Shown here: positions 1 to 64,000 of the stretch, piece by piece
How the letters are laid out: every line of letters begins with the position of its first letter
Position numbering within the stretch: the first letter of the stretch is position 1
Source: Herbidospora cretacea
GTDB lineage: Bacteria; Actinomycetota; Actinomycetes; Streptosporangiales; Streptosporangiaceae
Assembly: GCF_001570605.1 (NCBI RefSeq)
Contig: NZ_BBXG01000001.1
Coordinates: 1-64,000, forward strand
Length of the DNA stretch: 64,000 nt
Direction of reading: 5' to 3'
The notes under the pieces: model-generated
What the model was told of the DNA's origin: nothing
Databases searched by the model: none
What the model saw: the letters and a program-made list of their open reading frames with translations, nothing else
Translations under genes and position numbers: made by a program

Positions 1-1118
1 GCCAGCACGCGGTCGGCCAGCTCGCGGACGGCGCCGGCGCCGCCCTCCTGGGTCAGCACGACGCGGGCGGCCCTGAGCACCTGGGCGTGGGAGCCGGGCA
101 CCGCGACCGGCCAGCCGACCAGCGACATGCAGCCGAGGTCGTTGACGTCGTTGCCGACGTAGGCGACCCGCTCGGGGTCGAGGCCCTCGATGGACAGCCA
201 GTCGGCCAGCGCGTTGGCCTTGGCCGACAGGCCCTGCAGCACCGGCACGCCGAGCTTGCGGGCGCGGGCGGCGACGACGGGGTTCTGCTCGGTCGACAGC
301 ACCAGCACCTTCACCCCGGCGCGGGTCAGCAGCGAGACCCCCATGCCGTCGGCGCGGGAGACCGCGACCATCTCGCGGCCCTCGGAGTCGACGAACGCGC
401 GGTCGTCGGTGTGGACGCCGTCGAAGTCGGTGACCACGGCGTCGACGTCGATCGGCAGCGGCTCGTCGACCACGTGGGCGAGCGCGCGCACGATCTCGAG
501 GTCTTCGGGGGTGTCGACCTCGTGGGCGGTCACGCTCCTGACCGGCTGCACGGCGACGGTGCCGAAGAAGCGGTGCCCGGCCTCCTTGAAGCCCTCGGCG
601 CGCATCACGTAGAAGGCGCCGGTCTCCCGGAAGTGGGGCTCGCGGTCCTGGCGGCGCGGGCGGGTGGCCGGGTCGTGGTTGATGCCGGCGCCGCCCTCCG
701 TCCAGAGGAACTCGTAGGTCTCCAGGCCGGAGAACACGACGTCGGCCTCGCCCGACAGCACCCGCGCGACGGCGGCGTCGATGTCGGCCGGGTCGATGAA
801 GACGCTGGTCGCCTGCACGAACACCACGACCTCCGGCGTCGCGCCGAGCGCGTCCAGGGCGTGGAGCACGGCCGACTCGCTGGAGGCGGTCGCGCCGGCG
901 ATCTCGGCGGGACGGTCGACGATCTGCGCGCCCGCGGCCTCGGCGGCGGCGGCGATCCCCTGATGGTCGGTGCTGACGACCACGGTGTCGACGGACTCGG
1001 CGCGGACCAGCGCGCTGACCGCCCGGGCGACCAGGGGGATCCCCCCGACGCGCTCCAGGTTCTTCAGCGGCACGCCCACCGAACCACCACGGGCGGGGAC
1101 AACGGCCAAGACTCGCAC
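1..1118 (-). CDS. Acylneuraminate cytidylyltransferase fused to a KdsC-like HAD domain (3' end cut by window)
   Basis: The first 372 residues are present; the end lies beyond position 1. The N-terminal half looks like a CMP-sialic acid synthetase: it opens with VRVLAVVPARGGSVG and a K-N-L segment, the nucleotide-binding signature of the family. From about residue 225 a second domain begins with DFDGVHTDD, the catalytic aspartate loop of HAD phosphatases, and continues with GNDVNDL, the later HAD acidic motif. This layout matches two-domain proteins that activate nonulosonic or related acids for surface polysaccharides, with the HAD part as a sugar-phosphate phosphatase. The GTG start at 1118 is supported by a GAGGAG ribosome site 7 bases upstream. 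Substrate cannot be told from sequence alone. The nearest upstream gene is divergent. Confidence 0.85.
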   Translation of the reverse strand, partial: MRVLAVVPARGGSVGVPLKNLERVGGIPLVARAVSALVRAESVDTVVVSTDHQGIAAAAEAAGAQIVDRPAEIAGATASSESAVLHALDALGATPEVVVFVQATSVFIDPADIDAAVARVLSGEADVVFSGLETYEFLWTEGGAGINHDPATRPRRQDREPHFRETGAFYVMRAEGFKEAGHRFFGTVAVQPVRSVTAHEVDTPEDLEIVRALAHVVDEPLPIDVDAVVTDFDGVHTDDRAFVDSEGREMVAVSRADGMGVSLLTRAGVKVLVLSTEQNPVVAARARKLGVPVLQGLSAKANALADWLSIEGLDPERVAYVGNDVNDLGCMSLVGWPVAVPGSHAQVLRAARVVLTQEGGAGAVRELADRVL

Positions 1119-1385
1119 GGGTCAACTCCTCAAAGGGTGGTAACCCCCCAGGTGGGGGTCCCAGGAAACCTAGTCACGAGTGTGACCAGAATGGGGCGGA
1201 TGAGCTTAACGGTTATGGTCGGGCACGTTAACTTTGTGTGCCAAGCGCCTGGCATTGATCTTTTTGAACGCTCTGACCTGCGGCTTTCGCGTGGCGATTT
1301 GGAGGCTATCGCATGACAGAGTATGTCGTTTACCCCGCAATCCAAGCACCTATCCAAATGATCAAACTTAAGATAGAAGTCACAT
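1119..1385. promoter_or_regulatory. Divergent intergenic region with small inverted repeats
   Basis: This 267-bp gap separates the cytidylyltransferase and esterase genes and is far more AT-rich than its flanks, as expected for divergent promoters. It holds GTCAC-GAGT-GTGAC (1173-1186) and TGCCA-N6-TGGCA (1239-1254), which could be operators. No open frame here looks coding. The regulator is unknown. Confidence 0.4.
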
Positions 1386-2324
1386 ATGCGACGACTATTG
1401 CTGGTTGTGTGTTTACCTCTGGTTCTTCTGCCGGCCGCATGCTCCGACGCCCCTCAGGAAAGGCAGGCCCCGGTGACGACCGCGCTCACCCCCCGCATCG
1501 CCGACAGGACACCGCTGGACGACCGGCAGGACGCCCTGACGATCGCCTCCGCCGCGCTCGGCCGCGACGCGCAGGTGCGGGTGCTCAAACCGGCGGGCTG
1601 GACCGAGGGGTCGACCGGCTGGCCGGTCCTCTACCTGCTGCACGGCTGCTGCGAGCCCACCGGTGACACCTGGCTGACCAAGGGCGACGCCGCGCGGGTG
1701 ACGGAGCGGCTGAGGGCCGTCGTGGTGGTCCCCGAGGGCGGCTCCGACGGCTGGTACGCCGACTGGCTCGACGGCCCGGCCTGGGAGACCTTCCACATGA
1801 AGGAGGTCCGCTCCCTCGTGGAGGACCTCTACGGCGTGGGGGAGCGGCGCGCCGTCGCGGGCCTGTCGATGGGCGGCCACGGCGCGTTCGGCTACGCCGC
1901 CCGCAACCCGGGCGTGTTCGAGGCGGCGGCGGCGTTCTCGGGCGTGCTCGACATCCGCATGGACGTGCCGGGGTTCTCCTCGTTCCTGCGCGACAACGGC
2001 GCCGAGCCGGACAAGCTGTGGGGCCCGCTCCCGGATCGCGAGGACAACTGGCGCGCCCACAACCCCGCCGACCTCGCGACCAAGCTCACGGGCCTGCGTC
2101 TCTACGTGTCGGCGGGCGACGGCGAGCCGGGCGAGCTCGACTCGGGCGGCGGCACCGACTTCGGCGAACAGTCGATTCTGCGGCAGAGCCAGCGCTTCGT
2201 CCGCGCGGCGAGAATCGCCGGGCTGAAAGTCGAGACGGATTTCTACGGCCACGGCCACCACGACTGGCCCTACTGGACGCGTGCGCTGGAGCGCGCCCTT
2301 CCCCTTCTCCTGCCGGAGGCGTGA
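1386..2324 (+). CDS. Lipoprotein esterase (esterase D / enterochelin-esterase-like alpha/beta hydrolase)
   Basis: A 312-residue alpha/beta hydrolase. The N-terminus MRRLLLVVCLPLVLLPAACS is a signal peptide with a lipobox ending at Cys19, so the mature protein is probably a lipid-anchored extracellular enzyme. The nucleophile elbow GLSMGG puts the catalytic Ser at residue 161, and a histidine-rich YGHGHHDW segment near residue 290 supplies the likely catalytic His. The family (PF00756) includes S-formylglutathione hydrolase, antigen 85 and enterochelin esterases. It stops 11 bp from the convergent end of the NRPS locus. A link to the NRPS product, such as hydrolysis of a peptide outside the cell, is only a guess. 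No strong ribosome site is visible before the ATG. Confidence 0.85.
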   Translation: MRRLLLVVCLPLVLLPAACSDAPQERQAPVTTALTPRIADRTPLDDRQDALTIASAALGRDAQVRVLKPAGWTEGSTGWPVLYLLHGCCEPTGDTWLTKGDAARVTERLRAVVVVPEGGSDGWYADWLDGPAWETFHMKEVRSLVEDLYGVGERRAVAGLSMGGHGAFGYAARNPGVFEAAAAFSGVLDIRMDVPGFSSFLRDNGAEPDKLWGPLPDREDNWRAHNPADLATKLTGLRLYVSAGDGEPGELDSGGGTDFGEQSILRQSQRFVRAARIAGLKVETDFYGHGHHDWPYWTRALERALPLLLPEA

Positions 2325-2335
2325 GGCCGTAAGCC

Positions 2336-3820
2336 TCAGCGTCCCGGGCCTTCGCCTCCCGCCACGACATAGTGGCGGGGGGTGATCGCCGCCATTCGTC
2401 CCGGGAGCAGCCGCAGGCATTCCGTGTGCAGTTCTCCGGGCGTCAGCGCCGATTCCGCCCGGCAGACGAGGTCCCGATCGACCGATGCCGCTATTGCGCC
2501 CGCGTCGGTGACGAGTCGTGTCACTTCGGGTAATGACACCCATTGTCCGTCGGTGAACACCCAGGAATCGTCGCGCTCGATCGGTGCAATTCCTGATATT
2601 TCGGAAATGTCGTCGGCATTTCCGTCCGCGGCGGCGATCAATACTTTCGCGATGCCCTCACCGAGCGAAAAGGCGTCGTCCCGGGGCAGAACTCGGGGGT
2701 CGGCCCACAAGGTCAGATCCAATTCGCCGTGCAGCCGGTGCACCCACAGCGCCGTCCGGCACGGCAGGGTCGCCTCCGGCAGCCAGACCGCCCGCACCTC
2801 GTCGCCGGAGGTGGCCGGGCGGCCGGTCCGCCCGGTGCCGCTCATGTCGTTGAAGACCAGGTCGCGGGCGAAGAACAGGCCCCGGTCGCGCTGCACCCGT
2901 TCCATGATCGAGATCAGCGCGTCCGCGTCGAACCTGCTGTTCTGGTACGCCCCCAGCGCCGCCCCCCGCATCCCGGCCAGGACCTCCCCGAAATCGCGGG
3001 AGACGGGCACCGGGACGAGCGCGTCCTGGGCCAGCGGCCCCACGTACGACCGCAGGTCGGGCCGGAACCGGTTGGCCGAGATCGACAGCACCCCGGTCAG
3101 CGGCACCCCGCCGCGCACTCCGGCCAGCGCCGCGTAGGCGGCGAGCACGGCGGACGACGCGCTGACGCCCGTCCGGGCCGCGATCCTGGTCAGCGCGCGG
3201 GCCGCCCCGGCCGAGCGCACCCGGAGCCGGGGCAGCCGCCACTCGTGCCCGGCGTCGTCGACGGAGACCGCCAGGGTGGAGCGCGGCACCCGGGTCAGCG
3301 CGCCCTCCCAGTAGCGCAGCGCGGCCCCGGCCCGCTTCCGCCCGGCCGCCGACGTCTCGGCCAGCGCCACGTCGACCGGCTGCGGCGCGGTGACGGCCTC
3401 GAGCGGCTTGCCCACCACGATGTCGTCCCAGTCGGCCAGCAGCACGGCCAGCCCGGCCGCGTCGGCGGCGCTGTGGGTGGTCACCAGCGTCACCTGGTCG
3501 CCGGCCACCCCCACGCGCAGGGGCAGCTCGTTCTCCAGGTCGAACCGGACCGTGTGGTCGGCCGCCGCGCCCACGTGGACCTCGCCGGAGCCGTGCACGC
3601 GCTGCACGTCGCCGTGGAAGGTGGTGCGCAGCGACTCGTGCCGGGTCACCAGGGCCAGCACCGCCTCCTCCACCGGGACCCCGGCCGGGAGCGGGCGGAC
3701 CACCCGGTAGTTCATGTGCTCCGGCGGGTCGGTGCGGACGCAGCGGACCATGTTGGCCTGGCCGTGCGTCAGCGGCCCCTCCCGGGAGGGCAGCCCGGAG
3801 AAATTCACTGGGAAGATCAC
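2336..3820 (-). CDS. Stand-alone condensation-like protein of the NRPS locus
   Basis: 494 residues from a GTG start that overlaps the upstream NRPS stop by four bases (GTGA), so it is translationally coupled to it. The opening PLTHGQANMVRCV resembles C-domain core motif C1, and RHESLRTTF near residue 80 is a typical C2 region. The HHxxxDG catalytic motif is altered to THSAADA near residue 117: the second His and the Asp remain, while the first His and the Gly are lost. No A, T or TE domain is present. Such free C domains can join an amine or an acyl group to a carrier-bound intermediate, act in trans, or be inactive partners. The long open frame continues upstream inside the NRPS, but that part is a shadow. 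Confidence 0.8.
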   Translation of the reverse strand: MIFPVNFSGLPSREGPLTHGQANMVRCVRTDPPEHMNYRVVRPLPAGVPVEEAVLALVTRHESLRTTFHGDVQRVHGSGEVHVGAAADHTVRFDLENELPLRVGVAGDQVTLVTTHSAADAAGLAVLLADWDDIVVGKPLEAVTAPQPVDVALAETSAAGRKRAGAALRYWEGALTRVPRSTLAVSVDDAGHEWRLPRLRVRSAGAARALTRIAARTGVSASSAVLAAYAALAGVRGGVPLTGVLSISANRFRPDLRSYVGPLAQDALVPVPVSRDFGEVLAGMRGAALGAYQNSRFDADALISIMERVQRDRGLFFARDLVFNDMSGTGRTGRPATSGDEVRAVWLPEATLPCRTALWVHRLHGELDLTLWADPRVLPRDDAFSLGEGIAKVLIAAADGNADDISEISGIAPIERDDSWVFTDGQWVSLPEVTRLVTDAGAIAASVDRDLVCRAESALTPGELHTECLRLLPGRMAAITPRHYVVAGGEGPGR

Positions 3821-6800
3821 TCCTGCCTCCCGTGGACGAGGGCGGCGGCCTCCTCGTCGGAGAGCTCGTCCAGCTCGGCGACGATCAGCTCCTCGACGGC
3901 GGCGGCGAGCCGCTCGACCGTGGGGGCGTCGAAGATCACCCTGATCGGCACCTCGACCCCCGTGATCGCCCGGATCCGGGCCAGCGCGCGGGCCGCGAGC
4001 AGCGAGTGGCCGCCGATGGCGAAGAAGTCGTCCAGGGCGCCGACCCCGGTGAGGCCGAGCACCTCCCCGTACACCTCCGCGACGAGGGCCTCGGCGTCGC
4101 CGCGCGGTTCGACGTGCCCGAGCGAGCCGCCCGCGTCGGGCGCGGGCAGGCCGCGCTTGTCGACCTTGCCGTGGGGGGTGAGCGGCAGCGCGTCCAGCCA
4201 CATCCAGACCGAGGGGACCAGGTACGACGGCAGCGCCGCCGCCACCCACTCCCCGAGGTCGGCGGGGTCCGTCCGGGTGCCGGTGACGTAGGCGACCAGC
4301 CGGTCGGCGTCGGCGACCACGACGGCCCCGGTGACCGCCGGGTGGGCGGTCAGCCGCATCTCGATCTCGGCCGGCTCGACCCGGTGGCCGCGGACCTTGA
4401 CCTGGTCGTCGGCCCGGCCGAGGAACTCCAGCCGCCCGTCGGCCAGGAACCGGGCCCGGTCGCCGGTCCGGTAGACCCGGCCGTGCCCGGTGGGCCGGAA
4501 CCTCTCGGCGGTCAGCGCCGGCTGGTTCAGGTAGCCGTCGGCCAGCCCCGCGCCGCCCAGGCAGAGCTCGCCGGGCATCCCCGGCGGCACCGGCTGGCCC
4601 TGGCCGTCGAGGACCAGCGCGACCACCCCGCCGACGGGCCGCCCGATCGACGGCCGGTCCTCACCGGTGACGTCGCCGGCGGTGGCGATGATCGTGCCCT
4701 CGGTCGGGCCGTAGGTGTTCACCAGCCGCACCGTGTCGCCGAACCGGGCCCGCCAGCGCGCCACGGCGGCCCCGCTCAGCTCCTCGCCGCCGAGGATGAC
4801 CAGCCGCAGCCGGGGCGGCCAGTCGACGTCGAGGGTGACCAGCTCGTGGAAGTAGGCCGTGGGCAGGTCGAGCACCGTCACGTCGCGCCCGCGCGGCGAG
4901 GCCAGGAACGCCGGCAGCGTCAGCGGCCCGCCGGGCAGCAGTTCGAGGGTGGCCCCGGCGGCCAGCGCCGGGTAGATCTCCTCGGCGTGGGTGTCGAAGG
5001 AGTAGGCCGCGAACTGCACCACGTGGTCGTCGGGCGTCAGCTCGTACGCCTCCCGCATCCACGCCACCCGCGCCGCCAGCGCCTGATGGCCGACCACGAC
5101 CCCCTTCGGCGTCCCGGTGGACCCTGAGGTGAACAGCACGTAGGCCGCGTCCTCGTGGCTCCCTCCGGCCGCCTCCTCGCGCAGGAACGCCTTGCGCGCC
5201 TCCGGCAGCGCCGGATCGACCGGCAGGTAGGCCGCCCCGGAGGCCCACGCGCCCAGCAGGGCCCCGATCCCCTCGGGGGTCCGGTCGAGGCCGACCTCCC
5301 GGATCGTGCGGCCGTTCTCGTGGACGGCGATCGGCAGCTCCCCGTAGGCGACGGTGCGCCCGTCGGTCCGGACGGCCACCGCGTCGGGCCGTTCGGCGAT
5401 CTGCCGGGCGATCATCGCGGGGACCCGTTCGGGGTCGGGCAGCTCGGGGCCGCGCCCGGCCCGGTCGAGGAACTCCCGGTCGGCCTCGGTGAGCAGCGGC
5501 AGCTCCGACAGGCGGCGCGCGGGGTCGGCGATGACGCCGCGCAGCAGCGTCTCCAGCCGCGCGGCCAGGCCCTGGGCCGTCGAGGCGTCGTAGAGGAGCG
5601 TGTCGTACTCCAGCTGGACGAGCAGGCCCTCGGGGTCCTGCCAGGCCTCCAGCAGCAGGTCGAACTTGGCCTGGGCGTGGCCGCTCGGCAGGTCGCCGAC
5701 GGTCAGCCCGGCGAAGGGGCGCGGCACCCGGCCGGTCTCGTGGGTGTGCAGGATCGCCATGGTCTGGAAGACGGGGGTGCGGGTCAGGTCGCGCTCCAGC
5801 TTCAGCTCGGCGACCAGCTTCTCGAACGGCACGCCCCGGTGCTGGAAGGCGTCCAGGACGGCCGTCCGGGTCTTCAGCAGCAGCTCGGGGAAGAGCGGGT
5901 CGCCGGACAGGTCGCCGCGCAGGACCAGGATGTCGGTCAGGTAGCCGATCACCGATTCGAGCGCGACGGTGTCGCGTCCGGCGTTGGAGGTGCCGACGAG
6001 GATGTCGGTGCCGCCGGTGTGCCGGGCCAGCGTCGTCTGGTAGGCGGCCAGCAGCGTCATGAACAGCGTCACCCGGTGGTCCCGCGCCAGCGCGACCAGC
6101 TTCTCGGTCTCGGCCAGGCCGAGCCGGAACGACACGAGCGCGCCCGGCCCGGCGGCCCCGGTGCGCGGCCGGTCGGGGTGCAGGTCGAGCGGGGTCGGCC
6201 CGGCGAGCTGCCGCCGCCAGTAGTCGACCGCCTTGACCCCGTCGCGGGCCCGCTGCCACACCGCGACGTCGCCGAACTGGAGCGGCACCGGCGGCAGGGG
6301 GACGCCGGAGTAGGCGTCGGCGAGCTCGTCGAGCAGGATGTTCAGCGACACCCCGTCGCCGGTGATGTGGTGGGCGACCACGCAGAGCACGTGCCCGTCG
6401 GGCACCTCGACCACGGTGACCCGGATCGCCGGTCCGGCGGTGAGGTCGAACGGGGTGTTCACCCGGTCGGCCACCGGACGGGCGGGGTCGTCGGCGCTGA
6501 TCCACTCGATGACGGGGGTGACGTCCTGGATCTCCACGACCGGCTCGCCGTCGACGGCCGGGAAGCTGGTCCGCAGGATCTCGTGCCGCGAGGCGACCGT
6601 GGTGAGCGCGTCCTGGAGCCGTGAGCGGTCGAGGTCGCCCCGCAGATGCCGGACCAGCCACATGTTGAACCCGGCGTCGGTGTCCGGGTGGAGCCGGTTG
6701 AGGAACCAGAGGCGCTCCTGCCCGGCCGACAGCGGCGGCGTCGTCCCGGCGGGACGCGGCTGCGGCACGTGGTCGACCTTCGGGCGGGCCCCGTCGACCT

Positions 6801-9636
6801 GGGCGGCCAGCCCGGCGACGGTCGGGTGGAGGAACACCGTGCTCACCGGCAGCCGGACCGGCAGCCGGGCGATCACCCGGGTGGCCAGCAGCGAGTGGCC
6901 GCCGAGCGCGAAGAAGTCGTCGTCGCCCCCCGGCATGGGGGTCTTCAGCACGTCCGCGAACACCTTGGCGACCAGCCGCTCGGTCCGCGTCTTCAGCATC
7001 CGGGACGGCGCGGTGGTCACCTCGGCCTTCGGCAGCGCCTTGCGGTCGACCTTCCCGTTCGGCGTCAGCGGCAGCGCGCCGAGCACCACGACCCGGCTCG
7101 GCACCATGTAGCCCGGGAGGACCTTGGCGGCCTCGTCGCGGACCTTCGCGGCGTCACCGGTCACGAACGCGACGATCGTGTCGTCCTGGACGGCCGCGAC
7201 CGCCTGGCCGACCCCCTCGATCGACTCCAGCACGGTCTCGATCTCGCCGAGCTCGATGCGGTGGCCCCGGAGCTTGACCTGGTTGTCGGTCCGCCCGAGG
7301 AACTCCAGGGTCCCGTCGGCCAGCACCCGGACCAGGTCGCCGGTCCGGTAGAACCGGTCGGGCGTGAACCGCTCGGCGGTCAGCTCCGGCCGGTCGTGGT
7401 AGCCCGTGGCCACCCCGAGCCCGCCGATGCGCAGCTCGCCGGGCACCCCGACGGGCGCGAGGTCCTCACCGGCGACGACGCGGATCACCGTGCCGGGCGT
7501 CGGGCGGCCGATGCTGATCGCCTCGGCGTCGCGGGGGACGTCCCAGGTGGTCGAGTAGATGGTCGTCTCGGTGGGGCCGTAGCCGTTGATCAGCCGGTGG
7601 GTGCGGGCGGTCAGCTCCTTCGCCAGCTTGGGCGGCAGCGGCTCCCCGGCGGTGATCGCGGTGACCGGCGGCCATTCGGCGGTCAGCAGCACCCGCCACC
7701 CCGACGGCGTGGCCTGCACGTGGGTGACCCCGTGGTCGCGGATCAGGTCGGCGACGACCTGGGCGTCGCGGGCGTCCTCGGCGAAGACCACCCGCCCGCC
7801 GGTGATCAGCGGCAGGAACAGCTCCACCGCCGAGATGTCGAACGCGGTGCTCGTCAGCGCCAGCCAGACGTCGTCGGGCGTCGACCCCACGATGTCCCGC
7901 ATGCCCAGCAGCAGGTTGGCCAGCGCCGGGTGCGGGACCACCACGCCCTTCGGCAGACCGGTTGACCCGGAGGTGTAGAGAATGTAAGCGGGCGCGTCAG
8001 AGGTGGTCGGAGTGAAGTCGGTCTCCGGGACGGCGAGATCCTCGTCGCGCAGGACGGCCTCCGCGCCTGAATCTTTCAGAATGTATTCAACGCGCGCCTG
8101 CGGATAGGCCGGGTCGACCGGGAGATAGGCGGCCCCGGCGAGGTGCGCCGCGAGCATCGCCACGATCGTCTGGACGCCGCGCGAGGTCCGGATCGCCACC
8201 AGTCTCACCGGCGGCAGCGACGCGGCGACCGACTTCGCCCACCGGAGCAGTTCGTCGTAGGTGACGTCGTCGACGGCGAGCGCGTGCGGCGTCCGCGCGG
8301 CCTGCTCGGCGAACAGGGACGTCCAGGTGGCGACCTCGTGGCCGGGGGCGCCGCGGCCCTGCTCGACCAGCCAGGCCCGCTCGCCGTCGGGCAGCAGGTT
8401 CACCGCGCCGAGCGGCCGGGCGGGGTCGGAGAGGAGGCCGCCCAGGAAGGCGCGGAACCGGTCGGCCATCCTGCGGGCCGTGGCCTCGGTGAACAGGTCG
8501 GCGCTGTAGATGAGCGAGCCGGTCATCGAGCCGTCGGCGTTGGGCCACAGGTCGAGCGACAGGTCGCAGCGGGCGCCGGCGTACCCGCTGACGAACGCCT
8601 CCGCGTCGAGACCGGGCAGGGGGCTCGCGATCGCGTCGGCGGTGTAGTTGTGCAGGGCGAACATGGTCTGGAAGACCGGGGTGCGGCTCAGGTCGCGGGG
8701 GAGGCCGAGGTCGGCGATCACGCGTTCCAGCGGGACGTCGGCGTGTGACATGGCCTCGATCACCGCCCGCCGGGTCGCCTTCACGGCGTCGGCGAACGTG
8801 CCCGCCGGGGCTAATCGGAGCGGGAGCATGCTGGTCAGGTGGCCGATGACGTGTTCCTGGCTGACGTCGACGCGCCGGGAGACCGGCGTGCCGACGCAGA
8901 AGTCGTCCTGGCCCGAGTGCCGGGCCAGGAACGCCGCGAACGCGGCCAGGTGGACCATGAACGGGGTGGCCCGCATGCTCCGGGCCGTCTCGGCGGCCTT
9001 CGCGACCAGTTCCGGCGGGAGCTCGACGAGCACCTCGCCGCCCCGCCCGCCGCGCCGCGCCGGGCGGGGCAGGTCGGTGGGCAGGTCGAGCACCGGGACG
9101 CCGCGCAGCCGCTCGGACCACCAGCCGGCGTCGCTCTCGGGAGCCCTCTCCACCTGCGGATTCACCGGTGGGAGCGCTCCAGAACCGCTGTAGGCGTCGG
9201 CCAGCTCGCGGGCCAGGATCCCCACCGACAGGCCGTCGGCGATGATGTGGTGCAGCGCGATCGCCAGCACGTGGTCATGGTCGTCCAGCTTGATCAGCAC
9301 GACCTCGACCGGCGGCTTCGAGAGGTCCATCGCCGTGTTGGAGAGCGTCCGCACGATCGCCTCGGCCTCCTCGACGCCGGCCGCCGTGACCTGCGTGATC
9401 GGCACCGGCCCCGGGGGCAGCACCTCGGCCGCCGCGGTGGGGAAGCGGGTGCGCAGGCTCTCCTGCCGGGACGCCGCGGTCTCGAACGCCCGCGCCAGCC
9501 GCGCCGGGTCGAGGGGGCCGCGCAGCCGGTAGGCGTGGCACGTCGTGTAGGACGGGTCTGCTGGGTCGAGCTGGTGCAGGAACCACAGGCGTTCCTGCCC
9601 GGGGGAGAGGGCGCGAGCCAAGGGGAGAACCGCCAA
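3817..9636 (-). CDS. Dimodular nonribosomal peptide synthetase, C-A-T-C-A-T
   Basis: About 1,940 residues. Domains in order: C1 (LSPGQERLW at the start, HHIIADG), A1 ([11 protein letters not shown]), T1 (LGGHSLL), C2 (HHITGDG), A2 ([11 protein letters not shown]) and T2 (IGGHSLL). No epimerase or thioesterase is present, so the chain must pass to another protein. Hand-read specificity residues are D-I-V-Q-I-A-G-I-Y for A1 (faintly glycine-like) and D-T-E-L-I-G-T-I-I for A2 (no match recalled). An N-terminal C domain suggests either an acyl starter or an upstream donor. The frame is open to GTG 9735 and ATG 9726, but an operator-like palindrome at 9642-9664 and low-GC sequence argue for a later start such as TTG 9636; this is uncertain. 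Confidence 0.93.
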
Positions 9637-9641
9637 ACTAA

Positions 9642-9664
9642 AACTGGAAAGTTTGCTTACAGTT
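9642..9664. promoter_or_regulatory. Operator-like imperfect palindrome A (minus-strand NRPS promoter)
   Basis: AACTGGAA-N7-TTACAGTT, 7 of 8 arm positions paired, in AT-rich DNA just upstream of the probable start of the minus-strand synthetase. It shares half-site sequence and spacing with the palindrome at 9769-9791. The binding protein is unknown. Confidence 0.5.
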
Positions 9665-9768
9665 AGCGCGATCGGCGCCAGTGAACCACGCCGACGGAGG
9701 GCCCGACAAGCCCACGTTTCAGTCATTGTGTGCACGTGGCGGCCGTGCGAGACTGACGATCTCCGCTT

Positions 9769-9791
9769 AACTGTAAAGACTATTTACAGTA
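9769..9791. promoter_or_regulatory. Operator-like palindrome B (plus-strand NRPS promoter)
   Basis: AACTGTAA-N7-TTACAGTA. The core at 9770-9790 is a perfect 8-bp inverted repeat, ACTGTAAA and TTTACAGT, around GACTA. It lies 38 bp upstream of the GTG start at 9829. With site A it probably gives one regulator control of both divergent transcripts. It does not match an actinobacterial iron box or a Zur box. Confidence 0.6.
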
Positions 9792-9828
9792 AGGGAAATT
9801 GACAAACCGTCGTCGGAAGAGTCATTTC

Positions 9829-12800
9829 GTGAGCACACTGTCGGCCGACAAGAAGGCCCTCCTCGCCCAGCGCTTACGACGCCGGGAGGAGACCCGGGTG
9901 ATACCCCCGCGCGACCCGGCCGCGCCCCTCGTGCTCTCCCCGGCCCAGGAGCGATTGTGGTTCCTGGAGCAGTACCGGCCGGGCACCACCACCTACACCG
10001 TCCCGCTGACCGTCCGCCTTCAGGGCGACCTCGACGACGCGGTGCTCGAAGACGCCTTCCACCGGGTCGCGGCCCGGCACGAGGTGTTCCGCACCCGCTT
10101 CGCCGCCGACGACGAGGGCGTTCCGGTGGTCACCCTGCGGCCCGAGGCCGGCGCGGAGTTCCTGCTCCGGGACGCCGGGTCCGAGGACGAGGCCCGGGAG
10201 ATCATCGAGACGGCGCTGAAGCGGCCGTTCGACCTGGAGCACGGCCCGCTGCTGCGCGCCCTGGTGGTCCGGCTCTCGCCGGCCGACCGGGTCCTGCTGC
10301 TGGCCGCCCACCACCTGGTCACCGACGGCTGGTCGCACGACATCGTGCTGTCGGAGCTGCTCGCCCTGGCCAAGGGCGACGCGCTGAAGCCCGCGCCGCA
10401 GGTCGCCTACGCCGACTACGCCGTCTGGCAGCGCGACCGCGACCACACCCGGGACGTCGCCCACTGGCGCGAGCACCTGGCCGGCGTCCCGGTGCTCGAC
10501 CTGCCGACCGACCGGCCGCGCCCGCCCGAGATGGGCCACGCCGGGGCCATGTACGAGATCCCGGTGGACGTCGCCATCGCCCGCGACGGCACCGTGACCC
10601 CCTACATGGTCCTGCTGGCCGCCTTTCAGGTCCTCCTCGGCCGCTACACCGGCCAGGACGACTTCGCCGTCGCCTCCCCGAGCGCCGGCCGGAGCGTTCC
10701 CGAGCTCGACGACGTGGCCGGGATGTTCGTCAACACCCTGGCCATGCGGGCCGACCTCGCGGGCGACCCGACGTTCACCGAGCTGGTGGCCCGGGTCCGC
10801 GACCGCGCCCTCGACGCCTACGCCCACCAGGAGCTCCCGTTCGACCGCCTCGTCCAGGAGCTGGAGGTCGAGCGCGACGTCTCCCGCTCGCCGATCGCCC
10901 AGGTGACGATGGCGCTGCAGAACTGGCGCCAGGGCCTCGACGGCCACGGCCTGACCCTGACCCCGTTCCGGGTCGAGGCCGGGGTGAGCCGCTTCGACCT
11001 GTCGCTCTACCTGTACGAGCGGCCGGGCGGCTACTGGGCCCAGTTCGCGTACAACACCGACCTGTTCGACCGCGCCACGATCGAGCGCTTCGCCGGCCAC
11101 TTCTCGGCCCTGCTGGCGCAGGTCGTCGCCGACCCGGGCCGCCCGATCTCGGCCTACCCCCTCCCGGCCGGGGAGGCGCTCGCCTTCTCCGACGGCGGCC
11201 CGGTCTCCCGGGCCGGGAACCTGCTGCACGACGTGGTCGACGGCCCCGCCGACCGGGTCGCGATCCGCTGCGACGGCGTCGACCTCACCTACGGCGACCT
11301 GGCGGACCGTTCCGACGCCCTGGCCGCCCGATTACGCGACCTGGGCGCCGGACGCGACTCCCGGGTCGCCGTCTGCCTGGAGCAGTCGGCCGAGATCGCG
11401 GTCGCCATCCTGGGCGTCCTGAAGGCGGGAGCCGCCTATGTGCCGCTTGACCCGGCGCAGCCCGACGACCGCCTCGCCTATCTCGTGGACGACGCCGGCA
11501 TCGACGTCGCCGTCACCCGGCGCGACCTGCCCGGCGTCACGCACACGGTCACCCCCGGCGAACGCGGCCTCGCCGCGCTGCCCGAGGTCTCCGAGACCGA
11601 CCTCGCCTACGTCATCTACACCTCCGGCACCACCGGCCGCCCCAAGGGCGTGGCGGTGCAGCACCGGCAGATCCTCACCTATCTCTCGGGCGTCCGCGAA
11701 CGCCTGGCCCCCAAGGACCACGGCTCCTACGCCCTCCTCCAGTCGCTCAGCTTCGACTTCGGGATCACCGTCTTCTACCTGTCGCTGATGACCGGCGGCA
11801 CGCTGACCCTGCTCAACCCGCGCCTGGCCGCCGACGAGCTCGCGGTGACCCTCCGGGACAGCGACTACCTGAAGATCACCCCGTCCCACCTGGCGTCGCT
11901 GCTGCCCGAGGCCGACGTCCTGCCCAGGGAACTGCTCCTGCTCGGCGGCGAGGCCTCGCCCGCGGAGTGGGCCGCGAGCCTGCGCAGGCCGGGCCTGCGC
12001 GTGGTCAACCACTACGGCCCCACCGAGGCCACGGTCGGCGTCACCACCCACGACGTCCACGACGACGAGAAGGGCCTGCTGCCGATCGGCCGCCCGCTGC
12101 CCGGCGCCCGCGTCCACGTCCTCGACCCGGCCGGGAACCCGTGCCCGGTCGGCGTCCCGGGGGAGATCCACCTCGGCGGCGACCGGCTCGCGCGCGGCTA
12201 CCTGAACCGGCCCGCGCTGACCGCCGAGAAGTTCGTGCCCGACCCGTCCGGCGAACCCGGCGCCCGGATGTACCGGACCGGCGACCTCGGCCGCTGGCTG
12301 CCCTCCGGCGAACTCCAGTTCCTCGGCCGCCGCGACCTCCAGGTGAAGGTCCGCGGCTACCGGGTGGAGCTCGCCGAGATCGAGATCGTCCTGGCCGACC
12401 GCGAGGGGGTCGCCCAGGCCGTCGTGGAACTGCGCGACGACCGCCTCGTCGCCTACCTGGTCGGCGAATCCCGCGACCTGCGCGCCGAACTGGCCGACCT
12501 GCTGCCCGACTACATGATCCCCTCGCGGTACGTCTGGCTCGACGCCCTCCCGCTCAAGTCCCACGGCAAGGTCGACCGCGCCGCCCTGCCCGACCCCGGC
12601 ACCGACCGCCAGGCCGAGTCGGTCTACGTCCCCCCGGCGAACGCCCTGGAACAGGCCATCGCCGACGTCTGGGCCGCCGTGCTCAACGTCGACCAGGTCG
12701 GCGCCGAGGACGACTTCTTCGCCCTCGGCGGCCACTCGCTGCTGGCCGCCCAGGTCGTGGCCAAGCTCCGCCGCGTCACCGAGCGCCCGGTGACGATCAT

Positions 12801-14994
12801 GGACATCTTCAAGCACCGCACGGTCCGCGCCCTCGCCGCCCGCACGGACGACGGCCCCCGCCGCCTCCTGCACCGCCTCACCCCGCCCCGGCGCACCACC
12901 ACGAACCTGGTCTGCGTCCCCTACGGCGGCGGCAGCGCCGCGATCTACCAGCCCCTCGCCGACGCGCTCCCCGAGCACGTCGCCCTCTACTCCGTCGCCG
13001 TCCCCGGCCAGGAGTGGGGCCTCGACGAGGAGGGGCGGCCGATCCCCGAGGTCGCCGACGAGTGCGCCAGGGAGATCCTGGAGCGCGTCCCCGGCCCGAT
13101 CGCCCTCTACGGGCACTGCGGCCTGGGCGTCATGCTCGCCGTGGAGATCACCCGCCGCCTGGAGGCGGCCGGGCGCGAGGTCGAGGTCCTGCACCTCGGT
13201 GGCGTCTTCCCCTTCTCCCGCCCCGGCTCGCTGGCCGGGCGGGTGCGCACCATGGCCGAGAAGATGCGCTCCGACCGGATGTGGGCCAACGGCCTCATCG
13301 CCGCCGGTCTCGACGTCGAGGAGCTCGACGACGACCAGCTCAGGGCCATCATCAAGAACCGCCGCGAGGGCACCCGCGAGGCCGAGGCCTACTTCACGAG
13401 GCTCTGGTCGGAGACCGGCGGACCGGTGATCAACGCCCCCATCGTCGCCGTCGTCGGCGAGCGCGACCCGGCCACCGAGTTCTACCAGGAACGCTTCCGC
13501 GAATGGCTGCGGCTGGCCCCGGCCAGCTCGTGCGTCGTGCTCGACGAGGCCGGGCACTTCTTCCTCAAGCACCGCGCCGAGGAGCTCGCCGAGATCGTCA
13601 CCACCCGCGAGGTCGTGCCCCGGACCGACGAGAGCACCTGGTGGACCCAGGCCACCTCCGCCGAGCCGGTCGCCGACGAGGGCCCCAAGCCCAGCATGAA
13701 GCGGTTCGGCGCGGTCGCCGCCGGTCAGCTGATCTCGATCATCGGCTCGGCCCTCACCGAGTTCGCCGTGCCGCTGTGGATCTACGTCACCACCGGCTCG
13801 CTGGTCAACTTCGCGCTGTTCTCCGTCATCGGCCTGCTCCCCGGCATGCTGGTCGCCCCGTTCGCGGGCGTGATCGTCGACCGGTACGACCGCCGCAAGG
13901 TCATGCTCGCCGGAGACGTCGGGGCCTGGTCCACCCAGCTCGCCCTGGGCGTGCTGCTGTGGACGGGGAACCTGGAGATCTGGGCGATCTACCCGCTGCT
14001 GGCGGCCCTGTCGGTCGCGCTGACCTTCCAGCGGCTCGCCTACGGGGCGTCGATCCCGCAGCTCGTGCCGAAACGGCTGCTCGGGCACGCCAACGGCGTC
14101 GTCCAGATGGTCACCGGGTCGGCCCAGCTCATCGTGCCGCTGATCGCCGCCGGGCTGATGGCCACCATCGGGCTGGAGGGCATCCTCGTCATCGACGTCG
14201 CCAGCTACACCTTCGCGATCGTCTCGGTGCTGCTGGTCAGATTCCCGCGCACGATGGGCCTGCGCCGCCGCGAGACCATCTGGGCCGAGATGGTGGGCGG
14301 GTTCCGCTACACCTGGTTCAACCGCAGCTTCCGCGCCATGCTGCTGTTCTTCGCCGGCCTCAACGTCTTCCTGTCGCCGCTGTTCCTGCTGCTCAGCCCG
14401 CTCGTGCTGGCCTTCGGCGGCAACGACCTCGACGACGTCGGGCGGGTGTCGTTCGCGGGCGGCGTCGGCGTGCTGCTCGGCGGGCTGGCCGTGGCGCTGT
14501 GGGGCGGCCCGCGCCGGCACCGGATGCGCGGCATGCTGCTGGCCACCCTCGGCCTGGCGGTCTTCTGCGCCGTCACCGGCCTCCAGCAGAACCTCGTGGT
14601 GATCGCGATCGGCGCGTTCGGCATGTCCCTGGCGCTGACCGTCGTCAACGGCGTCTACGCCACGATCATCCAGGTGAAGGTGCCCCAGCGCTTCCACGGC
14701 CGGGTCATCGCCCTGAACACCCTGGTGGCCTGGTCGACCCTGCCGCTGGCCTTCGGCGTGGTCGCGCCCTTCGGCTCGGAGATCATGGAGAACCTCGTCG
14801 ACGGCCCGAAGGGCGCCGGAATCGCGTTCCTGTACGTCGTCTTCGCCGCCGCCATCGCCCTCATCGCCCTCGTGGCGCTGCGGATCCCGCGACTGGCCCG
14901 GTTCGACACCGACGTGCCCGACGCCCCGCCGGACGACCTCATAGGTCTTCAGGCGGTGGCGGACCGGCGAGAGGCAGCCGCATCACGAACCTGA
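9829..14994 (+). CDS. Nonribosomal peptide synthetase C-A-T-TE (Cys thioesterase) fused to an MFS exporter
   Basis: 1,721 residues from GTG 9829, chosen because GGAAGAG sits 8 bases upstream; TTG 9799 is an alternative. Domains: C (LSPAQERLW, HHLVTDG near 160), A (YTSGTTGRPKG near 595), T (LGGHSLL near 966), TE about 1025-1265 and MFS about 1290-1690. Hand-read A-domain residues D-F-T-K-L-G-H-V-G closely resemble the aspartate code D-L-T-K-V-G-H-I-G. The thioesterase elbow is GHCGLG, so Cys1097 replaces the usual Ser; ERDPAT and AGHFF can supply Asp and His. The transporter portion resembles EntS-type drug or siderophore exporters, with about 12 hydrophobic segments and DRYDRRK after the second. 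The 3' end overlaps the convergent kinase gene by 56 bp. Confidence 0.93.
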   Translation: MSTLSADKKALLAQRLRRREETRVIPPRDPAAPLVLSPAQERLWFLEQYRPGTTTYTVPLTVRLQGDLDDAVLEDAFHRVAARHEVFRTRFAADDEGVPVVTLRPEAGAEFLLRDAGSEDEAREIIETALKRPFDLEHGPLLRALVVRLSPADRVLLLAAHHLVTDGWSHDIVLSELLALAKGDALKPAPQVAYADYAVWQRDRDHTRDVAHWREHLAGVPVLDLPTDRPRPPEMGHAGAMYEIPVDVAIARDGTVTPYMVLLAAFQVLLGRYTGQDDFAVASPSAGRSVPELDDVAGMFVNTLAMRADLAGDPTFTELVARVRDRALDAYAHQELPFDRLVQELEVERDVSRSPIAQVTMALQNWRQGLDGHGLTLTPFRVEAGVSRFDLSLYLYERPGGYWAQFAYNTDLFDRATIERFAGHFSALLAQVVADPGRPISAYPLPAGEALAFSDGGPVSRAGNLLHDVVDGPADRVAIRCDGVDLTYGDLADRSDALAARLRDLGAGRDSRVAVCLEQSAEIAVAILGVLKAGAAYVPLDPAQPDDRLAYLVDDAGIDVAVTRRDLPGVTHTVTPGERGLAALPEVSETDLAYVIYTSGTTGRPKGVAVQHRQILTYLSGVRERLAPKDHGSYALLQSLSFDFGITVFYLSLMTGGTLTLLNPRLAADELAVTLRDSDYLKITPSHLASLLPEADVLPRELLLLGGEASPAEWAASLRRPGLRVVNHYGPTEATVGVTTHDVHDDEKGLLPIGRPLPGARVHVLDPAGNPCPVGVPGEIHLGGDRLARGYLNRPALTAEKFVPDPSGEPGARMYRTGDLGRWLPSGELQFLGRRDLQVKVRGYRVELAEIEIVLADREGVAQAVVELRDDRLVAYLVGESRDLRAELADLLPDYMIPSRYVWLDALPLKSHGKVDRAALPDPGTDRQAESVYVPPANALEQAIADVWAAVLNVDQVGAEDDFFALGGHSLLAAQVVAKLRRVTERPVTIMDIFKHRTVRALAARTDDGPRRLLHRLTPPRRTTTNLVCVPYGGGSAAIYQPLADALPEHVALYSVAVPGQEWGLDEEGRPIPEVADECAREILERVPGPIALYGHCGLGVMLAVEITRRLEAAGREVEVLHLGGVFPFSRPGSLAGRVRTMAEKMRSDRMWANGLIAAGLDVEELDDDQLRAIIKNRREGTREAEAYFTRLWSETGGPVINAPIVAVVGERDPATEFYQERFREWLRLAPASSCVVLDEAGHFFLKHRAEELAEIVTTREVVPRTDESTWWTQATSAEPVADEGPKPSMKRFGAVAAGQLISIIGSALTEFAVPLWIYVTTGSLVNFALFSVIGLLPGMLVAPFAGVIVDRYDRRKVMLAGDVGAWSTQLALGVLLWTGNLEIWAIYPLLAALSVALTFQRLAYGASIPQLVPKRLLGHANGVVQMVTGSAQLIVPLIAAGLMATIGLEGILVIDVASYTFAIVSVLLVRFPRTMGLRRRETIWAEMVGGFRYTWFNRSFRAMLLFFAGLNVFLSPLFLLLSPLVLAFGGNDLDDVGRVSFAGGVGVLLGGLAVALWGGPRRHRMRGMLLATLGLAVFCAVTGLQQNLVVIAIGAFGMSLALTVVNGVYATIIQVKVPQRFHGRVIALNTLVAWSTLPLAFGVVAPFGSEIMENLVDGPKGAGIAFLYVVFAAAIALIALVALRIPRLARFDTDVPDAPPDDLIGLQAVADRREAAASRT

Positions 14995-16300
14995 CGCCCT
15001 GGGCGTCGGACTCCACGCTGACCGTCCCGTAGTGGGCCTCGACGACCTCGCGGGCGATGGCCAGCCCCAGCCCGGTGCCGCCGCGCATCCGGCTGCGGGC
15101 CGTGTCGAGCCGGGTGAACCGCTCGAAGATGCGCTCGTGGTCGGCCTGCGGGATGCCGTCGCCGTCGTTGCCCACCGTCAGCACGGCCTGGTCGCCCTCG
15201 GTGACCAGGCTGACGGTGACCTCGCTGGCGGCGTGGCGGTCGGCGTTGTCGAGCAGCTCGCCGAAGGCCCGCGCGAGCTGCGGCTCGATCGCCTCGACGA
15301 CCACGCCCGGTTCCAGGCGCAGCTTCCTCGGCATGCGCTCGGAGCTGGGCTTGATCCGCGCGCCGACCAGCCCGGCCAGGTCGACCCGCTCCCGCACGTT
15401 GGCGTCGGCCGAGCCCACCCTGGCCAGGAACAGCAGGTCGGTGACGATCGCCTCCAGCCGGTCGGTGTCGCGCAGCGCCGCCTCGATCGCCTCCGGCATG
15501 TCCTCGACGTGCAGCCGCCCGCTCTCCAGCTGGGCCCGGATCCCCGCGATGGGGGTGCGCAGCTCGTGGGAGGCGTCGGCGGCGAACTGCCGCTGCTGCT
15601 CGACCGCCCGCTGCATGCGGCCCAGCGTGGCGTTGGCGGTCCGGGCCAGTTTGGCGATCTCGTCGTTCCCCGGCGGGATCGGCACCCGCCGGGACAGGTC
15701 GCGGGCGGTGATCTCGGCCAGCTCGTTGGTGATGTCCTCCACCGGCCGCAGGGTGCGGCCGGTGATCCGCCAGGCCAGCCAGCCGATCAGCGCGGTCAGC
15801 AGCGCCACCTGCAGGGTGATCGCCAGGGCCAGGCTGCGGGTGGTCAGGAAGCTGGGGGCCTCGCGGGCGGCGTACACGACCTCGCTGTTGGGGTCGGGGG
15901 TGGCTCTTATACCGACACCGTAGACACAGTTCTTGTCGGGCAGCGGGCAGGAGGTGAAGCGGATGATGCGGTTGTCCGGGGCCGGCCAGACGGCGGTGAC
16001 CGGCGGCAGGTCGCGCGCCGGGTTGCTCGACTCGATCACCCGGCCGCCGGGGGCGACGATCTGGACGTACACGATCCCGTCGCGGATCGGGATCGGGGTC
16101 GGCACCGTGCCCATGCGGATCTCGGCCGAGACCTGCGAGGCGACGTTCTGGCTCGACTCGAAGATGTTGTCGATCACCAGCCTGCGCGTGATCATGTTGC
16201 CGCCGACGCCGACCGGGATAAGGATCAGCAGCGCCAGGCCCACCGCGACGAGGGTGAGGCGTGCGCGAATCGATCGGGTCCGCAGCCAGGGGAGGGACAT
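14939..16300 (-). CDS. Sensor histidine kinase, HAMP type, no adjacent response regulator
   Basis: 453 residues. A first membrane segment lies at about 15-35, followed by an extracellular sensor domain to about 150, a second segment to about 180, HAMP, then HisKA with phosphorylated His in DASHELRTPIAG near residue 244, and a catalytic domain ending with GTGLGLAIAREVVEAHYG. The family relays surface signals by phosphotransfer to an OmpR-type regulator. None is next to it: the upstream neighbour is divergent and encodes an ACT protein. Its 3' end overlaps the NRPS-MFS gene, so the two convergent transcripts would be antisense to each other over 56 bp. A role in controlling the NRPS genes is possible but unsupported. 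Confidence 0.9.
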   Translation of the reverse strand: MSLPWLRTRSIRARLTLVAVGLALLILIPVGVGGNMITRRLVIDNIFESSQNVASQVSAEIRMGTVPTPIPIRDGIVYVQIVAPGGRVIESSNPARDLPPVTAVWPAPDNRIIRFTSCPLPDKNCVYGVGIRATPDPNSEVVYAAREAPSFLTTRSLALAITLQVALLTALIGWLAWRITGRTLRPVEDITNELAEITARDLSRRVPIPPGNDEIAKLARTANATLGRMQRAVEQQRQFAADASHELRTPIAGIRAQLESGRLHVEDMPEAIEAALRDTDRLEAIVTDLLFLARVGSADANVRERVDLAGLVGARIKPSSERMPRKLRLEPGVVVEAIEPQLARAFGELLDNADRHAASEVTVSLVTEGDQAVLTVGNDGDGIPQADHERIFERFTRLDTARSRMRGGTGLGLAIAREVVEAHYGTVSVESDAQGVRFVMRLPLAGPPPPEDL

Positions 16301-16469
16301 CCCTTGAGGCTACTCACCGTGATCTCATCACGCCGCCCCGGCAACACCAAAGGTCGGCCAAGCCCGATCCGTGATTCGGTCTCCGCTTTAAGCTGGACAT
16401 CCTTCTGGAACATGGCCGAAACCTGACTACGCCAGTGTGGTGGTCTGCGGGAATGAGAGGAGGCTGGTC

Positions 16470-17084
16470 ATGCTGCTGCGTCTTCGGGTGTCGCTGCCCG
16501 ATCGGCCGGGAGTGCTCGGCCAGGTGGCCAGGGCCTTCGGGGTGATGGGGGCCGACATCCTCCAGGTGACCGTGCTCGAACGGGAGGCCGGACGGGCGAT
16601 CGACGACTTCACGGTGTCGTGGTCGGCGGTGTTCAGCGCCGACGAACTGCGTGAGCGCATCGGCGTCGTGCCCGGCGTCAAGGTCGAGGCGGCCTGGCCG
16701 ACCCGGGAGGCGCCCGGCGCCAACCCCGACTACGACCTGCTCGGCCACGTCGCCGCCGAACCGGCGCGGGCCGTGCTGACCCTGGTCGACGCGGTGCCCG
16801 ACCTGGTCAGCGCCGAATGGGCGGTCGCGGTCGACGCCCAGTCGGGCGACGTCGTCCACGGGAGCTGGCAGGCCCCCGAGACCATCCACGCCACCCGCCT
16901 CACCGCGCCGCGCGCGACGACCTTCAGCGAGGGCACGCTCCACCTGCTCAGCGTGCCGATCGGCGACCTCCACCTGATCGTGGCGCGGCGGCAGGGCCCC
17001 GCCTTCCACCGGGCCGAACAGGACAAGGTCACCCGGCTGGTGAACGTCGTCGCGGTGCTCGCCCACGCCGGGGTGGGCCGTTGA
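16470..17084 (+). CDS. ACT domain protein
   Basis: 204 residues from ATG 16470, preceded by a perfect AGGAGG six bases upstream; the longer open frame from 16437 lacks such a site. The first 75 residues form an ACT domain (LLRLRVSLPDRPGVLGQVAR, then GADILQV), a fold that usually binds amino acids and regulates metabolism. The remainder reads as a GAF-like or family-specific C-terminal region and is not assigned. No catalytic domain is attached, so a ligand-sensing role is likely. It ends one base before the convergent ABC ATPase gene. Confidence 0.75.
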   Translation: MLLRLRVSLPDRPGVLGQVARAFGVMGADILQVTVLEREAGRAIDDFTVSWSAVFSADELRERIGVVPGVKVEAAWPTREAPGANPDYDLLGHVAAEPARAVLTLVDAVPDLVSAEWAVAVDAQSGDVVHGSWQAPETIHATRLTAPRATTFSEGTLHLLSVPIGDLHLIVARRQGPAFHRAEQDKVTRLVNVVAVLAHAGVGR

Positions 17085-17085
17085 C

Positions 17086-18372
17086 CTACCTTCGGGGCGG
17101 GTCGATGCGCGCGCCGGTGTGCGTGAACAGCATCAGCCGCGAGACGTCGACGGCCACCCGGGCGTGCTCGCCCGCGCGCCACGACGGCCGGGCCCCGAGC
17201 CGGACGATCAGGTCGGCCCGCCGGTGTGACCCGAGCCCGTTGGGGCCGGGCTGCGGCCCCGACGGCGTCTCGTCGGCCTCGATGTCGGAGTTGAACAGCC
17301 GCCGCATCATCGACCGGGCCCTGCTGTGGCCGTTCGCGCCGTTGGCGAGGGCGAACCGGGGGTCGGGCGGCTCGGGCACGTGCACCGACGGGATCCCGGC
17401 CTCGACATAGGCCAGCCACTCGTGGCCGTGGTATTCGAGCGTCCGCACCCGGCCCATGAACACCGGGCCCTCCATGCCGTCGGGCATCGGCGCGAGGGCG
17501 TCGGGGCGGATGCCGACGATGATCTGGCTGCCGGTGTGCTGTGACACAGCGTAAGCGCGTGGATCGGTCCACGGGATTGTGATCTGGTGCGTTCCGAAGT
17601 CCAGCAGGATGTACTGGTTCTGAGGTGTACGCACCGTAGCCGCCAGCAGGTTGAGCTGCTGCGAGCTGAGGAACGCCGCGGTGAACGCGGTCGCCGGGTC
17701 GTTGTAGACCTGGGCCGGGGTGCCGATGTCCTGGAGCACGCCCCGGTTCATGATCGCGATCCGGTCGGCCAGGGTGAGGGCCTCGATCTGGTCGTGCGTC
17801 ACGTACACGGTGGTGACGCCGAGGGCCCGGACGAGGGAGGAGATCTCCATGCGGAGCTCGGTGCGCATGCCGGCGTCGAGGTTCGAGAGGGGTTCGTCCA
17901 TCAGGAAGAGCTTCGGCTGACGCACTATCGCCCTGCCCATCGCCACCCGCTGGCGCTGGCCACCCGAGAGCGTTCCAGGCCGGCGGTCCAGGGTCTCGTC
18001 GATGTGCAGCGCCTTCGACAGCTCCGTGACGCGGTCGCGCACCAGCTGCGGGTCGGCCTTGGCGATCTCCAACGGGAAGGACAGGTTCCCGCGAACGGTC
18101 CGGTGGGGATAGAGCGCGCCGTTCTGGAACACCATGGCCACGTCACGGTCGCGGGGCGCCAGATGGTTGGCGATCTTCCCGTCCAGCCACAGGTCGCCGT
18201 CGGTGATGTCCTCCAGGCCGGCGATCATGCGGAGCAACGTCGATTTTCCGCAACCCGAAGGGCCCAGTAACACCAGCAACTCGCCGTCCTCGGCGCGCAG
18301 GTTCATCCGGTCCACGGCCAGAAATCCGCCTGGGTAGACCTTGGTGACGTTGTCGAGGACGACTTGGCTCAT
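17086..18372 (-). CDS. Sugar ABC transporter ATP-binding protein (MsmK/UgpC/MalK type)
   Basis: 428 residues from ATG 18372 (MSQVVLDNVTKVYPGG). Walker A is GPSGCGKST, the signature is SGGQRQRVAMGRA and Walker B is LFLMDEPLSNLD, followed by a switch His in YVTHDQIEALTLADR. The C-terminal 180 residues are the OB-fold regulatory extension of MalK-type ATPases. No permease or binding-protein genes are adjacent, so it may serve several sugar importers in trans, as MsmK-type ATPases do in other Gram-positive bacteria. It is divergent from a LacI regulator. The frame is open further upstream to 18531 without coding character. Confidence 0.9.
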   Translation of the reverse strand: MSQVVLDNVTKVYPGGFLAVDRMNLRAEDGELLVLLGPSGCGKSTLLRMIAGLEDITDGDLWLDGKIANHLAPRDRDVAMVFQNGALYPHRTVRGNLSFPLEIAKADPQLVRDRVTELSKALHIDETLDRRPGTLSGGQRQRVAMGRAIVRQPKLFLMDEPLSNLDAGMRTELRMEISSLVRALGVTTVYVTHDQIEALTLADRIAIMNRGVLQDIGTPAQVYNDPATAFTAAFLSSQQLNLLAATVRTPQNQYILLDFGTHQITIPWTDPRAYAVSQHTGSQIIVGIRPDALAPMPDGMEGPVFMGRVRTLEYHGHEWLAYVEAGIPSVHVPEPPDPRFALANGANGHSRARSMMRRLFNSDIEADETPSGPQPGPNGLGSHRRADLIVRLGARPSWRAGEHARVAVDVSRLMLFTHTGARIDPPRR

Positions 18373-18800
18373 AGGTTCTCGTTCCCTTCCGGGCGCGCAG
18401 TGCCCGGAGCCCGCCATCTGGGTGATTGATGAGGTAGTACATCGCGTGGGCACGGTCCATGTCCATACATGTTGTGAAAAATGGGAGGCCCGGGGGTTAC
18501 GGGGGTGTTGCCGGGACCTGCGATGACCCAATGAAACGGGAGTGCCCCCGTGTTACGGGAGGCCCGAAAACCGGCCTGCCAGCCGGACTCCGCGTCGCCG
18601 AGCTTGCGGAACTTCCTGCGGCTTTTCATCACTCTGTCGGGCATCGGCTGACATTTCCCTAAACACCACCATGAAAGCTTCATTTGACTTCCGGGCCTGA
18701 CAAGGGCGGATCAATGGTGAGCGGCCTGCTTTCCGCAATGCGAAGAACAGGTGAAGTAGCGTTCCTGGCCCGATCGCCGCCCGGCGGTGAGGATACGCGC
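18373..18800. promoter_or_regulatory. 428-bp divergent control region between the ABC ATPase and LacI genes
   Basis: No gene is apparent. Small symmetric elements include CATG-N6-CATG (18458-18471), ACGGG-N6-CCCGT (18536-18551) and ATGAA-AGC-TTCAT (18671-18683). The last is the most operator-like and sits in an AT-rich stretch 118 bp upstream of the LacI-family start. Which one binds the regulator is not decidable by eye. Confidence 0.4.
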
Positions 18801-19802
18801 ATGAACAACGCCCGGCTCGCCGACATCGCGGTGCAGGCAGGGGTCAGTGAGGCGACCGTGAGCCGCGTGCTCAACGGCAAGGCGGGGGTCTCCCCGTCCA
18901 CCCGGCAGGCCGTCCTCACCGCCCTCGACTTCATGGGGTACGAACGCCCGCTCCGATTACGCCAGCGCAGCAACGGCCTGATCGGGCTGGTCACCCCCGA
19001 GCTGGACAACCCGGTCTTCCCGGCCTTCGCCCAGGCCGTCGAGAAGGCCCTCGGCCAGCACGGATACACCCCCGTCCTGTGCACCCAGCTCTCCGGCGGC
19101 GCGCCCGAGGACGAGTTCACCGAGATGCTCATCGACCGGGGCGTCAGCGGCATCGTCTTCATCTCCGGCCTGCACGCCGACGCGACCGCCCGGATGGACC
19201 GCTACACCCGGATGACCGACCGGGGCCTGCCGATCGTCCTCGTCGACGGCTACAACGACACCATCCAGGCGCCCTTCATCTCCCCGGACGACCGCCTGGC
19301 CACCCGGCTGGCCGTGCGCCACCTGGTCGACCTCGGCCACGAGCGCATCGGCCTGGCCCTGGGCCAGAAGAGGTTCGTGCCGGCGCTGCGCAAGATCGAG
19401 GCCTTCCGCCAGGTCATGACGAAGAACGTCGACGACCTGATCGAACACAGCCTGGCCACCGTCGAGGGCGGCCAGGCGGCGGCCGGCGCCCTGTTCGACC
19501 GGGGCTGCACCGCCGTCTTCTGCGCCAGCGACCTGATGGCGCTCGGCGCGATCAGGGCCGCCCGCGAACGCGGGCTGAACGTGCCCGGCCACGTCTCGGT
19601 CGTCGGGTTCGACGACTCCCCGCTGATCCCGTTCACCGATCCGCCGCTGACGACCGTGCGCAAGCCCATCCGCGCCATGGCCTCGGCGGCGGTGGAGACC
19701 CTGCTGGAGATCGTCGAGGGGGCGCCGTCCAAGAACCTGGAGCTGGTCTTCCAGCCGGAGCTGGTGGTCCGCCGCTCGACCGGCGGCAGACACGGCAAAT
19801 GA
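18801..19802 (+). CDS. LacI family transcriptional regulator
   Basis: 333 residues from ATG 18801, where the helix-turn-helix begins at once (ARLADIAVQAGVSEATVSRV, then the hinge LNGKAGVSP). Residues 60-330 form a periplasmic-binding-like sugar sensor domain (GLIGLVTPEL, VVGFDDSPL, PPLTTV). A GAGG lies about 9 bases upstream. The frame is open to 18684 but the extra N-terminus is unlike the family. It is divergent from the MsmK-type ATPase and next to Entner-Doudoroff genes, so it probably represses a sugar uptake or catabolic regulon; the ligand is unknown. Confidence 0.92.
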   Translation: MNNARLADIAVQAGVSEATVSRVLNGKAGVSPSTRQAVLTALDFMGYERPLRLRQRSNGLIGLVTPELDNPVFPAFAQAVEKALGQHGYTPVLCTQLSGGAPEDEFTEMLIDRGVSGIVFISGLHADATARMDRYTRMTDRGLPIVLVDGYNDTIQAPFISPDDRLATRLAVRHLVDLGHERIGLALGQKRFVPALRKIEAFRQVMTKNVDDLIEHSLATVEGGQAAAGALFDRGCTAVFCASDLMALGAIRAARERGLNVPGHVSVVGFDDSPLIPFTDPPLTTVRKPIRAMASAAVETLLEIVEGAPSKNLELVFQPELVVRRSTGGRHGK

Positions 19803-19809
19803 GAACGAA

Positions 19810-19845
19810 GGGCCCGTGACGTCCTGGGTTCGGTGTCACGGGCCC
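19810..19845. terminator. Terminator-like hairpin between convergent LacI and eda genes
   Basis: A perfect 11-bp inverted repeat, GGGCCCGTGAC (19810-19820) and GTCACGGGCCC (19835-19845), with a 14-base loop, starting 8 bp after the LacI stop codon. Only short T runs follow, so it may act as a factor-assisted or bidirectional terminator. Confidence 0.75.
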
Positions 19846-19932
19846 CCGTTTCCATGTCCGTGGTTCCGGGTTTCGGGCGCGGGCATGGTCGCCGGCTTCG
19901 GCCGAGGGAGGATGGCCTGGCCGGCGAAGCTG

Positions 19933-20547
19933 TCAGCGGAGAGCGGCGGCCTCCGCGGCGAGTTTCTCGATGACGGCGTAGTCACCGGCGGCCAGCGCGT
20001 CGGCCGGCGTGAGCCAGGTGCCGCCGACGCAGCCGACGTTGGGCAGCGCGAGGTAGTCGGGCGCGGTCGCCAGGCGGATGCCGCCGGTGGGGCAGAAGCG
20101 CACCTCGGGCAGCGGCCCGCCCAGCGCCTTGAGATAGGGGACGCCCCCGGCCGGCTCGGCCGGGAAGAACTTCATCTCGCGCAGGCCGCGTTCGAACAGC
20201 TCCATGACCTCGGTCGCCGTCGCCACGCCGGGCAGGAACGGCACTCCGGAGGAGGTCATCGCGTCGATCAGCGCCGCCGGGGAGCCCGGGGAGACCAGGA
20301 ACCTCGACCCGGCCTCGACCGCGGCCTCGACGTCGGCGGGGCGGCGGACCGTTCCGGCGCCCACGACCGCGCCCTCGACCTCGGCGGCGATCCGGCGGAT
20401 CGACTCGAGCCCGGCCTCGGTGCGCAGGGTGACCTCGATGACCGGCAGGCCGCCCGCCACGAGGGCGCGGGCCATCGGCACGGCGGTCGCGACGTCGTCG
20501 ATCACGACGACGGGGACCACGGGGGCGAGGTCGAGGAGGGAACTCAT
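19933..20547 (-). CDS. eda: KDPG aldolase (2-dehydro-3-deoxyphosphogluconate aldolase)
   Basis: 204 residues, the usual length. This class I aldolase splits 2-keto-3-deoxy-6-phosphogluconate into pyruvate and glyceraldehyde 3-phosphate. The Schiff-base Lys is in EMKFFPAE, the general-base Glu in VIEVTLRT, and the phosphate-binding loop region PTGGI follows. It is the last gene of a minus-strand operon edd-glk-eda; its start overlaps the glucokinase stop by 4 bp, implying translational coupling. Its presence with edd gives a complete lower Entner-Doudoroff branch. Confidence 0.93.
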
Positions 20548-21503
20548 ACGTACTCCACACTAGTGGCCCGCTGCTGGAGCCAGGCGGCCGCACCCGTCAG
20601 TGCGGGCTGCTCGGCGACGATCAGCGAGGTGGCGATGGCGGTCAGGTAGTCGGAGAGGGCGGGGCCGGTCAGTTCGAACCGGGCCCGGAAGTCGCTGTCG
20701 CGGACCCGGTCGACGATCCGGGGCAGCACGCCGCCGCCCAGGTAGACGCCGCCGCGCGCGCCCAGCGTGAGGGCGACGTTGCCGGCGAACCCGCCGAGCA
20801 GGGCCAGGAAGACCTCGATCGTCTCGCGGCACACGGCGTCGTCGCCCGCCACGATCTCCGAGGCGCTCTTGCGGGTGGCCTTGATGCCGCGTACGAGAGA
20901 AAGACCCCGGTGGAGCCGGGGCAGCCCCGAGCCCGAGAGCAGGTGCTCGGCGTCGACGTAGGGCAGGCCGTCGCCGCGGAGGGCCTTGACGATCTCGAAC
21001 TCCAGGTCGGTCACCGCCGGGACGGAGACGTGCCCGCCCTCGCCCGGCACCGGCACCCAGCCGTCACCGGCCGGCACCAGCCCGGCCACGCCCAGACCCG
21101 TGCCGGGCCCGAGCACCGCCTTCACCATCCCGGCCGAGGGGGAGGGCCCGCCCAGCGGCACCAGGTCGTCGCCCGCCAGGTGGGGCAGCGAGATGGCCAG
21201 CGCCTCGAAGTCGTTGAGCACGGCGGCCTGCGGGATGCCCAGGTCGGCGATCGATCCGGACCAGGACCCGTTCGTCAGCGTGTAGCGGTCGCCCTTGACC
21301 GGCCCGGCGATGGCCACGCACACGGCCCCCGGCCGCACCCCATCCGCGTGGTCGGCCAGATAGGCCGCGACGGCGTCCGGCAGACCGGGGTGTTCGGCCA
21401 CGTTGAGGACGGCCACCGCCTCCGGCGCCGCACCCGGCCCGGAGACGATTCCAAAACGTGCGTTGGTGCCGCCGATGTCGGCGACGAGCCAGGGGTAGCT
21501 CAC
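20544..21503 (-). CDS. glk: Glucokinase (ATP-dependent, Glk family)
   Basis: 319 residues. It begins [19 protein letters not shown], the ATP phosphate-1 motif of bacterial glucokinases, and has VLNDFEALA and [11 protein letters not shown], which form the sugar and ATP sites. The GTG start at 21503 abuts the TAA of edd directly. The absence of the ROK zinc motif places it in the E. coli Glk type rather than the ROK glucokinases common in actinomycetes. It supplies glucose 6-phosphate to the pathway completed by its operon neighbours. Confidence 0.93.
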
Positions 21504-23327
21504 TTAGAACCCTCCGAAGATGCTGGCACCGCGTTCTGCGGGTCCAACCGTACGACGGAAGGCGGCAAAAAGCTCGCGTCCGGTTCCCACCCATTTGTCA
21601 TCCGATTTCGCGGCGCCGTCGGGGGTCCGGCCGTTCAGGTCGGTCAGCGCGTCCAGGGTCCCGGCGGCCGAGTCGAGCCTGATGGGGTCACCGTCCCTGA
21701 TCAGCGCGATCGCGCCTCCCTTGGCGGCTTCGGGCGACAGGTGGATGGCGGCGGGGACCTTGCCGGACGCGCCCGACATGCGACCGTCTGTGACGATTGC
21801 CACCTTCTGTCCACGGTCCAGCAGCACCGCCAGCGGCGGGGTGAGCTTGTGCAGCTCCGGCATGCCGTTGGCGCTCGGGCCCTGGTAGCGGACCACCGCG
21901 ACGAAGTCCTGCCCGTCGAGATCGCCCTGCTCGAAGGCGCGCAGCAGGTCGAGCTGGTCGTCGAACACCTTCGCGGGCGCCTCGATCACCAGGTGCTCGG
22001 GCTTGACCGCCGACACCTTCGAGACGGCCCGGCCGAGGTTGCCGTCGACCATGTGGATGCCGCCGTCGGGCGAGAAAGGTTCATCGGCGGGGCGCAGCAC
22101 CGACAGGTCGCCGCTGCCCTCGGCCCGCTCGGCCCAGACCAGCTCGCCCTCCTTGAACTCCGGCGCCGACCGGTAGAGGTCCAGCCCCCGCCCGGCCACG
22201 GTCAGCACGTCGGAGTGGAGCAGCCCGGCGTCCAGCAGCGTGCCGATGAACACCTGCATGCCGCCCGCGTCCTGGAAGTGGTTCACGTCGGCTTCCCCGT
22301 TGGGGTACATCCGGGTCAGCAGCGGGACGACCTTCGACAGCGCCGCCATGTCGTCCCAGGTCAGCGTGATCCCGGCGGCGTTCGCCATGGCGACCAGGTG
22401 CATGGTGTGGTTGGTCGACCCGCCCGAGGCCAGCAGCGCGACGACGGCGTTGACGACCGACTTCTCGTCGACGACGTGGCCGATCGGGGTGTACTCGTCG
22501 CCGTGGGCGGTCAGCTCCACCACCCGCCGCGCGGCGGCGGCGGTGAGGGCCTGGCGCAGCTCGGTGCGCGGGTTGACGAAGGTCGCACCCGGCAGGTGCA
22601 GGCCCATGACCTCCATCAGGAGCTGGTTGGAGTTGGCGGTGCCGTAGAAGGTGCAGGTGCCGGGGGAGTGGTAGCTGCGCGCCTCGGCGTCGAGCATCTC
22701 GGCGCGGTCGATCTTGCCCTCGGCGAACGCCTGGCGGGCCCGCGCCTTGGTCTTGTTCGGCAGGCCCGAGCGCATCGGCCCGGCCGGCACGAAGATCGCG
22801 GGCAGGTGGCCGAACCGCAGCGCCCCGATGAACAGGCCGGGCACGATCTTGTCGCAGACCCCCAGCAGCAGCGAGGCGTCGAACATGTCGTGGGAGAGGG
22901 CGATGGCCGTCGACATCGCGATCACGTCGCGGCTGTAGAGAGACAGCTCCATGCCCGCCCGGCCCTGGGTCACCCCGTCGCACATGGCCGGCACGCCCCC
23001 GGCGACCTGCGCGACACCCCCGGCCGCGCGCACCGCCTTCTTCAGCTCCGGCGGGTAGCTCTCGTACGGCTGGTGCGCCGACAGCATGTCGTTGTACGAC
23101 GTCACGATCGCCACGCCCGGCCGCGTGGCGGCCCGGAGCAGCGGCTTGTCGTCCTCGGCGGCGGCGAACCCGTGGGCCAGGTTGGCGCAGCCCAGGTGGC
23201 CCCGTGCGGGCCCCCGTCGGCGCAGCTCGGCCGCGTCGGCGTCCACACGGGAAAGGTAGGCGGTGCGGGACTCCCGGCTGCGCTCGACGATGCGGTGGGT
23301 GACCTCGGCTACGGCCGGGTGTGTCAT
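21504..23327 (-). CDS. edd: Phosphogluconate dehydratase
   Basis: 607 residues of the IlvD/Edd family. It dehydrates 6-phosphogluconate to KDPG. Conserved features include [25 protein letters not shown] (iron-sulfur cysteine region), [12 protein letters not shown] and [14 protein letters not shown]. The last two separate Edd from dihydroxyacid dehydratase. It is first in the operon, and its ATG lies 112 bp from a divergent ROK regulator. Glucose-6-phosphate dehydrogenase and lactonase are not in the window. An Entner-Doudoroff operon is uncommon among actinomycetes. Confidence 0.95.
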
Positions 23328-23362
23328 AACGTCCCCTCCTCAATACGGACAAGCAGGACATT

Positions 23363-23390
23363 AGCTTGAACTTTGGGTATTCATCAAGCT
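23363..23390. promoter_or_regulatory. Inverted repeat in the edd/ROK divergent promoter
   Basis: AGCTTGA (23363-23369) and TCAAGCT (23384-23390) form a perfect 7-bp inverted repeat with a 14-bp spacer, in an AT-rich 112-bp gap. It is a plausible binding site for the divergently encoded ROK regulator controlling the Entner-Doudoroff operon. Confidence 0.5.
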
Positions 23391-23439
23391 GACTTTTGTA
23401 ACTTAGAATGAATAAGTAGGTGAACTTCGGTCAACCCCT

Positions 23440-24594
23440 ATGCTTGAGGCGATGCCACGTATGTCACGGATTGCCACCACCGGTGAGGTGCTCCAGCTCG
23501 TCCGCAGCGGCGAGGCCACGACCCGGGCCGAGATCGGCCGGGTCACCGCCCTGTCGCGTCCCGCGGTCACCCATCGCGTCAACGAGCTGCTGCAACGCGG
23601 CCTGATCGTGGAGGACGCCGAGGGCCCGTCGACCGGCGGCCGGCCCCCGGTGCGGCTGCGGTTCAACGCCGCCGGAGGCGTCGTGGCGGTGGCGTCCCTG
23701 GGCGCCAGCCGCACCCAGATCGCCCTGTGCGACCTGGCCGGCGATGTGATCGAACGCACAGACCTGGTGATCGACGTCGAGGAGGGCCCCGACGCGGTGC
23801 TCGGCCTCGTCATGGACACGTGGGAGAAGCTGCTCGGCGACCGCGGCCCGGTCGTCGGCGTCGGCCTGGGCGTGCCCGCCACCGTCGAGTACGCCCGGGG
23901 CCGCACCGAGTCGGCCCGCGTGATGGCGTCGTGGACCGGCGTGGAGATCCCGCCGCTGATCGCCGCCCGCTTCCCGGTCCCGGTCCTGGTCGACAACGAC
24001 GTCAACGTGATCGCGATGGGCGAGCACCGGGGCGTCTACCCCGGCGAGCGCGACCTGCTGTTCGTGAAGGTCTCCACTCGCATCGGGGCCGGGGTCGTCT
24101 CCAGCGGGAGCGTCATGCGCGGCGCGCTCGGCGCGGCCGGCGAAATCGGCCACATCCCGGTCCGCGACGGCGGCGGCGTCCTGTGCCGCTGCGGCAACCT
24201 CGACTGCGTCGACTCGGTCGCCAGCGGCACCGCCATCCTGGGCGAACTGCGGAGCCGGGGCCGCGACGTGCTCTCCCTCGCCGACGTGACCGCCCTGGTC
24301 CGCGCCGGCGACGCCGAGACGATGGCCGTCGTCCGCCAGGCCGGCCGGTGGCTCGGCGAGGTCATCGCGAGCGCCGTCAACCTGCTCAACCCGTCGGTCG
24401 TCGTCCTGGGCGGCGACGTGGCCGAGATGTTCCAGCCCCTCGTCTCCGGCGTCCGCGAGGTCGTCTACCAGCGCTCCACCCAGCTGGCGACCCGCAGCCT
24501 CAAGATCGAGCGCAGCCGCCTGGGCCCCGGAGCGGGCATCACCGGCTGCGCGCTGCTGGTCATCGACCGCATCCTGGACCCGGACGCGATCTGA
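23440..24594 (+). CDS. ROK family transcriptional regulator
   Basis: 384 residues. A winged helix-turn-helix covers the first 75 residues (TRAEIGRVTALSRPAVTHRV, then a TGGRPP wing). The rest is the ROK sugar-kinase-like domain, with VDNDVNVIAMGEHRG and a zinc-type motif CRCGNLDCVDS. It lacks an obvious complete kinase loop, so a regulatory role is likely. Being divergent from edd-glk-eda it is the prime candidate for their regulator. In-frame ATG codons at 23452 and 23461 are alternative starts. Confidence 0.9.
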   Translation: MLEAMPRMSRIATTGEVLQLVRSGEATTRAEIGRVTALSRPAVTHRVNELLQRGLIVEDAEGPSTGGRPPVRLRFNAAGGVVAVASLGASRTQIALCDLAGDVIERTDLVIDVEEGPDAVLGLVMDTWEKLLGDRGPVVGVGLGVPATVEYARGRTESARVMASWTGVEIPPLIAARFPVPVLVDNDVNVIAMGEHRGVYPGERDLLFVKVSTRIGAGVVSSGSVMRGALGAAGEIGHIPVRDGGGVLCRCGNLDCVDSVASGTAILGELRSRGRDVLSLADVTALVRAGDAETMAVVRQAGRWLGEVIASAVNLLNPSVVVLGGDVAEMFQPLVSGVREVVYQRSTQLATRSLKIERSRLGPGAGITGCALLVIDRILDPDAI

Positions 24595-24634
24595 CGGCGA
24601 CCTGTTCTTGATCAGGGCGAGTGAGAATCCGAGC

Positions 24635-25408
24635 ATGAAACGCTTACTGATCACCGCCCTGGTGGCGGTCGTCGTCTTACCCGTGACCCCGGCCGAGGCC
24701 GCCGCCGATCCGGTGGCCATGGTGAAGAAGCAGGTGGGCGCCGGGCGGGGGGTGGCGTTCGTCGACACCACCTCGCTCGTGACCTCGGTCACCGAGAAGT
24801 TCGTCGTGCGCAAGGGCCGGCTTCAGTTCGGGCGCGGGGGACGGGTCGCCGCCTCCGACATCGGCGTGGAGCTGTTCGGGCCGGTGCCCGACCGCAATCC
24901 GGAGATCCTGACGCCCGGCCGGGCCATCATGATCGGGACGACGACCTACACCAAGGGGCTCGGCTTCGCGGTGCCCGCCGGGAAGACGTGGTTCGTCGAG
25001 AAGAAGGGCGGCACGCCCAGCGGGAGCTCCACGATCTTCGGCCAGCTCGTCAACCCCGGTGAGCCGGCGACGCTCAAGGCGCTGCTCGGCCGCGCCAAGC
25101 GGTCGGGTCGCGTGTACACCGGGACGATCGACCTGTCCGAACTGCACGCCGTCTCGCCCTGGTTCCGCCTGTCCGCCAGCCGGAGCGTGTTCCTGTCCGG
25201 GGCGCACCTGCGCTTCGCGCTCACGCTCGACGCCCGCTCTCTCCCCAAGCGCCTGGTGACGGACCTCAACGGGGGATACCTCTACCACAGCCACGACTGG
25301 GACCGAGTGGACATCCACACCGTCACCACGTACTCCGCCTGGGGGAAGAAGGTCTCGATCAAGGCGCCCCCGGCGGCCACGGTCTCCAACGTCCTGTCCA
25401 AGGAGTGA
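24635..25408 (+). CDS. Secreted protein, possibly LppX/LprAFG-like
   Basis: 257 residues from ATG 24635. MKRLLITALVAVVVLPVTPA followed by EAA is a good signal peptide with no lipobox cysteine. The mature part is rich in beta strands with short repeats of charged turns, and features such as EKFVVRKGR and FRLSASRSV recall the LppX_LprAFG lipoprotein fold that holds lipids, but I cannot confirm that. Located 40 bp after the ROK regulator and in the same direction; cotranscription is possible. No catalytic motif is seen. Confidence 0.65.
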   Translation: MKRLLITALVAVVVLPVTPAEAAADPVAMVKKQVGAGRGVAFVDTTSLVTSVTEKFVVRKGRLQFGRGGRVAASDIGVELFGPVPDRNPEILTPGRAIMIGTTTYTKGLGFAVPAGKTWFVEKKGGTPSGSSTIFGQLVNPGEPATLKALLGRAKRSGRVYTGTIDLSELHAVSPWFRLSASRSVFLSGAHLRFALTLDARSLPKRLVTDLNGGYLYHSHDWDRVDIHTVTTYSAWGKKVSIKAPPAATVSNVLSKE

Positions 25409-25417
25409 CGCCACCCG

Positions 25418-26143
25418 TCAGTGGGCGCAGACCAGGCAGGCCAGGGCTTGTTCCAGGGCCTCCGGGGTCGCGGCCGGGGACGGCCACGGCAGTCTGACCA
25501 GGCGGTCGCGGCCCGCGCGGACGGTGGCGCCGTAGCGGTCGAGCTCCCACAGCCAGGCGTCCGGGGCGGGCTCGCCCGTCAGCTTCTCGACGGCCGCGAC
25601 CAGTTGGGCGCGGTGGGCACTGTTGACGTGGTGGAGCATGCGTTCGGCCTGGTCGAGCAGCGGGTCGGGGTCGGCGTCGAGGTAGTCGTCGGAGTCCAGG
25701 ACGCCTGACTCGGTGCCGGTCAGGTAGACGACGTCGGCCACGTCGACGCGGAGCAGCCGGGGGGCTCGGCCGGTGTTCTCGATGACGGCGAACAGGTCCT
25801 CGTCGGGGCAGCGTTCGGCGATGGCGATCGCCGTCTCGCGCACCTCGTGGCCGGGGACCGTGGAGGCCCAGCCGCGGATCTTCAGCATGCCCCGGGCGCG
25901 CTCGGTCTCGCCCAGGCTGCGGGTGGCGACCAGGTCGACGGTGACGGCCAGGTCGTCGCGGCAGCCGTACAGGACCTCGCCGGGTTTGACCAGCAGGACC
26001 GGGCGGCCCTGGGCGTCGACGCCGCCGCGCGCCGGGAGCGCCTTGAGCTCGGAACCGGCCACCGCGACGTGCGTCGGGGCGGCCGTGGCGGCCAGCGTCC
26101 GGACGCGTTCGGCGATCGGGGGAGCCGAGACGGGCTGGGTCAT
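25418..26143 (-). CDS. DUF2470 domain protein (HugZ/PNPOx-like)
   Basis: 241 residues. The C-terminal 80 residues (from about DPLLDQAERMLHHVNSAH) are DUF2470, the domain found with the split-barrel of HugZ-type heme-degrading or heme-binding proteins; the N-terminal part has the corresponding barrel-like pattern (VDLVATRSLG, KIRGWASTVPG). The upstream region, shared with the divergent rpsD paralogue, holds a palindrome resembling the actinobacterial IdeR/DmdR iron box. Together these suggest an iron- or heme-related protein made when iron is scarce. Enzymatic activity is not shown by any motif. Confidence 0.75.
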   Translation of the reverse strand: MTQPVSAPPIAERVRTLAATAAPTHVAVAGSELKALPARGGVDAQGRPVLLVKPGEVLYGCRDDLAVTVDLVATRSLGETERARGMLKIRGWASTVPGHEVRETAIAIAERCPDEDLFAVIENTGRAPRLLRVDVADVVYLTGTESGVLDSDDYLDADPDPLLDQAERMLHHVNSAHRAQLVAAVEKLTGEPAPDAWLWELDRYGATVRAGRDRLVRLPWPSPAATPEALEQALACLVCAH

Positions 26144-26164
26144 CGTGACTCTCCTTCTGGTCTG

Positions 26165-26185
26165 TTAAGGTAAGGCTTACCTTAA
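26165..26185. promoter_or_regulatory. Iron-box-like perfect palindrome (IdeR/DmdR type)
   Basis: Perfect 10-bp arms, TTAAGGTAAG and its complement, around a central G. The inner 19 bp agree with the remembered IdeR/DmdR consensus TTAGGTTAGGCTAACCTAA at 15 positions. A further element, GGTTA-CC-TAACC, follows at 26190-26201. The site lies between a DUF2470 gene (start 26143) and an S4 paralogue (start 26216), so it could repress both. Confidence 0.7.
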
Positions 26186-26215
26186 TAAGGGTTACCTAAC
26201 CACAGAGGAGTGCGC

Positions 26216-26830
26216 GTGCGCTACACGGGTCCGAAGGTGCGGTTGTCTCGGCGGGCGGGCGTCCCGCTGACCCGCAAGGCCGTGAAGTACTTCGAGGCGC
26301 GGCCCTACCCGCCCGGGGAGCACGGCCGGAAGACCAACCGCCGCAACGTCGGCGACTACGGCATGCGGCTGATGGAGAAGCAGAAGCTCCGCTGGTACTA
26401 CGACGTGTCCGAGCGCCAGCTCCGCCGCTACTGGGACCTGGCCGTGCGCCGCCCCGGCCGCTCGGGCGAGGAACTGCTGGCCATCCTGGAGACCCGCCTC
26501 GCCTCGGTCGTCATGCGCTCCGGCCTGGCCGCCTCGATCTACGCGGCCCGCCAGTACGTCAACCACGGCCACATCACCGTCGACGGCCGCAAGGTCGACA
26601 TCCCCAGCTACCTCGTGAAGCCCGGCCAGGTCATCGGCGTGCGCGGCAGGTCACGCCAGATGCAGCCGTTCGTGGCCGCCGCCGAGGGGACCTACGCCGA
26701 CGACCGCCCGGCCGCCTACCTGTCGGTCGACCTGAAGGAGCTCACGGTCACGCTGGTGTCGGCCCCGACGCGCGAGCAGATCGCCGTCCCCGTCGACGAG
26801 CAACTCGTCGTGGAGCACTACTCTCGTTAG
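26216..26830 (+). CDS. rpsD: 30S ribosomal protein S4, cysteine-free paralogue
   Basis: 204 residues from GTG 26216, chosen because GAGGAG (26205-26210) is 5 bases upstream and the protein then begins VRYTGPK like other S4 proteins. The S4 N-terminal domain (RRAGVPLTRKA, YPPGEHG) and the S4 RNA-binding domain (LETRLASVVMRSGLA, QYVNHGHITVDGR) are complete. No cysteine is present, so it cannot bind zinc. It stands alone rather than in the ribosomal alpha operon, which suggests a second copy used under special conditions. The divergent gene and the shared iron-box-like palindrome suggest metal-responsive expression. The last four codons are partly copied 1,025 bp downstream. Confidence 0.92.
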   Translation: MRYTGPKVRLSRRAGVPLTRKAVKYFEARPYPPGEHGRKTNRRNVGDYGMRLMEKQKLRWYYDVSERQLRRYWDLAVRRPGRSGEELLAILETRLASVVMRSGLAASIYAARQYVNHGHITVDGRKVDIPSYLVKPGQVIGVRGRSRQMQPFVAAAEGTYADDRPAAYLSVDLKELTVTLVSAPTREQIAVPVDEQLVVEHYSR

Positions 26831-26838
26831 CCTTTGGC
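26816..26838. repeat. Direct repeat, left copy (rpsD 3' end)
   Basis: Contains CTCTCGTTAGCCTTTGGC (26821-26838), identical to 27846-27863; counting five more bases to the left, 21 of 23 match. It spans the last four codons and stop of rpsD plus 8 bp. This is the pattern left by insertion at a gene 3' end. Confidence 0.85.
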
Positions 26839-26922
26839 GAGCGTGCAAGCTGGGGAGACGGCTACCTGATTCCCTTCTGGGGCGTCATCGGGCCGTCGCC
26901 TGGGGCCTTCTGCGGGCGGGGG

Positions 26923-27351
26923 TCAGGTAGGGTCTTCGGTGATCTCGATGACGTGAAGCGGGTTCTCCAGGGCCCTCGACGGCCCTTTCCACTTCTCGGC
27001 GTTGACGGTCAGGATGGGGCAGACGCTCGCGTCGGCGATGGCGGCCACGTGCGCGTCCCAGGGATCCAGGCCGGTCGCGGCGATGACGCGGGCGAGAATA
27101 AACGCCTGCTCAACGTTTTGGAGCGGCGCGACCGTGACCACGTCCAGGTTGGCCACTCCGGCAAGGAGGTCCTCGGCGTCGGCGCTGTGGTGCAGCGTCG
27201 TCCCGACCCCTGCCAGGGCCAGAGCGGGGACGACGAGCGGCTGCCCACGGTCGTCACTGCGTTGCAGGAGGGTGATGAGCTCGGTCTCGCCTCGGGCGAC
27301 CTCATCCAGGACGCTGAGGTCCAGGATCAGGGGGGTGGGGACGTGGGTCAC
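26923..27351 (-). CDS. PIN-domain toxin of a VapBC-like pair
   Basis: 142 residues from GTG 27351, which overlaps the antitoxin stop by four bases (GTGA). The pattern LILDLSVLDEVARGE at the start, DPWDAHVAAIADA near residue 105 and PILTVNAEKW near 120 fits a PIN domain, whose acidic residues bind Mg2+ for RNA cleavage in VapC toxins. The first acidic motif is LDLS instead of the common D-T/A-S/N, so the family assignment is moderate. Gene order antitoxin then toxin is typical. The pair lies between two 18-bp direct repeats derived from the rpsD tail. Confidence 0.7.
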   Translation of the reverse strand: MTHVPTPLILDLSVLDEVARGETELITLLQRSDDRGQPLVVPALALAGVGTTLHHSADAEDLLAGVANLDVVTVAPLQNVEQAFILARVIAATGLDPWDAHVAAIADASVCPILTVNAEKWKGPSRALENPLHVIEITEDPT

Positions 27352-27629
27352 GCGGCACCGGCGGTCGGGAAGCCGTGTTCGCGCATCTGCCGGTCGACTG
27401 AGGCCATCATCCGGTCGACCTTCTCCAGGATGTCCGGGTTGGCGGCGGCCTCGTCGAGCTTGTCCTGCCACGCCTTGGACGCTCGCAGGTCGCGGGCGTG
27501 GAGTGAGGCCAGCGCCGCCGAGACGACCGCGCTGACCGACGCGGCGCGGCCGGTCTGGACCATGCGTTCGGCAAAGGCGTTCAGGGCCGGGTCCACCGTG
27601 ACGGTGATCCGCTTCTTCGTTTCACTCAT
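27348..27629 (-). CDS. Antitoxin (ribbon-helix-helix-like) of the VapBC-like pair
   Basis: 93 residues from ATG 27629. KKRITVTVDPALNAFAERMV near the N-terminus is the beta-strand plus helix of a ribbon-helix-helix DNA-binding domain; the charged C-terminal half (KAWQDKLDEAAANPDILEKV) would bind the toxin. No Shine-Dalgarno is obvious, so the message may be leaderless. A 13-bp-arm perfect inverted repeat 60 bp upstream (27689-27719) could be its operator. The open frame continues upstream to 27770 but that part crosses the inverted repeat and is unlikely to be translated. Confidence 0.7.
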   Translation of the reverse strand: MSETKKRITVTVDPALNAFAERMVQTGRAASVSAVVSAALASLHARDLRASKAWQDKLDEAAANPDILEKVDRMMASVDRQMREHGFPTAGAA

Positions 27630-27688
27630 ACAAAAATCATACGGTTGGTGATCGCCTGCCACCAGCAGTTCCCGCACAATCGGCACTG

Positions 27689-27719
27689 CCGTTGGATCTG
27701 GAGTCGCCAGATCCAACGG
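27689..27719. repeat. Perfect 13-bp inverted repeat upstream of the antitoxin
   Basis: CCGTTGGATCTGG (27689-27701), a 5-base loop AGTCG, and CCAGATCCAACGG (27707-27719). It sits in a 331-bp stretch without a gene (27630-27960), 60 bp from the antitoxin start. It could be an autoregulation site of the pair, or part of the structure that moved the module. No T run follows, so terminator function is less likely. Confidence 0.8.
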
Positions 27720-27840
27720 TTGTATCGCCTGTGGGATGCTCGAATCGGATGTTCCAGACTCTTTCGTCATCCAGGTCCACCACGAGAATGCCCTGTCCGA
27801 TCTACCCAGAGCGTGCTGTCGCTGGGGCAGAGTGCAGGCG

Positions 27841-27863
27841 CAGTGCTCTCGTTAGCCTTTGGC
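27841..27863. repeat. Direct repeat, right copy of the rpsD 3' end
   Basis: CTCTCGTTAGCCTTTGGC at 27846-27863 repeats rpsD codons Ser-Arg-stop plus 8 bp. It is 1,025 bp from the left copy and not in a coding context. The bracketed DNA (26839-27840) holds only the toxin-antitoxin pair and the inverted repeat; no integrase is visible. Confidence 0.85.
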
Positions 27864-27960
27864 CGGGGATCGCCGTATTTCCCAGGGTCCCCGGGCATTC
27901 GTACGATCGCGATTACGCTCGCCTGCTGTTCCTGTTCCGCTTCCCCCGGGGGCAAAAACG

Positions 27961-28719
27961 GTGCGTGAGCGTGTCCGGTACATCATCGAGTCCAAGCGGT
28001 TCCAGCAGGCGATCATCGCCGTCATCCTGCTCAACTCGGCCACCCTCGGCGTGGAGACCTCCGCCGACGCGATGGCCCGCTACGGCGACCTGCTCCACCT
28101 CATCGACCGCGTCTCCCTGGTCATCTTCGTCGTGGAACTGGCCGCGCGGCTCTACGTCCAGCGCGGCCGGTTCCCCCGCGACCCGTGGAACGTCTTCGAC
28201 TCCATCGTCGTGGCGGTCTCGCTCATGCCGGCGGCGGGCGGCCTGACCGTGCTCCGGTCGCTGCGGGTGCTGCGGGCGCTCCGGCTCGTCTCGGCCGTGC
28301 CGAGCCTGCGCCGGGTGGTGTCCGCGCTGCTCACCGCCGTTCCCGGCGTCGCCTCGATCGCGGCCCTGCTGGGCCTGGTCCTGTACGTCGCCGCGGTGAT
28401 GGGCACCCGCATGTACGGCCACGTCGCCCCCGACTACTTCGGGAACCTCCAGACGTCGCTGTTCACCCTGTTCCAGATCATGACCGGCGACGGCTGGTCC
28501 GACATCACCCGCCAGGTCATGACGGTCTACCCGTCGGCCTGGATCTTCTTCGTCTGCTTCGTGCTGATCTGCACGTTCGTCGTGGTGAACCTGTTCATCG
28601 CGGTCGTGGTGAGCGCGATGGACGAGGAGGAGGTCGAGGTCAGCGAGCGGATCCTGGCCGAGCTGGCCGAGCTCAGGGAAGAGGTCAGGTCGCTCCGCGA
28701 GCCAGCAGGCGCCCCGTGA
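27961..28719 (+). CDS. Voltage-gated-like ion channel subunit (NavBac family) with D-G-W filter
   Basis: 252 residues, six hydrophobic segments. S4 carries arginines at every third position (VLRSLRVLRALRLVSAVPSLRR region), a voltage sensor. The pore segment LFTLFQIMTGDGWSD aligns with NaChBac-type LFTLFQ-x-x-T-L-E-S-W; here the filter is T-G-D-G-W-S-D, resembling calcium-channel repeats rather than the sodium TLESW. S6 is followed by an acidic coiled-coil tail (MDEEEVEVSERILAELAEL) that would tetramerise the channel. GTG 27961 is preferred; the frame is open to TTG 27859, inside the direct repeat. The 3' end overlaps ltrA convergently by 35 bp. Confidence 0.88.
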   Translation: MRERVRYIIESKRFQQAIIAVILLNSATLGVETSADAMARYGDLLHLIDRVSLVIFVVELAARLYVQRGRFPRDPWNVFDSIVVAVSLMPAAGGLTVLRSLRVLRALRLVSAVPSLRRVVSALLTAVPGVASIAALLGLVLYVAAVMGTRMYGHVAPDYFGNLQTSLFTLFQIMTGDGWSDITRQVMTVYPSAWIFFVCFVLICTFVVVNLFIAVVVSAMDEEEVEVSERILAELAELREEVRSLREPAGAP

Positions 28720-29878
28720 TCTGGGGGAACCAGACCTGCCATCCGGCGACGGCGAGCAGGCCCAGCACCAGACCCCAGCCGGGCAGCGGCAGCAGGCCCA
28801 GCACGACCGGGCCGGCCACGGCGGGCAGCGTCCAGCCGAGCAGCCAGCCGACCGGAGGCCGCGCCGCCGCCGCGATGATCCCCGACGTGAGGAAGTAGAC
28901 GATCGTCCCGCCGCAGAGGGTCCACCTCACCGCCTCCTCCAGGTGGCCCTCCGGATGGGCGACCAGTGCCCCGAGCCCCGCCGCGATGGCCGCGATCCCG
29001 GCGGTCATCGCGAAGTGGCCGGGCAGCGTGATCCGGGGCTTCATGTTGTGGACGGGGGTGGCCGAGGCCCCGTAGCGGAGGGTCAGCCACCAGAAGCAGA
29101 CCAGCAGCCCGAAGCCCGCCATGGCCGACACGATCAGCGGCCGGGTCCACTCGATCTCCGAGGTGGACACCACCACCTGCATCACCGCCTCGCCGAGCAC
29201 GATGATGACGAACAGGCCGAGCCGCTCGGCGAGGTGACGCTCGTTGAGCCGCGCCGGTTCCGGCAGCGTGAACGGCCTCCTGACCCGCCCGCGCGTCGCC
29301 GACCGCTGCCGGTGCTCCTCGAAGCGCCGGTTCATCCGGTTGAGCCGCTCCTCGCTGTCGCCGCTGCGCAGGAACGAGATGACCAGGTCGAGCGCGATGC
29401 CGATGCCCCACAGCCAATAGCGGGTGGGCGGGTGGTGCGCCCAGATCGAGATCACCCAGGGCGCCAGCCCGGCGCCGTTCTGCGCCGCGGGCCAGCCGCC
29501 GAAGAACGTGTTGGTGGAGCCCCAGGTCGAGGTGGCCAGGAGGCGGCAGTAGACGTAGGCGATGGCGAACGCGGTGCCGTGCGCCCCCGTGGCCTCCGGC
29601 ACGCTCGCCGCCATGACCGCGATCCCGAACATCGCCGCGAGCATGGCCCGCTGACGGGTCTTCTCGCCCGCGACGTTGGCGTAGAGCGTGAAGGAGGTCC
29701 AGACGCTCCAGATGGCGTAGTAGAGGCCCAGGAACAGCAGCACCCGTTGCGGGTCGAGCGGGTGTTCGGGCGTGGGATGCAGGATGTGGGCCAGCTGCGC
29801 GACGGCCACCACGATGATCAGATCGAAGAACAGCTCAAGCCAGCTGGCGTGCCGCTCACCGGATTCCACCTCAGACAC
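28685..29878 (-). CDS. ltrA: Low temperature requirement protein A family membrane protein
   Basis: 397 residues with about ten to twelve membrane segments. It starts with the family hallmark HASWLELFFDLIIVVAVAQL and continues with RLPFTLPEP-like loops and ERLGLFVIIVLGEAV, the second conserved LtrA block. The family was named for Listeria growth at low temperature; its biochemical role is unknown. It is encoded alone, 33 bp downstream of the P-loop kinase gene 29912-30469 in the same direction, and could be read from the subtilase operon's end. Confidence 0.88.
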   Translation of the reverse strand: MSEVESGERHASWLELFFDLIIVVAVAQLAHILHPTPEHPLDPQRVLLFLGLYYAIWSVWTSFTLYANVAGEKTRQRAMLAAMFGIAVMAASVPEATGAHGTAFAIAYVYCRLLATSTWGSTNTFFGGWPAAQNGAGLAPWVISIWAHHPPTRYWLWGIGIALDLVISFLRSGDSEERLNRMNRRFEEHRQRSATRGRVRRPFTLPEPARLNERHLAERLGLFVIIVLGEAVMQVVVSTSEIEWTRPLIVSAMAGFGLLVCFWWLTLRYGASATPVHNMKPRITLPGHFAMTAGIAAIAAGLGALVAHPEGHLEEAVRWTLCGGTIVYFLTSGIIAAAARPPVGWLLGWTLPAVAGPVVLGLLPLPGWGLVLGLLAVAGWQVWFPQITGRLLARGAT

Positions 29879-29911
29879 GGACAGGAATGTACGCGTGAGA
29901 CCCGAGATGTC

Positions 29912-30469
29912 CTAACCGATGCCCAGGAGCCTCAGCTGCCTCGCGAGGGGTTCCGCGCCCCGGCGGTTGTCGATCTCCACGTGGGGCACCACCGGCGGCT
30001 CGTCGACCTTGATCGCCCGCAGGTAGCCGTCGAAGGCGGCCAGCTTGCCGCGGTCGCGCTCCAGGCCCCGGGCGACGATCCGTTCGCGCAGGGTGGCGGC
30101 GTCGGACCGCACCCAGAGCAGCCGGATGTCGCCGCCGCCGAGCTCCTCGGCCCACTCGTCCCACCGGGTCTTGCTGTGGACCTGGCTGGTGAAGGGGCCG
30201 CTCAGCAGCACGGGCGTGCCGTGGCGCCGGATCTCCCGTGCGGTGGCGGTCATACCGTCGTATTCGTACCTCTTTATATGGACGTCGTACCAGGGTCCCT
30301 CGCGCTCGCCCTCGTCACGCCCGGCGGCGGCCAGGATGCCGCTCACCATGCCGCCGTACATCGTGTCCTTGTCGAGCAGCGCCGGGACCGGATCGAGGCG
30401 GGCCAGCAGGGCCTCGCACAGGGTGGTCTTGCCGGACCCCGGGGGGCCCGCCACGATCCAGCAGGTCAT
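29912..30469 (-). CDS. Small P-loop kinase (zeta-toxin/AAA-like nucleoside or adaptor kinase)
   Basis: 185 residues. Walker A is GPPGSGKTT near residue 8; LLDKDTMYGG follows as the substrate-side Asp motif and RIVARGLERDRGKL carries the arginine lid. This matches small P-loop kinases such as zeta toxin or sugar/nucleoside kinases; the substrate is unknown. The start overlaps the 82-aa gene by 4 bp (ATGA), and that gene in turn overlaps the subtilase, so the three are coupled. Confidence 0.8.
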   Translation of the reverse strand: MTCWIVAGPPGSGKTTLCEALLARLDPVPALLDKDTMYGGMVSGILAAAGRDEGEREGPWYDVHIKRYEYDGMTATAREIRRHGTPVLLSGPFTSQVHSKTRWDEWAEELGGGDIRLLWVRSDAATLRERIVARGLERDRGKLAAFDGYLRAIKVDEPPVVPHVEIDNRRGAEPLARQLRLLGIG

Positions 30470-30714
30470 CGATCGTTCCTCGGCGGCCCCATCGGCTCGA
30501 TCTTCGGGTCGGCCCAGGGGCCGCCCATCGCCTCAGGGGTGGCGGTCAGCCGGTTGGCGGCCATGGCGCTCACCCGCAGGCCGAACAGGCCGTGGTCGGG
30601 ATCGATCGCGACCAGGCCGTAGCCGGCGTCGACTTCCTCGTTCTTCAGCCGCAGTTCGCGCAGCGCCATGTCCATGGTGGCGCCGCGCGGCAGCCGTACC
30701 GTGATCAGTACCAT
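30466..30714 (-). CDS. 82-residue protein between subtilase and kinase; possible stand-alone propeptide/inhibitor
   Basis: 82 residues, start shares one base with the subtilase stop (TGATG) and stop overlaps the kinase start by 4 bp. I do not recognise a family. The pattern of a first beta strand (VLITVRLP), a helix (MDMALRELRLKN) and a later G-L-F-G-L-R-V-S-A-MAANRL block followed by ADPKIEP resembles the strand-helix-strand of inhibitor I9 propeptides, which chaperone and inhibit subtilases. This is an inference from pattern alone, made attractive by its neighbour. Confidence 0.6.
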   Translation of the reverse strand: MVLITVRLPRGATMDMALRELRLKNEEVDAGYGLVAIDPDHGLFGLRVSAMAANRLTATPEAMGGPWADPKIEPMGPPRNDR

Positions 30715-32075
30715 CAGACCATCACTCCGCTCGCCCTCGCCCGCAGGGCCTCGACGATGCCGGGCACGTTCACGACTCCGTATCCGTAGTCGTAGTCATA
30801 CCCCAGCACACCGCGATCATCGGCACTTCTCATCAGCAAAGTGCGCAAATGGGATGGTGACAGGACCGTGGACGGCACCCGCGACCGGATCGCCGCCACG
30901 ACCCCGGCCGCGACCGGGCAGGCCGCGCTGGTGCCCGAGTCGGGCTCGCCCGGCCCGAAGGCCCCCGACCCGGCGAAATGGGTGTAGGCCGCCAGGTCGG
31001 GCTTCATCTCGGCCAGCCGCCCGGGGCCCTGGGAGGAGTAGCCGACCCGCTCGCCGGTGACGTCGACCCCGGCCACCGACAGCACCGAGGGGTGGGAGTT
31101 GGCGCCGGAGATCGGCCGGTCGGGGTAGGCGCAGCGGCCGTCGGGGCACTCCCGGCCGCAGTTCCCGGCGGCGAACAGGATGTCCGCCCCGGCGGCGGCC
31201 AGCGAGCCGACGATCAGGTTGAACGGGTGGGCGGCGTTGTCGGAGTAGTTGCCGGGGTGGCCGGGCGGGAAGTCCCACTCGGGGGAGAAGGAGCCCCAGG
31301 AGTTGGTCACCACCAGGGCCCGGGACTCGGCGGGCTGGGCGTCGAGGACGGTCCGCAGGTGGGCGAAGGCGGCCATCGCGTCGGACAGCAGGCCGTCGAG
31401 CGCCGATCCGCCGGGACGGCGGGACAGCAGCACCGGGATGTCGATCACCGACGCCTTCGGGGCGGCGATCAGCGCGTCGAACGCGCACATCGAGCCGTGG
31501 TCGACGTCGTAGGCGCCCGGCCGCCCGGAGACGCCGTCGGGCTTCCAGCTCCGCTCCCGGTCGAGGACGAAGTCGCGGCCCAGGGCCGCCGTCACATGGC
31601 GCTGGTTCACCCCGGTGTCGGTGACGGCCAGGGCGACCCCCGAGCCGTCGTACCCCTCGGCGTGGAGCCTCTCGACGGCGAGCAGCCGCTCCACGTCGCG
31701 CCAGTCGCCGACGGGACCGTCGCCGCCGCAGGTCAGCGAGGTCTGGATCACCGGGTCGGCGAACACGCCGACCACCCCGGCCCGGCCCGGCAGCAGGGCC
31801 AGCCGCGTCGACACCTCGTCGTCGGCGATCTCGCCCCGGACCAGCACCGACGCGTCACGGGGCGCCATCGAGAAGATCAGCGGCTGGTTCAGCGACAGCG
31901 GGTCGCCGCCCGCGCGGGCCGGGATCGGCCGGGGCACCGCGACCGGGGTGAAGGCAGGGTCGAGCAGCACGCCGGGGAGCCCGTTGACGACATCGCCGGC
32001 CGTGGCGGTCACGGCCGGGTCGGCGACCGCCGCGACCACGTCGGGGGAGAGGCGGAGCTGGACGAGCACGCGCAT
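30714..32075 (-). CDS. S8 family subtilisin-like serine protease without a signal peptide
   Basis: 453 residues from ATG 32075 (MRVLVQLRLSPDV). The catalytic triad is visible: Asp in VTDTGV, His in DVDHGSMCAF and Ser in SGTSAACPVAAG. The oxyanion Asn is in LFAAGNCG. The N-terminal 140 residues precede the catalytic domain and may be a prodomain; no secretion signal is seen, so the enzyme may act in the cytoplasm. It is the first gene of a three-gene coupled operon. The frame is open to 32162, without better start evidence. Confidence 0.88.
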   Translation of the reverse strand: MRVLVQLRLSPDVVAAVADPAVTATAGDVVNGLPGVLLDPAFTPVAVPRPIPARAGGDPLSLNQPLIFSMAPRDASVLVRGEIADDEVSTRLALLPGRAGVVGVFADPVIQTSLTCGGDGPVGDWRDVERLLAVERLHAEGYDGSGVALAVTDTGVNQRHVTAALGRDFVLDRERSWKPDGVSGRPGAYDVDHGSMCAFDALIAAPKASVIDIPVLLSRRPGGSALDGLLSDAMAAFAHLRTVLDAQPAESRALVVTNSWGSFSPEWDFPPGHPGNYSDNAAHPFNLIVGSLAAAGADILFAAGNCGRECPDGRCAYPDRPISGANSHPSVLSVAGVDVTGERVGYSSQGPGRLAEMKPDLAAYTHFAGSGAFGPGEPDSGTSAACPVAAGVVAAIRSRVPSTVLSPSHLRTLLMRSADDRGVLGYDYDYGYGVVNVPGIVEALRARASGVMV

Positions 32076-32204
32076 GGGGCAGGTTCCATCCGGTGAGGGG
32101 AGTCGACGCCCCTTAATCTCGCGTACGGCCGCCACCGGGTCCACCCTACGAACACCGGCCAATCCCCTCCGTAACCGCCGAAACCAGGGGCGCGGTACGA
32201 CGAT

Positions 32205-33641
32205 CTAACTTCCCGGCCTGTGCAGCACGACGAAGCCGTCCGCGCTGAAGACGATCCGGTATCCGTCGGCCTGGCGGGCCGACACCGCCCGTCCCTGGTC
32301 GGCGGCGCTCCGCCACGGATAGGTCCACTGCGAGAGGTCGGCCACCACCCAGGGCGCGCTCCGGGACCCCGGCTCCCAGAGCAGCACGGTCGTCCGGTGG
32401 GTCATCATCGGCCCGATGTGGTTGGCCGCCTCGACCACCGCGCCGTCGGGGACCCGGCCCATGGCCTCGTGGGCCGCCGCGGCGCGCGGGTACCTGTCGT
32501 AGAAGCCGGGGTCGGCGAGCTGGTCGAAGGCGAAGCGGGGGATCTGGGTGACCGCGACGGCCGCCACCGCGACCGCCCACGTGGTCATCGCGGCGCCGCT
32601 CGCCGGGACGCGCCTCAGCAGGCGCGCGGCGCTGTCGGCCCCGGCGCAGAAGACGATCACCACGACGAAGGCGTTGTAGTGGTGGTCCCACGACCACCAG
32701 AGGCTGTAGTCGGAGACGAGCCGCTCCAGCACCATCGGGGCCGCCGCGAGGATCAGCGGGGAGAACAGGCACAGGAACAGGGTCAGCCAGCAGAGCAGCA
32801 CCAGCGTGTCGATCTTCATGGCGTCGCCGAACACCAGGTGGAGGGTGTGGAGAGGGTCGCGGACCAGCGTCCACAGCGCCGCCGGGAGCGAGTCGCCCAG
32901 GTGGTCGTAGCGCCAGTGGTTGTCGTCGGAGCCGCCCGCCAGCGGGATCAGCACCCCCCGGACCAGCGCGAGCCCGCCGATCCCCGCCGCCGCGACGATC
33001 GCGCCGTCGAGCCGGCGGCGCGACAGGGCCAGCGCGGCCCCGAAGCCGATCAGCATGAGGCCCATGTCCTCCTTGACGAGGAGCAGCCCGCACGCCGCCA
33101 GGTAGGCGGGCAGCCGCCGGCCCGCGTCGAAGCGCTCGATCATGACCGCGCTCAGCAACGGCACGAACATGACCTCGTGGACGTCGAAGTTGACCGCCTG
33201 CGCCACCGGCCACGACACCGCGTAGGCGCCGGCGACGAGATAGGCGGCGGCCACCCCGAGCCTCCTGCGCGCGAACAGCCACAGGGAGGGGATCGCCGCG
33301 GCGAACAGGACCGCCTGGCAGACGATCAGGGTGCGCGGCCCGTCGGCGATCCAGTAGAAGGGCGAGAGCAGCGCGTAGACGGGGGAGAAGTGGTCGGCCA
33401 GTTGCAGGGTCTCCGGCCCGAGGCCCTTGGACACCCCGACCGAGGGCGTGTACGGCGCCCCGAACGACGCGTAGCCCCGCACCGCCTGGTCGACGATCAC
33501 CATGTCGAAGGTGGTCGCCCGGAAGGTCGCGAACCGCACCAGTCCCAACACCGCGTAGACCACCGCCGCCACCCAGGCCATCGACCCGACCCCGAGCCGG
33601 TGGGTGGTCAGATGGCGGGTGAGCGGGAGGAACACCCTCAC
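32205..33641 (-). CDS. DUF2079 polytopic membrane protein
   Basis: 478 residues with about ten membrane segments. It contains DHFSPVYALLSPFYWI and NFDVHEVMFVPLLSA, features of DUF2079 proteins, which resemble GT-C mannosyltransferases and carry acidic/histidine motifs in their first loops. The soluble C-terminus follows the last helix. GTG 33641 is my choice because a strong hairpin with a T run (33662-33760) lies over the upstream start candidates at 33698 and 33836. This start is uncertain. Role is likely in cell-surface glycosylation, but it is unproven for the family. Confidence 0.75.
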   Translation of the reverse strand: MRVFLPLTRHLTTHRLGVGSMAWVAAVVYAVLGLVRFATFRATTFDMVIVDQAVRGYASFGAPYTPSVGVSKGLGPETLQLADHFSPVYALLSPFYWIADGPRTLIVCQAVLFAAAIPSLWLFARRRLGVAAAYLVAGAYAVSWPVAQAVNFDVHEVMFVPLLSAVMIERFDAGRRLPAYLAACGLLLVKEDMGLMLIGFGAALALSRRRLDGAIVAAAGIGGLALVRGVLIPLAGGSDDNHWRYDHLGDSLPAALWTLVRDPLHTLHLVFGDAMKIDTLVLLCWLTLFLCLFSPLILAAAPMVLERLVSDYSLWWSWDHHYNAFVVVIVFCAGADSAARLLRRVPASGAAMTTWAVAVAAVAVTQIPRFAFDQLADPGFYDRYPRAAAAHEAMGRVPDGAVVEAANHIGPMMTHRTTVLLWEPGSRSAPWVVADLSQWTYPWRSAADQGRAVSARQADGYRIVFSADGFVVLHRPGS

Positions 33642-33661
33642 ATCGTCCCAGAGCCCGGACA

Positions 33662-33760
33662 GGAAAAAGCCCGTCCGCCTGGCCTCCGGGTGGCACATCC
33701 CCGTGGCGCCGAGGTCGGCGAGTTCGGCGCCACGAAGAACCGGAAGGCCAGGCGGACGGG
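33662..33760 (-). terminator. Nested hairpin terminator of the ROK gene
   Basis: Outer arms 33670-33689 and 33740-33760 pair over 20 bp with one bulged base. An inner perfect 10-bp stem pairs GTGGCGCCGA (33703-33712) with TCGGCGCCAC (33724-33733). In minus-strand RNA the outer arm is followed by CTTTTTCC, as in an intrinsic terminator. It begins 15 bp after the ROK stop. Confidence 0.8.
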
Positions 33761-33774
33761 AGTCCTGGGGTGTC

Positions 33775-35067
33775 CTAGGCCAGCGTGCTGAGAGTGGTGG
33801 GTGGTATCTCCACGGTTGTCGGGTTGGCCAGGACACGGTCGACCACGACCCCGGCCGCGCCGCGCGAGGCGGCGCCGAAGCCCAGGTCGGAGGCGACGAA
33901 GGTGCAGCGGGCGACGGAGCCGGTGACCCCGAGGCGGGCGAGCTCCGCCTGGGCGCGCGGGAGGATGTGCCCTTCCAGCCGCGCGAAGAAGCCGCCGACG
34001 ACGATGACCCGGGGGTTGAAGAGCCGGACGAGGGTGGCCGAGCCGCGGCCCAGCCAGCGGCCGACCTCCGCCAGGGCGTGGTCGACCTGGGGGTCGCCCT
34101 GCGCCAGACGGCGTTCGATCTCGCTCAGGCGCTCCTCGGGGTCGCGGACGATGCCGTCACGCACCCCGTAGGCGTGGTCGGGGGTGACCATGCGGACCAG
34201 CGCGGCCAGGCCGACCTTGGTCTCCCAGCAGCCGATCCGGCCGCAGCCGCACCGCTCGCCGGAGGAGTCGACCATGACGTGGCCCACTTCGCCGGCGAAG
34301 CCGTCGGCGCCGCCGAGGAGGCGACCGCCGGCGATGATGCCGCCGCCGACGCCGACCTCACCGGTCAGGTAGACCATGTCGGCCGAGCCGGAGGCCACGC
34401 CGTTGGTGAACTCGGCCAGCGCCGCCAGGTTGGCGTCGTTGGCGACGGTGACCGGGACGCCGGGGGCGACCTCCCAGAGGCGCTCGGCGACCGGGACGCC
34501 GTACCAGCCGAGGTTGGGGGCGACGTGGACGACGCCGTTGGTGCCGTCTATGAGGCCGGGCACCGCGACCGTTATCCCGGCGACGCGGACGCCGAGCATG
34601 TGGAGCTCGGCTATCGCGTCGCGGGCGACCCGGGCCAGCTCGTCGAGCGAGGCCTCGGGCTCGCAGCCCATCGCGTCGAAGCCGACGCGCCGGTCCACCA
34701 GGACGCGGCCCGCCAGGTCGGTGGCGAAGGCGGCGATGTAGTCGACGTTGATCTCCAGCCCGAGGGCGCCGACCCCGGCGCCGTCGAGGGCCAGCGCCAG
34801 GCCGGGGCGGCCGACGGAGCCGGCGTACTGGGGGCCCATCTCGCGGATCAGGCCGCGCGCTCGTAATTCGCCGACGAGGCTGGTGACGGTGGCCTTGTTC
34901 AGTCCGGTCTCGGCGGCCACCGCGGAGCGCGACCGGGGGCCGTGCTCCTTCAGGTGGCGCAGCACGAGCGACAGGTTCGACCGGCGGATCATGGTCTGGT
35001 CCACGGGAACGCCGGTGGAGCCGTTCCTGCCGAGGGCGGGGCCAGAAGTCAGTCGCACGTCTTGCAC
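33775..35067 (-). CDS. ROK family transcriptional regulator (XylR/NagC type)
   Basis: 430 residues. The winged helix-turn-helix (SRSAVAAETGLNKATVTSLV) sits near residues 50-70, after a 25-residue extension. The sensor domain has VANDANLAALAEF, GVGGGIIAGGRLLGG and the zinc-binding CGCGRIGCWE. It is divergent from the two secreted sugar-oxidation genes and likely controls them; two copies of CGAATTAA lie just upstream of its start. It ends next to a strong hairpin terminator at 33662-33760. Confidence 0.92.
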   Translation of the reverse strand: MQDVRLTSGPALGRNGSTGVPVDQTMIRRSNLSLVLRHLKEHGPRSRSAVAAETGLNKATVTSLVGELRARGLIREMGPQYAGSVGRPGLALALDGAGVGALGLEINVDYIAAFATDLAGRVLVDRRVGFDAMGCEPEASLDELARVARDAIAELHMLGVRVAGITVAVPGLIDGTNGVVHVAPNLGWYGVPVAERLWEVAPGVPVTVANDANLAALAEFTNGVASGSADMVYLTGEVGVGGGIIAGGRLLGGADGFAGEVGHVMVDSSGERCGCGRIGCWETKVGLAALVRMVTPDHAYGVRDGIVRDPEERLSEIERRLAQGDPQVDHALAEVGRWLGRGSATLVRLFNPRVIVVGGFFARLEGHILPRAQAELARLGVTGSVARCTFVASDLGFGAASRGAAGVVVDRVLANPTTVEIPPTTLSTLA

Positions 35068-35431
35068 CCCGTCGTTCCGCTCGTGACCGTTCGTCTCGAA
35101 TTAATTTGCATGCCTTGCCGAATTAAATGTCCCTGACGGGTGTGCCACAAGTGTCGAACCGCTTCGCCTTGCATTACAGTTTCGTAACGTGGAACACTCG
35201 CCCGGTCGGTGGTAACCGAGGGCTGTACACCAGGATGACGGGTGTGTTAGAAATCGGTAAATTCCGTCAACGAGCACGCAAAACCTAGACGGATCGGCGA
35301 ATGTCGATGACGTGGCACCGTCTCGTCTTTCGGCGGCACGACCGGCAGAACCAGTTGTGAATGAGGGCACAAGCGCGGCGGCGCGCGCCTTGCCTGACTG
35401 AATCCCCAGGTCAGGAAGGACCACCCCCCAC
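35068..35431. promoter_or_regulatory. Divergent control region, ROK regulator / secreted GSDH
   Basis: 364 bp, no gene. CGAATTAA occurs at 35097-35104 and 35119-35126, spaced 22 bp (about two helical turns), and the enclosed TTAATT and AATTAA also form an inverted repeat. ROK repressors bind AT-rich palindromes, so this is a good operator candidate. A purine-rich AGGAAGGA lies before the ATG at 35432. Confidence 0.55.
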
Positions 35432-38400
35432 ATGACTCGACCTCACCTGCGGTCGCGGGCGTTACGCGCCCTGACCGCGATCATGGTGACGATGGGCGTT
35501 GTCGCGGCGCCCCAGAGCGCATACGCGGCAGACATCCCAGCATCGGACTATCAGCAGATCGCGCTCGCCACCGGACCTGGCGAGCTCGGCGAGGCGATGT
35601 CCCTGGCCGTCCTGCCGAACCGCTCGGTGCTGCACACCGCGCGCGGCGGCCAGGTGCGGATCACCGACGTCAACGGCAACACCTCCCTCGCGGGCACCCT
35701 CAACGTGTACACGCACGACGAAGAGGGCCTCCAGGGCGTGGCGGTCGACCCCGGCTTCGCCACCAACCGGTACGTCTGGCTCTACTACTCGCCCCGGCTG
35801 AGCACCCCCGACGGCGACGCCCCGACCACGGGTGACCAGAGCACCTGGAACACCTGGAAGGGCCAGTTCTACCTGTCGCGGTTCACCCTGAACACCAACA
35901 ACACCCTGAACATGGCCAGTGAAGTGGTCGTGCTGCGGGTGGACAACGACCGCGGCCAGTGCTGCCACGCGGGCGGTGACATCGACTTCGACGCGGCCGG
36001 CAACCTCTACCTGACCACGGGCGACGACACCAACCCGTTCGAGTCGAACAGCTACACCCCGATCGACGAGCGCACCAACCGCAATCCGCAGTTCGACGCG
36101 CAGCGCTCCTCGGGCAACACCAACGACCTGCGTGGCAAGGTGCTCCGCATCAAGCCACAGGCCAACGGGACCTACACGATCCCGTCGGGCAACCTCTTCG
36201 CCCCGGGCACCGCGAACACCCGTCCCGAGATCTACGCGATGGGCCTGCGCAACCCGTTCCGGATGAGCGTCGACAAGGCGACCGGCATCGTCTACCTGGG
36301 CGACTACGGCCCGGACGCCGGTTCCAGCGACGCCAACCGGGGGCCGAGCGGCCAGGTCGAGTTCAACCGCATCGCCTCGGCGGGCAACTACGGCTGGCCC
36401 TACTGCACCGGCAACAACACCACGGCCGAGACCTACAACGAGTTCACCTTCCCGAGCGGCCCGTCGCAGGCCAAGTACAACTGCGCGGGGCAGCCGACCA
36501 ACAACTCCTTCCGCAACACCGGCCTGCAGACCCTCCCGCAGCCGCGCCCGGCCTGGATCCGCTACGGCGGCGACGCGGGCTCCCCGGCGGAGTTCGGCGG
36601 CGGCTCGGAGTCCCCGATGGGCGGCCCCGTCTACCGGTACGACGCGAGCAGCACCTCCCCGGTCAAGTTCCCGCAGTCGCTCGACGGCCGCTTCTTCGCC
36701 GGCGAGTACGGCCGCCGCTGGATCAAGGCCATCGAGGTGACCTCCTCGGGCGGCGTGGGTGAGATCAGCGGGTTCCCGTGGACCGGCACCCAGGTCATGG
36801 ACATGGCCTTCGGCCCCGACGGCGCCCTCTACGTCCTCGACTACGGCACCGGCTCGGGCAACCAGGCCCTTTACCGCATCGAGTACATCGGCGGCGCCAA
36901 CCGCAACCCCGTGGCCAAGGCCGCCGGATCCCCGACCTCCGGTGTCGCCCCGCTCGCGGTGACCTTCTCCTCGGCCGGCTCGTCCGACCCCGAGGGCTCG
37001 GCGCTGACCTACTCGTGGAACTTCGGCGACGGCACCACCTCCACGGCGGCCAACCCGACCAAGACGTACACCACCAACGGCACCTACAACGTGACGCTGA
37101 CGGTGCGCGACTCCGGCGGGCTGACCGGCACGGCCAACGTGACGATCACGGTCGGCAACACCGCCCCGACGGTGAACCTGCAGACCCCGCTGAGCGGCCA
37201 GCTGTTCAGCTTCGGCGACACGATCCCCTACACGATCTCCGTCAGCGACCCGCAGGACGGCACGATCGACTGCACCAAGGTGAAGTTCACCTACTTCCTC
37301 GGCCACGACAGCCACTCGCACCAGATCACCTCGAAGCAGGGCTGCTCCGGCACGATCACCGTCCCGACCGACGGTGAGCACGACGCCGCCGCCAACATCT
37401 ACGGCGTCTTCACCGCCGAGTACACCGACAACGGCGGCCTGACCACCACGGTCACCCGCACCCTCCAGCCCCGGCACCGCCAGGGCGAGCACTGGGGCGC
37501 CCAGAACGGCGTCCAGACCGCCCAGCACGCGGCGGCCGAGGGCGGCACCACGGTCGGGTTCGTCGACAACAACGACTGGATCTCCTTCACGCCGTACAAC
37601 CTGACCGGCGCGACCTCGCTCACGGCCCGGGTCTCCTCCGGCGGCGTCGGCGGCACCCTCGAAGTGCGCGCGGGCTCGGCGACCGGCACCCTGCTGGGCA
37701 CCGCCACGGTGGCCAACACCGGGAGCTGGGACACCTTCGCCGACGTGACGGCCAACCTGAGCAACGTGCCGACCTCGTCGACGACCGTGTTCTTCGTCTT
37801 CAAGGGCGCCACCGGCCAGGGCAACCTGTTCGACCTCGACGCGTTCACCTTCAACGGCGGCACCTCCAACCCGCCGGCGGGGACAATCGAGGGCGAGGCG
37901 TTCACGTCGAACTCCGGCGTTCAGACCGCGGCCCACGCCGCAGCTTCTGGCGGTCTGACCGTGGGTTACATCGACAACGGCGACTGGGCGGGCTACTCGC
38001 AGGTGAGCACGTCCGGGAAGACCTCCTTCACGGCGCGCGTCTCCTCGGGCGGTCCCGGCGGCACCATCACGATCCGCTCCGGCAGCCAGACCGGGACGGT
38101 CCTCGGCACGGTCGCCGTCCCGAACACCGGCAGCTTCGACACCTTCGCCAACGTCTCCACCTCGCTCAGCGGCTCGGGCACCGGCGCGCTGTTCCTCACC
38201 TTCACCGGCGGGTCGGGCGCGCTGTTCGACATCGACACGTTCTCGCTCGGCAGCACCCCGCCGCCGGGCACGACGGTCGAGGGCGAGGCGTTCACCTCCA
38301 CCTCCGGCGTGCAGCAGGCCACCCACACCCCGGCCTCGGGCGGGCTGACCGCCGGGCACATTGAGAACGGCGACTGGGCGGCCTACAACCAGGTCACCGT

Positions 38401-38650
38401 GAACGGCGCCACCCGCATCACCGTCAAGTACTCCTCGGCCGGACCCGGCGGGACCATCGAGGTCCGCGCCGGATCGGCCACCGGCACCCTGCTCGGCACG
38501 GTGGCGATCCCGCCCACCGGCGGCTGGGAGACCTTCGCGACGACCTCGGCCAACCTGACCGCCGGTTCCGCGACGGGCCAGGTCGTGCTCCGGTTCACCG
38601 GCGGCTCGGGCGCCCTGTTCGACGTCGACACCTTCACCATCCAGAAGTGA
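35432..38650 (+). CDS. Secreted PQQ-type glucose/sorbosone dehydrogenase with PKD and three CBM6-like domains
   Basis: 1,072 residues. A signal peptide (MTRPHLRSRALRALTAIMVT, cleavage after SAYA) leads to a beta-propeller GSDH domain at about 35-490 (EEGLQGVAVDPGF, GLRNPFRMSVD, HDEEG, MGGPVYRYD, YVLDYGTG). A PKD domain follows at about 490-580 (SWNFGDGTT), then a Ig-like segment to 680 and three related modules of about 125 residues (from residues 683, 812 and 942) with NGVQTA, DNGDW and GGSGALFDID motifs, typical of CBM6/CBM-like sugar binding. It would oxidise sugars outside the cell while bound to polysaccharide. It leads a two-gene operon with the ThuA protein, 9 bp downstream. Confidence 0.9.
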   Translation: MTRPHLRSRALRALTAIMVTMGVVAAPQSAYAADIPASDYQQIALATGPGELGEAMSLAVLPNRSVLHTARGGQVRITDVNGNTSLAGTLNVYTHDEEGLQGVAVDPGFATNRYVWLYYSPRLSTPDGDAPTTGDQSTWNTWKGQFYLSRFTLNTNNTLNMASEVVVLRVDNDRGQCCHAGGDIDFDAAGNLYLTTGDDTNPFESNSYTPIDERTNRNPQFDAQRSSGNTNDLRGKVLRIKPQANGTYTIPSGNLFAPGTANTRPEIYAMGLRNPFRMSVDKATGIVYLGDYGPDAGSSDANRGPSGQVEFNRIASAGNYGWPYCTGNNTTAETYNEFTFPSGPSQAKYNCAGQPTNNSFRNTGLQTLPQPRPAWIRYGGDAGSPAEFGGGSESPMGGPVYRYDASSTSPVKFPQSLDGRFFAGEYGRRWIKAIEVTSSGGVGEISGFPWTGTQVMDMAFGPDGALYVLDYGTGSGNQALYRIEYIGGANRNPVAKAAGSPTSGVAPLAVTFSSAGSSDPEGSALTYSWNFGDGTTSTAANPTKTYTTNGTYNVTLTVRDSGGLTGTANVTITVGNTAPTVNLQTPLSGQLFSFGDTIPYTISVSDPQDGTIDCTKVKFTYFLGHDSHSHQITSKQGCSGTITVPTDGEHDAAANIYGVFTAEYTDNGGLTTTVTRTLQPRHRQGEHWGAQNGVQTAQHAAAEGGTTVGFVDNNDWISFTPYNLTGATSLTARVSSGGVGGTLEVRAGSATGTLLGTATVANTGSWDTFADVTANLSNVPTSSTTVFFVFKGATGQGNLFDLDAFTFNGGTSNPPAGTIEGEAFTSNSGVQTAAHAAASGGLTVGYIDNGDWAGYSQVSTSGKTSFTARVSSGGPGGTITIRSGSQTGTVLGTVAVPNTGSFDTFANVSTSLSGSGTGALFLTFTGGSGALFDIDTFSLGSTPPPGTTVEGEAFTSTSGVQQATHTPASGGLTAGHIENGDWAAYNQVTVNGATRITVKYSSAGPGGTIEVRAGSATGTLLGTVAIPPTGGWETFATTSANLTAGSATGQVVLRFTGGSGALFDVDTFTIQK

Positions 38651-38659
38651 GGTGAGTCC

Positions 38660-40750
38660 ATGAAGCGCTTACTGATGGGCGCGGTCGCCGCGGCGGCCGT
38701 CGTCGCCGCCACGCTCGTGCCGACGGCGGCCAACGCCGCCGACCCGGCCTACCAGGTGCTCGTCTTCTCCAAGACGGCGGGCTTCCGGCACGACTCCATC
38801 CCGCAGGGCATCGCGGCGATCCAGTCGATCGGCTCGGCCAACAACTTCACCGTCACCGCGACGGAGGACGCCGCGGCGTTCACCGCCTCGAACCTGGCCA
38901 ACTACAAGGCCGTGGTCTTCCTGAGCACGACGGGTGACGTGCTGAACGGCACCCAGCAGACCGCGTTCGAGAACTACATCAACGGTGGCGGCGGCTACGT
39001 GGGCATCCACGCCGCGGCCGACACCGAGTACGACTGGGCCTACTACGGCAACCTGGTCGGCGCCTGGTTCCAGAGCCACCCGGCCATCCAGACCGCGACC
39101 GTCCGCACGGAGGACCGGGCCCACGCGGCCACGGCCCACCTGGGCGCGACCTGGTCCCGGTCGGACGAGTGGTACTCCTACCGCACCAACCCGCGCAGCA
39201 GCGTCAAGGTCCTCCAGAACCTCGACGAGGGCAGCTACTCGGGCGGCGGGATGGGCGACCACCCCATCACCTGGTGCAAGAACATCAGCAACGGCCGCAG
39301 CTTCTACACCGGCCTCGGCCACACCCAGGCCACCTACGGCGAGGCCAACTTCCGGACGCTGCTCCTCGGCGGCATCCGGTACGCGGCCGGCTGGGCCAAG
39401 CAGGACTGCCGCGTCGAGACCGGCTACACGCCGATCTACAACGGCTCCACCACCGGCTGGTCGCAGGCCGGTCCGGGCAGCTTCACCAACTCCGACGCGA
39501 CCCTGAAGTCGACCGGGGGCCTGGGCCTGCTCTGGTACTCGGCCAAGGAGTACGGCTCGTACTCGCTGAAGCTCGACTGGAAGGCCGACGGCGACGACAA
39601 CTCCGGCGTGTTCGTCGGGTTCCCGTCGTCCACCGACCCGAACTCGGCGATCAACAACGGCTACGAGATCCAGATCGACGCCACCGACACCTCCGACAAG
39701 ACGACCGGTTCCGTCTACGGCTTCCAGTCGGCGAACCTCGCCGCCCGCGACGCCGCGCTCAACCCCCCGGGCGAGTGGAACGGGTACGAGATCCTCGTCG
39801 AGGGCGAGCGGCTGCGCGTCTACCTGAACGGCCGCCTGATCAACGACTTCACCAACACGGTGGCCAACCGGTCGCTGGCGCAGGGCTACATCGGCCTGCA
39901 GAACCACGGCACCGGTGACGACGTGTCGTTCCGGAACGTCCGCATCAAGGAACTGGGCGGCAACCCGCCCCAGCAGCCGGCCACGATCGAGGCCGAGTCG
40001 TACACCTCGAACTCGGGGGTCCAGCCCGCCGGTCACGCCACCGCCAGCGGCGGCACCACCGTCGGCTACATCGACAACGGCGACTGGGTCGGTTACGGCA
40101 ACTTCTCCACCGCCGGGAAGAACAGCTTCTCCGCGCGGGTCTCCTCGGGCGGCCCCGGCGGCACCATCACGATCCGGGCGGGCTCCCAGACCGGCACGGT
40201 GCTGGGCACGGTCAACGTGCCGAACACCGGCAGCTGGGACACCTTCCAGACCGTCACCACCTCGCTGAACAGCAACGCCTCCGGGCCGCTGTTCCTCACG
40301 TTCAGCGGCGGCTCCGGCGCCCTGCTCGACGTCGACACCATCACCCTGGCCACCGGCTCCACGCCGACGCAGACCACGGTCCAGGGCGAGGCGTTCACGT
40401 CGCAGTCGGGCGTCCAGACGGCCGCGCACGGCCCCGCCGTCGGCGGGACCACGCTCGGCTTCATCGACAACGGCGACTGGGCCGGCTACAACCAGGTCAC
40501 CGCCAACGGCGCCACCCGCGTCACGGTGCGCTACTCCTCCGGCGGACCGGGCGGCACCATCGAGGTCCGCGCGGGCTCCCAGACCGGCACCGTGATCGGC
40601 ACCCTGTCGATCCCGAACACCGGCAGCTGGGACACCTTCCAGTCGGTCTCCGCGAACCTCACGAGCTCGGCCTCCGGGGCGATCTTCCTGAGGTTCACCG
40701 GCGGATCCGGCTCCCTCTTCGACGTCGACCAGTTCACGATCGAGAAGTAG
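38660..40750 (+). CDS. Secreted ThuA / DUF1080 (3-keto-disaccharide hydrolase-like) protein with two CBM6-like domains
   Basis: 696 residues. Signal peptide MKRLLMGAVAAAAVVAATLV ends after ANA. ThuA domain at about 30-245 (GIHAAADTEYDW, HPIxWCK region). A DUF1080 domain at about 250-430 (YNGSTTGW, FVGFP, GYEIQIDATD, WNGYEI) belongs to the concanavalin-like family that includes 3-keto-glycoside hydrolases. Two CBM6-like modules follow (about 440-570 and 570-696). ThuA proteins act in trehalose or related disaccharide use via 3-keto sugars in other bacteria. With the dehydrogenase next door this suggests external oxidation and cleavage of glycosides. Strong terminator after the gene. Confidence 0.88.
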   Translation: MKRLLMGAVAAAAVVAATLVPTAANAADPAYQVLVFSKTAGFRHDSIPQGIAAIQSIGSANNFTVTATEDAAAFTASNLANYKAVVFLSTTGDVLNGTQQTAFENYINGGGGYVGIHAAADTEYDWAYYGNLVGAWFQSHPAIQTATVRTEDRAHAATAHLGATWSRSDEWYSYRTNPRSSVKVLQNLDEGSYSGGGMGDHPITWCKNISNGRSFYTGLGHTQATYGEANFRTLLLGGIRYAAGWAKQDCRVETGYTPIYNGSTTGWSQAGPGSFTNSDATLKSTGGLGLLWYSAKEYGSYSLKLDWKADGDDNSGVFVGFPSSTDPNSAINNGYEIQIDATDTSDKTTGSVYGFQSANLAARDAALNPPGEWNGYEILVEGERLRVYLNGRLINDFTNTVANRSLAQGYIGLQNHGTGDDVSFRNVRIKELGGNPPQQPATIEAESYTSNSGVQPAGHATASGGTTVGYIDNGDWVGYGNFSTAGKNSFSARVSSGGPGGTITIRAGSQTGTVLGTVNVPNTGSWDTFQTVTTSLNSNASGPLFLTFSGGSGALLDVDTITLATGSTPTQTTVQGEAFTSQSGVQTAAHGPAVGGTTLGFIDNGDWAGYNQVTANGATRVTVRYSSGGPGGTIEVRAGSQTGTVIGTLSIPNTGSWDTFQSVSANLTSSASGAIFLRFTGGSGSLFDVDQFTIEK

Positions 40751-40770
40751 CCGCTCCTGACGAGATGACG

Positions 40771-40802
40771 AAGGCCCCCCGGGAACTGTCCCGGGGGGCC
40801 TT
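40771..40802. terminator. Intrinsic terminator after the ThuA gene
   Basis: Perfect 14-bp stem AAGGCCCCCCGGGA (40771-40784) with its complement at 40789-40802 and a 4-base loop, ending in TTT. It starts 20 bp after the stop codon. The following 247 bp to the next gene hold no further feature I can support. Confidence 0.92.
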
Positions 40803-41049
40803 TCGCCGTCTGGCACAGACATCCGCAGCCTGTCCTTTGGCTTCCGATCTTCGCGGTCGCACCGTTCAGCGGCCAGGGGCCTTTGTGTGCAGAACGGGTT
40901 ATGTCTGCTTCGGGTGTGCCTGCCGGCGGTGGCGCCGCGGGACGAGTGCATCCTCTGGGGTGATCAGAGCTGTGCGCCGGCGCTTCTCGTGATCGGAATT
41001 GTCGTGATCGGTCGCTACCCTGTGGTCTCCGCTCATCAAGGGGAGAAAT

Positions 41050-41694
41050 ATGAGTCCGGTCACACCCGAGATGATCAACTATTACGTACAGCTCCTCAAG
41101 GACCTGAATCAGCTGGATCCCTATATCAACAACGCGATGTTCTGGATGGTGGTCCGAGGGCGGACAGAGCCCCTCACGGTCACTGATGTCGCGCGTCGGC
41201 TGGAGGTCGACCTCGACACGGCAATTCCCCGCACGGTGCTGGAGCCAGGGCGGGAGGAGGTCGTCGTTCTGGAACAGAGCGACGACGGTGTGGTCGTGCT
41301 GGGGTCCAACGCCTACATCGGCGATCCCGGCATCTGGGCCCGCCTGACCGAGAATGCGCAGGCGTGGGGTTTCTGGTGGCTGGTCAACAATGCCAACAGC
41401 TTGTTCTACGCCGCTGACGGCAAACTCATCACCGAGATGAACGTCTTCCATCCCAGCCCTGCGGAATGTACGGGCCGGAATACACGGGCACTGGACGATC
41501 ACCTCGGTGCGATCAGGGCGCTCGTGGCACAAAGGGAGGCTGATGACCGGGCAGGGGCATTCGACGCTCCCCCCTATCCCAGATATCCGAACTTCCAGAC
41601 CGCCCTGGCAACCGTGGAAGCGATGACAGGCGTTCGGTTGGACCTCGACCGGTTTACCCGAAAGCAACTGTCCATCCAAGCCCGCGGCCTGTAG
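41050..41694 (+). CDS. Hypothetical protein, DUF6461-like
   Basis: 214 residues from ATG 41050; AAGGGGAGA sits 4-10 bases upstream. Segments such as MFWMVVRGRTEPLTVTDVAR, GIWARLTENAQAWGFWWLVN and FYAADGKLITEMN resemble DUF6461, a family of unknown function widespread in actinomycetes. Lower GC at third positions than its neighbours and the adjoining transposase remnant suggest a recently acquired gene. No enzymatic motif, signal peptide or membrane segment is seen. Confidence 0.6.
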   Translation: MSPVTPEMINYYVQLLKDLNQLDPYINNAMFWMVVRGRTEPLTVTDVARRLEVDLDTAIPRTVLEPGREEVVVLEQSDDGVVVLGSNAYIGDPGIWARLTENAQAWGFWWLVNNANSLFYAADGKLITEMNVFHPSPAECTGRNTRALDDHLGAIRALVAQREADDRAGAFDAPPYPRYPNFQTALATVEAMTGVRLDLDRFTRKQLSIQARGL

Positions 41695-42020
41695 TCGTCC
41701 CTCAGCGGCCTTGCTGCCGCCCGGTCGAGGGTCTTCAGTGGTCGGGTGTTGAATTGAGCGGCGACGGCGTCGAGGTTCTCGCGGGTGTGGACCGATAGGT
41801 CGGCGCCCATGGTGAAGTCGCTGATCATCGCCATGGACGCGGCACGGCGGGGCTGGCGCTGCTGGGCTAGGCGGCGGGGCCTGCGCATCGTGCGGCCGGT
41901 GCGCGGCGCCCGGGTCAGCTCGCGGCGCAGTTCACCGCGGCCGACCTTGCTCGGTCTGGGGTCCGGTCGCCGCGCGTCGGCTCGGGGCTGGTCCGCGTGT
42001 GGCCGGTACCGGGTGTTCAT
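41695..42020 (-). pseudogene. IS30-family transposase remnant with the catalytic middle deleted
   Basis: On the minus strand, RYRPHADQPRADARRPDPR resembles the early part of IS30-type transposases, and a later block, GADLSVHTRENLDAVAAQFN followed by TRPLKTLD, matches their C-terminal end. The two are joined in one reading frame with the DDE core missing. No terminal inverted repeats were recognised. The remainder up to 42178 contains a hairpin at 42094-42123. Confidence 0.65.
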
Positions 42021-42093
42021 GGGATCCCGGTCGCGGCGGATCTTCGGCTGATGGTTGAGGGCGCACGGCCGCGCTCGGGACGCGGCAAAAGGA

Positions 42094-42123
42094 GGCACCG
42101 TCGGTCGTTTGACCGGCGGTGCC
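42094..42123. terminator. Hairpin upstream of the transposase remnant, downstream of LCP gene
   Basis: GGCACCGTCGGTC (42094-42106) pairs with GACCGGCGGTGCC (42111-42123), one mismatched pair, loop GTTT, flanked by AAAAGGA and CCCTTCTT. The minus-strand LCP gene ends at 42179, so in that direction the stem is followed by TCCTTTT: a good terminator for it. Confidence 0.75.
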
Positions 42124-42178
42124 CCCTTCTTGTGTGACGTGTTCGGTTTCCAGCCGCTCCCGACGATCTGGCACGCTT

Positions 42179-44104
42179 CTAGAAGCCGCAGAGCTCCGCG
42201 AGGGACTTGTCCTCGGTCGCCTGCGAGTTGGGGGTCGGGACCTGCGTCGGCCTGGCCGCCGTCGGGGTCGGCGACGGGCTCGGCCGGGCCGGGCCGCTGC
42301 CGCTCGGCGAGGCGGTCACGCCCGCCTGGACGGGGGCCACGGCGCCGTTCGACTTGCGGATGGCCTGCGCCACCATCTTGTGGATCTTGGCCCAGTCGGC
42401 GCTACCCGGCCAGATCTGCGGCGGCACGAACTGGGTGCTGGTGATCTTGGCGTTCTTCACCTTCATGCCGAGCGTCACCAGGTGCTCCAGCAGCGGGCGG
42501 GGGATGTCGGTCCGGAAGAGCCGCTTCGCCGCCGACACGATCTTCGTGAAGTTGGCCAGCACGACCGGGGGCGACGCCTGCTGGGCCAGCGCGCCGATGA
42601 CGCAGCGCTGGCGGCCCATCCGGGAGAAGTCGTCGCTGCCGACGCGGGAGCGGCCGTACCAGAGGACCTGCTCGCCGTTCAGGACGCGCTTGCCCGCCGC
42701 GATGGTCCCGGCGGTGCCGTAGACGCCGCCGTACTTGATGTCGGTCTGCACGTTGATCTCCAGGCCGCCGATGGCGTCGACCAGCGCGGCGAAGCCGTAC
42801 ATGTCGACCATGGCGTAGTAGTCGACGTGCAGGCCCAAGGTGGTGCTGATGGCGTCCTTGAGGGCGGCCGGGCCGCGTACCCCCAGGTTCGGGTAGTCCT
42901 CGGCGTACTGCCAGACCTCGTTCAGCAGGCCGCCGTTGGGCAGTTCGGCGCGGAAGCCGTTGGGGAACTGCCGGTTGAGCGGGCTGTTCTTGCTGAAGTG
43001 GACGTGCTGGAGGTTGCGCGGCAGCGCGAACAGGACCGTGTTGCCGGTCTGGATGTTGACGCTGGCCACCTGCATCGAGTCGGTCCGCACGCCGACCCGG
43101 TTGCCGGCCGCGTCGCCGCCGATGAGCAGGAAGTTGACCCGTTTCTTGCCGTTCCACGGGTCCTCGGCCTTGATGGGCACGGCGGTCGGGTTGCCCGCCT
43201 CGGCGTCGGAGGGGAAGCTCTCCAGTAGGTCCTGCGCGGCGTTGACCGTGGTCGCCGCGAACGCGAAGGGGGCCATCACCGCGACGCACAGCGCGCCCAC
43301 GGCGATGCCCGACACGATCTGCCCCCGCTGCGGCAGCCGGTCGGGCTGCAGCGTGACGTAGGACATGAGCACCAGCCCGAACCACGCCACCGCGAGCACG
43401 GCCGACCCGACCAGGGCGGTCGTCAGCGTGCTCTCCCGGACGGCCGAGCCGACGTTGCCCAGGATCCCGAGGCCGAACACGACGGCCGCGACGAGGACGA
43501 CGCCGAACGTGGCGAGGAAGATGTAGCCCTGCTTGCGCCGCCCGCTGCGCAGGTGCGCCGCGCCCGGCACGATCGCCGACACGGCGGTCCAGCCGATGAC
43601 GCCGCCGGTGGTCAGCGGACGCCCGAACTGCGGCGCGCGGCCCCCCTTGCCGGGGCCCGCGGGCCTGGCGGGGCCGCCGGGCCGCTGGGGCGGCAGGGGA
43701 GCGGGCTTGCGCGGCGGTCCCGGCCGGGTGACCTCGTCGTCGGCGACCCGCTGCTCGGCCGGCGGACCCTGCACGGCCGGCGCGGGCGTGAACTGCGGCC
43801 CGGAGGCCGCGGCGCCCGAGTGCACGACCGTGTCGGGGCGGGCCGAGGCGCGCGGGCCGGCGTTCTTGGGGACCGGGTCGGGCTGCGGCCCGGCGGTCTT
43901 CGGGATCGCGGCGAAGGACCCGGTCTGCGGAGGCTCCGACGGACCCGAGGCCTGCGCGGGCTCGGTAGGCGGTTCTGCGGTCTTCTGCGGCTCTTCGGAT
44001 GTTTCGTCAGCCGCCCCGCCGGGGAAGTCCTCGGAAGACTTCTGGGGGCGCTTACGGGTGCGTCTCTGACGTGACTCGTCTCCCGCGGCTCCCCCACGAC
44101 CCAT
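42179..44104 (-). CDS. LytR-CpsA-Psr (LCP) family protein
   Basis: 641 residues. A long proline- and charge-rich cytoplasmic region (1-170) precedes membrane segments between about 185 and 305. The LCP domain covers about 335-560: FLLIGGDAAGNRVGVRTDSM, ALPRNLQHV, and DAIGGLEINV then SRVGSDDFSRMGRQRCVIGAL. These Arg/Asp motifs bind the pyrophosphate of lipid-linked glycans; LCP proteins attach wall glycopolymers to peptidoglycan outside the cell. The C-terminal 60 residues are Ser/Pro/Thr-rich. Three to four N-terminal hydrophobic segments are more than the usual one. Confidence 0.9.
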   Translation of the reverse strand: MGRGGAAGDESRQRRTRKRPQKSSEDFPGGAADETSEEPQKTAEPPTEPAQASGPSEPPQTGSFAAIPKTAGPQPDPVPKNAGPRASARPDTVVHSGAAASGPQFTPAPAVQGPPAEQRVADDEVTRPGPPRKPAPLPPQRPGGPARPAGPGKGGRAPQFGRPLTTGGVIGWTAVSAIVPGAAHLRSGRRKQGYIFLATFGVVLVAAVVFGLGILGNVGSAVRESTLTTALVGSAVLAVAWFGLVLMSYVTLQPDRLPQRGQIVSGIAVGALCVAVMAPFAFAATTVNAAQDLLESFPSDAEAGNPTAVPIKAEDPWNGKKRVNFLLIGGDAAGNRVGVRTDSMQVASVNIQTGNTVLFALPRNLQHVHFSKNSPLNRQFPNGFRAELPNGGLLNEVWQYAEDYPNLGVRGPAALKDAISTTLGLHVDYYAMVDMYGFAALVDAIGGLEINVQTDIKYGGVYGTAGTIAAGKRVLNGEQVLWYGRSRVGSDDFSRMGRQRCVIGALAQQASPPVVLANFTKIVSAAKRLFRTDIPRPLLEHLVTLGMKVKNAKITSTQFVPPQIWPGSADWAKIHKMVAQAIRKSNGAVAPVQAGVTASPSGSGPARPSPSPTPTAARPTQVPTPNSQATEDKSLAELCGF

Positions 44105-44203
44105 GGTCGACCGCTCCTCTGCTCGTTCTTGCCCCTGCGATGCCCAGGGATTCTAGCCCTCAAATCTGGACAACACTGAACACATCCGGAAAGAAGGCCT
44201 TGT

Positions 44204-45295
44204 CTAGGAGACGGCGTTCGCGGGCATCGCCCACGTGTTGCACTGATGCGTCCGCTGCTTCTGCCACCCCTGCCGGAACCACACCCCGTTGTTGGGCGGC
44301 GATCCGTGGTCGCGCGGCCAGCCGGGCTGGTCGCCGACGTTGCTCCAGAACGCGAACAGGTCGTCGCGCCGTCCGGCCGGAACGGGATAGGTCGGCGCGA
44401 CCGCGCGCATGAACATCCCCGCGAAGCAGTTGGCCTGGAGTTCGAGCCGCCTGCTGAGCGCGAGCCGCTGACTCTCCGACGCCGACGCCAGCGTCCGCTC
44501 CCAGCGCGCCTGCGCGAGGCCGGTGAGCTGCTGCACGTGGTGGCCGTACTCGTGGCCCATCATCGCCGTGTAGGTGCCGTGCCAGGCGGAGAAGCTCGCG
44601 TACCCCGCGGCCTCGCCGTTGCCGTTCGCCATCGCCTTGGTGGAGGCGTAGACGGACATCGTGCGGGGGCAGTAGTAGGGCGCGGCGCTGTTGGACTGGG
44701 GGAAGTCCCCGCACGGCCCGCGGCCCTTGCCCGCCGCGATGACCCACTTCGGCCGCTCGAACGGGATGCCGACCTTCTCCAGCGCGGTCTTCCAGGCCTG
44801 GTCCATGCACTTGGCGGTCCGCAGGATGTGTGCCTTGATCTGGGCGTGCACGAACACGTTCGCGCCGCCGCCCCGGCAGCGGGTGCGGGGGAGGGGACCG
44901 GCCGCGTAGACGGTGTTCGATTTGAGCGAGGTGTTGAGCGGGGCCTTCTTCTGGGGCGCGCGGGTGGGCTCACCGGTGGGGCGGGCGCCGTCCCGCAGCG
45001 TCGTGACGACCGGCTCCCGCGAGGTCGCGCGGTCGCTCAGCGAGGCGCCGACGACGAGCACCGTGAACACGACGGCGATCAGCCCGAGGACGCCGCCGAG
45101 GATCGCCCCCGCGCTCGACTTGCGGCGCGGCTGCCACTGGTGAGGTAACTGGCGGGGCGGTCCGTAGGGTCCGGCGGGCGGGAGCCGCGTGCCGGGCGGG
45201 TACGGGTGCGGGGCAGGGTACCTCTGCGGGGGCTGTGGCGGGCCTCCTGAACCGTATGGGTGCCGCCCGGGAGGCGGCGGATACGGCTGGCCCAT
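44204..45295 (-). CDS. Membrane-anchored YpfJ-type neutral zinc metallopeptidase
   Basis: 363 residues from ATG 45295 (MGQPYPPPPG). A proline/tyrosine-rich cytoplasmic stretch is followed by one membrane segment near residues 60-82, then an external peptidase domain. Zinc motif HEYGHHVQQ, with downstream ELQANCFAG supplying the third ligand Glu. This fits the putative neutral zinc metallopeptidase family (YpfJ, PF04228). It follows the LCP gene by 99 bp in the upstream direction and shares orientation, so both may act in envelope maintenance. Substrate unknown. Confidence 0.88.
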   Translation of the reverse strand: MGQPYPPPPGRHPYGSGGPPQPPQRYPAPHPYPPGTRLPPAGPYGPPRQLPHQWQPRRKSSAGAILGGVLGLIAVVFTVLVVGASLSDRATSREPVVTTLRDGARPTGEPTRAPQKKAPLNTSLKSNTVYAAGPLPRTRCRGGGANVFVHAQIKAHILRTAKCMDQAWKTALEKVGIPFERPKWVIAAGKGRGPCGDFPQSNSAAPYYCPRTMSVYASTKAMANGNGEAAGYASFSAWHGTYTAMMGHEYGHHVQQLTGLAQARWERTLASASESQRLALSRRLELQANCFAGMFMRAVAPTYPVPAGRRDDLFAFWSNVGDQPGWPRDHGSPPNNGVWFRQGWQKQRTHQCNTWAMPANAVS

Positions 45296-45447
45296 CTCTT
45301 TGACCCCCTTGGTTGAGAATGGGCAGAACAATACTGATTTCACACTCGTCACGGATGTCGCACCAGTCGGGCACGGCGCGTAATCATCCGAGGTGATCTC
45401 TGCGATGTTCCGGATTCGGACGGGTCGTCTGCCCTAGCGTCTTTGGC

Positions 45448-46317
45448 ATGAATCTGCAACAGCTCCGCTATGTGGTAGCCACCGCAGAGCACCGCACCAT
45501 GACCGACGCCGCACGGTCCCTCTACATCGCGCAGCCCGCGTTATCCCGCGCCATCCGGGACCTGGAACGCGAGCTCGGGATGACACTCTTCGCCCGCTCC
45601 GGGCGAGGGGTGGTCGTGACCGCGCAGGGACGCCGGGTCGTCAAGCTCGCCCGGGAGGCGCTCGACGCCGTCCGGGAGATCGAGGCGCTCGCGACCCAGT
45701 CGCACACCTCGGGTGCGGAACTGCGCATCGCGTCGACGCCGAGCCTGGAACCGGGGCTCGCGGGTCGCCTTCTGCCCGCCTATGTGGCGGAGCATCCTGG
45801 AATCCGCGTGCACATCGTCCGCTGCGACGGGCGGGAGAGCGTCGTCACCGCCGTCCGCGAGCAGCGGGCCGACCTCGGCCTGACCGATCTGCCGGTGCCC
45901 ACCGACCTGGTCAGTCATCCGCTGGAGCGGCAGGAGATCGTGCTGATCTCGCCGCCCGGCCTCGACCTGCCCGACCCGGTGCCGATGAGCAGGCTCAACG
46001 GCATGCGGCTGGTGCTGCCCGGCCAGGGCAGCCCGCGCCGCCGGGAGTTCGACCAGATCTTCAGCTCGTACGGTGTCCGCCCCATCCCCGCGGTGGAGTC
46101 GGACGAGAGGGCCAAGTGGCTCCCGGCCGTGCGCGAGGGTCAGGCCTCGCTCCTGTGGTACCGCGGCATGGCCGAGCAGGCGGCCCGCGCCGGTCTGGTC
46201 GTGCGCTCGCTCGACCCGGCTCCCCGGAAGATCATCGCGATCGTGCACGCCCGCAAGCGGCTGCCCGCGACCGCGCTCGACTTCGTCACCCTCGCAGAAG
46301 GAGGATCCGCCGCTTAA
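45448..46317 (+). CDS. LysR family transcriptional regulator
   Basis: 289 residues. The N-terminal winged HTH is classical (MNLQQLRYVVATAEHRTMTD, AARSLYIAQPALSRAI). The effector domain begins near residue 90 (LRIASTPSLEPGL). It diverges from the metallopeptidase gene 152 bp away; LysR proteins often regulate a divergent gene, but here the neighbour is a protease with no metabolite link. The effector is unknown. Confidence 0.92.
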   Translation: MNLQQLRYVVATAEHRTMTDAARSLYIAQPALSRAIRDLERELGMTLFARSGRGVVVTAQGRRVVKLAREALDAVREIEALATQSHTSGAELRIASTPSLEPGLAGRLLPAYVAEHPGIRVHIVRCDGRESVVTAVREQRADLGLTDLPVPTDLVSHPLERQEIVLISPPGLDLPDPVPMSRLNGMRLVLPGQGSPRRREFDQIFSSYGVRPIPAVESDERAKWLPAVREGQASLLWYRGMAEQAARAGLVVRSLDPAPRKIIAIVHARKRLPATALDFVTLAEGGSAA

Positions 46318-46429
46318 AGGCTTGGACCGTTCCAAATCCGACTTGTCGGATTAGTGGGCCGGACCTGTGGGGGAACTTCTGGATCGGCCATTTCCCGAAG
46401 CACCACCGCAGTCCTGGCGACGGCGCGGA

Positions 46430-46466
46430 GCGAGACGCGGGCGGCCGCAGGCCGCCCGTGGCTCGC
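46430..46466. terminator. Hairpin between LysR and FolP2-like genes
   Basis: Inner stem CGGGCGGC (46438-46445) with GCCGCCCG (46451-46458), outer stem GCGAG (46430-46434) with CTCGC (46462-46466), separated by a 3x3 internal loop. No T tract follows, so it is a possible factor-dependent terminator for the LysR transcript. Confidence 0.6.
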
Positions 46467-46503
46467 GCTGTGAACCTGCCCAAAAGAAGTAGGCTCCTTG
46501 GCG

Positions 46504-47346
46504 ATGTCTACTCTGCGCCTTCGCGGCCGTGTGTTCGGTCCCGGCGACCACGCGATCATGGCCGTGGTCAACCGCACGCCCGACTCCTTCTACGACCGAG
46601 GCGCGACCTACGGTTTCGAGGCCGCCCTCGACGCCGCCTCCCGGCAGATCGCCGAGGGCGCCGACATCGTGGACATCGGCGGCGTGAAAGCGGGGCCCGG
46701 CGACGACGTCGACGTGGCGGAGGAGATCCGCCGGGTCGCCGACCTCGTGGCGGCCGTCCGCGCCCGCCACGACGACGTGATCATCAGCGTCGACACCTGG
46801 CGCGCCGAGGTCGGCGAGGTCGTCGCGGCGGCCGGCGCCGACCTGCTCAACGACACCTGGGGCGGCGTCGACCCCGGCCTGGCCGACGTGGCCGCCAGGC
46901 ACGGCATCGGCCTGGTCTGCGCCCACGCCGGACGCGTCGAGCCGCGCACCCGCCCCCATCGGATCGCCTACGACGACGTGGTGGGCGACGTGGTGGCGTA
47001 CACGACCGACCTCGCGGAGAAGGCGCTCGCCGCCGGGGTGGCGCGCGACCGGATCCTGATCGACCCCGCCCACGACTTCGGCAAGAACACCTACCACTCC
47101 CTGGAGCTCAGCCGCCGCCTCGACGAGATGGTCGCGACCGGCTGGCCGGTCCTGGTGGCCGTCTCCAACAAGGACTTCGTCGGCGAGACCCTCGGCGGCC
47201 TCCCCGTCGACCGGCGCCACGCGGGCACCCTCGCGACCCTGGCGATCTCGGCGCTCCAGGGCGCGCGGGTCTTCCGGGTCCACGACGCGGCGTCGGCCCG
47301 CAAGGTCCTGGACACCGTCAGCCGTACATCACCGACAGGAACCTGA
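46504..47346 (+). CDS. folP2: Dihydropteroate synthase-like protein, FolP2 type
   Basis: 280 residues of the pterin-binding TIM-barrel fold. The motif is IMAVVNRTPDSFYDRG, the variant seen in mycobacterial FolP2, not the MGVLNVTPDSFSDG-like form of true dihydropteroate synthase; FolP2 of mycobacteria does not replace FolP1 function. Other motifs are DIGGVKAGPG, SVDTWRAEV and LLNDTWGG. So the name describes the fold, and activity is doubtful. ATG 46504 is used; TTG 46498 is in frame. It overlaps the convergent PLP-enzyme gene by 29 bp. Confidence 0.8.
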   Translation: MSTLRLRGRVFGPGDHAIMAVVNRTPDSFYDRGATYGFEAALDAASRQIAEGADIVDIGGVKAGPGDDVDVAEEIRRVADLVAAVRARHDDVIISVDTWRAEVGEVVAAAGADLLNDTWGGVDPGLADVAARHGIGLVCAHAGRVEPRTRPHRIAYDDVVGDVVAYTTDLAEKALAAGVARDRILIDPAHDFGKNTYHSLELSRRLDEMVATGWPVLVAVSNKDFVGETLGGLPVDRRHAGTLATLAISALQGARVFRVHDAASARKVLDTVSRTSPTGT

Positions 47347-48739
47347 CCAGGATCGCCTCCCTGGTCTTGGCCGGGAGGGCGTCGAGGACCGCGTTGACGG
47401 CGGCCATCTCGGGCTGGTCGCGGGAGGTCAGGTCGATGCCGACCGAGGCGGCCAGTTCCACGAAGGTGGGGTCGTCGAGTTCGTCCAGGTTGAGTGAGGC
47501 GATCAGTTCGGGGAGGCCCTCGGGGACGAGCGCCGGGCCCTTCTGGCGGGCGGCCTCGGCCGACTCGGCGATCACGGCGAGCATCGCGTCGACCCGCTCC
47601 AGCGTCACGCCGGTCACGGTGATGTGGATGTTGGCGGGGATCCCGGCGTAGGAGAGCTGGGGCTGGAGGAACCAGCCGCGCCTGCGCGCCTCGTCGGCGA
47701 GCACGAACACGTCGACCTCGGGCGAGCCCGCAATCGCGACCAGGGCGGCCTGCGGGTCGCCGAGCACCCGCAGCCCGGGGATCTTCGCGGCGCCCTCGGC
47801 GATCCGGCGGGTGGCCTCCAGGGTGGTCCGGCCCAGTTCGATGTAGCCCTCGCGGCCCAGCGCGTGGAGGGTGCCCCAGGCGCCGCCGAGCGGCCCGGCC
47901 GAGCGGGAGCTCTGCACGGTGGCGTTGATGATCGTGTAGCCGGGCCAGCCGGCCGAGGCGAAGTAGGCCTTGCGGCGCAGTGCGGCGTCCTTGAACAGCA
48001 GCACGGACGCGCCCTTGGGGGCGTACCCGAACTTGTGCAGGTCGCAGGAGATCGACGTGACACCCGGCACGGACAGGTCGAACGGCGGCACCTCGGCCCC
48101 GGCCTCCCGCAGCCACGGCAGCAGCCAGCCGCCGACGCACGCGTCGACGTGGCAGGGGATGCCGCGCGCGGCGGCCAGGGCCGCGACCTGCTCGACGGGG
48201 TCGATGACGCCCTGCGGGTAGGAGGGCGCCGAGACGACCACGAGCACCGTCTGCTGGGTGATCGCGGCCTCCATCAGGGCCGGGTCGACGGTGAAGGTCT
48301 CCAGATCGACCGGGACGGCGACCACCTCGACCCCGAGGTAGTGGGCGGCCTTGTGGAAGGCCGGATGCGCGGTGACCGGAACGACCATCTGGGGGCGCTC
48401 GATCCCGGCGGCGTCCCGGGCGGCCTTGACGGCCAGCATGATCGACTCGGTGCCGCCGCTGGTGAAGATCCCCGGCGCGCCGGGCTGGCCGAGCTCGGCC
48501 GCGACCGCCCCGACCACGTCCTTCTCCAGGGCGACCATGCTCGGGAACGCCGTCGGGTCGAGCATGTTGACCTCGAGCATCCCGGCGTAGACGGCCGCGC
48601 CGGCCTCGTGGACCTCGGGACGGCCGGTGTCGTACACGTACGCGGTGACCTGCCCGCCCCGGACGGGGAGGTCGGCCTCCTGTGCCTCGGCCAGCCGGGC
48701 GAGCAGTTCCTCAGCGGCCACGCCGCGGTGGGGGAGCAT
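47318..48739 (-). CDS. PLP-dependent decarboxylase/lyase (group II, sphingosine-phosphate-lyase-like)
   Basis: 473 residues. PLP-binding Lys is in SCDLHKFGYAPKGAS; the cofactor Asp/Ala/His region is HVDACVGGWLLPW; phosphate contacts are in FTSGGTESIMLA. The set matches the group II decarboxylase family that includes glutamate decarboxylase, tyrosine decarboxylase and sphingosine-1-phosphate lyase; the resemblance to SPL (GTE-S-I, HKYGYAPKG) is closest. Reaction is not determined. Transcribed alone, 98 bp from a divergent secreted-protein gene. Confidence 0.85.
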   Translation of the reverse strand: MLPHRGVAAEELLARLAEAQEADLPVRGGQVTAYVYDTGRPEVHEAGAAVYAGMLEVNMLDPTAFPSMVALEKDVVGAVAAELGQPGAPGIFTSGGTESIMLAVKAARDAAGIERPQMVVPVTAHPAFHKAAHYLGVEVVAVPVDLETFTVDPALMEAAITQQTVLVVVSAPSYPQGVIDPVEQVAALAAARGIPCHVDACVGGWLLPWLREAGAEVPPFDLSVPGVTSISCDLHKFGYAPKGASVLLFKDAALRRKAYFASAGWPGYTIINATVQSSRSAGPLGGAWGTLHALGREGYIELGRTTLEATRRIAEGAAKIPGLRVLGDPQAALVAIAGSPEVDVFVLADEARRRGWFLQPQLSYAGIPANIHITVTGVTLERVDAMLAVIAESAEAARQKGPALVPEGLPELIASLNLDELDDPTFVELAASVGIDLTSRDQPEMAAVNAVLDALPAKTREAILVRFLSVMYG

Positions 48740-48837
48740 GCGATCACTTTACGGAACCCCACGCGTATCACGTGAGAAGGTGGCACCCAGGGCACAGCGG
48801 ACAATTGTCCGTTCCGACGACAGATGGGACCTGTTTC

Positions 48838-49749
48838 ATGCGAGTGGCAGCCTTCGTTGCCGGCCTCTTAGCCGTGCTGGTGGCGGCTCCGCCCGCCGTC
48901 GCCTCGACGGCCCCCAAATATCCGACCTCGTTCTCCCTGCCGGACGGCTTCACGCCCGAGGGCATCGCGATCGACGAGGGACGCTCGGCCTACTTCGGCT
49001 CCCGCACGACCGGGGCGATCTACAAGGCCGACCTGCGCACCGGGCAGGGCAAGGTGATCAACGAGGGGCCGGGCACGCCGTCCCTGGGCCTGAAGGTCAA
49101 GCGGAACCGGCTGTTCGTGGCGGGCGGCACCGCCGGGACCGCCCGGGTGCTCGACGCGCGGACCGGGAAACTGCTGAAGAGCTACACGCTGGCGACCGGC
49201 AACTCGTTCGTGAACGACGTCGTGCTGACCCGCGACGCGGCCTACTTCACCGACTCGACCAATCCGGTCCTCTACCGGCTCGACCTGCGCCGGTGGGGCC
49301 GTCTCCCCGCCGAGGCCGTCACGATCCCGCTGACCGGCGACATCGCCTACACGACCGGCATCAACGTCAACGGGATCGAGCAGACGCCCGACGGCAAGGG
49401 GCTGCTGCTGATCCAGTCGAACACCGGGAAGCTGTTCCGGGCCGACAAGAAGACCGGCGCGACCAAGCAGGTCGACCTCGGGACCGAGCTGCTGACCAAC
49501 GGCGACGGGCTGCTCCTGGAGGGGCGCAAGCTGGTCGTCGTCCAGAACTTCCTGAACACGGTGACCTGGGTCGGCCTCGACCGCCGGGCGACGAAGGGCG
49601 CCGTCGACCGCAAGGTGACCGACCCGAGGTTCGACGTCCCGACGACGGTCGCCGCCTTCCGCGACCGCCTCTACCTGCCGAACGGCCGCTTCAGCACGCC
49701 CCCGACCCCGACGACGCCCTACACCGTCGTGGCCATCGACCGCCACTGA
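48838..49749 (+). CDS. Secreted SMP-30/gluconolactonase-like beta-propeller protein
   Basis: 303 residues from ATG 48838; MRVAAFVAGLLAVLVAAPPA ends a signal peptide near AVAS. The mature part has six-bladed-propeller-like repeats (GFTPEGIAIDEG, GTPSLGLKVKRN, TGNSFVNDVVLT, TGINVNGIEQTPDG, FDVPTTVAAF). This is the pattern of SMP-30/LRE and related NHL-like extracellular proteins. Catalytic metal ligands cannot be fixed by eye. It is 14 bp upstream of the histidine kinase gene and may be cotranscribed with it. Confidence 0.75.
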   Translation: MRVAAFVAGLLAVLVAAPPAVASTAPKYPTSFSLPDGFTPEGIAIDEGRSAYFGSRTTGAIYKADLRTGQGKVINEGPGTPSLGLKVKRNRLFVAGGTAGTARVLDARTGKLLKSYTLATGNSFVNDVVLTRDAAYFTDSTNPVLYRLDLRRWGRLPAEAVTIPLTGDIAYTTGINVNGIEQTPDGKGLLLIQSNTGKLFRADKKTGATKQVDLGTELLTNGDGLLLEGRKLVVVQNFLNTVTWVGLDRRATKGAVDRKVTDPRFDVPTTVAAFRDRLYLPNGRFSTPPTPTTPYTVVAIDRH

Positions 49750-49763
49750 CGCACGATGGGGGC

Positions 49764-50930
49764 ATGGCGACCGACGTAGCCGCGACCGTCTGCGACTGGG
49801 AGGACGACCTCCGCCGCGCGGGCCGGGCCGCTCCCGCCGAGCTCTCGATGATGTTCCGCGTGGGCGCGCCGGCGCTGGCCCTGGCCTTCACGGCCGGGGC
49901 GGTGCCGGCCGCCGCGCTCGCCCCCCGGCCGCAGATCCCGGTGATCGTGCTGGTCCTGGTCTCGGCGGCGCCGTGGTGCCGCTGGCTGGTCAAGGGGGAC
50001 GACGGGCCGACGTGGTGGTTCGCGGCGGCGGTGCTGGCGCCGCTGGGGGCCGCCGCGCTGATCGGGCCGGGCAGCCCGGTCGCGTCGCTGCTGATGCTGG
50101 CGGTCGGGCTGCTGCTGGTGGCGCTGAACGTCGGGTTCGCGCCGTTCCCCCTGGCCGCCGCGGTCACCGGGGCGACCTACCTGACGACGCTCCTCGTCGT
50201 GGTCGTCCTCGAACCGGTCGTCGTGGTGGCCGCCCACCTCGGGTTCGCCCTCACATTGGCCGCCGCCTACGCCGTGCGGGTCTGCCACGACTCCAGCCGC
50301 CTGGTCGCCCAGGCCCTGGAGGCGCTGGCCCTCCAGCGGGCCGCCGACCAGCGGCGGATCATGGCGCAGGACGTCCACGACGTCGTCGGGCACACCCTCG
50401 CCGTCACCATGCTCCACATCACCGCCGCCCGGATGGCGGTCAGACGCGACCACGCCGCCGACGCCCTCGAAGCGCTCGAAGAGGCCGAGCGGCACGGCCG
50501 GGCGAGCCTGGCCGACCTGCGGCGGCTGGTGAAGGTGCTGCGGTCGGGGGAGGAGACGCCGGGCGGGCCGCAGCCGGGGCTCGCCGACGTCGAGGCCCTG
50601 GTCGACAGCTTCCGGGGCGCCGTCGATCTCACCTTCTCCCTCGACGGGCCGGCGGTCGTCGATCCGGGGGCGGAGCTGGCGGCGTACCGGATCATTCAGG
50701 AAGCCCTGGCCAACGCGGTCCGGCACGGAACCGGGACGGCCCGGGTGTCGCTGACCCTGGCCGGTGGCGAACTGGTCGTGGAGGTCGGCAACCCCGTGGG
50801 GAGCGTGCGGGACGACGGGCCGGGGAGCGGGCTCGCGGGCATGCGCGAACGCGCCTCGGCCGCCGGGGGCGAGTGCGCCGCCGGGATGCGCGACGGGGAG
50901 TGGCTCGTGTCGGCGAGGATCCCGGCATGA
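49764..50930 (+). CDS. NarL-type sensor histidine kinase (HisKA_3)
   Basis: 388 residues from ATG 49764. Four or five hydrophobic segments between residues 35 and 165, then HisKA_3 with phosphorylated His in DVHDVVGHTL near residue 210 and an ATPase domain with NAVRHGTGTARV and GSGLAGMRER. Together with the overlapping regulator gene (ATGA overlap at 50927) it forms a classic NarL/LuxR-type pair. The membrane sensor lacks an obvious periplasmic domain, so it may sense membrane state or a ligand within the bilayer. Confidence 0.9.
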   Translation: MATDVAATVCDWEDDLRRAGRAAPAELSMMFRVGAPALALAFTAGAVPAAALAPRPQIPVIVLVLVSAAPWCRWLVKGDDGPTWWFAAAVLAPLGAAALIGPGSPVASLLMLAVGLLLVALNVGFAPFPLAAAVTGATYLTTLLVVVVLEPVVVVAAHLGFALTLAAAYAVRVCHDSSRLVAQALEALALQRAADQRRIMAQDVHDVVGHTLAVTMLHITAARMAVRRDHAADALEALEEAERHGRASLADLRRLVKVLRSGEETPGGPQPGLADVEALVDSFRGAVDLTFSLDGPAVVDPGAELAAYRIIQEALANAVRHGTGTARVSLTLAGGELVVEVGNPVGSVRDDGPGSGLAGMRERASAAGGECAAGMRDGEWLVSARIPA

Positions 50931-51562
50931 TCTCCGTGCTGCTGGTCGACGACCAGCCCCTGGTACGCGCCGGCCTGCGCCGCATCCTCGAACCCGAGGG
51001 GACCTTCACGATCGCGGGCGAGTGCGACGACGGCGACCAGGTCGCCGACGCGGTCGCCCGCTGGAAGCCCGACGTGGTCGTGATGGACGTCAGGATGCGC
51101 CGGGTCGACGGCGCGGAGGCGACCCGGCGGCTGGCCGGGGCCGCGCCGGTCCTCATCCTCACGACCTTCGACGACGACGGCACCGTGGCCGCCGCCCTGG
51201 GCGCGGGCGCGGCCGGGTTCATCCTCAAGGACGCGCCGGGCGAGGACATCGTCCGGGCCGTCACGATGGTCGCCGAGGGCGGGTCGTGGCTGGACCCCCA
51301 GGTGGCCGGGCCGGTGCTGACCGCCTTCCGGCGGGTGGCTCTCAAGGACCAGAAGGGCCGTTCGGCGGCGGAGCGGCTGACCCAGCGCGAACGCGACGTC
51401 CTGGCCCGGATCGCCCGGGGCGCCACCAACGCCGAGACGGCGGCGGCCCTGCACATCTCCGAGGCGACGGTGAAGACCCACCTGGGCAACATCCTCACGA
51501 AGCTCGACCTCAGGGACCGCCCGGCCGTCATCGTGTACGCCCACGACCACGGCCTGGCCTGA
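50927..51562 (+). CDS. LuxR/NarL-family response regulator
   Basis: 211 residues from ATG 50927. Receiver: LLVDDQPLVRAGLRRILE, phospho-acceptor Asp in VVVMDVRMRRVDG, then LKDAPGEDIVRAV. LuxR-type output domain: LTQRERDVLARIARGATNAE and STEATVKTHLGNIL-like HTH (EATVKTHLGNILTK). It is the cognate regulator of the kinase at 49764. Target genes are unknown; the neighbouring DoxX and HxlR genes are candidates. Confidence 0.95.
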   Translation: MISVLLVDDQPLVRAGLRRILEPEGTFTIAGECDDGDQVADAVARWKPDVVVMDVRMRRVDGAEATRRLAGAAPVLILTTFDDDGTVAAALGAGAAGFILKDAPGEDIVRAVTMVAEGGSWLDPQVAGPVLTAFRRVALKDQKGRSAAERLTQRERDVLARIARGATNAETAAALHISEATVKTHLGNILTKLDLRDRPAVIVYAHDHGLA

Positions 51563-51928
51563 TCACCACCAGATCGTCGCGAGCCAGACCTCGACCGCCG
51601 CGAGCACGATCAGCGTGACGTTCAGCCCGGTCTCCCGGACCTCGCCCCGCGACAGGTGCAGCCCAGTGGCCAGGACCTGGAGCACCGTGAACCCGATCGC
51701 GGCGGCGAGCGCCAGGCCGGGCAGGATCCCGGTGAGCGGCGGCAGCACGAGCCCGGCCGCCCCGAGGACCTCCATCACGCCGATCGCCCGGACCATCGGC
51801 ATCGGGACGGTGTCGACCCAGCCCATCATGGGCGCGAGCCGTTCCTTGCTCTGGACGACCTTCTTGCCCCCCGCGTAGAGGTAGAACAGGCCCAGCAGTC
51901 CGGCGACGATCCAGTAGGCGATGGTCAC
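51563..51928 (-). CDS. DoxX family membrane protein
   Basis: 121 residues, four membrane segments (IVAGLLGLFYLYAGGKKVV; MEVLGAAGLVLPP; LALAAAIGFTVLQVLA; ILAAVEVWLA). The GTG at 51928 has GGGAGGA 5-11 bases upstream. DoxX-family proteins are small membrane proteins linked to redox or envelope stress; function is unknown. It abuts the response regulator stop directly and is divergent from an HxlR gene, a common pairing in which the HxlR protein controls the DoxX gene. Confidence 0.85.
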   Translation of the reverse strand: MTIAYWIVAGLLGLFYLYAGGKKVVQSKERLAPMMGWVDTVPMPMVRAIGVMEVLGAAGLVLPPLTGILPGLALAAAIGFTVLQVLATGLHLSRGEVRETGLNVTLIVLAAVEVWLATIWW

Positions 51929-52022
51929 GGCGTTCCTCCCTTGGCAGCGCCAGGCCATGATGGAGGAGCGCCGGACGCCGTACAAAAGGAACATCGGTGT
52001 GCGCAAGTAACCGGGAGTGGCC

Positions 52023-52403
52023 GTGTCACAGCACGAGAAGACCTGTCTGATCAGGGGAGACGCCGGTCGGACGGTCCGCGCCATCCTCGACCGCATCGGC
52101 GGCAGGTGGACCCTGCTGATCGTCGCCACCCTCCACGGGAGGCGGCTGCGCTTCGGCGAGCTGCGGCAGCACATCCCCGGCATCTCGCAGCGGATGCTGT
52201 CGCTGAGCCTGCGCCACCTCGAACGCGACGGGCTCGTCACCCGCACGGCCCACGCCGAGGTGCCGCCCCGGGTGGAGTACGAGCTCACGCCGATGGGCCA
52301 GAGCCTGATCGTCCCGGCGGTCACCCTGGCCGAGTGGGCGGCCGAGCACAACCCCGGCATCGAACGCAGCCAGACAGCCTACGACTCCCGGTCAGACCGG
52401 TAG
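52023..52403 (+). CDS. HxlR family transcriptional regulator
   Basis: 126 residues from GTG 52023, placed 5 bases after GGGAG (GTG 52017 is closer to it and less likely). The family core is clear: IGGRWTLLIVATLHGRRLRF, ELRQHIPGISQRMLSLSLRH and LERDGLVTR, a winged helix. A Cys at residue 8 (EKTCLIR) matches the redox-sensing Cys of some HxlR proteins (for example QorR/HypR types). It probably regulates the divergent DoxX gene. The 3' end overlaps the convergent kinase gene by 12 bp. Confidence 0.9.
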   Translation: MSQHEKTCLIRGDAGRTVRAILDRIGGRWTLLIVATLHGRRLRFGELRQHIPGISQRMLSLSLRHLERDGLVTRTAHAEVPPRVEYELTPMGQSLIVPAVTLAEWAAEHNPGIERSQTAYDSRSDR

Positions 52404-53735
52404 CCGGACCGTCGCCCGCAGGCCAGGGCCCGCGTCGTCGAGGACGATCGTGCCGCCGTGGGCCTCGACGACCTCACGGGCGATGGCCAGGCCCAGGCCC
52501 GTCCCGCCGTCGTCGCGGGCCCGCGCGCTGTCCAGGCGGGTGAAGCGGTCGAAGACCCGTTCCCGGTCCTCCTCGGGGATCCCCGGCCCGTCGTCGGTCA
52601 CGGTGATCACCGCCTGCGGGCCGGCCTTCCAGAGGCCCACGGCGACCTTGTCGTGGGCGTGCCGGACCGCGTTGTCGATCAGGTTGACCAGCACCCGGCC
52701 CAGGTCCATCTCCGCCCCGATCACGACCACCGCCTCGGCGGGGATGTCGGCGTCCAGGCCGTAGCGGGAGGCGGTCCGGGTCACCAGCCGGCCCAGCTCG
52801 ACCGGTTCGTGGCGCAGCGCCCGGCCCTCGTCGAGGCGCGCCAGCGCCAGCAGGTCCTCGGCCAGCTTCGACAGGCGCAGCGTGTCCTCCAGCACGCCCT
52901 CGGCCGTCTCGCGCCAGTCCTGGCCGTCGGGGTGGCTGAGCGCCACTTCGAGCTGGAGGCGCATGCTCGCCAGGGGGCTGCGCAGCTCGTGGGCGGCGTC
53001 GCTGACCAGGGCGCGCTGGCGGGCCCCGGCCTCGTCCAGGCGGGCCAGCATGTCGTTCAGCGTCATCGCCAGGGAGTGGACCTCGTCGTCGGCCTCGGGC
53101 ACCGGCAGCCGCCGCGACGCCGACGAGCCGGTGATCTCGGTCGCGCCGCGCCGCAGCGCGCCGATGGGGCTCAGGGTCTGCCCGATGATCATCCACGACG
53201 CCCCGGCGAGCAGCACCAGCAGCAGCGGGGTGCCCAGCAGCAGCACGTGGCCGGTCGCCTTCAGGGACCGTTCGACCTCGCTGAAGGAGCGGGCCGCCAG
53301 CACCGTCACGCCGTTGTCCGCGCTCATCACGGTGACCCGCAGCACGGCGGGGATCCCGTAGGGCCGCCCGTCGAGGAACTGGGGCTTCCCTGACTCGACC
53401 GCGCTCCTCCTCGGCGCGGCGGGCAGCAGCGGGACCGTGCGATCGGTGGACGGCGTCGCCGAGGTGATCCGCCCGTTCCTGTCGATGACCTGCACGATCG
53501 TCGCCTTCGTCGGCACGATCTCCCCGTCGAGCCGCCCGGCGTCGGACAGCGCCACGATCTCCCGGGCCCGCGAGGTCACCTCGTCGTCGATCGTGGTGAT
53601 CAGCGACCGGCCCAGGACGTTCACGAACACCCACGCCGCCGCGCCCAGCCCGACGGCGAGCGCGGCGGTGGCCATCAGGGTCAACCGGACCCGCAGGCTG
53701 CGCCGCCGCCACCACCGGAACGGGTTAACCGCCAT
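52392..53735 (-). CDS. OmpR-type sensor histidine kinase
   Basis: 447 residues. First membrane segment about 15-40, extracellular domain to about 145, second segment about 155-175, HAMP, HisKA (DAAHELRSPLASMRLQLE) and ATPase domain (NLIDNAVRHAHDKV, GTGLGLAIAREVVEAHGG). It pairs with the response regulator whose gene overlaps its start by 11 bp. The pair resembles the MprAB/CseBC envelope-stress type. Confidence 0.92.
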   Translation of the reverse strand: MAVNPFRWWRRRSLRVRLTLMATAALAVGLGAAAWVFVNVLGRSLITTIDDEVTSRAREIVALSDAGRLDGEIVPTKATIVQVIDRNGRITSATPSTDRTVPLLPAAPRRSAVESGKPQFLDGRPYGIPAVLRVTVMSADNGVTVLAARSFSEVERSLKATGHVLLLGTPLLLVLLAGASWMIIGQTLSPIGALRRGATEITGSSASRRLPVPEADDEVHSLAMTLNDMLARLDEAGARQRALVSDAAHELRSPLASMRLQLEVALSHPDGQDWRETAEGVLEDTLRLSKLAEDLLALARLDEGRALRHEPVELGRLVTRTASRYGLDADIPAEAVVVIGAEMDLGRVLVNLIDNAVRHAHDKVAVGLWKAGPQAVITVTDDGPGIPEEDRERVFDRFTRLDSARARDDGGTGLGLAIAREVVEAHGGTIVLDDAGPGLRATVRLPV

Positions 53736-54399
53736 CGCTGGCCAGCCGGTATCCCGCGCCCCGGACCGTCTGCACGGCCCCCCGGCCGAAGGGCGCGTCG
53801 ATCTTGCGGCGCAGGTAGCCCACGTAGACCTCGACCACGTTGGGGTCGGTGTCGTAGGTGTCCCAGACGTGTTCCAGGATCTCGGCCTTGGAGACCACCT
53901 CGTCCGGATGGCGCAGCAGGAACTCCAGCAGCGCGAACTCGCGGGGGGTCAGGTCGACCGTCTTCTCGCCGCGCCGCACCAGCCGCCGCGCCGGGTCGAG
54001 GGTCAGGTCGCCGGCCCGCAGCACCGAGGGCCGCCGTCCGCCGCCGCGCCGCAGCAGCGCCCGGAGCCGGGCGACCAGGACGACGTAGGAGAACGGCTTG
54101 GTGAGGTAGTCGTCGGCCCCCAGGTCGAGGCCGTCGGCCATGTCGTACTCGCCGTCCTTGGCCGACAGCATCAGGACCGGCACCCAGTTCTCCGCCTCCC
54201 GCAGGCGCTTGCAAACGTTGTAGCCCGACAGGCGGGGCAGCATGATGTCGAGCACGACGATGTCGTACTCCCCGGTCGAGGCCAGGTGGAGGCCCTCTTC
54301 GCCGTCGTGGGCCAGGTCCACGGCGAAACCCTCGGCGCGCAGGCCCCGCTGCAGGGCCGCCGCCATCCTTCGTTCGTCCTCCACCACCAGAACGCGCAT
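53725..54399 (-). CDS. OmpR/PhoB-family response regulator
   Basis: 224 residues from ATG 54399. Receiver starts MRVLVVEDERRMAAALQRGL, phospho-acceptor in VVLDIMLPRLSG, Lys in DYLTKPFSY. The winged-helix output carries LTPREFALLEFLLRHP and VEVYVGYLRRKID, followed by VRGAGYRL. It leads a two-gene operon with the kinase and is divergent from the LolA-like/ABC operon, which it probably regulates. Confidence 0.95.
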   Translation of the reverse strand: MRVLVVEDERRMAAALQRGLRAEGFAVDLAHDGEEGLHLASTGEYDIVVLDIMLPRLSGYNVCKRLREAENWVPVLMLSAKDGEYDMADGLDLGADDYLTKPFSYVVLVARLRALLRRGGGRRPSVLRAGDLTLDPARRLVRRGEKTVDLTPREFALLEFLLRHPDEVVSKAEILEHVWDTYDTDPNVVEVYVGYLRRKIDAPFGRGAVQTVRGAGYRLASDGG

Positions 54400-54519
54400 T
54401 TCCCCATTTTGCGGGTTGTGGGCTGTGACGTGGCTGAGAGGAGTCTCAGCAGGTCTCAGCCTCGCCTCAGGGCCGGTTGCGCATGGTGGGTGCACGTCCA
54501 TCAGATTGGAGTGCATGAG

Positions 54520-55572
54520 ATGTCCACGAGAGCACGCGCCGTGAGGTGGGGGGTCCCGGCCGCCGCGATCCTGGCCGTGGCGGGCGCCATCGGGGCGGGC
54601 CCCGTCATCGCGGCGGTCCAGGGGGACCCGCAGCTGCCGGAGCTGACCGCCGACCAGCTGCTCACCGAGGTCGCCACCCGGTGGGGCGGGGCGGGCGCCG
54701 CGCCGCCGATGTCCGGCACGATCGTCGAGACCGCCTCCCTCGGCATCCCCGGCCTCCCGGCCGTGCCGGGCGGCACCAGCCCGCTGGCGCTGCTGTCGGG
54801 GTCCCACGAGCTCAAGGTCTGGTACGGCTCCGCCGACCAGTTCCGCCTGGCGATCCCCGGGACCATGAGTGAGCAGAACCTGATCCACAACAAGGGCGAG
54901 ACCTGGTGGTGGGACAGCGCCGCCAACACCGCCACGAAGATCAAACTCCCGGCCGAGGCGACGGCCCCCGCCCCCGCGCCCCTCCCGACCGCCGTGACCC
55001 CGCCCGACGCGGCCCGCATGGCCCTGGCCATGGCCGAGTCCGACACGGCCGTCAGCGTGGGCAACGACGCCACGGTGGCCGGGCGGGCGGCGTACGAGCT
55101 GGTCCTGGCGCCGAAGGCGGCGGAGTCGCTGGTCCGGGACGTGCGGCTGGCCGTCGACGGCGAGACGCTGGTGCCGCTGCGGGTCCAGATCTACGCCAAG
55201 GGCGCCGCCGAACCGGCCTTCGAGGTCGGCTTCGACTCCATCACCTTCGCCAGGCCCGCGCCGGAGAACTTCACCTTCACCCCGCCCGCCGGGGCGACCG
55301 TCACGGAAGGCGACCTGCCCGCGCTCACCCGGCAGCGCCCCCAGATGCCCGCCGGCGGCGACCCCGCCGTCACGGGCAAGGGCTGGACCTCGGTCGTCAC
55401 GCTGCCCTTCGACGCGGCCAAGCTCAAGGACAACCCGATCCTGGCCGGGGCCAAGCAGGTCGAGGGCGGCAGGGTGATCACCACCAAGCTGGTCTCCGCC
55501 CTCATCACCGACGACGGCCGCCTCCTGGTCGGCGCGGTCACCCCCGAGACCCTGGAGAAGGCCGCCGGATGA
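54520..55572 (+). CDS. Secreted LolA/MucB-like protein
   Basis: 350 residues from ATG 54520 (GGAG 8 bases upstream). Signal peptide and transmembrane-like stretch GVPAAAILAVAGAIGAGPVI. The mature part, with ETWWWDSAANTATKI, GRAAYELVLAP and PAPENFTFTPPAGATV, matches the LolA-like fold of actinobacterial DUF2092-type proteins that bind lipids outside the membrane. First gene of a three-gene operon with an ABC exporter; start and stop codons overlap (ATGA). Divergent from the OmpR-type pair, so likely part of an envelope-stress response. Confidence 0.8.
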   Translation: MSTRARAVRWGVPAAAILAVAGAIGAGPVIAAVQGDPQLPELTADQLLTEVATRWGGAGAAPPMSGTIVETASLGIPGLPAVPGGTSPLALLSGSHELKVWYGSADQFRLAIPGTMSEQNLIHNKGETWWWDSAANTATKIKLPAEATAPAPAPLPTAVTPPDAARMALAMAESDTAVSVGNDATVAGRAAYELVLAPKAAESLVRDVRLAVDGETLVPLRVQIYAKGAAEPAFEVGFDSITFARPAPENFTFTPPAGATVTEGDLPALTRQRPQMPAGGDPAVTGKGWTSVVTLPFDAAKLKDNPILAGAKQVEGGRVITTKLVSALITDDGRLLVGAVTPETLEKAAG

Positions 55573-56492
55573 ACGCTCCCGCGATAGCCACGCGGGGCCT
55601 GACGAAACGCTTCCCGGGAGGTCAGGTCGCCGTCGACGGCGTCGACCTGGCCGTCCCCGGCGGTTCCGTGTACGGCTTCCTCGGCCCCAACGGATCAGGC
55701 AAGACCACCACGATCCGCATGCTGCTCGGCCTGGTCACCCCGACCGAGGGCACGAGCACCCTGTTCGGCGGCCCCGCCCGCGCCGCCCTGACGAGGGTGG
55801 GCGCACTGGTCGAGGGCCCGGCCTTCTACCCCTGGCTGACCGGCGCCGCCAACCTCCACCGGCTCGACGCCGCCAACCCGGTCGCCGACCCGTCCTCGGC
55901 GAAGCGGCGCGTGGCGGAGTCGCTCGACCGGGTGGGCCTCACGGCGGCGGCCGGCAAACGCTACAAGGCCTACTCACTGGGCATGCGCCAGCGCCTGGCC
56001 ATCGCCGGCACCCTGCTGAGCCGCCGCGACCTGCTGATCCTCGATGAGCCGACCAACGGCCTCGACCCCCAGGGCACCCGCGAGGTCCGCGGCCTGATCA
56101 AGGACGTCGCCGCCGGCGGCACGACCGTGTTCGTGTCCTCCCATTTGCTGGCCGAGGTCGAGCAGATGTGCACCCACATCGGCGTGATGCGCACCGGCCG
56201 CCTGGTCGCCCAGGGCTCTCTGGGGGAGCTGAGGTCGGGTTCGTCCCCCCGCGTCGAGGTGGAGACCTCTGACGTGACGGCCGCAGCGTCGGCGCTGACC
56301 GGCCTCGGGCTGGAGAACGTGGCCTCCGCGCCGGGCCGCGTCGGCGCGGAGATCGGCACGCTGGCCCCCGAACACGTCAGCGACCTGCTGTTCAAGGCGG
56401 GGGTGTCGATCCGCGGCTTCCAGGTGATCAGGCCCAGCCTGGAGGACGTCTTCGTCGGCCTGACGGGGGAGGGCTTCGATGTCGACTCATGA
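55569..56492 (+). CDS. ABC transporter ATP-binding protein (ABC-2 exporter type)
   Basis: 307 residues from ATG 55569. Walker A GPNGSGKTT, signature YSLGMRQRLAIAGTLL, Walker B LLILDEPTNGLD and H-loop SSHLLAEVEQM. The length and lack of the MalK C-terminal OB domain indicate an exporter ATPase of the bacitracin/daunorubicin type. It overlaps the LolA-like gene by 4 bp and the permease gene by 14 bp. Likely partner is that permease; the substrate may be a lipid or an antimicrobial. Confidence 0.93.
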   Translation: MNAPAIATRGLTKRFPGGQVAVDGVDLAVPGGSVYGFLGPNGSGKTTTIRMLLGLVTPTEGTSTLFGGPARAALTRVGALVEGPAFYPWLTGAANLHRLDAANPVADPSSAKRRVAESLDRVGLTAAAGKRYKAYSLGMRQRLAIAGTLLSRRDLLILDEPTNGLDPQGTREVRGLIKDVAAGGTTVFVSSHLLAEVEQMCTHIGVMRTGRLVAQGSLGELRSGSSPRVEVETSDVTAAASALTGLGLENVASAPGRVGAEIGTLAPEHVSDLLFKAGVSIRGFQVIRPSLEDVFVGLTGEGFDVDS

Positions 56493-57609
56493 ACAGACGT
56501 TCGCCACGCCACCGAACGTGGAGGACAGCCCGCCGACCGGTCCACGTGGCAGGCCGGCCACCGAAGCGGGGTCAGAAAGGGTCTCGGGCGAAAGGGCCCT
56601 GGTCCCGGCAGGAAGCTCGGTAAGGGGTACCGGGGCGTCGGAGGGCGAGACGGGCCCGGGGGAGGTGGTTCCGGTTCCGACCGGAGACCTCGCGATGTCC
56701 GATGCGGGGGTGCCGGGCCACGAAACGGTGTCCGGCGAAATGCCGGCCGGGGGGCCGGGAAGCGGCATGGCGAGGTCCGGTGCGGGGGCCCGGGCGGCGG
56801 CGTGGGGGGCGACGCTTCGGCTGCTGCGGTCCGAGCTGGGGCTGATCTTCCGGAGGCCGCGTACCGTGGCGATGCTCACGGTCGTGGCGGTGGTGCCGGT
56901 GCTCTGTGGGGTCGCCATCCGGCTCGTGGGGGGTGACGGTGAGGCGATCATGGCGCAGGTGGCCGGGAACGGGCTGGCGCTCGGCTATGTCGCGTTCTCG
57001 GTCATGGTGCCGCTGATCCTGCCGCTGGTCGTCGCGGTCGTGGCGGGGGACGCCCTCGCGGGGGAGGCCGGGCTCGGGACGCTGCGCTACCTGCTCACCG
57101 CGCCGGCCGGGCGCACCCGGCTGCTGGGGGTGAAGTTCACCGGGATGGCCCTCTTCGCGCTGGCCACCTCGCTCGTCGTCGTGGTCTCCGCGCTGGTCAC
57201 CGGGCTGCTGCTGTTCCCGGTCGGGCCGGTGACCCTGCTCTCCGGGACGACCGTGCCGCTGCTCGACGGGCTGCTCAGGATCGGCCTGATCGCGCTCTAC
57301 GTCACGCTCGGCATGGTCGCGCTCGGCACGCTCGCCCTGGCGGTGTCGGCGTTCACCGACACCGCCATCGGGGCGATCGTCGCGTCGATCGTGGTGATCC
57401 TGGTCAGCCAGGTCCTGGCGCTCGTGCCGCAGCTCGACGCCGTCTCGCCCTTCCTGCTGCCCACGTGGTTCCAGCGGTTCGACGGGGCGCTCCGCGAACC
57501 GCTGGCCACGGGGGACATGGGTCAGGGGGTGCTGGCCTTCGCCGCGTACATCGCGATCTTCGGGTCGATCGCGTGGGCGCGGTTCACCTCCAAGGACGTC
57601 ACCGCTTAG
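56479..57609 (+). CDS. ABC-2 type permease with a long disordered N-terminus
   Basis: 376 residues. The first 110 residues are Gly/Pro/Ser/Glu-rich and of low complexity, without membrane segments; six membrane segments follow from about residue 130 to the end (LGLIFRRPRTVAMLTVVAVV; IAIVSVM-type helices). The core is a usual ABC-2 permease with GDALAGEAGLGTLRYLLTAP, the coupling region. The extra N-terminus is unusual; a later start such as ATG 56767 (MARSGAGARAAAW) would remove it. Third gene of the LolA-like/ABC operon. Confidence 0.85.
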   Translation: MSTHEQTFATPPNVEDSPPTGPRGRPATEAGSERVSGERALVPAGSSVRGTGASEGETGPGEVVPVPTGDLAMSDAGVPGHETVSGEMPAGGPGSGMARSGAGARAAAWGATLRLLRSELGLIFRRPRTVAMLTVVAVVPVLCGVAIRLVGGDGEAIMAQVAGNGLALGYVAFSVMVPLILPLVVAVVAGDALAGEAGLGTLRYLLTAPAGRTRLLGVKFTGMALFALATSLVVVVSALVTGLLLFPVGPVTLLSGTTVPLLDGLLRIGLIALYVTLGMVALGTLALAVSAFTDTAIGAIVASIVVILVSQVLALVPQLDAVSPFLLPTWFQRFDGALREPLATGDMGQGVLAFAAYIAIFGSIAWARFTSKDVTA

Positions 57610-58346
57610 GCGGCAGGCTTGCGGCGCAGGGCCGCGATGGCGACGCCCACCCCGGCGAGGCCGACGACGACGCCGATCCCGCCGATGAGGCGGGCGGTGC
57701 CGTCGGCGCCGCCGGAGGCGTCGTCGTGGGCGGCGGCCACGGGGGAGGCGGCCACGGCCGGGGCGGTCGCCGGGGCGGAGGCGGCCGGGCTGGCGGCGGC
57801 GTGGTGGTCGTCACCCTCGGCCGGGGTCAGCTTCAGGGTGGGGACGGGGTGTTCGGCCTCGCCGCCGTCGGTCTTCGGCTCGTCCTTCCACTCGACGACC
57901 TCGCCGCTGCTGTAGGTCTGCTTGGTCGGGAAGTAGAGGTGGTCGGTCGTGGTGGGCAGGCCGCCGAGGGAGACCTCGAACTCCTGGAACTCGCCCGGCT
58001 TCACCTCGCCGCCCGACCAGGTGATCTTGGTGACGGCCTCGGTGATCTCGCCGTACTGGGACTGGACCGGGGTGGGCAGCTTGCCCTCGGTGACCTCGGC
58101 CTTCCAGCCGGGGACGGGCTTGACCGAGACGAACGGCAGCGGGGCGTCGACCGGGAAGGTGACCTCGATCTTGGTGGTCGAGGCGTCGTCGCGCTCGTTG
58201 GGGACGCGGAAGGCGACCTTGCTGAAGCTGCCCTGCGCCACGGAACCGGGCTGGATGGTGACGTGGGCCAGGGCGGGGAGGGCGAAGCCGAGCGTGAGGG
58301 CGGTCGCGGTCGCGGTGATCGTGAGGGCGCGGCGGATGATGGACAT
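57606..58346 (-). CDS. YcnI-type (DUF1775) copper-binding protein
   Basis: 246 residues from ATG 58346. The signal peptide MSIIRRALTITATATALTLG ends at ALA, so the mature protein begins with His (HVTIQPG), the copper-coordinating N-terminal His known for YcnI. Conserved VPNERDDASTTKIEV, W in VPGWKAEV and WKDEPKTDGG follow. An Ala/Pro-rich linker and one C-terminal membrane segment (GIGVVVGLAGVGVAIAAL) anchor it. YcnI proteins act as extracellular copper chaperones. Upstream in the same direction is a four-helix membrane protein. Convergent overlap of 4 bp with the permease gene. Confidence 0.9.
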   Translation of the reverse strand: MSIIRRALTITATATALTLGFALPALAHVTIQPGSVAQGSFSKVAFRVPNERDDASTTKIEVTFPVDAPLPFVSVKPVPGWKAEVTEGKLPTPVQSQYGEITEAVTKITWSGGEVKPGEFQEFEVSLGGLPTTTDHLYFPTKQTYSSGEVVEWKDEPKTDGGEAEHPVPTLKLTPAEGDDHHAAASPAASAPATAPAVAASPVAAAHDDASGGADGTARLIGGIGVVVGLAGVGVAIAALRRKPAA

Positions 58347-58390
58347 GACGAAGACTCCACTGGTCTCGCGGAAGGGAAGAGGGGACGGGT

Positions 58391-59050
58391 CTACAGCCCG
58401 GCCAGTGGAGGGCCTCGCCTGATGACGGCGTGCCGGAGGGGGCGTACAGAGGAGAAGGGGACGGCGGTCGCGCGGACCCGCACCTGACGCGGCAGCGCCG
58501 GAACCCGCGGCGCGGCGAGCACCCGCCAGGCGCCCACACCGAGCCGCCGCAGCACCGCCCACAGGGCGGCCTCGCCCCGGGCGAGCCACCAGGCGGCCAC
58601 CAGCGAGGCGGTCAGGTGGGCCAGGATCATCCCGACCGACACCCCGAGCCCGCCGTGCCCGTGGTCGGGATCGATCAGCACCCGCGCGGTCTGCCCTTCG
58701 GTGAAGAGCTCGTGCAGCAGGGCCTGCATCCCGACCAGCAGCCCGGCGATCACGCCATGAGACCGCTCCCGGCCCGCCAGCGCGCAGGCCCCGGCGAACA
58801 CCCCGGCCATCCCGAGACCGAGCGCGCCGAGCGCGGGCCCGTCACCCCCGCCGGCCTGGTGGCCGACAGCGGCGAGCGCGACACAGACGGCGGCGAAGGC
58901 GGCGGACCGGGCCAGCCGCAACCCGGGCCCGGCGGAGCGGCTCCGGCCGCGATCGTTCGTGATCGGGGGCCGGCCGACTCGTGGGCGATGGCCACGATCG
59001 TCCGCATGCGTCACCGGCGTGACGGCGGTGATCGGATGGCTCTTCGGCAT
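58391..59050 (-). CDS. Hypothetical four-helix membrane protein upstream of ycnI
   Basis: 219 residues from ATG 59050; a GAGAAG nine bases upstream favours it over ATG 59059. Four membrane segments (about 45-65, 75-95, 100-125, 145-170) carry His and Met residues (VGHQAGGG, GMQALLHELF, MILAHLTASL), which would suit metal handling. The family is not recognised. It is 44 bp upstream of ycnI, so the two are probably one operon, and copper transport or sensing is an inference from this. Confidence 0.65.
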   Translation of the reverse strand: MPKSHPITAVTPVTHADDRGHRPRVGRPPITNDRGRSRSAGPGLRLARSAAFAAVCVALAAVGHQAGGGDGPALGALGLGMAGVFAGACALAGRERSHGVIAGLLVGMQALLHELFTEGQTARVLIDPDHGHGGLGVSVGMILAHLTASLVAAWWLARGEAALWAVLRRLGVGAWRVLAAPRVPALPRQVRVRATAVPFSSVRPLRHAVIRRGPPLAGL

Positions 59051-59185
59051 GGCGGCCACATCTTCTCACGCTTTCACGCGGTGTCACCCTCACGCCCGAA
59101 TCGATCCCGTCAGGAGCAGTGCGATATTTCGGTTTTTGTCGCTAATGTGGCCGCGCGAACCAAGAACGTTTTCGAGGTGGGTGAC

Positions 59186-59659
59186 ATGCGGCACTTCTTC
59201 GGGCTGCTGGTCGGGATCGTCGTCGCCGCCGCGCTGCTGTTCGGCGGGGGGTGGGCCTCGCGGGAGTCGCTGCGGGGATCCGTCAGCGACGTCGACCCCA
59301 TCCGGGACAACCGCATGCTGATCGCGCTGGGGATCATGGCCGTCGTCGGTCTCCTCCTCGGGCTGGTGATCGCCGGCCGGATCTCGCCGCTCGCCACGTT
59401 CGTGCCGTCGATGGTGCTGCTGGCCTGGACGGTCGTGTACGCCATCGACGTCTCCCGCGCCACCAGCCTGGCCCCCACCGGCGCCTCCCTCCAGAAGGAG
59501 ATCGCCGAGGCCGGCCAGGGGATGCTCGCGCTGCTGTCCTCCGGGGTCTACGGCCTGGTGGGGATCGCCCTGTTCGTGCCGGTGCTCATGCCGTCACGGT
59601 GGGCGGGTCCGCATCGGGAGTACGACGAGGAGTACGAGGAGCAGCCGGAGTACTACTGA
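59186..59659 (+). CDS. Small membrane protein with acidic tail
   Basis: 157 residues from ATG 59186, preceded by GAGGTGG. Four membrane segments (LLVGIVVAAALLFGGGW; MLIALGIMAVVGLLLGLVIA; TFVPSMVLLAWTVVYAI; GVYGLVGIALFVPVLMP) and an acidic C-terminus EYDEEYEEQPEYY. No family recognised. It overlaps the convergent ABC ATPase gene by 74 bp, longer than most in the window. Confidence 0.75.
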   Translation: MRHFFGLLVGIVVAAALLFGGGWASRESLRGSVSDVDPIRDNRMLIALGIMAVVGLLLGLVIAGRISPLATFVPSMVLLAWTVVYAIDVSRATSLAPTGASLQKEIAEAGQGMLALLSSGVYGLVGIALFVPVLMPSRWAGPHREYDEEYEEQPEYY

Positions 59660-60389
59660 GGTAGAGGTGGGCCACCACGTCCTCGATCGACTCCTGGCCG
59701 GGGACCAGCGCCCGCAGCTCCGCCACGCTCCCGTCGAAGGCCAGCCGGCCGTGGTCGATCAGCAGCACCCTCCGGCAGAGCCGTTCGATGTCGCCCAGGT
59801 CGTGGGTGGTCAGCAGCACCGTCGTGCCGCGTTCGGCGTTCAGCCGGGCCAGGAACGACCGGACCTCCGCCTTGGCCACCACATCGAGCCCGATCGTCGG
59901 CTCGTCGAGGACCAGCACCTCGGGGTCGTGCAGCAGCGCGGCGGTGATGTCGCCGCGCATCCGCTGGCCCAGGCTGAGCTGCCGGACCGGCGTCCGCAGG
60001 AACGGGGCCAGCTCCAGCACCTCGGTCAGTTCGGCGAGCCGCTGCCGGAACCGGTTCCGATCTACTTTGTAAAGGAGCCGGACCAGTTCAAAGCTGTCCC
60101 GCAGCGGCAGGTCCCACCAGAGCGTCGTCCGCTGGCCGAAGACCACCCCGATCCGCCGCGCCAGCGCCTTGCGCTGCCTCGTCGGGTCGAGCCCGGCGAC
60201 CAGGGCCCGGCCGTGGGTGGGCGTGAGGATGCCCGTGAGCATCTTGATCGTGGTCGACTTCCCGGCGCCGTTGGGGCCCAGGCAGCCGACGAACTCCCCG
60301 GCCCCGACCCGGAAGGATAGGTCGCGGACGGCCGGGACGAGCGTGCCGCGCACCTTGAAGTCGCGGCCCAGCGAGATGGTCTCGATCAT
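59586..60389 (-). CDS. ABC-2 exporter ATP-binding protein
   Basis: 267 residues from ATG 60389, which overlaps the stop of the permease gene by one base (TGATG). Walker A GPNGAGKST, Q-loop in VVFGQRTTLWWD, signature LSLGQRMRGDITAALL and Walker B VLVLDEPTIGLD, H-loop TTHDLGDIE. The sequence GQRTTLWWDLP is typical of the ABC-2 group with DUF990-like permeases. It works with the two permeases encoded just upstream. Confidence 0.93.
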   Translation of the reverse strand: MIETISLGRDFKVRGTLVPAVRDLSFRVGAGEFVGCLGPNGAGKSTTIKMLTGILTPTHGRALVAGLDPTRQRKALARRIGVVFGQRTTLWWDLPLRDSFELVRLLYKVDRNRFRQRLAELTEVLELAPFLRTPVRQLSLGQRMRGDITAALLHDPEVLVLDEPTIGLDVVAKAEVRSFLARLNAERGTTVLLTTHDLGDIERLCRRVLLIDHGRLAFDGSVAELRALVPGQESIEDVVAHLYLSSTPAAPRTPRRTPDADPPTVTA

Positions 60390-61168
60390 CAGCTTCCCGT
60401 CGATCGGTAGCGGCGGATGCCCGCCCGCCAGGCCAGCGCGGCGCAGCCCGCCAGCAGCAGGGCGGCCAGGGGCGCGGCGAAGCGGAACCAGGCCGGCAGG
60501 CCGAGGGGGTCGGGCCGGTCCAGGACGTACAGGGCGGGCTGCCAGTTGACGAAGGCCAGCGGGACGATGAAGGTCACCGCGCGGACGAGCTGATCGCCGT
60601 AGACCGACAGGGGATACTGCGTCAGCGTGACCCCGCCGTAGGTGAAGGCGTTGGCGATCTCGGGGGCGTCGACCAGGAGGAACTGGAGCGCGGCCCCGAG
60701 CGTGAACACCGCCGTGAAGATCACCACGCCGGTGAGGATCATCAGCGGCACCATCCACGCCCGCGACCACGGCACGACCGGCAGCGCCAGGCTGAGCACG
60801 ATCACCGCCTGGGCCAGCCGGCCGATCCGGTGGGCGCCGAAGCCGTCGGCGGCCATCTGGACGAACGGGGAGACCGGCCGGATCAGCATGGTGTCGAAGG
60901 TCCCGGCCTTGATGTGCTGGCTGAGGCGTTCGATGTTGCCGAAAAGCGTGTCGGCGACGGCGAAGGCGACGCCGCCGGTGCCGTACAGGAACATGACCTC
61001 GCGGAGCGAGAAGCCGCCCAGGGTGGTGACGTGGAGGAAGACGATGCCGATGGCGACGGCGTCGAGGGCGTTGATCGCGAACGAGCTGACGATCGAGACG
61101 GCGAACGAGGTCCGGTATTGGGCGGAGGCGCGGGCCCACGTCCAGGCCAGCAGCAGGTAGCTACCCAC
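60389..61168 (-). CDS. ABC-2 exporter permease subunit
   Basis: 259 residues from GTG 61168; six membrane segments. Conserved features include GNIERLSQHIKAGTFDTMLI and RPVSPFVQ, the cytoplasmic coupling region of DUF990/ABC-2 family permeases. It overlaps the upstream permease gene by 8 bp and the downstream ATPase by 1 bp. A heterodimeric exporter (two permeases, one ATPase) is likely. Confidence 0.88.
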   Translation of the reverse strand: MGSYLLLAWTWARASAQYRTSFAVSIVSSFAINALDAVAIGIVFLHVTTLGGFSLREVMFLYGTGGVAFAVADTLFGNIERLSQHIKAGTFDTMLIRPVSPFVQMAADGFGAHRIGRLAQAVIVLSLALPVVPWSRAWMVPLMILTGVVIFTAVFTLGAALQFLLVDAPEIANAFTYGGVTLTQYPLSVYGDQLVRAVTFIVPLAFVNWQPALYVLDRPDPLGLPAWFRFAAPLAALLLAGCAALAWRAGIRRYRSTGS

Positions 61169-61943
61169 CCTGCACCACCACCTTGCGGCGGGCCGCGACG
61201 GTGAGGAGCGCGCCGAGGCCCATCAGGGCCACCGCCCAGAGAAGCTGGAACCCCAGCGCCTGGAGAGGTGGTTCGGCGCCGAGCCACACGTCGGCCGGGA
61301 CCTGGACCATCGCCGCGAACGGCAGCGCCTCGGCGACCGTGCGCAGCCAGCCGGGGAACAGCCCGAGGGGGAGCACCATCCCGCTGAAGAACATGGTCAG
61401 CAGGGCCGACAGGGTGTGGATCCCCCGGTCGTCGGTGGTCCAGCAGGACGTGAGCGTGACGAGGTAGCGCCAGCCGAAGCTGACCACGACGCCCAGCGCG
61501 AAGGACAGCGGGAACCAGGGGGAGACCGGCGCGACCATCGTGAACAGGGCCGCTCCGATGATCGTGGGCGGCAGGCTGCGCGCCAGGGTCAGGTAGGCGG
61601 CCCGGCCGAGGTCCTCGGCGAGGCTCCAGGCCAGCAGGGGAGCCGGTCTGACCAGGTCGAACGCGATGTCGCCCGACCGGATGCGGTCACCGAACGACAG
61701 GCCCCGGCCGAACACCTGCATGGGGCCGATGAAGGCCTGGGTGAGGAAGCAGAAGGTCACGGCCTCCGCGAGGGTGTATCCGGCGAGGCCGGGGCGGGCC
61801 TCCCAGAGGGCGATCAGGACGTATGCCCGCAAAACGCCGAAGACGGTGTTGGTGAAGGCTCCGGCGAGCGCGGCGGCGAGATAGGTGCTGTGCCGGCGGA
61901 AGCCGTATTGGAATAGGCGCAGGTAGAGGACGAAGGCGGCCAC
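61161..61943 (-). CDS. ABC-2 exporter permease subunit (first gene of operon)
   Basis: 260 residues; six membrane segments. RSGDIAFDLVRPAPLLAWSL is the same coupling motif as in its neighbour. First of three coupled genes. No substrate can be named; related systems export lipids, antibiotics or polysaccharide. Upstream 116 bp hold a divergent promoter with the hydrolase gene. Confidence 0.88.
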   Translation of the reverse strand: MAAFVLYLRLFQYGFRRHSTYLAAALAGAFTNTVFGVLRAYVLIALWEARPGLAGYTLAEAVTFCFLTQAFIGPMQVFGRGLSFGDRIRSGDIAFDLVRPAPLLAWSLAEDLGRAAYLTLARSLPPTIIGAALFTMVAPVSPWFPLSFALGVVVSFGWRYLVTLTSCWTTDDRGIHTLSALLTMFFSGMVLPLGLFPGWLRTVAEALPFAAMVQVPADVWLGAEPPLQALGFQLLWAVALMGLGALLTVAARRKVVVQGG

Positions 61944-61989
61944 CTCCCGCCCTGGATCGTAACCCTGGAATTCACCCCTGCCGATCTAC

Positions 61990-62017
61990 GTAACCCCTGT
62001 GTAACATCCTGGGTTAC
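61990..62017. promoter_or_regulatory. Inverted repeat in the divergent exporter/hydrolase promoter
   Basis: GTAACCC (61990-61996) and GGGTTAC (62011-62017), perfect 7-bp arms with a 14-bp spacer. The right arm extends into GGGTTACCTAAC (62011-62022), a 12-mer also present at 26189-26200 in the iron-box region. This may be an operator. Confidence 0.45.
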
Positions 62018-62059
62018 CTAACTAGGCATAAGGGAACGAAACGGACAAGGAGGTTCCGC

Positions 62060-63067
62060 ATGAACGCTGAGATCGATGGAGACGTTCGCCCGGAATACCC
62101 TTTGAGCTGGCAGGCCATCGCGGCGAACGGGCTGATGATGGGCACGATGAAGCCCATCTCCGCCGTGCTTCTCCGCACGACCACGAGCATGGTCCTGACC
62201 AACCGGTTGATCCAGCTGAGCGGACGCCTGCCCAGCATGGTCCCGGCCACCGTTTCGATCGAACAGGAGTCCTTCGGCGCCTGCTCGGGCGAGTGGGTCC
62301 GGGGATCCGGGCACCCCGACTCTGACCTGAGCGAGCTCGACGAGGACAAGGTGGTGCTCTACCTCCACGGGGGCGGCTACTTCTTCTGCTCCCCGGTCAC
62401 CCACCGGCCGATCACCTGGCGTCTGTCGGCCGTGACCGGGCGGCCCGTGCTGGCGCTCGACTACCGGCAGGGGCCCCAGCACAAGCTGGCCGAGTCGCTC
62501 GCCGACGCCATGGACGCCTACCGGGCGCTGCTCGACCGGGGATACCCGCCGGAGGGGATCATCTTGGCGGGTGACTCAGCCGGCGGACATCTCACGCTGG
62601 CCACGCTGCTCTCCCTGCGGGACAACGGGCTGCCGCTTCCGGCGGCGGCCATTGTTCTGTCTCCGTGGGCCGATCTGAGCGACGAGCGCAAGAAGGCCAA
62701 CCGCTGGGCCGACCCGATGCTGTCGGCCGGCCGGGTGGAGTGGCTGTCGCGGCGCTGGACCGAGGGCCTGGACAACCGCGACCCGCTGGTGTCGCCGGTC
62801 TTCGGCGACTACACGGGCCTGCCGCCGCTGATGATCGTCACCAGCACGACCGAGGTGCTCCGCGAGGAGGCCCACCGGGTCGCCGAACGGGCCCGTGCCG
62901 ACGGAGTGCCCGTACGGTATGAAGAGTGGCGGAAGATGCCCCACGTCTTCGCCATCCTGGCCGACATCGTCCCGGAGGCCCGGGAGGTCTTCCCGCACAT
63001 GGGGACCTTCGTCGAGGCGGTCGAGGCGGCGGCCAAGGAACGCAGCGGCGACACCGCCGCCGCGTGA
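62060..63067 (+). CDS. Alpha/beta hydrolase, hormone-sensitive-lipase family
   Basis: 335 residues from ATG 62060 with AAGGAGG 5-11 bases upstream. The oxyanion motif YLHGGGYFFCS (near 110) and the nucleophile motif AGDSAGGHL (near 170) define the HSL/esterase family; the catalytic Asp lies in TSTTEVLREEAHR-adjacent loop and the His in KMPHVFAI near 298. No signal peptide, so it is cytoplasmic. Divergent from the ABC-2 exporter. Substrate, probably a short-chain ester, is unknown. Confidence 0.9.
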   Translation: MNAEIDGDVRPEYPLSWQAIAANGLMMGTMKPISAVLLRTTTSMVLTNRLIQLSGRLPSMVPATVSIEQESFGACSGEWVRGSGHPDSDLSELDEDKVVLYLHGGGYFFCSPVTHRPITWRLSAVTGRPVLALDYRQGPQHKLAESLADAMDAYRALLDRGYPPEGIILAGDSAGGHLTLATLLSLRDNGLPLPAAAIVLSPWADLSDERKKANRWADPMLSAGRVEWLSRRWTEGLDNRDPLVSPVFGDYTGLPPLMIVTSTTEVLREEAHRVAERARADGVPVRYEEWRKMPHVFAILADIVPEAREVFPHMGTFVEAVEAAAKERSGDTAAA

Positions 63068-63226
63068 CGGTGGTGACTGTTGATACCGCTGTGACCTGCG
63101 GATAGTTACCCCCGGGTCCCATTGAGCTAACCCGTTATGCCGCTTCTGTTCAGTTGGAGGCGCGGACCGTTCCATCCGGCCACAGTGTCCTGTGCGTACT
63201 TCTTTGATCGGAGAGGTAACTTCCGG

Positions 63227-64000
63227 ATGGCACGAGGCGGAACGGGCCCCCAGAACGGCATGCCCCCCGGCGTGCGGCCGCTGACGGTGGGAGACCCGGT
63301 CATCATTGGCCGATATCTGCTGCTCGGCCGTCTCGGCACCGGCGGCATGGGCGTGGTCTATCTCGCGGAGCCGCCCGAGGGCGGCCTGGTGGCGTTGAAG
63401 ACCCCCCACCCGATGCACCTCTCCGACGCGACCTTACGCGCCCGGTTCACCGAGGAGATCGAGTTCTCCCGCCGCGTGGTCCCCTTCTGCACCGCCGCCG
63501 TGATCGAGGACGGCAGCGACCACGACCGCCCCTACCTGGTCACCGAGTACATCGCCGGGCCCGGCCTCGCGCAGGTCGTGTCCGCGCGCGGCCCCCTGAC
63601 CCCCGATCTGGCCTACGGCGTCGCCCTCGGCACGGCCGCCGCGCTGGTGGCCACCCACGACGCCGGGCTCGTCCACCGCGATCTGAAGCCGGGGAACGTG
63701 CTGCTCTCCCCGAGCGGCCCGTTCGTGATCGACTTCGGCATCGCCCGCGACCTCGACACGCTGGTCGCGCACACCCAGGCGGGGCAGATCATGGGCAGCC
63801 CCGGCTGGGTCGCGCCCGAGCGGCTGACCGGCGGCCCGGCGATCCCCGCCTCCGACGTGTTCGCCTGGGGCTGCCTGGTGGCCTTCGCCTCGACCGGCTA
63901 CCACCCGTTCGGCGCGGGCGAGGCCGAGGTCGTGATGCGCCGCATCCTGCTGGAGGAGCCCCGGATCGCGGCCGTCCCCAAACTGCTCTGGGACACCGTC
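63227..64000 (+). CDS. Serine/threonine protein kinase (3' end cut by window)
   Basis: 258 residues present from ATG 63227; GAGAGG lies 10 bases upstream. Kinase domain: glycine loop GRLGTGGMGVVY, ATP Lys in VALKTPH, catalytic loop HRDLKPGN, DFG in VIDFGIARD, activation segment ending in SPGWVAPE. It is a Hanks-type PknB-like kinase with a short 40-residue N-terminus. Membrane and sensor parts, if any, lie beyond the window. It starts 159 bp downstream of the hydrolase gene; no feature is recognised in the gap. Confidence 0.92.
   Translation, partial: MARGGTGPQNGMPPGVRPLTVGDPVIIGRYLLLGRLGTGGMGVVYLAEPPEGGLVALKTPHPMHLSDATLRARFTEEIEFSRRVVPFCTAAVIEDGSDHDRPYLVTEYIAGPGLAQVVSARGPLTPDLAYGVALGTAAALVATHDAGLVHRDLKPGNVLLSPSGPFVIDFGIARDLDTLVAHTQAGQIMGSPGWVAPERLTGGPAIPASDVFAWGCLVAFASTGYHPFGAGEAEVVMRRILLEEPRIAAVPKLLWDTV

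Follow-up and report, generated by a model that had tools for sequence, protein, structure and literature searches.

A conserved NRPS-thioesterase-MFS fusion in Herbidospora suggests coupled release and export of a small peptide

We consider a divergent NRPS locus of Herbidospora, a soil actinomycete, in which the last enzyme of the assembly line carries its own exporter. The locus occupies 2336-14994 of the window (the whole stretch of DNA analysed, 64 kb at the start of contig C1 in a genome of 8.28 Mb). According to its Pfam and NCBIfam domains, it sets a C-A-T-C-A-T synthetase and a lone condensation-like protein on the minus strand opposite a C-A-T-TE-MFS fusion on the plus strand (Table 1). 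The same domain reading was made in the original prediction, which described a three-module line with the exporter built into its last enzyme, and both the domain content and the one open frame of the fusion agree with it. The Cys-type thioesterase, the paired palindromes and a second locus as possible source of the starter unit are additions to that prediction. The recurrence of the intact fusion in many related genomes suggests, at the level of sequence, that the product is released and exported in physically coupled steps. We propose an assembly line for a small peptide in which release is coupled to export: the thioesterase (TE) would close a ring through a side chain and a second locus, C6, would supply the starter in trans; this proposal we hold at even strength, for and against. 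Each domain is of a known kind. As a conserved and paralogous terminal unit that bears an exporter and an ObiF1-like TE, the fused module is undescribed in the open-access paper library searched, where we found no account of a bacterial NRPS-TE-MFS fusion class or of its product. NRPS/MFS fusions with the same domain order are annotated in actinomycetes.

Table 1. Positions of the features discussed, in the window unless a contig (C) or locus (L) is given.
Feature	Position	Strand	Remarks
Putative esterase (PF00756)	1386..2324	+	cluster membership putative; convergent with lone C gene
Lone condensation-like protein, 494 aa	2336..3820	-	Pfam Condensation E 3e-8, 33.3 bits, cut-off 30.6
NRPS C-A-T-C-A-T, 1972 aa	3817..9735	-	Pfam/NCBIfam; probable start TTG 9636, from palindrome position
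A domain 2, code DTEDIGTIIK	4147..5355	-	probably Arg/Lys-type basic residue (substrate inferred)
A domain 1, code DIVQIAGIYK	7030..8313	-	Gly-like, from published codes
Palindrome copy ACTGGAAAGTTTGCTTACAGT	9643..9663		promoter between divergent genes
Palindrome copy ACTGTAAA-N5-TTTACAGT	9770..9790		promoter between divergent genes; perfect 8-bp arms
NRPS fusion C-A-T-TE-MFS, 1731 aa	9799..14994	+	Pfam/NCBIfam; one open frame; probable start GTG 9829
A domain 3, code DFTKLGHVGK	11236..12588	+	Asp-like, from published codes
Thioesterase	12904..13602	+	Cys 13117-13119, Asp 13465-13467 (after beta7), His 13555-13557
MFS transporter domain	13702..14868	+	12 predicted membrane helices; EntS/MefB-like DHA3-type match below curated cut-off
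Sensor histidine kinase	14939..16300	-	3' end overlaps fusion by 56 nt
Four further C-A-T-TE-MFS fusions of the window genome	C8:387212, C3:149978, C6:45959, C5:29096		loci L026-L033; differing partner modules
Glycosidase and pectate lyase sites beside fusion or lone C genes	L073:354-1787, L109:1922-3472, L121:14406-17468, L028:4805-7366, L135:7352-8833		GH1, GH3, GH48, CBM2

Six of six other Herbidospora genomes share the gene order from 3 to 19802, which includes the esterase, the lone C gene, both NRPS genes, the histidine kinase and sugar genes. The GTG of the lone C gene overlaps the stop of the NRPS gene upstream of it by 4 nt (GTGA), and from this arrangement the two genes are predicted to be translationally coupled. 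A mechanical call had placed the start of the lone C frame at 4249; we discard it as an overrun, with the GTG at the 3820 end of the gene as the start. For the minus-strand NRPS, the TTG is more likely the start than the end of the frame at 9735, since the conserved palindrome falls inside the longer frame, yet upstream of the frame in two Acrocarpospora loci (L051 and L052). The GTG given in Table 1 is the more likely start of the fusion. All three in-line C domains keep the HHxxxDG motif (HHIIADG, HHITGDG and HHLVTDG). The genome has four MbtH genes, none of them beside the window cluster, and neither consensus promoters nor terminators were found between the divergent genes. The histidine kinase is kept in 6/6 congeners and in 6/7 orthologous loci of other genera, and its tail-to-tail overlap with the fusion is conserved across genera; no response-regulator partner for it was found, the minus-strand frame at 16314-17066 having no Pfam match. 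Sugar-uptake and Entner-Doudoroff genes come after the NRPS locus in the window, and in related loci GH1, GH3 and GH48 glycosidases and a CBM2 pectate lyase are repeatedly neighbours of fusion or lone C genes; it is possible that these genes tie the cluster to growth on plant polysaccharides, or that they are there by chance. At 35432-40750 the window also contains two adjacent secreted-type proteins with GSDH, PKD, ThuA and CBM6 domains.

We turn to the fusion as a gene. It is full length and in one frame, at 91-93% identity, in 6/6 other Herbidospora genomes, and its TE-MFS part is 91-95% identical to the nearest named relatives, which are Herbidospora species. Among 80 related loci, crude ORF calling places TE and MFS in one frame in 79 (78 as C-A-T-TE-MFS, one with a split A match), and a scan of all ORFs recovered the TE and MFS frame of the eightieth, L114. 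Against the six congeners, dN/dS lies at 0.15-0.23 for each of C, A, T, TE, linker and MFS, so that purifying selection acts on the main domains; the last 41 residues, the stretch that overlaps the opposing gene, have a value of 0.54, as expected of overlapping genes (here with the histidine kinase on the opposite strand). The original prediction had asked whether the exporter part could be a frameshift artefact of assembly, and the intact frames in the congeners and across the related loci rule this out. Taken more widely, to include a decaying pseudogene, such an explanation has virtually no weight with us, given also the 206 TE+MFS frames in the fetched loci and the low dN/dS. An in-frame TGA in four fusion matches (three in the family scan and one other) was set aside, because the match had merely extended past the natural stop. 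After the last membrane helix, at 14869-14991 of the window, the tail FDxxVPDAxPDDLIGL is conserved in five paralogues; it is possibly a docking or sorting motif.

The window genome has five C-A-T-TE-MFS fusions in all, each type present in 6/6 congeners, and the layout is therefore not singular: the fusions extend widely through Streptosporangiaceae. In this family 63 of 160 sampled genomes match the fusion at E <= 1e-80, with frames of at least 1319 aa among the matches listed. In the sampled class, 16/296 genomes match at E <= 1e-60 with three candidates scored per genome, a count of matches and not of fusions, because at least one match, G267, is to a stand-alone MFS (518 aa). A scan of named genomes gave 353 relatives, of which the best 80 come mostly from Streptosporangiaceae and also from Catellatospora, Kibdelosporangium, Pseudonocardia, Streptomyces and Peterkaempfera; with tblastn, relatives at 48-55% identity are found on megaplasmids of Embleya and Streptomyces clavuligerus. 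The form of the family varies. The C5-type fusion has the terminal code DLPKVAEVGK and adjoins glycosyltransferases, and loci L040 and L045 have a two-module form, C-A-T-C-A-T-TE-MFS, with two Asp-like codes (DLTKIAHVSK and DFTKIAHMIK). Of 80 loci, 26, 18 and 29 respectively carry pyruvate-dehydrogenase-like E1alpha, E1beta and E2 genes, which adjoin an acyl ligase and a free carrier (L057, L058, L069, L083, L095, L115 and others); perhaps this set makes a two-carbon or acyl starter.

The A-domain codes were read on an alignment at the ten positions of the published specificity code, and likely substrates were assigned by likeness to codes for Gly, Ser, Cys, Asp, Lys/Arg and aryl acids. Read in this way, modules 1 to 3 would load Gly-like, basic and Asp-like residues. 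Module 1 has a plain Gly code (DILQLGxIWK) in many relatives, and the position orthologous to A domain 1 in Nonomuraea sediminis (L067) reads DILQLGMIWK. The code of module 2 is near-invariant among relatives. It is the terminal, fused module that varies: in 148 relatives it is Asp-like in 91, Ser-like in 36, Cys-like in 11, basic in 8 and unread or other in 2, so that 47/148 have a Ser- or Cys-type terminal module and the window has the Asp type. From these codes we infer that the product is probably acyl-Gly-(basic)-Asp, in that order. No beta-hydroxylase was found among the annotated neighbours of the window cluster.

In the structural model of the TE-MFS part (pLDDT 82.2, pTM 0.79), an MFS of 12 helices comes after an alpha/beta hydrolase. 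On the strands of this model the Cys of the triad follows beta5, the Asp beta7 and the His beta8, and there is no acidic residue after beta6. The nearest solved relative by sequence is ObiF1 (E 7.4e-27, with YGHC aligned to YGHC). Foldseek ranks 1-3 are ObiF1 and SulM, with ObiF1 first and SulM next. In sequence SulM is sixth (4.3e-10), behind the type II TE 6vap (4.9e-19) and RifR entries (3e-13), and its Gln-Cys-Asn motif is absent from the window TE, which has His-Cys-Gly instead. In the SulM structure paper (PMC11298585), ObiF1 (beta-lactone) and SulM (beta-lactam) stand apart among NRPS TEs by a Cys nucleophile and an Asp in the loop after beta7; type II proof-reading TEs such as RifR have the same Asp position (position II), and AB3403 has the Cys nucleophile but the usual, position-I Asp. 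Judged by alignment and model, the window TE carries the Cys and post-beta7 Asp that this paper gives together for ObiF1 and SulM.

The pair can be followed through the family in 148 non-identical TEs (206 ORFs minus 58 identical in the TE stretch compared), a set in which close relatives remain and the rows are not independent. With nucleophiles read from the aligned column, the triad Asp and His are kept in 148/148 and the Cys in 140/148. The nucleophile is Cys in 138/138 TEs with an Asp-, Ser- or Cys-type terminal A domain and Ser in 8/8 with a basic-type one, these being exactly the eight Ser forms. The eight belong to one clade, and the Cys-to-Ser switch is thus one event. The class of the terminal residue changes about eight times on the TE tree while the Cys stays, and the classes that keep it have a beta heteroatom or a carboxylate.

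The MFS domain matches TIGR00900 and MefB, the former at 181.2 bits, which does not reach the curated cut-off of 319.6. It has 12 helices in the model, and the motif-A residues G338, D342 and R343 are invariant in 32 rows.

The lone condensation-like protein is predicted to have the C-domain fold (AF2 model pLDDT 84.3, fold assigned by Foldseek). It fails the HHxxxDG motif, reading TTHSAADA with the first His lost; the second His and the Asp (xHxxxD) are kept in 50/50 relatives. Similar proteins stand by fusions in at least 44 of 80 loci (the best 80 of 353 relatives), many of which are cut off at 10 kb. Three of its seven listed matches in the window genome are away from fusions (C8:314400, C9:29252 and C2:373799), and for this reason it is not tied to the fusion alone; one weak match there is an in-line C domain. 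Our guess is that the protein acylates or couples in trans. A PF20254 protein (dimethylformamidase beta-subunit-like C-terminal domain) adjoins the lone C gene at L030:6625-8712, L067:12147-14087 and L105:18576-20459.

The window cluster has the Gly-like and basic modules, with neither ligase nor loader in the part read. The C6 locus has an acyl ligase, a free carrier, C-T, a lone C protein, a PF20254 protein and a fusion 52% identical to that of the window, and is without Gly or basic modules. The C6 ligase has the code NAMFGAYPAK and is 62% identical to the ligase of L067, and in L067 the loader and a C-A-T-C-A-T synthetase (53% identical) stand in one locus. Given these complementary gene sets, their union in L067 and the palindromes shared by both loci, we propose that the window cluster and C6 may each encode one half of a single pathway. 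The starter acyl group would then probably be supplied in trans by C6, as their co-occurrence and shared palindromes, the two grounds for such loading, suggest.

Two copies of the palindrome lie between the divergent genes and are conserved in 7/7 Herbidospora, one of them with one mismatch. Allowing up to three mismatches, a scan of the window gives these two sites, with none in 100 shuffles; at up to two mismatches the first palindrome form occurs in the 8.28 Mb genome only at the window promoter. Genomes G001-G005 each have a further site some 230 bp upstream of their C6-type fusion (5/5), and G003 has one extra, unexplained site at C80:16578. A wider form of the palindrome has six sites in the window genome, against four for the reversed control pattern at three mismatches: two at the window promoter, two between the C6 fusion and the divergent acyl ligase, and two elsewhere (C16:32643 and C22:36528), unrelated to either locus. 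Among the fetched loci (2.72 Mb), which are NRPS-rich and include many orthologues, the wider form occurs in 26 loci, five of them (L057, L058, L064, L065 and L067) siteless in the scan that supplied this form; 26/26 have it at most 500 bp from the start of an NRPS, ligase or fusion, and the reversed pattern gives two sites in the same DNA. A palindrome site is present at 16 of the 133 fusions with enough upstream sequence, all 16 of the Asp type.

The steps of the proposed mechanism can now be assembled. An acyl-carrier would arrive from C6, the minus-strand NRPS would join a Gly-like and a basic residue to it, and the fusion would add the Asp-type residue. The Cys of the TE would take the acyl-tripeptide off its carrier, presumably with attack by a side chain, and hand the product to the MFS exporter of the same chain. 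Such release would activate or cyclise the terminal residue by its side chain, and the ring would depend on that residue: a beta-lactone from Ser, a beta-thiolactone from Cys and, from the Asp of the window, a cyclic anhydride, or a beta-lactone if the Asp were beta-hydroxylated. Fusion to the exporter would keep a reactive product out of the cytosol. We propose a ring-closing release because the TE is nearest to ObiF1 by sequence, fold and triad geometry and has the Cys and position-II pair of ObiF1 and SulM. The rings of these two enzymes cannot be drawn directly for the window, because the terminal residue is of the Asp type and the annotated neighbours lack a beta-hydroxylase. The ring for the Asp-type residue and the loading in trans are, in our estimate, the weakest steps.

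The alternatives bear on these same steps. The TE may be a plain hydrolase that releases a linear acyl-Gly-basic-Asp for export by the fused MFS, with the Cys a habit of the lineage; this is a real possibility, to which we incline less than to its opposite. The hydrolytic type II TEs 6vap and RifR are close in sequence, RifR-type enzymes share the Asp position according to the paper cited above, the Asp of the window has no obvious ring partner, and the TE tree has a single Cys/Ser switch. Against this, the Cys persists through about eight changes of terminal class and is given up only where the terminal residue is basic, and in SulM mutation of the Cys to Ser gave hydrolysis, as reported in PMC11298585.

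The loading step has its own alternative, in which the window cluster is self-sufficient and needs no loader in trans: the first C domain would draw acyl-CoA from the general supply of the cell, or else the acyl group would be added by the lone C protein. We judge this only a little short of an even proposition. The cluster stands alone in 6/6 congeners and also in Acrocarpospora, Microbispora and Planotetraspora loci, and the lone C protein retains its catalytic His and Asp; the palindromes common to the window and C6 argue against it, as does the first C domain of the minus-strand NRPS, which groups with its counterpart in L067, a cluster that includes both ligase and C-T. As to the exporter, EntS is a siderophore exporter, and the DHA3-type matches of the MFS would suit a siderophore pathway, as would a small chelator made of Gly, basic and Asp-type residues with the PF00756 esterase nearby. 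We consider such a pathway improbable: the free ligases of related loci match fatty-acyl-CoA ligases and read NAxFGxYPAK, which is not an aryl-acid code, and no siderophore uptake, hydroxamate or catechol genes were seen among the annotated neighbours.

Our preferred reading stays with an acylated small peptide that its TE would close and the same chain would export. A bolder extension of it, which we think unlikely, is a family of megaenzymes that make, close and export: the Cys TE would close a strained, electrophilic ring on the last residue and pass it to the exporter of its own chain, and in Herbidospora the line would be divided between two loci under common regulation, with carrier-bound intermediates passing from one to the other. 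Were a single chain to couple release to export, a reactive product need at no point be loose in the cytosol. This would amount to a new arrangement for self-protection, and it would make the fusion an easy landmark in genome searches for reactive small peptides. One TE-MFS scaffold occurs naturally with Asp, Ser, Cys and basic terminal modules, and together with the switch from Cys to Ser these form a test series for why strained-ring TEs use Cys. A shared palindrome can help to assign scattered loci to a common pathway.

We compare these proteins, finally, with known systems. SgcC5, a free-standing C domain, and the teicoplanin X-domain are both among the Foldseek matches of the lone protein and share its C-domain fold; unlike free-standing C domains and X-domains, the lone protein has HHxxxDG reduced to xHxxxD, and its Pfam match is weak. 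The MFS domain resembles the DHA3-type exporters MefB and EntS in its family matches and its 12 helices, and differs in scoring under the curated cut-offs and in being fused to an NRPS. RifR-type proof-reading TEs share sequence similarity and, according to PMC11298585, the Asp after beta7, but they stand alone and have a Ser nucleophile in the wild-type row of the alignment, whereas the window TE is a terminal domain with Cys. SulM, the beta-lactam-forming TE of the sulfazecin NRPS, is described in that paper with the same Cys nucleophile, Asp after beta7 and His after beta8 and with a small tripeptide substrate; it differs in its Gln-Cys-Asn motif, in having no MFS and in its greater distance in sequence. 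The closest likeness is to ObiF1, the beta-lactone-forming TE of the obafluorin NRPS, for which the same paper gives the Cys nucleophile and the Asp after beta7 seen in the window TE. The solved ObiF1 chain has no exporter domain, and it acts on a beta-hydroxy amino acid where the terminal A domain of the window is Asp-type and its ring a proposal.
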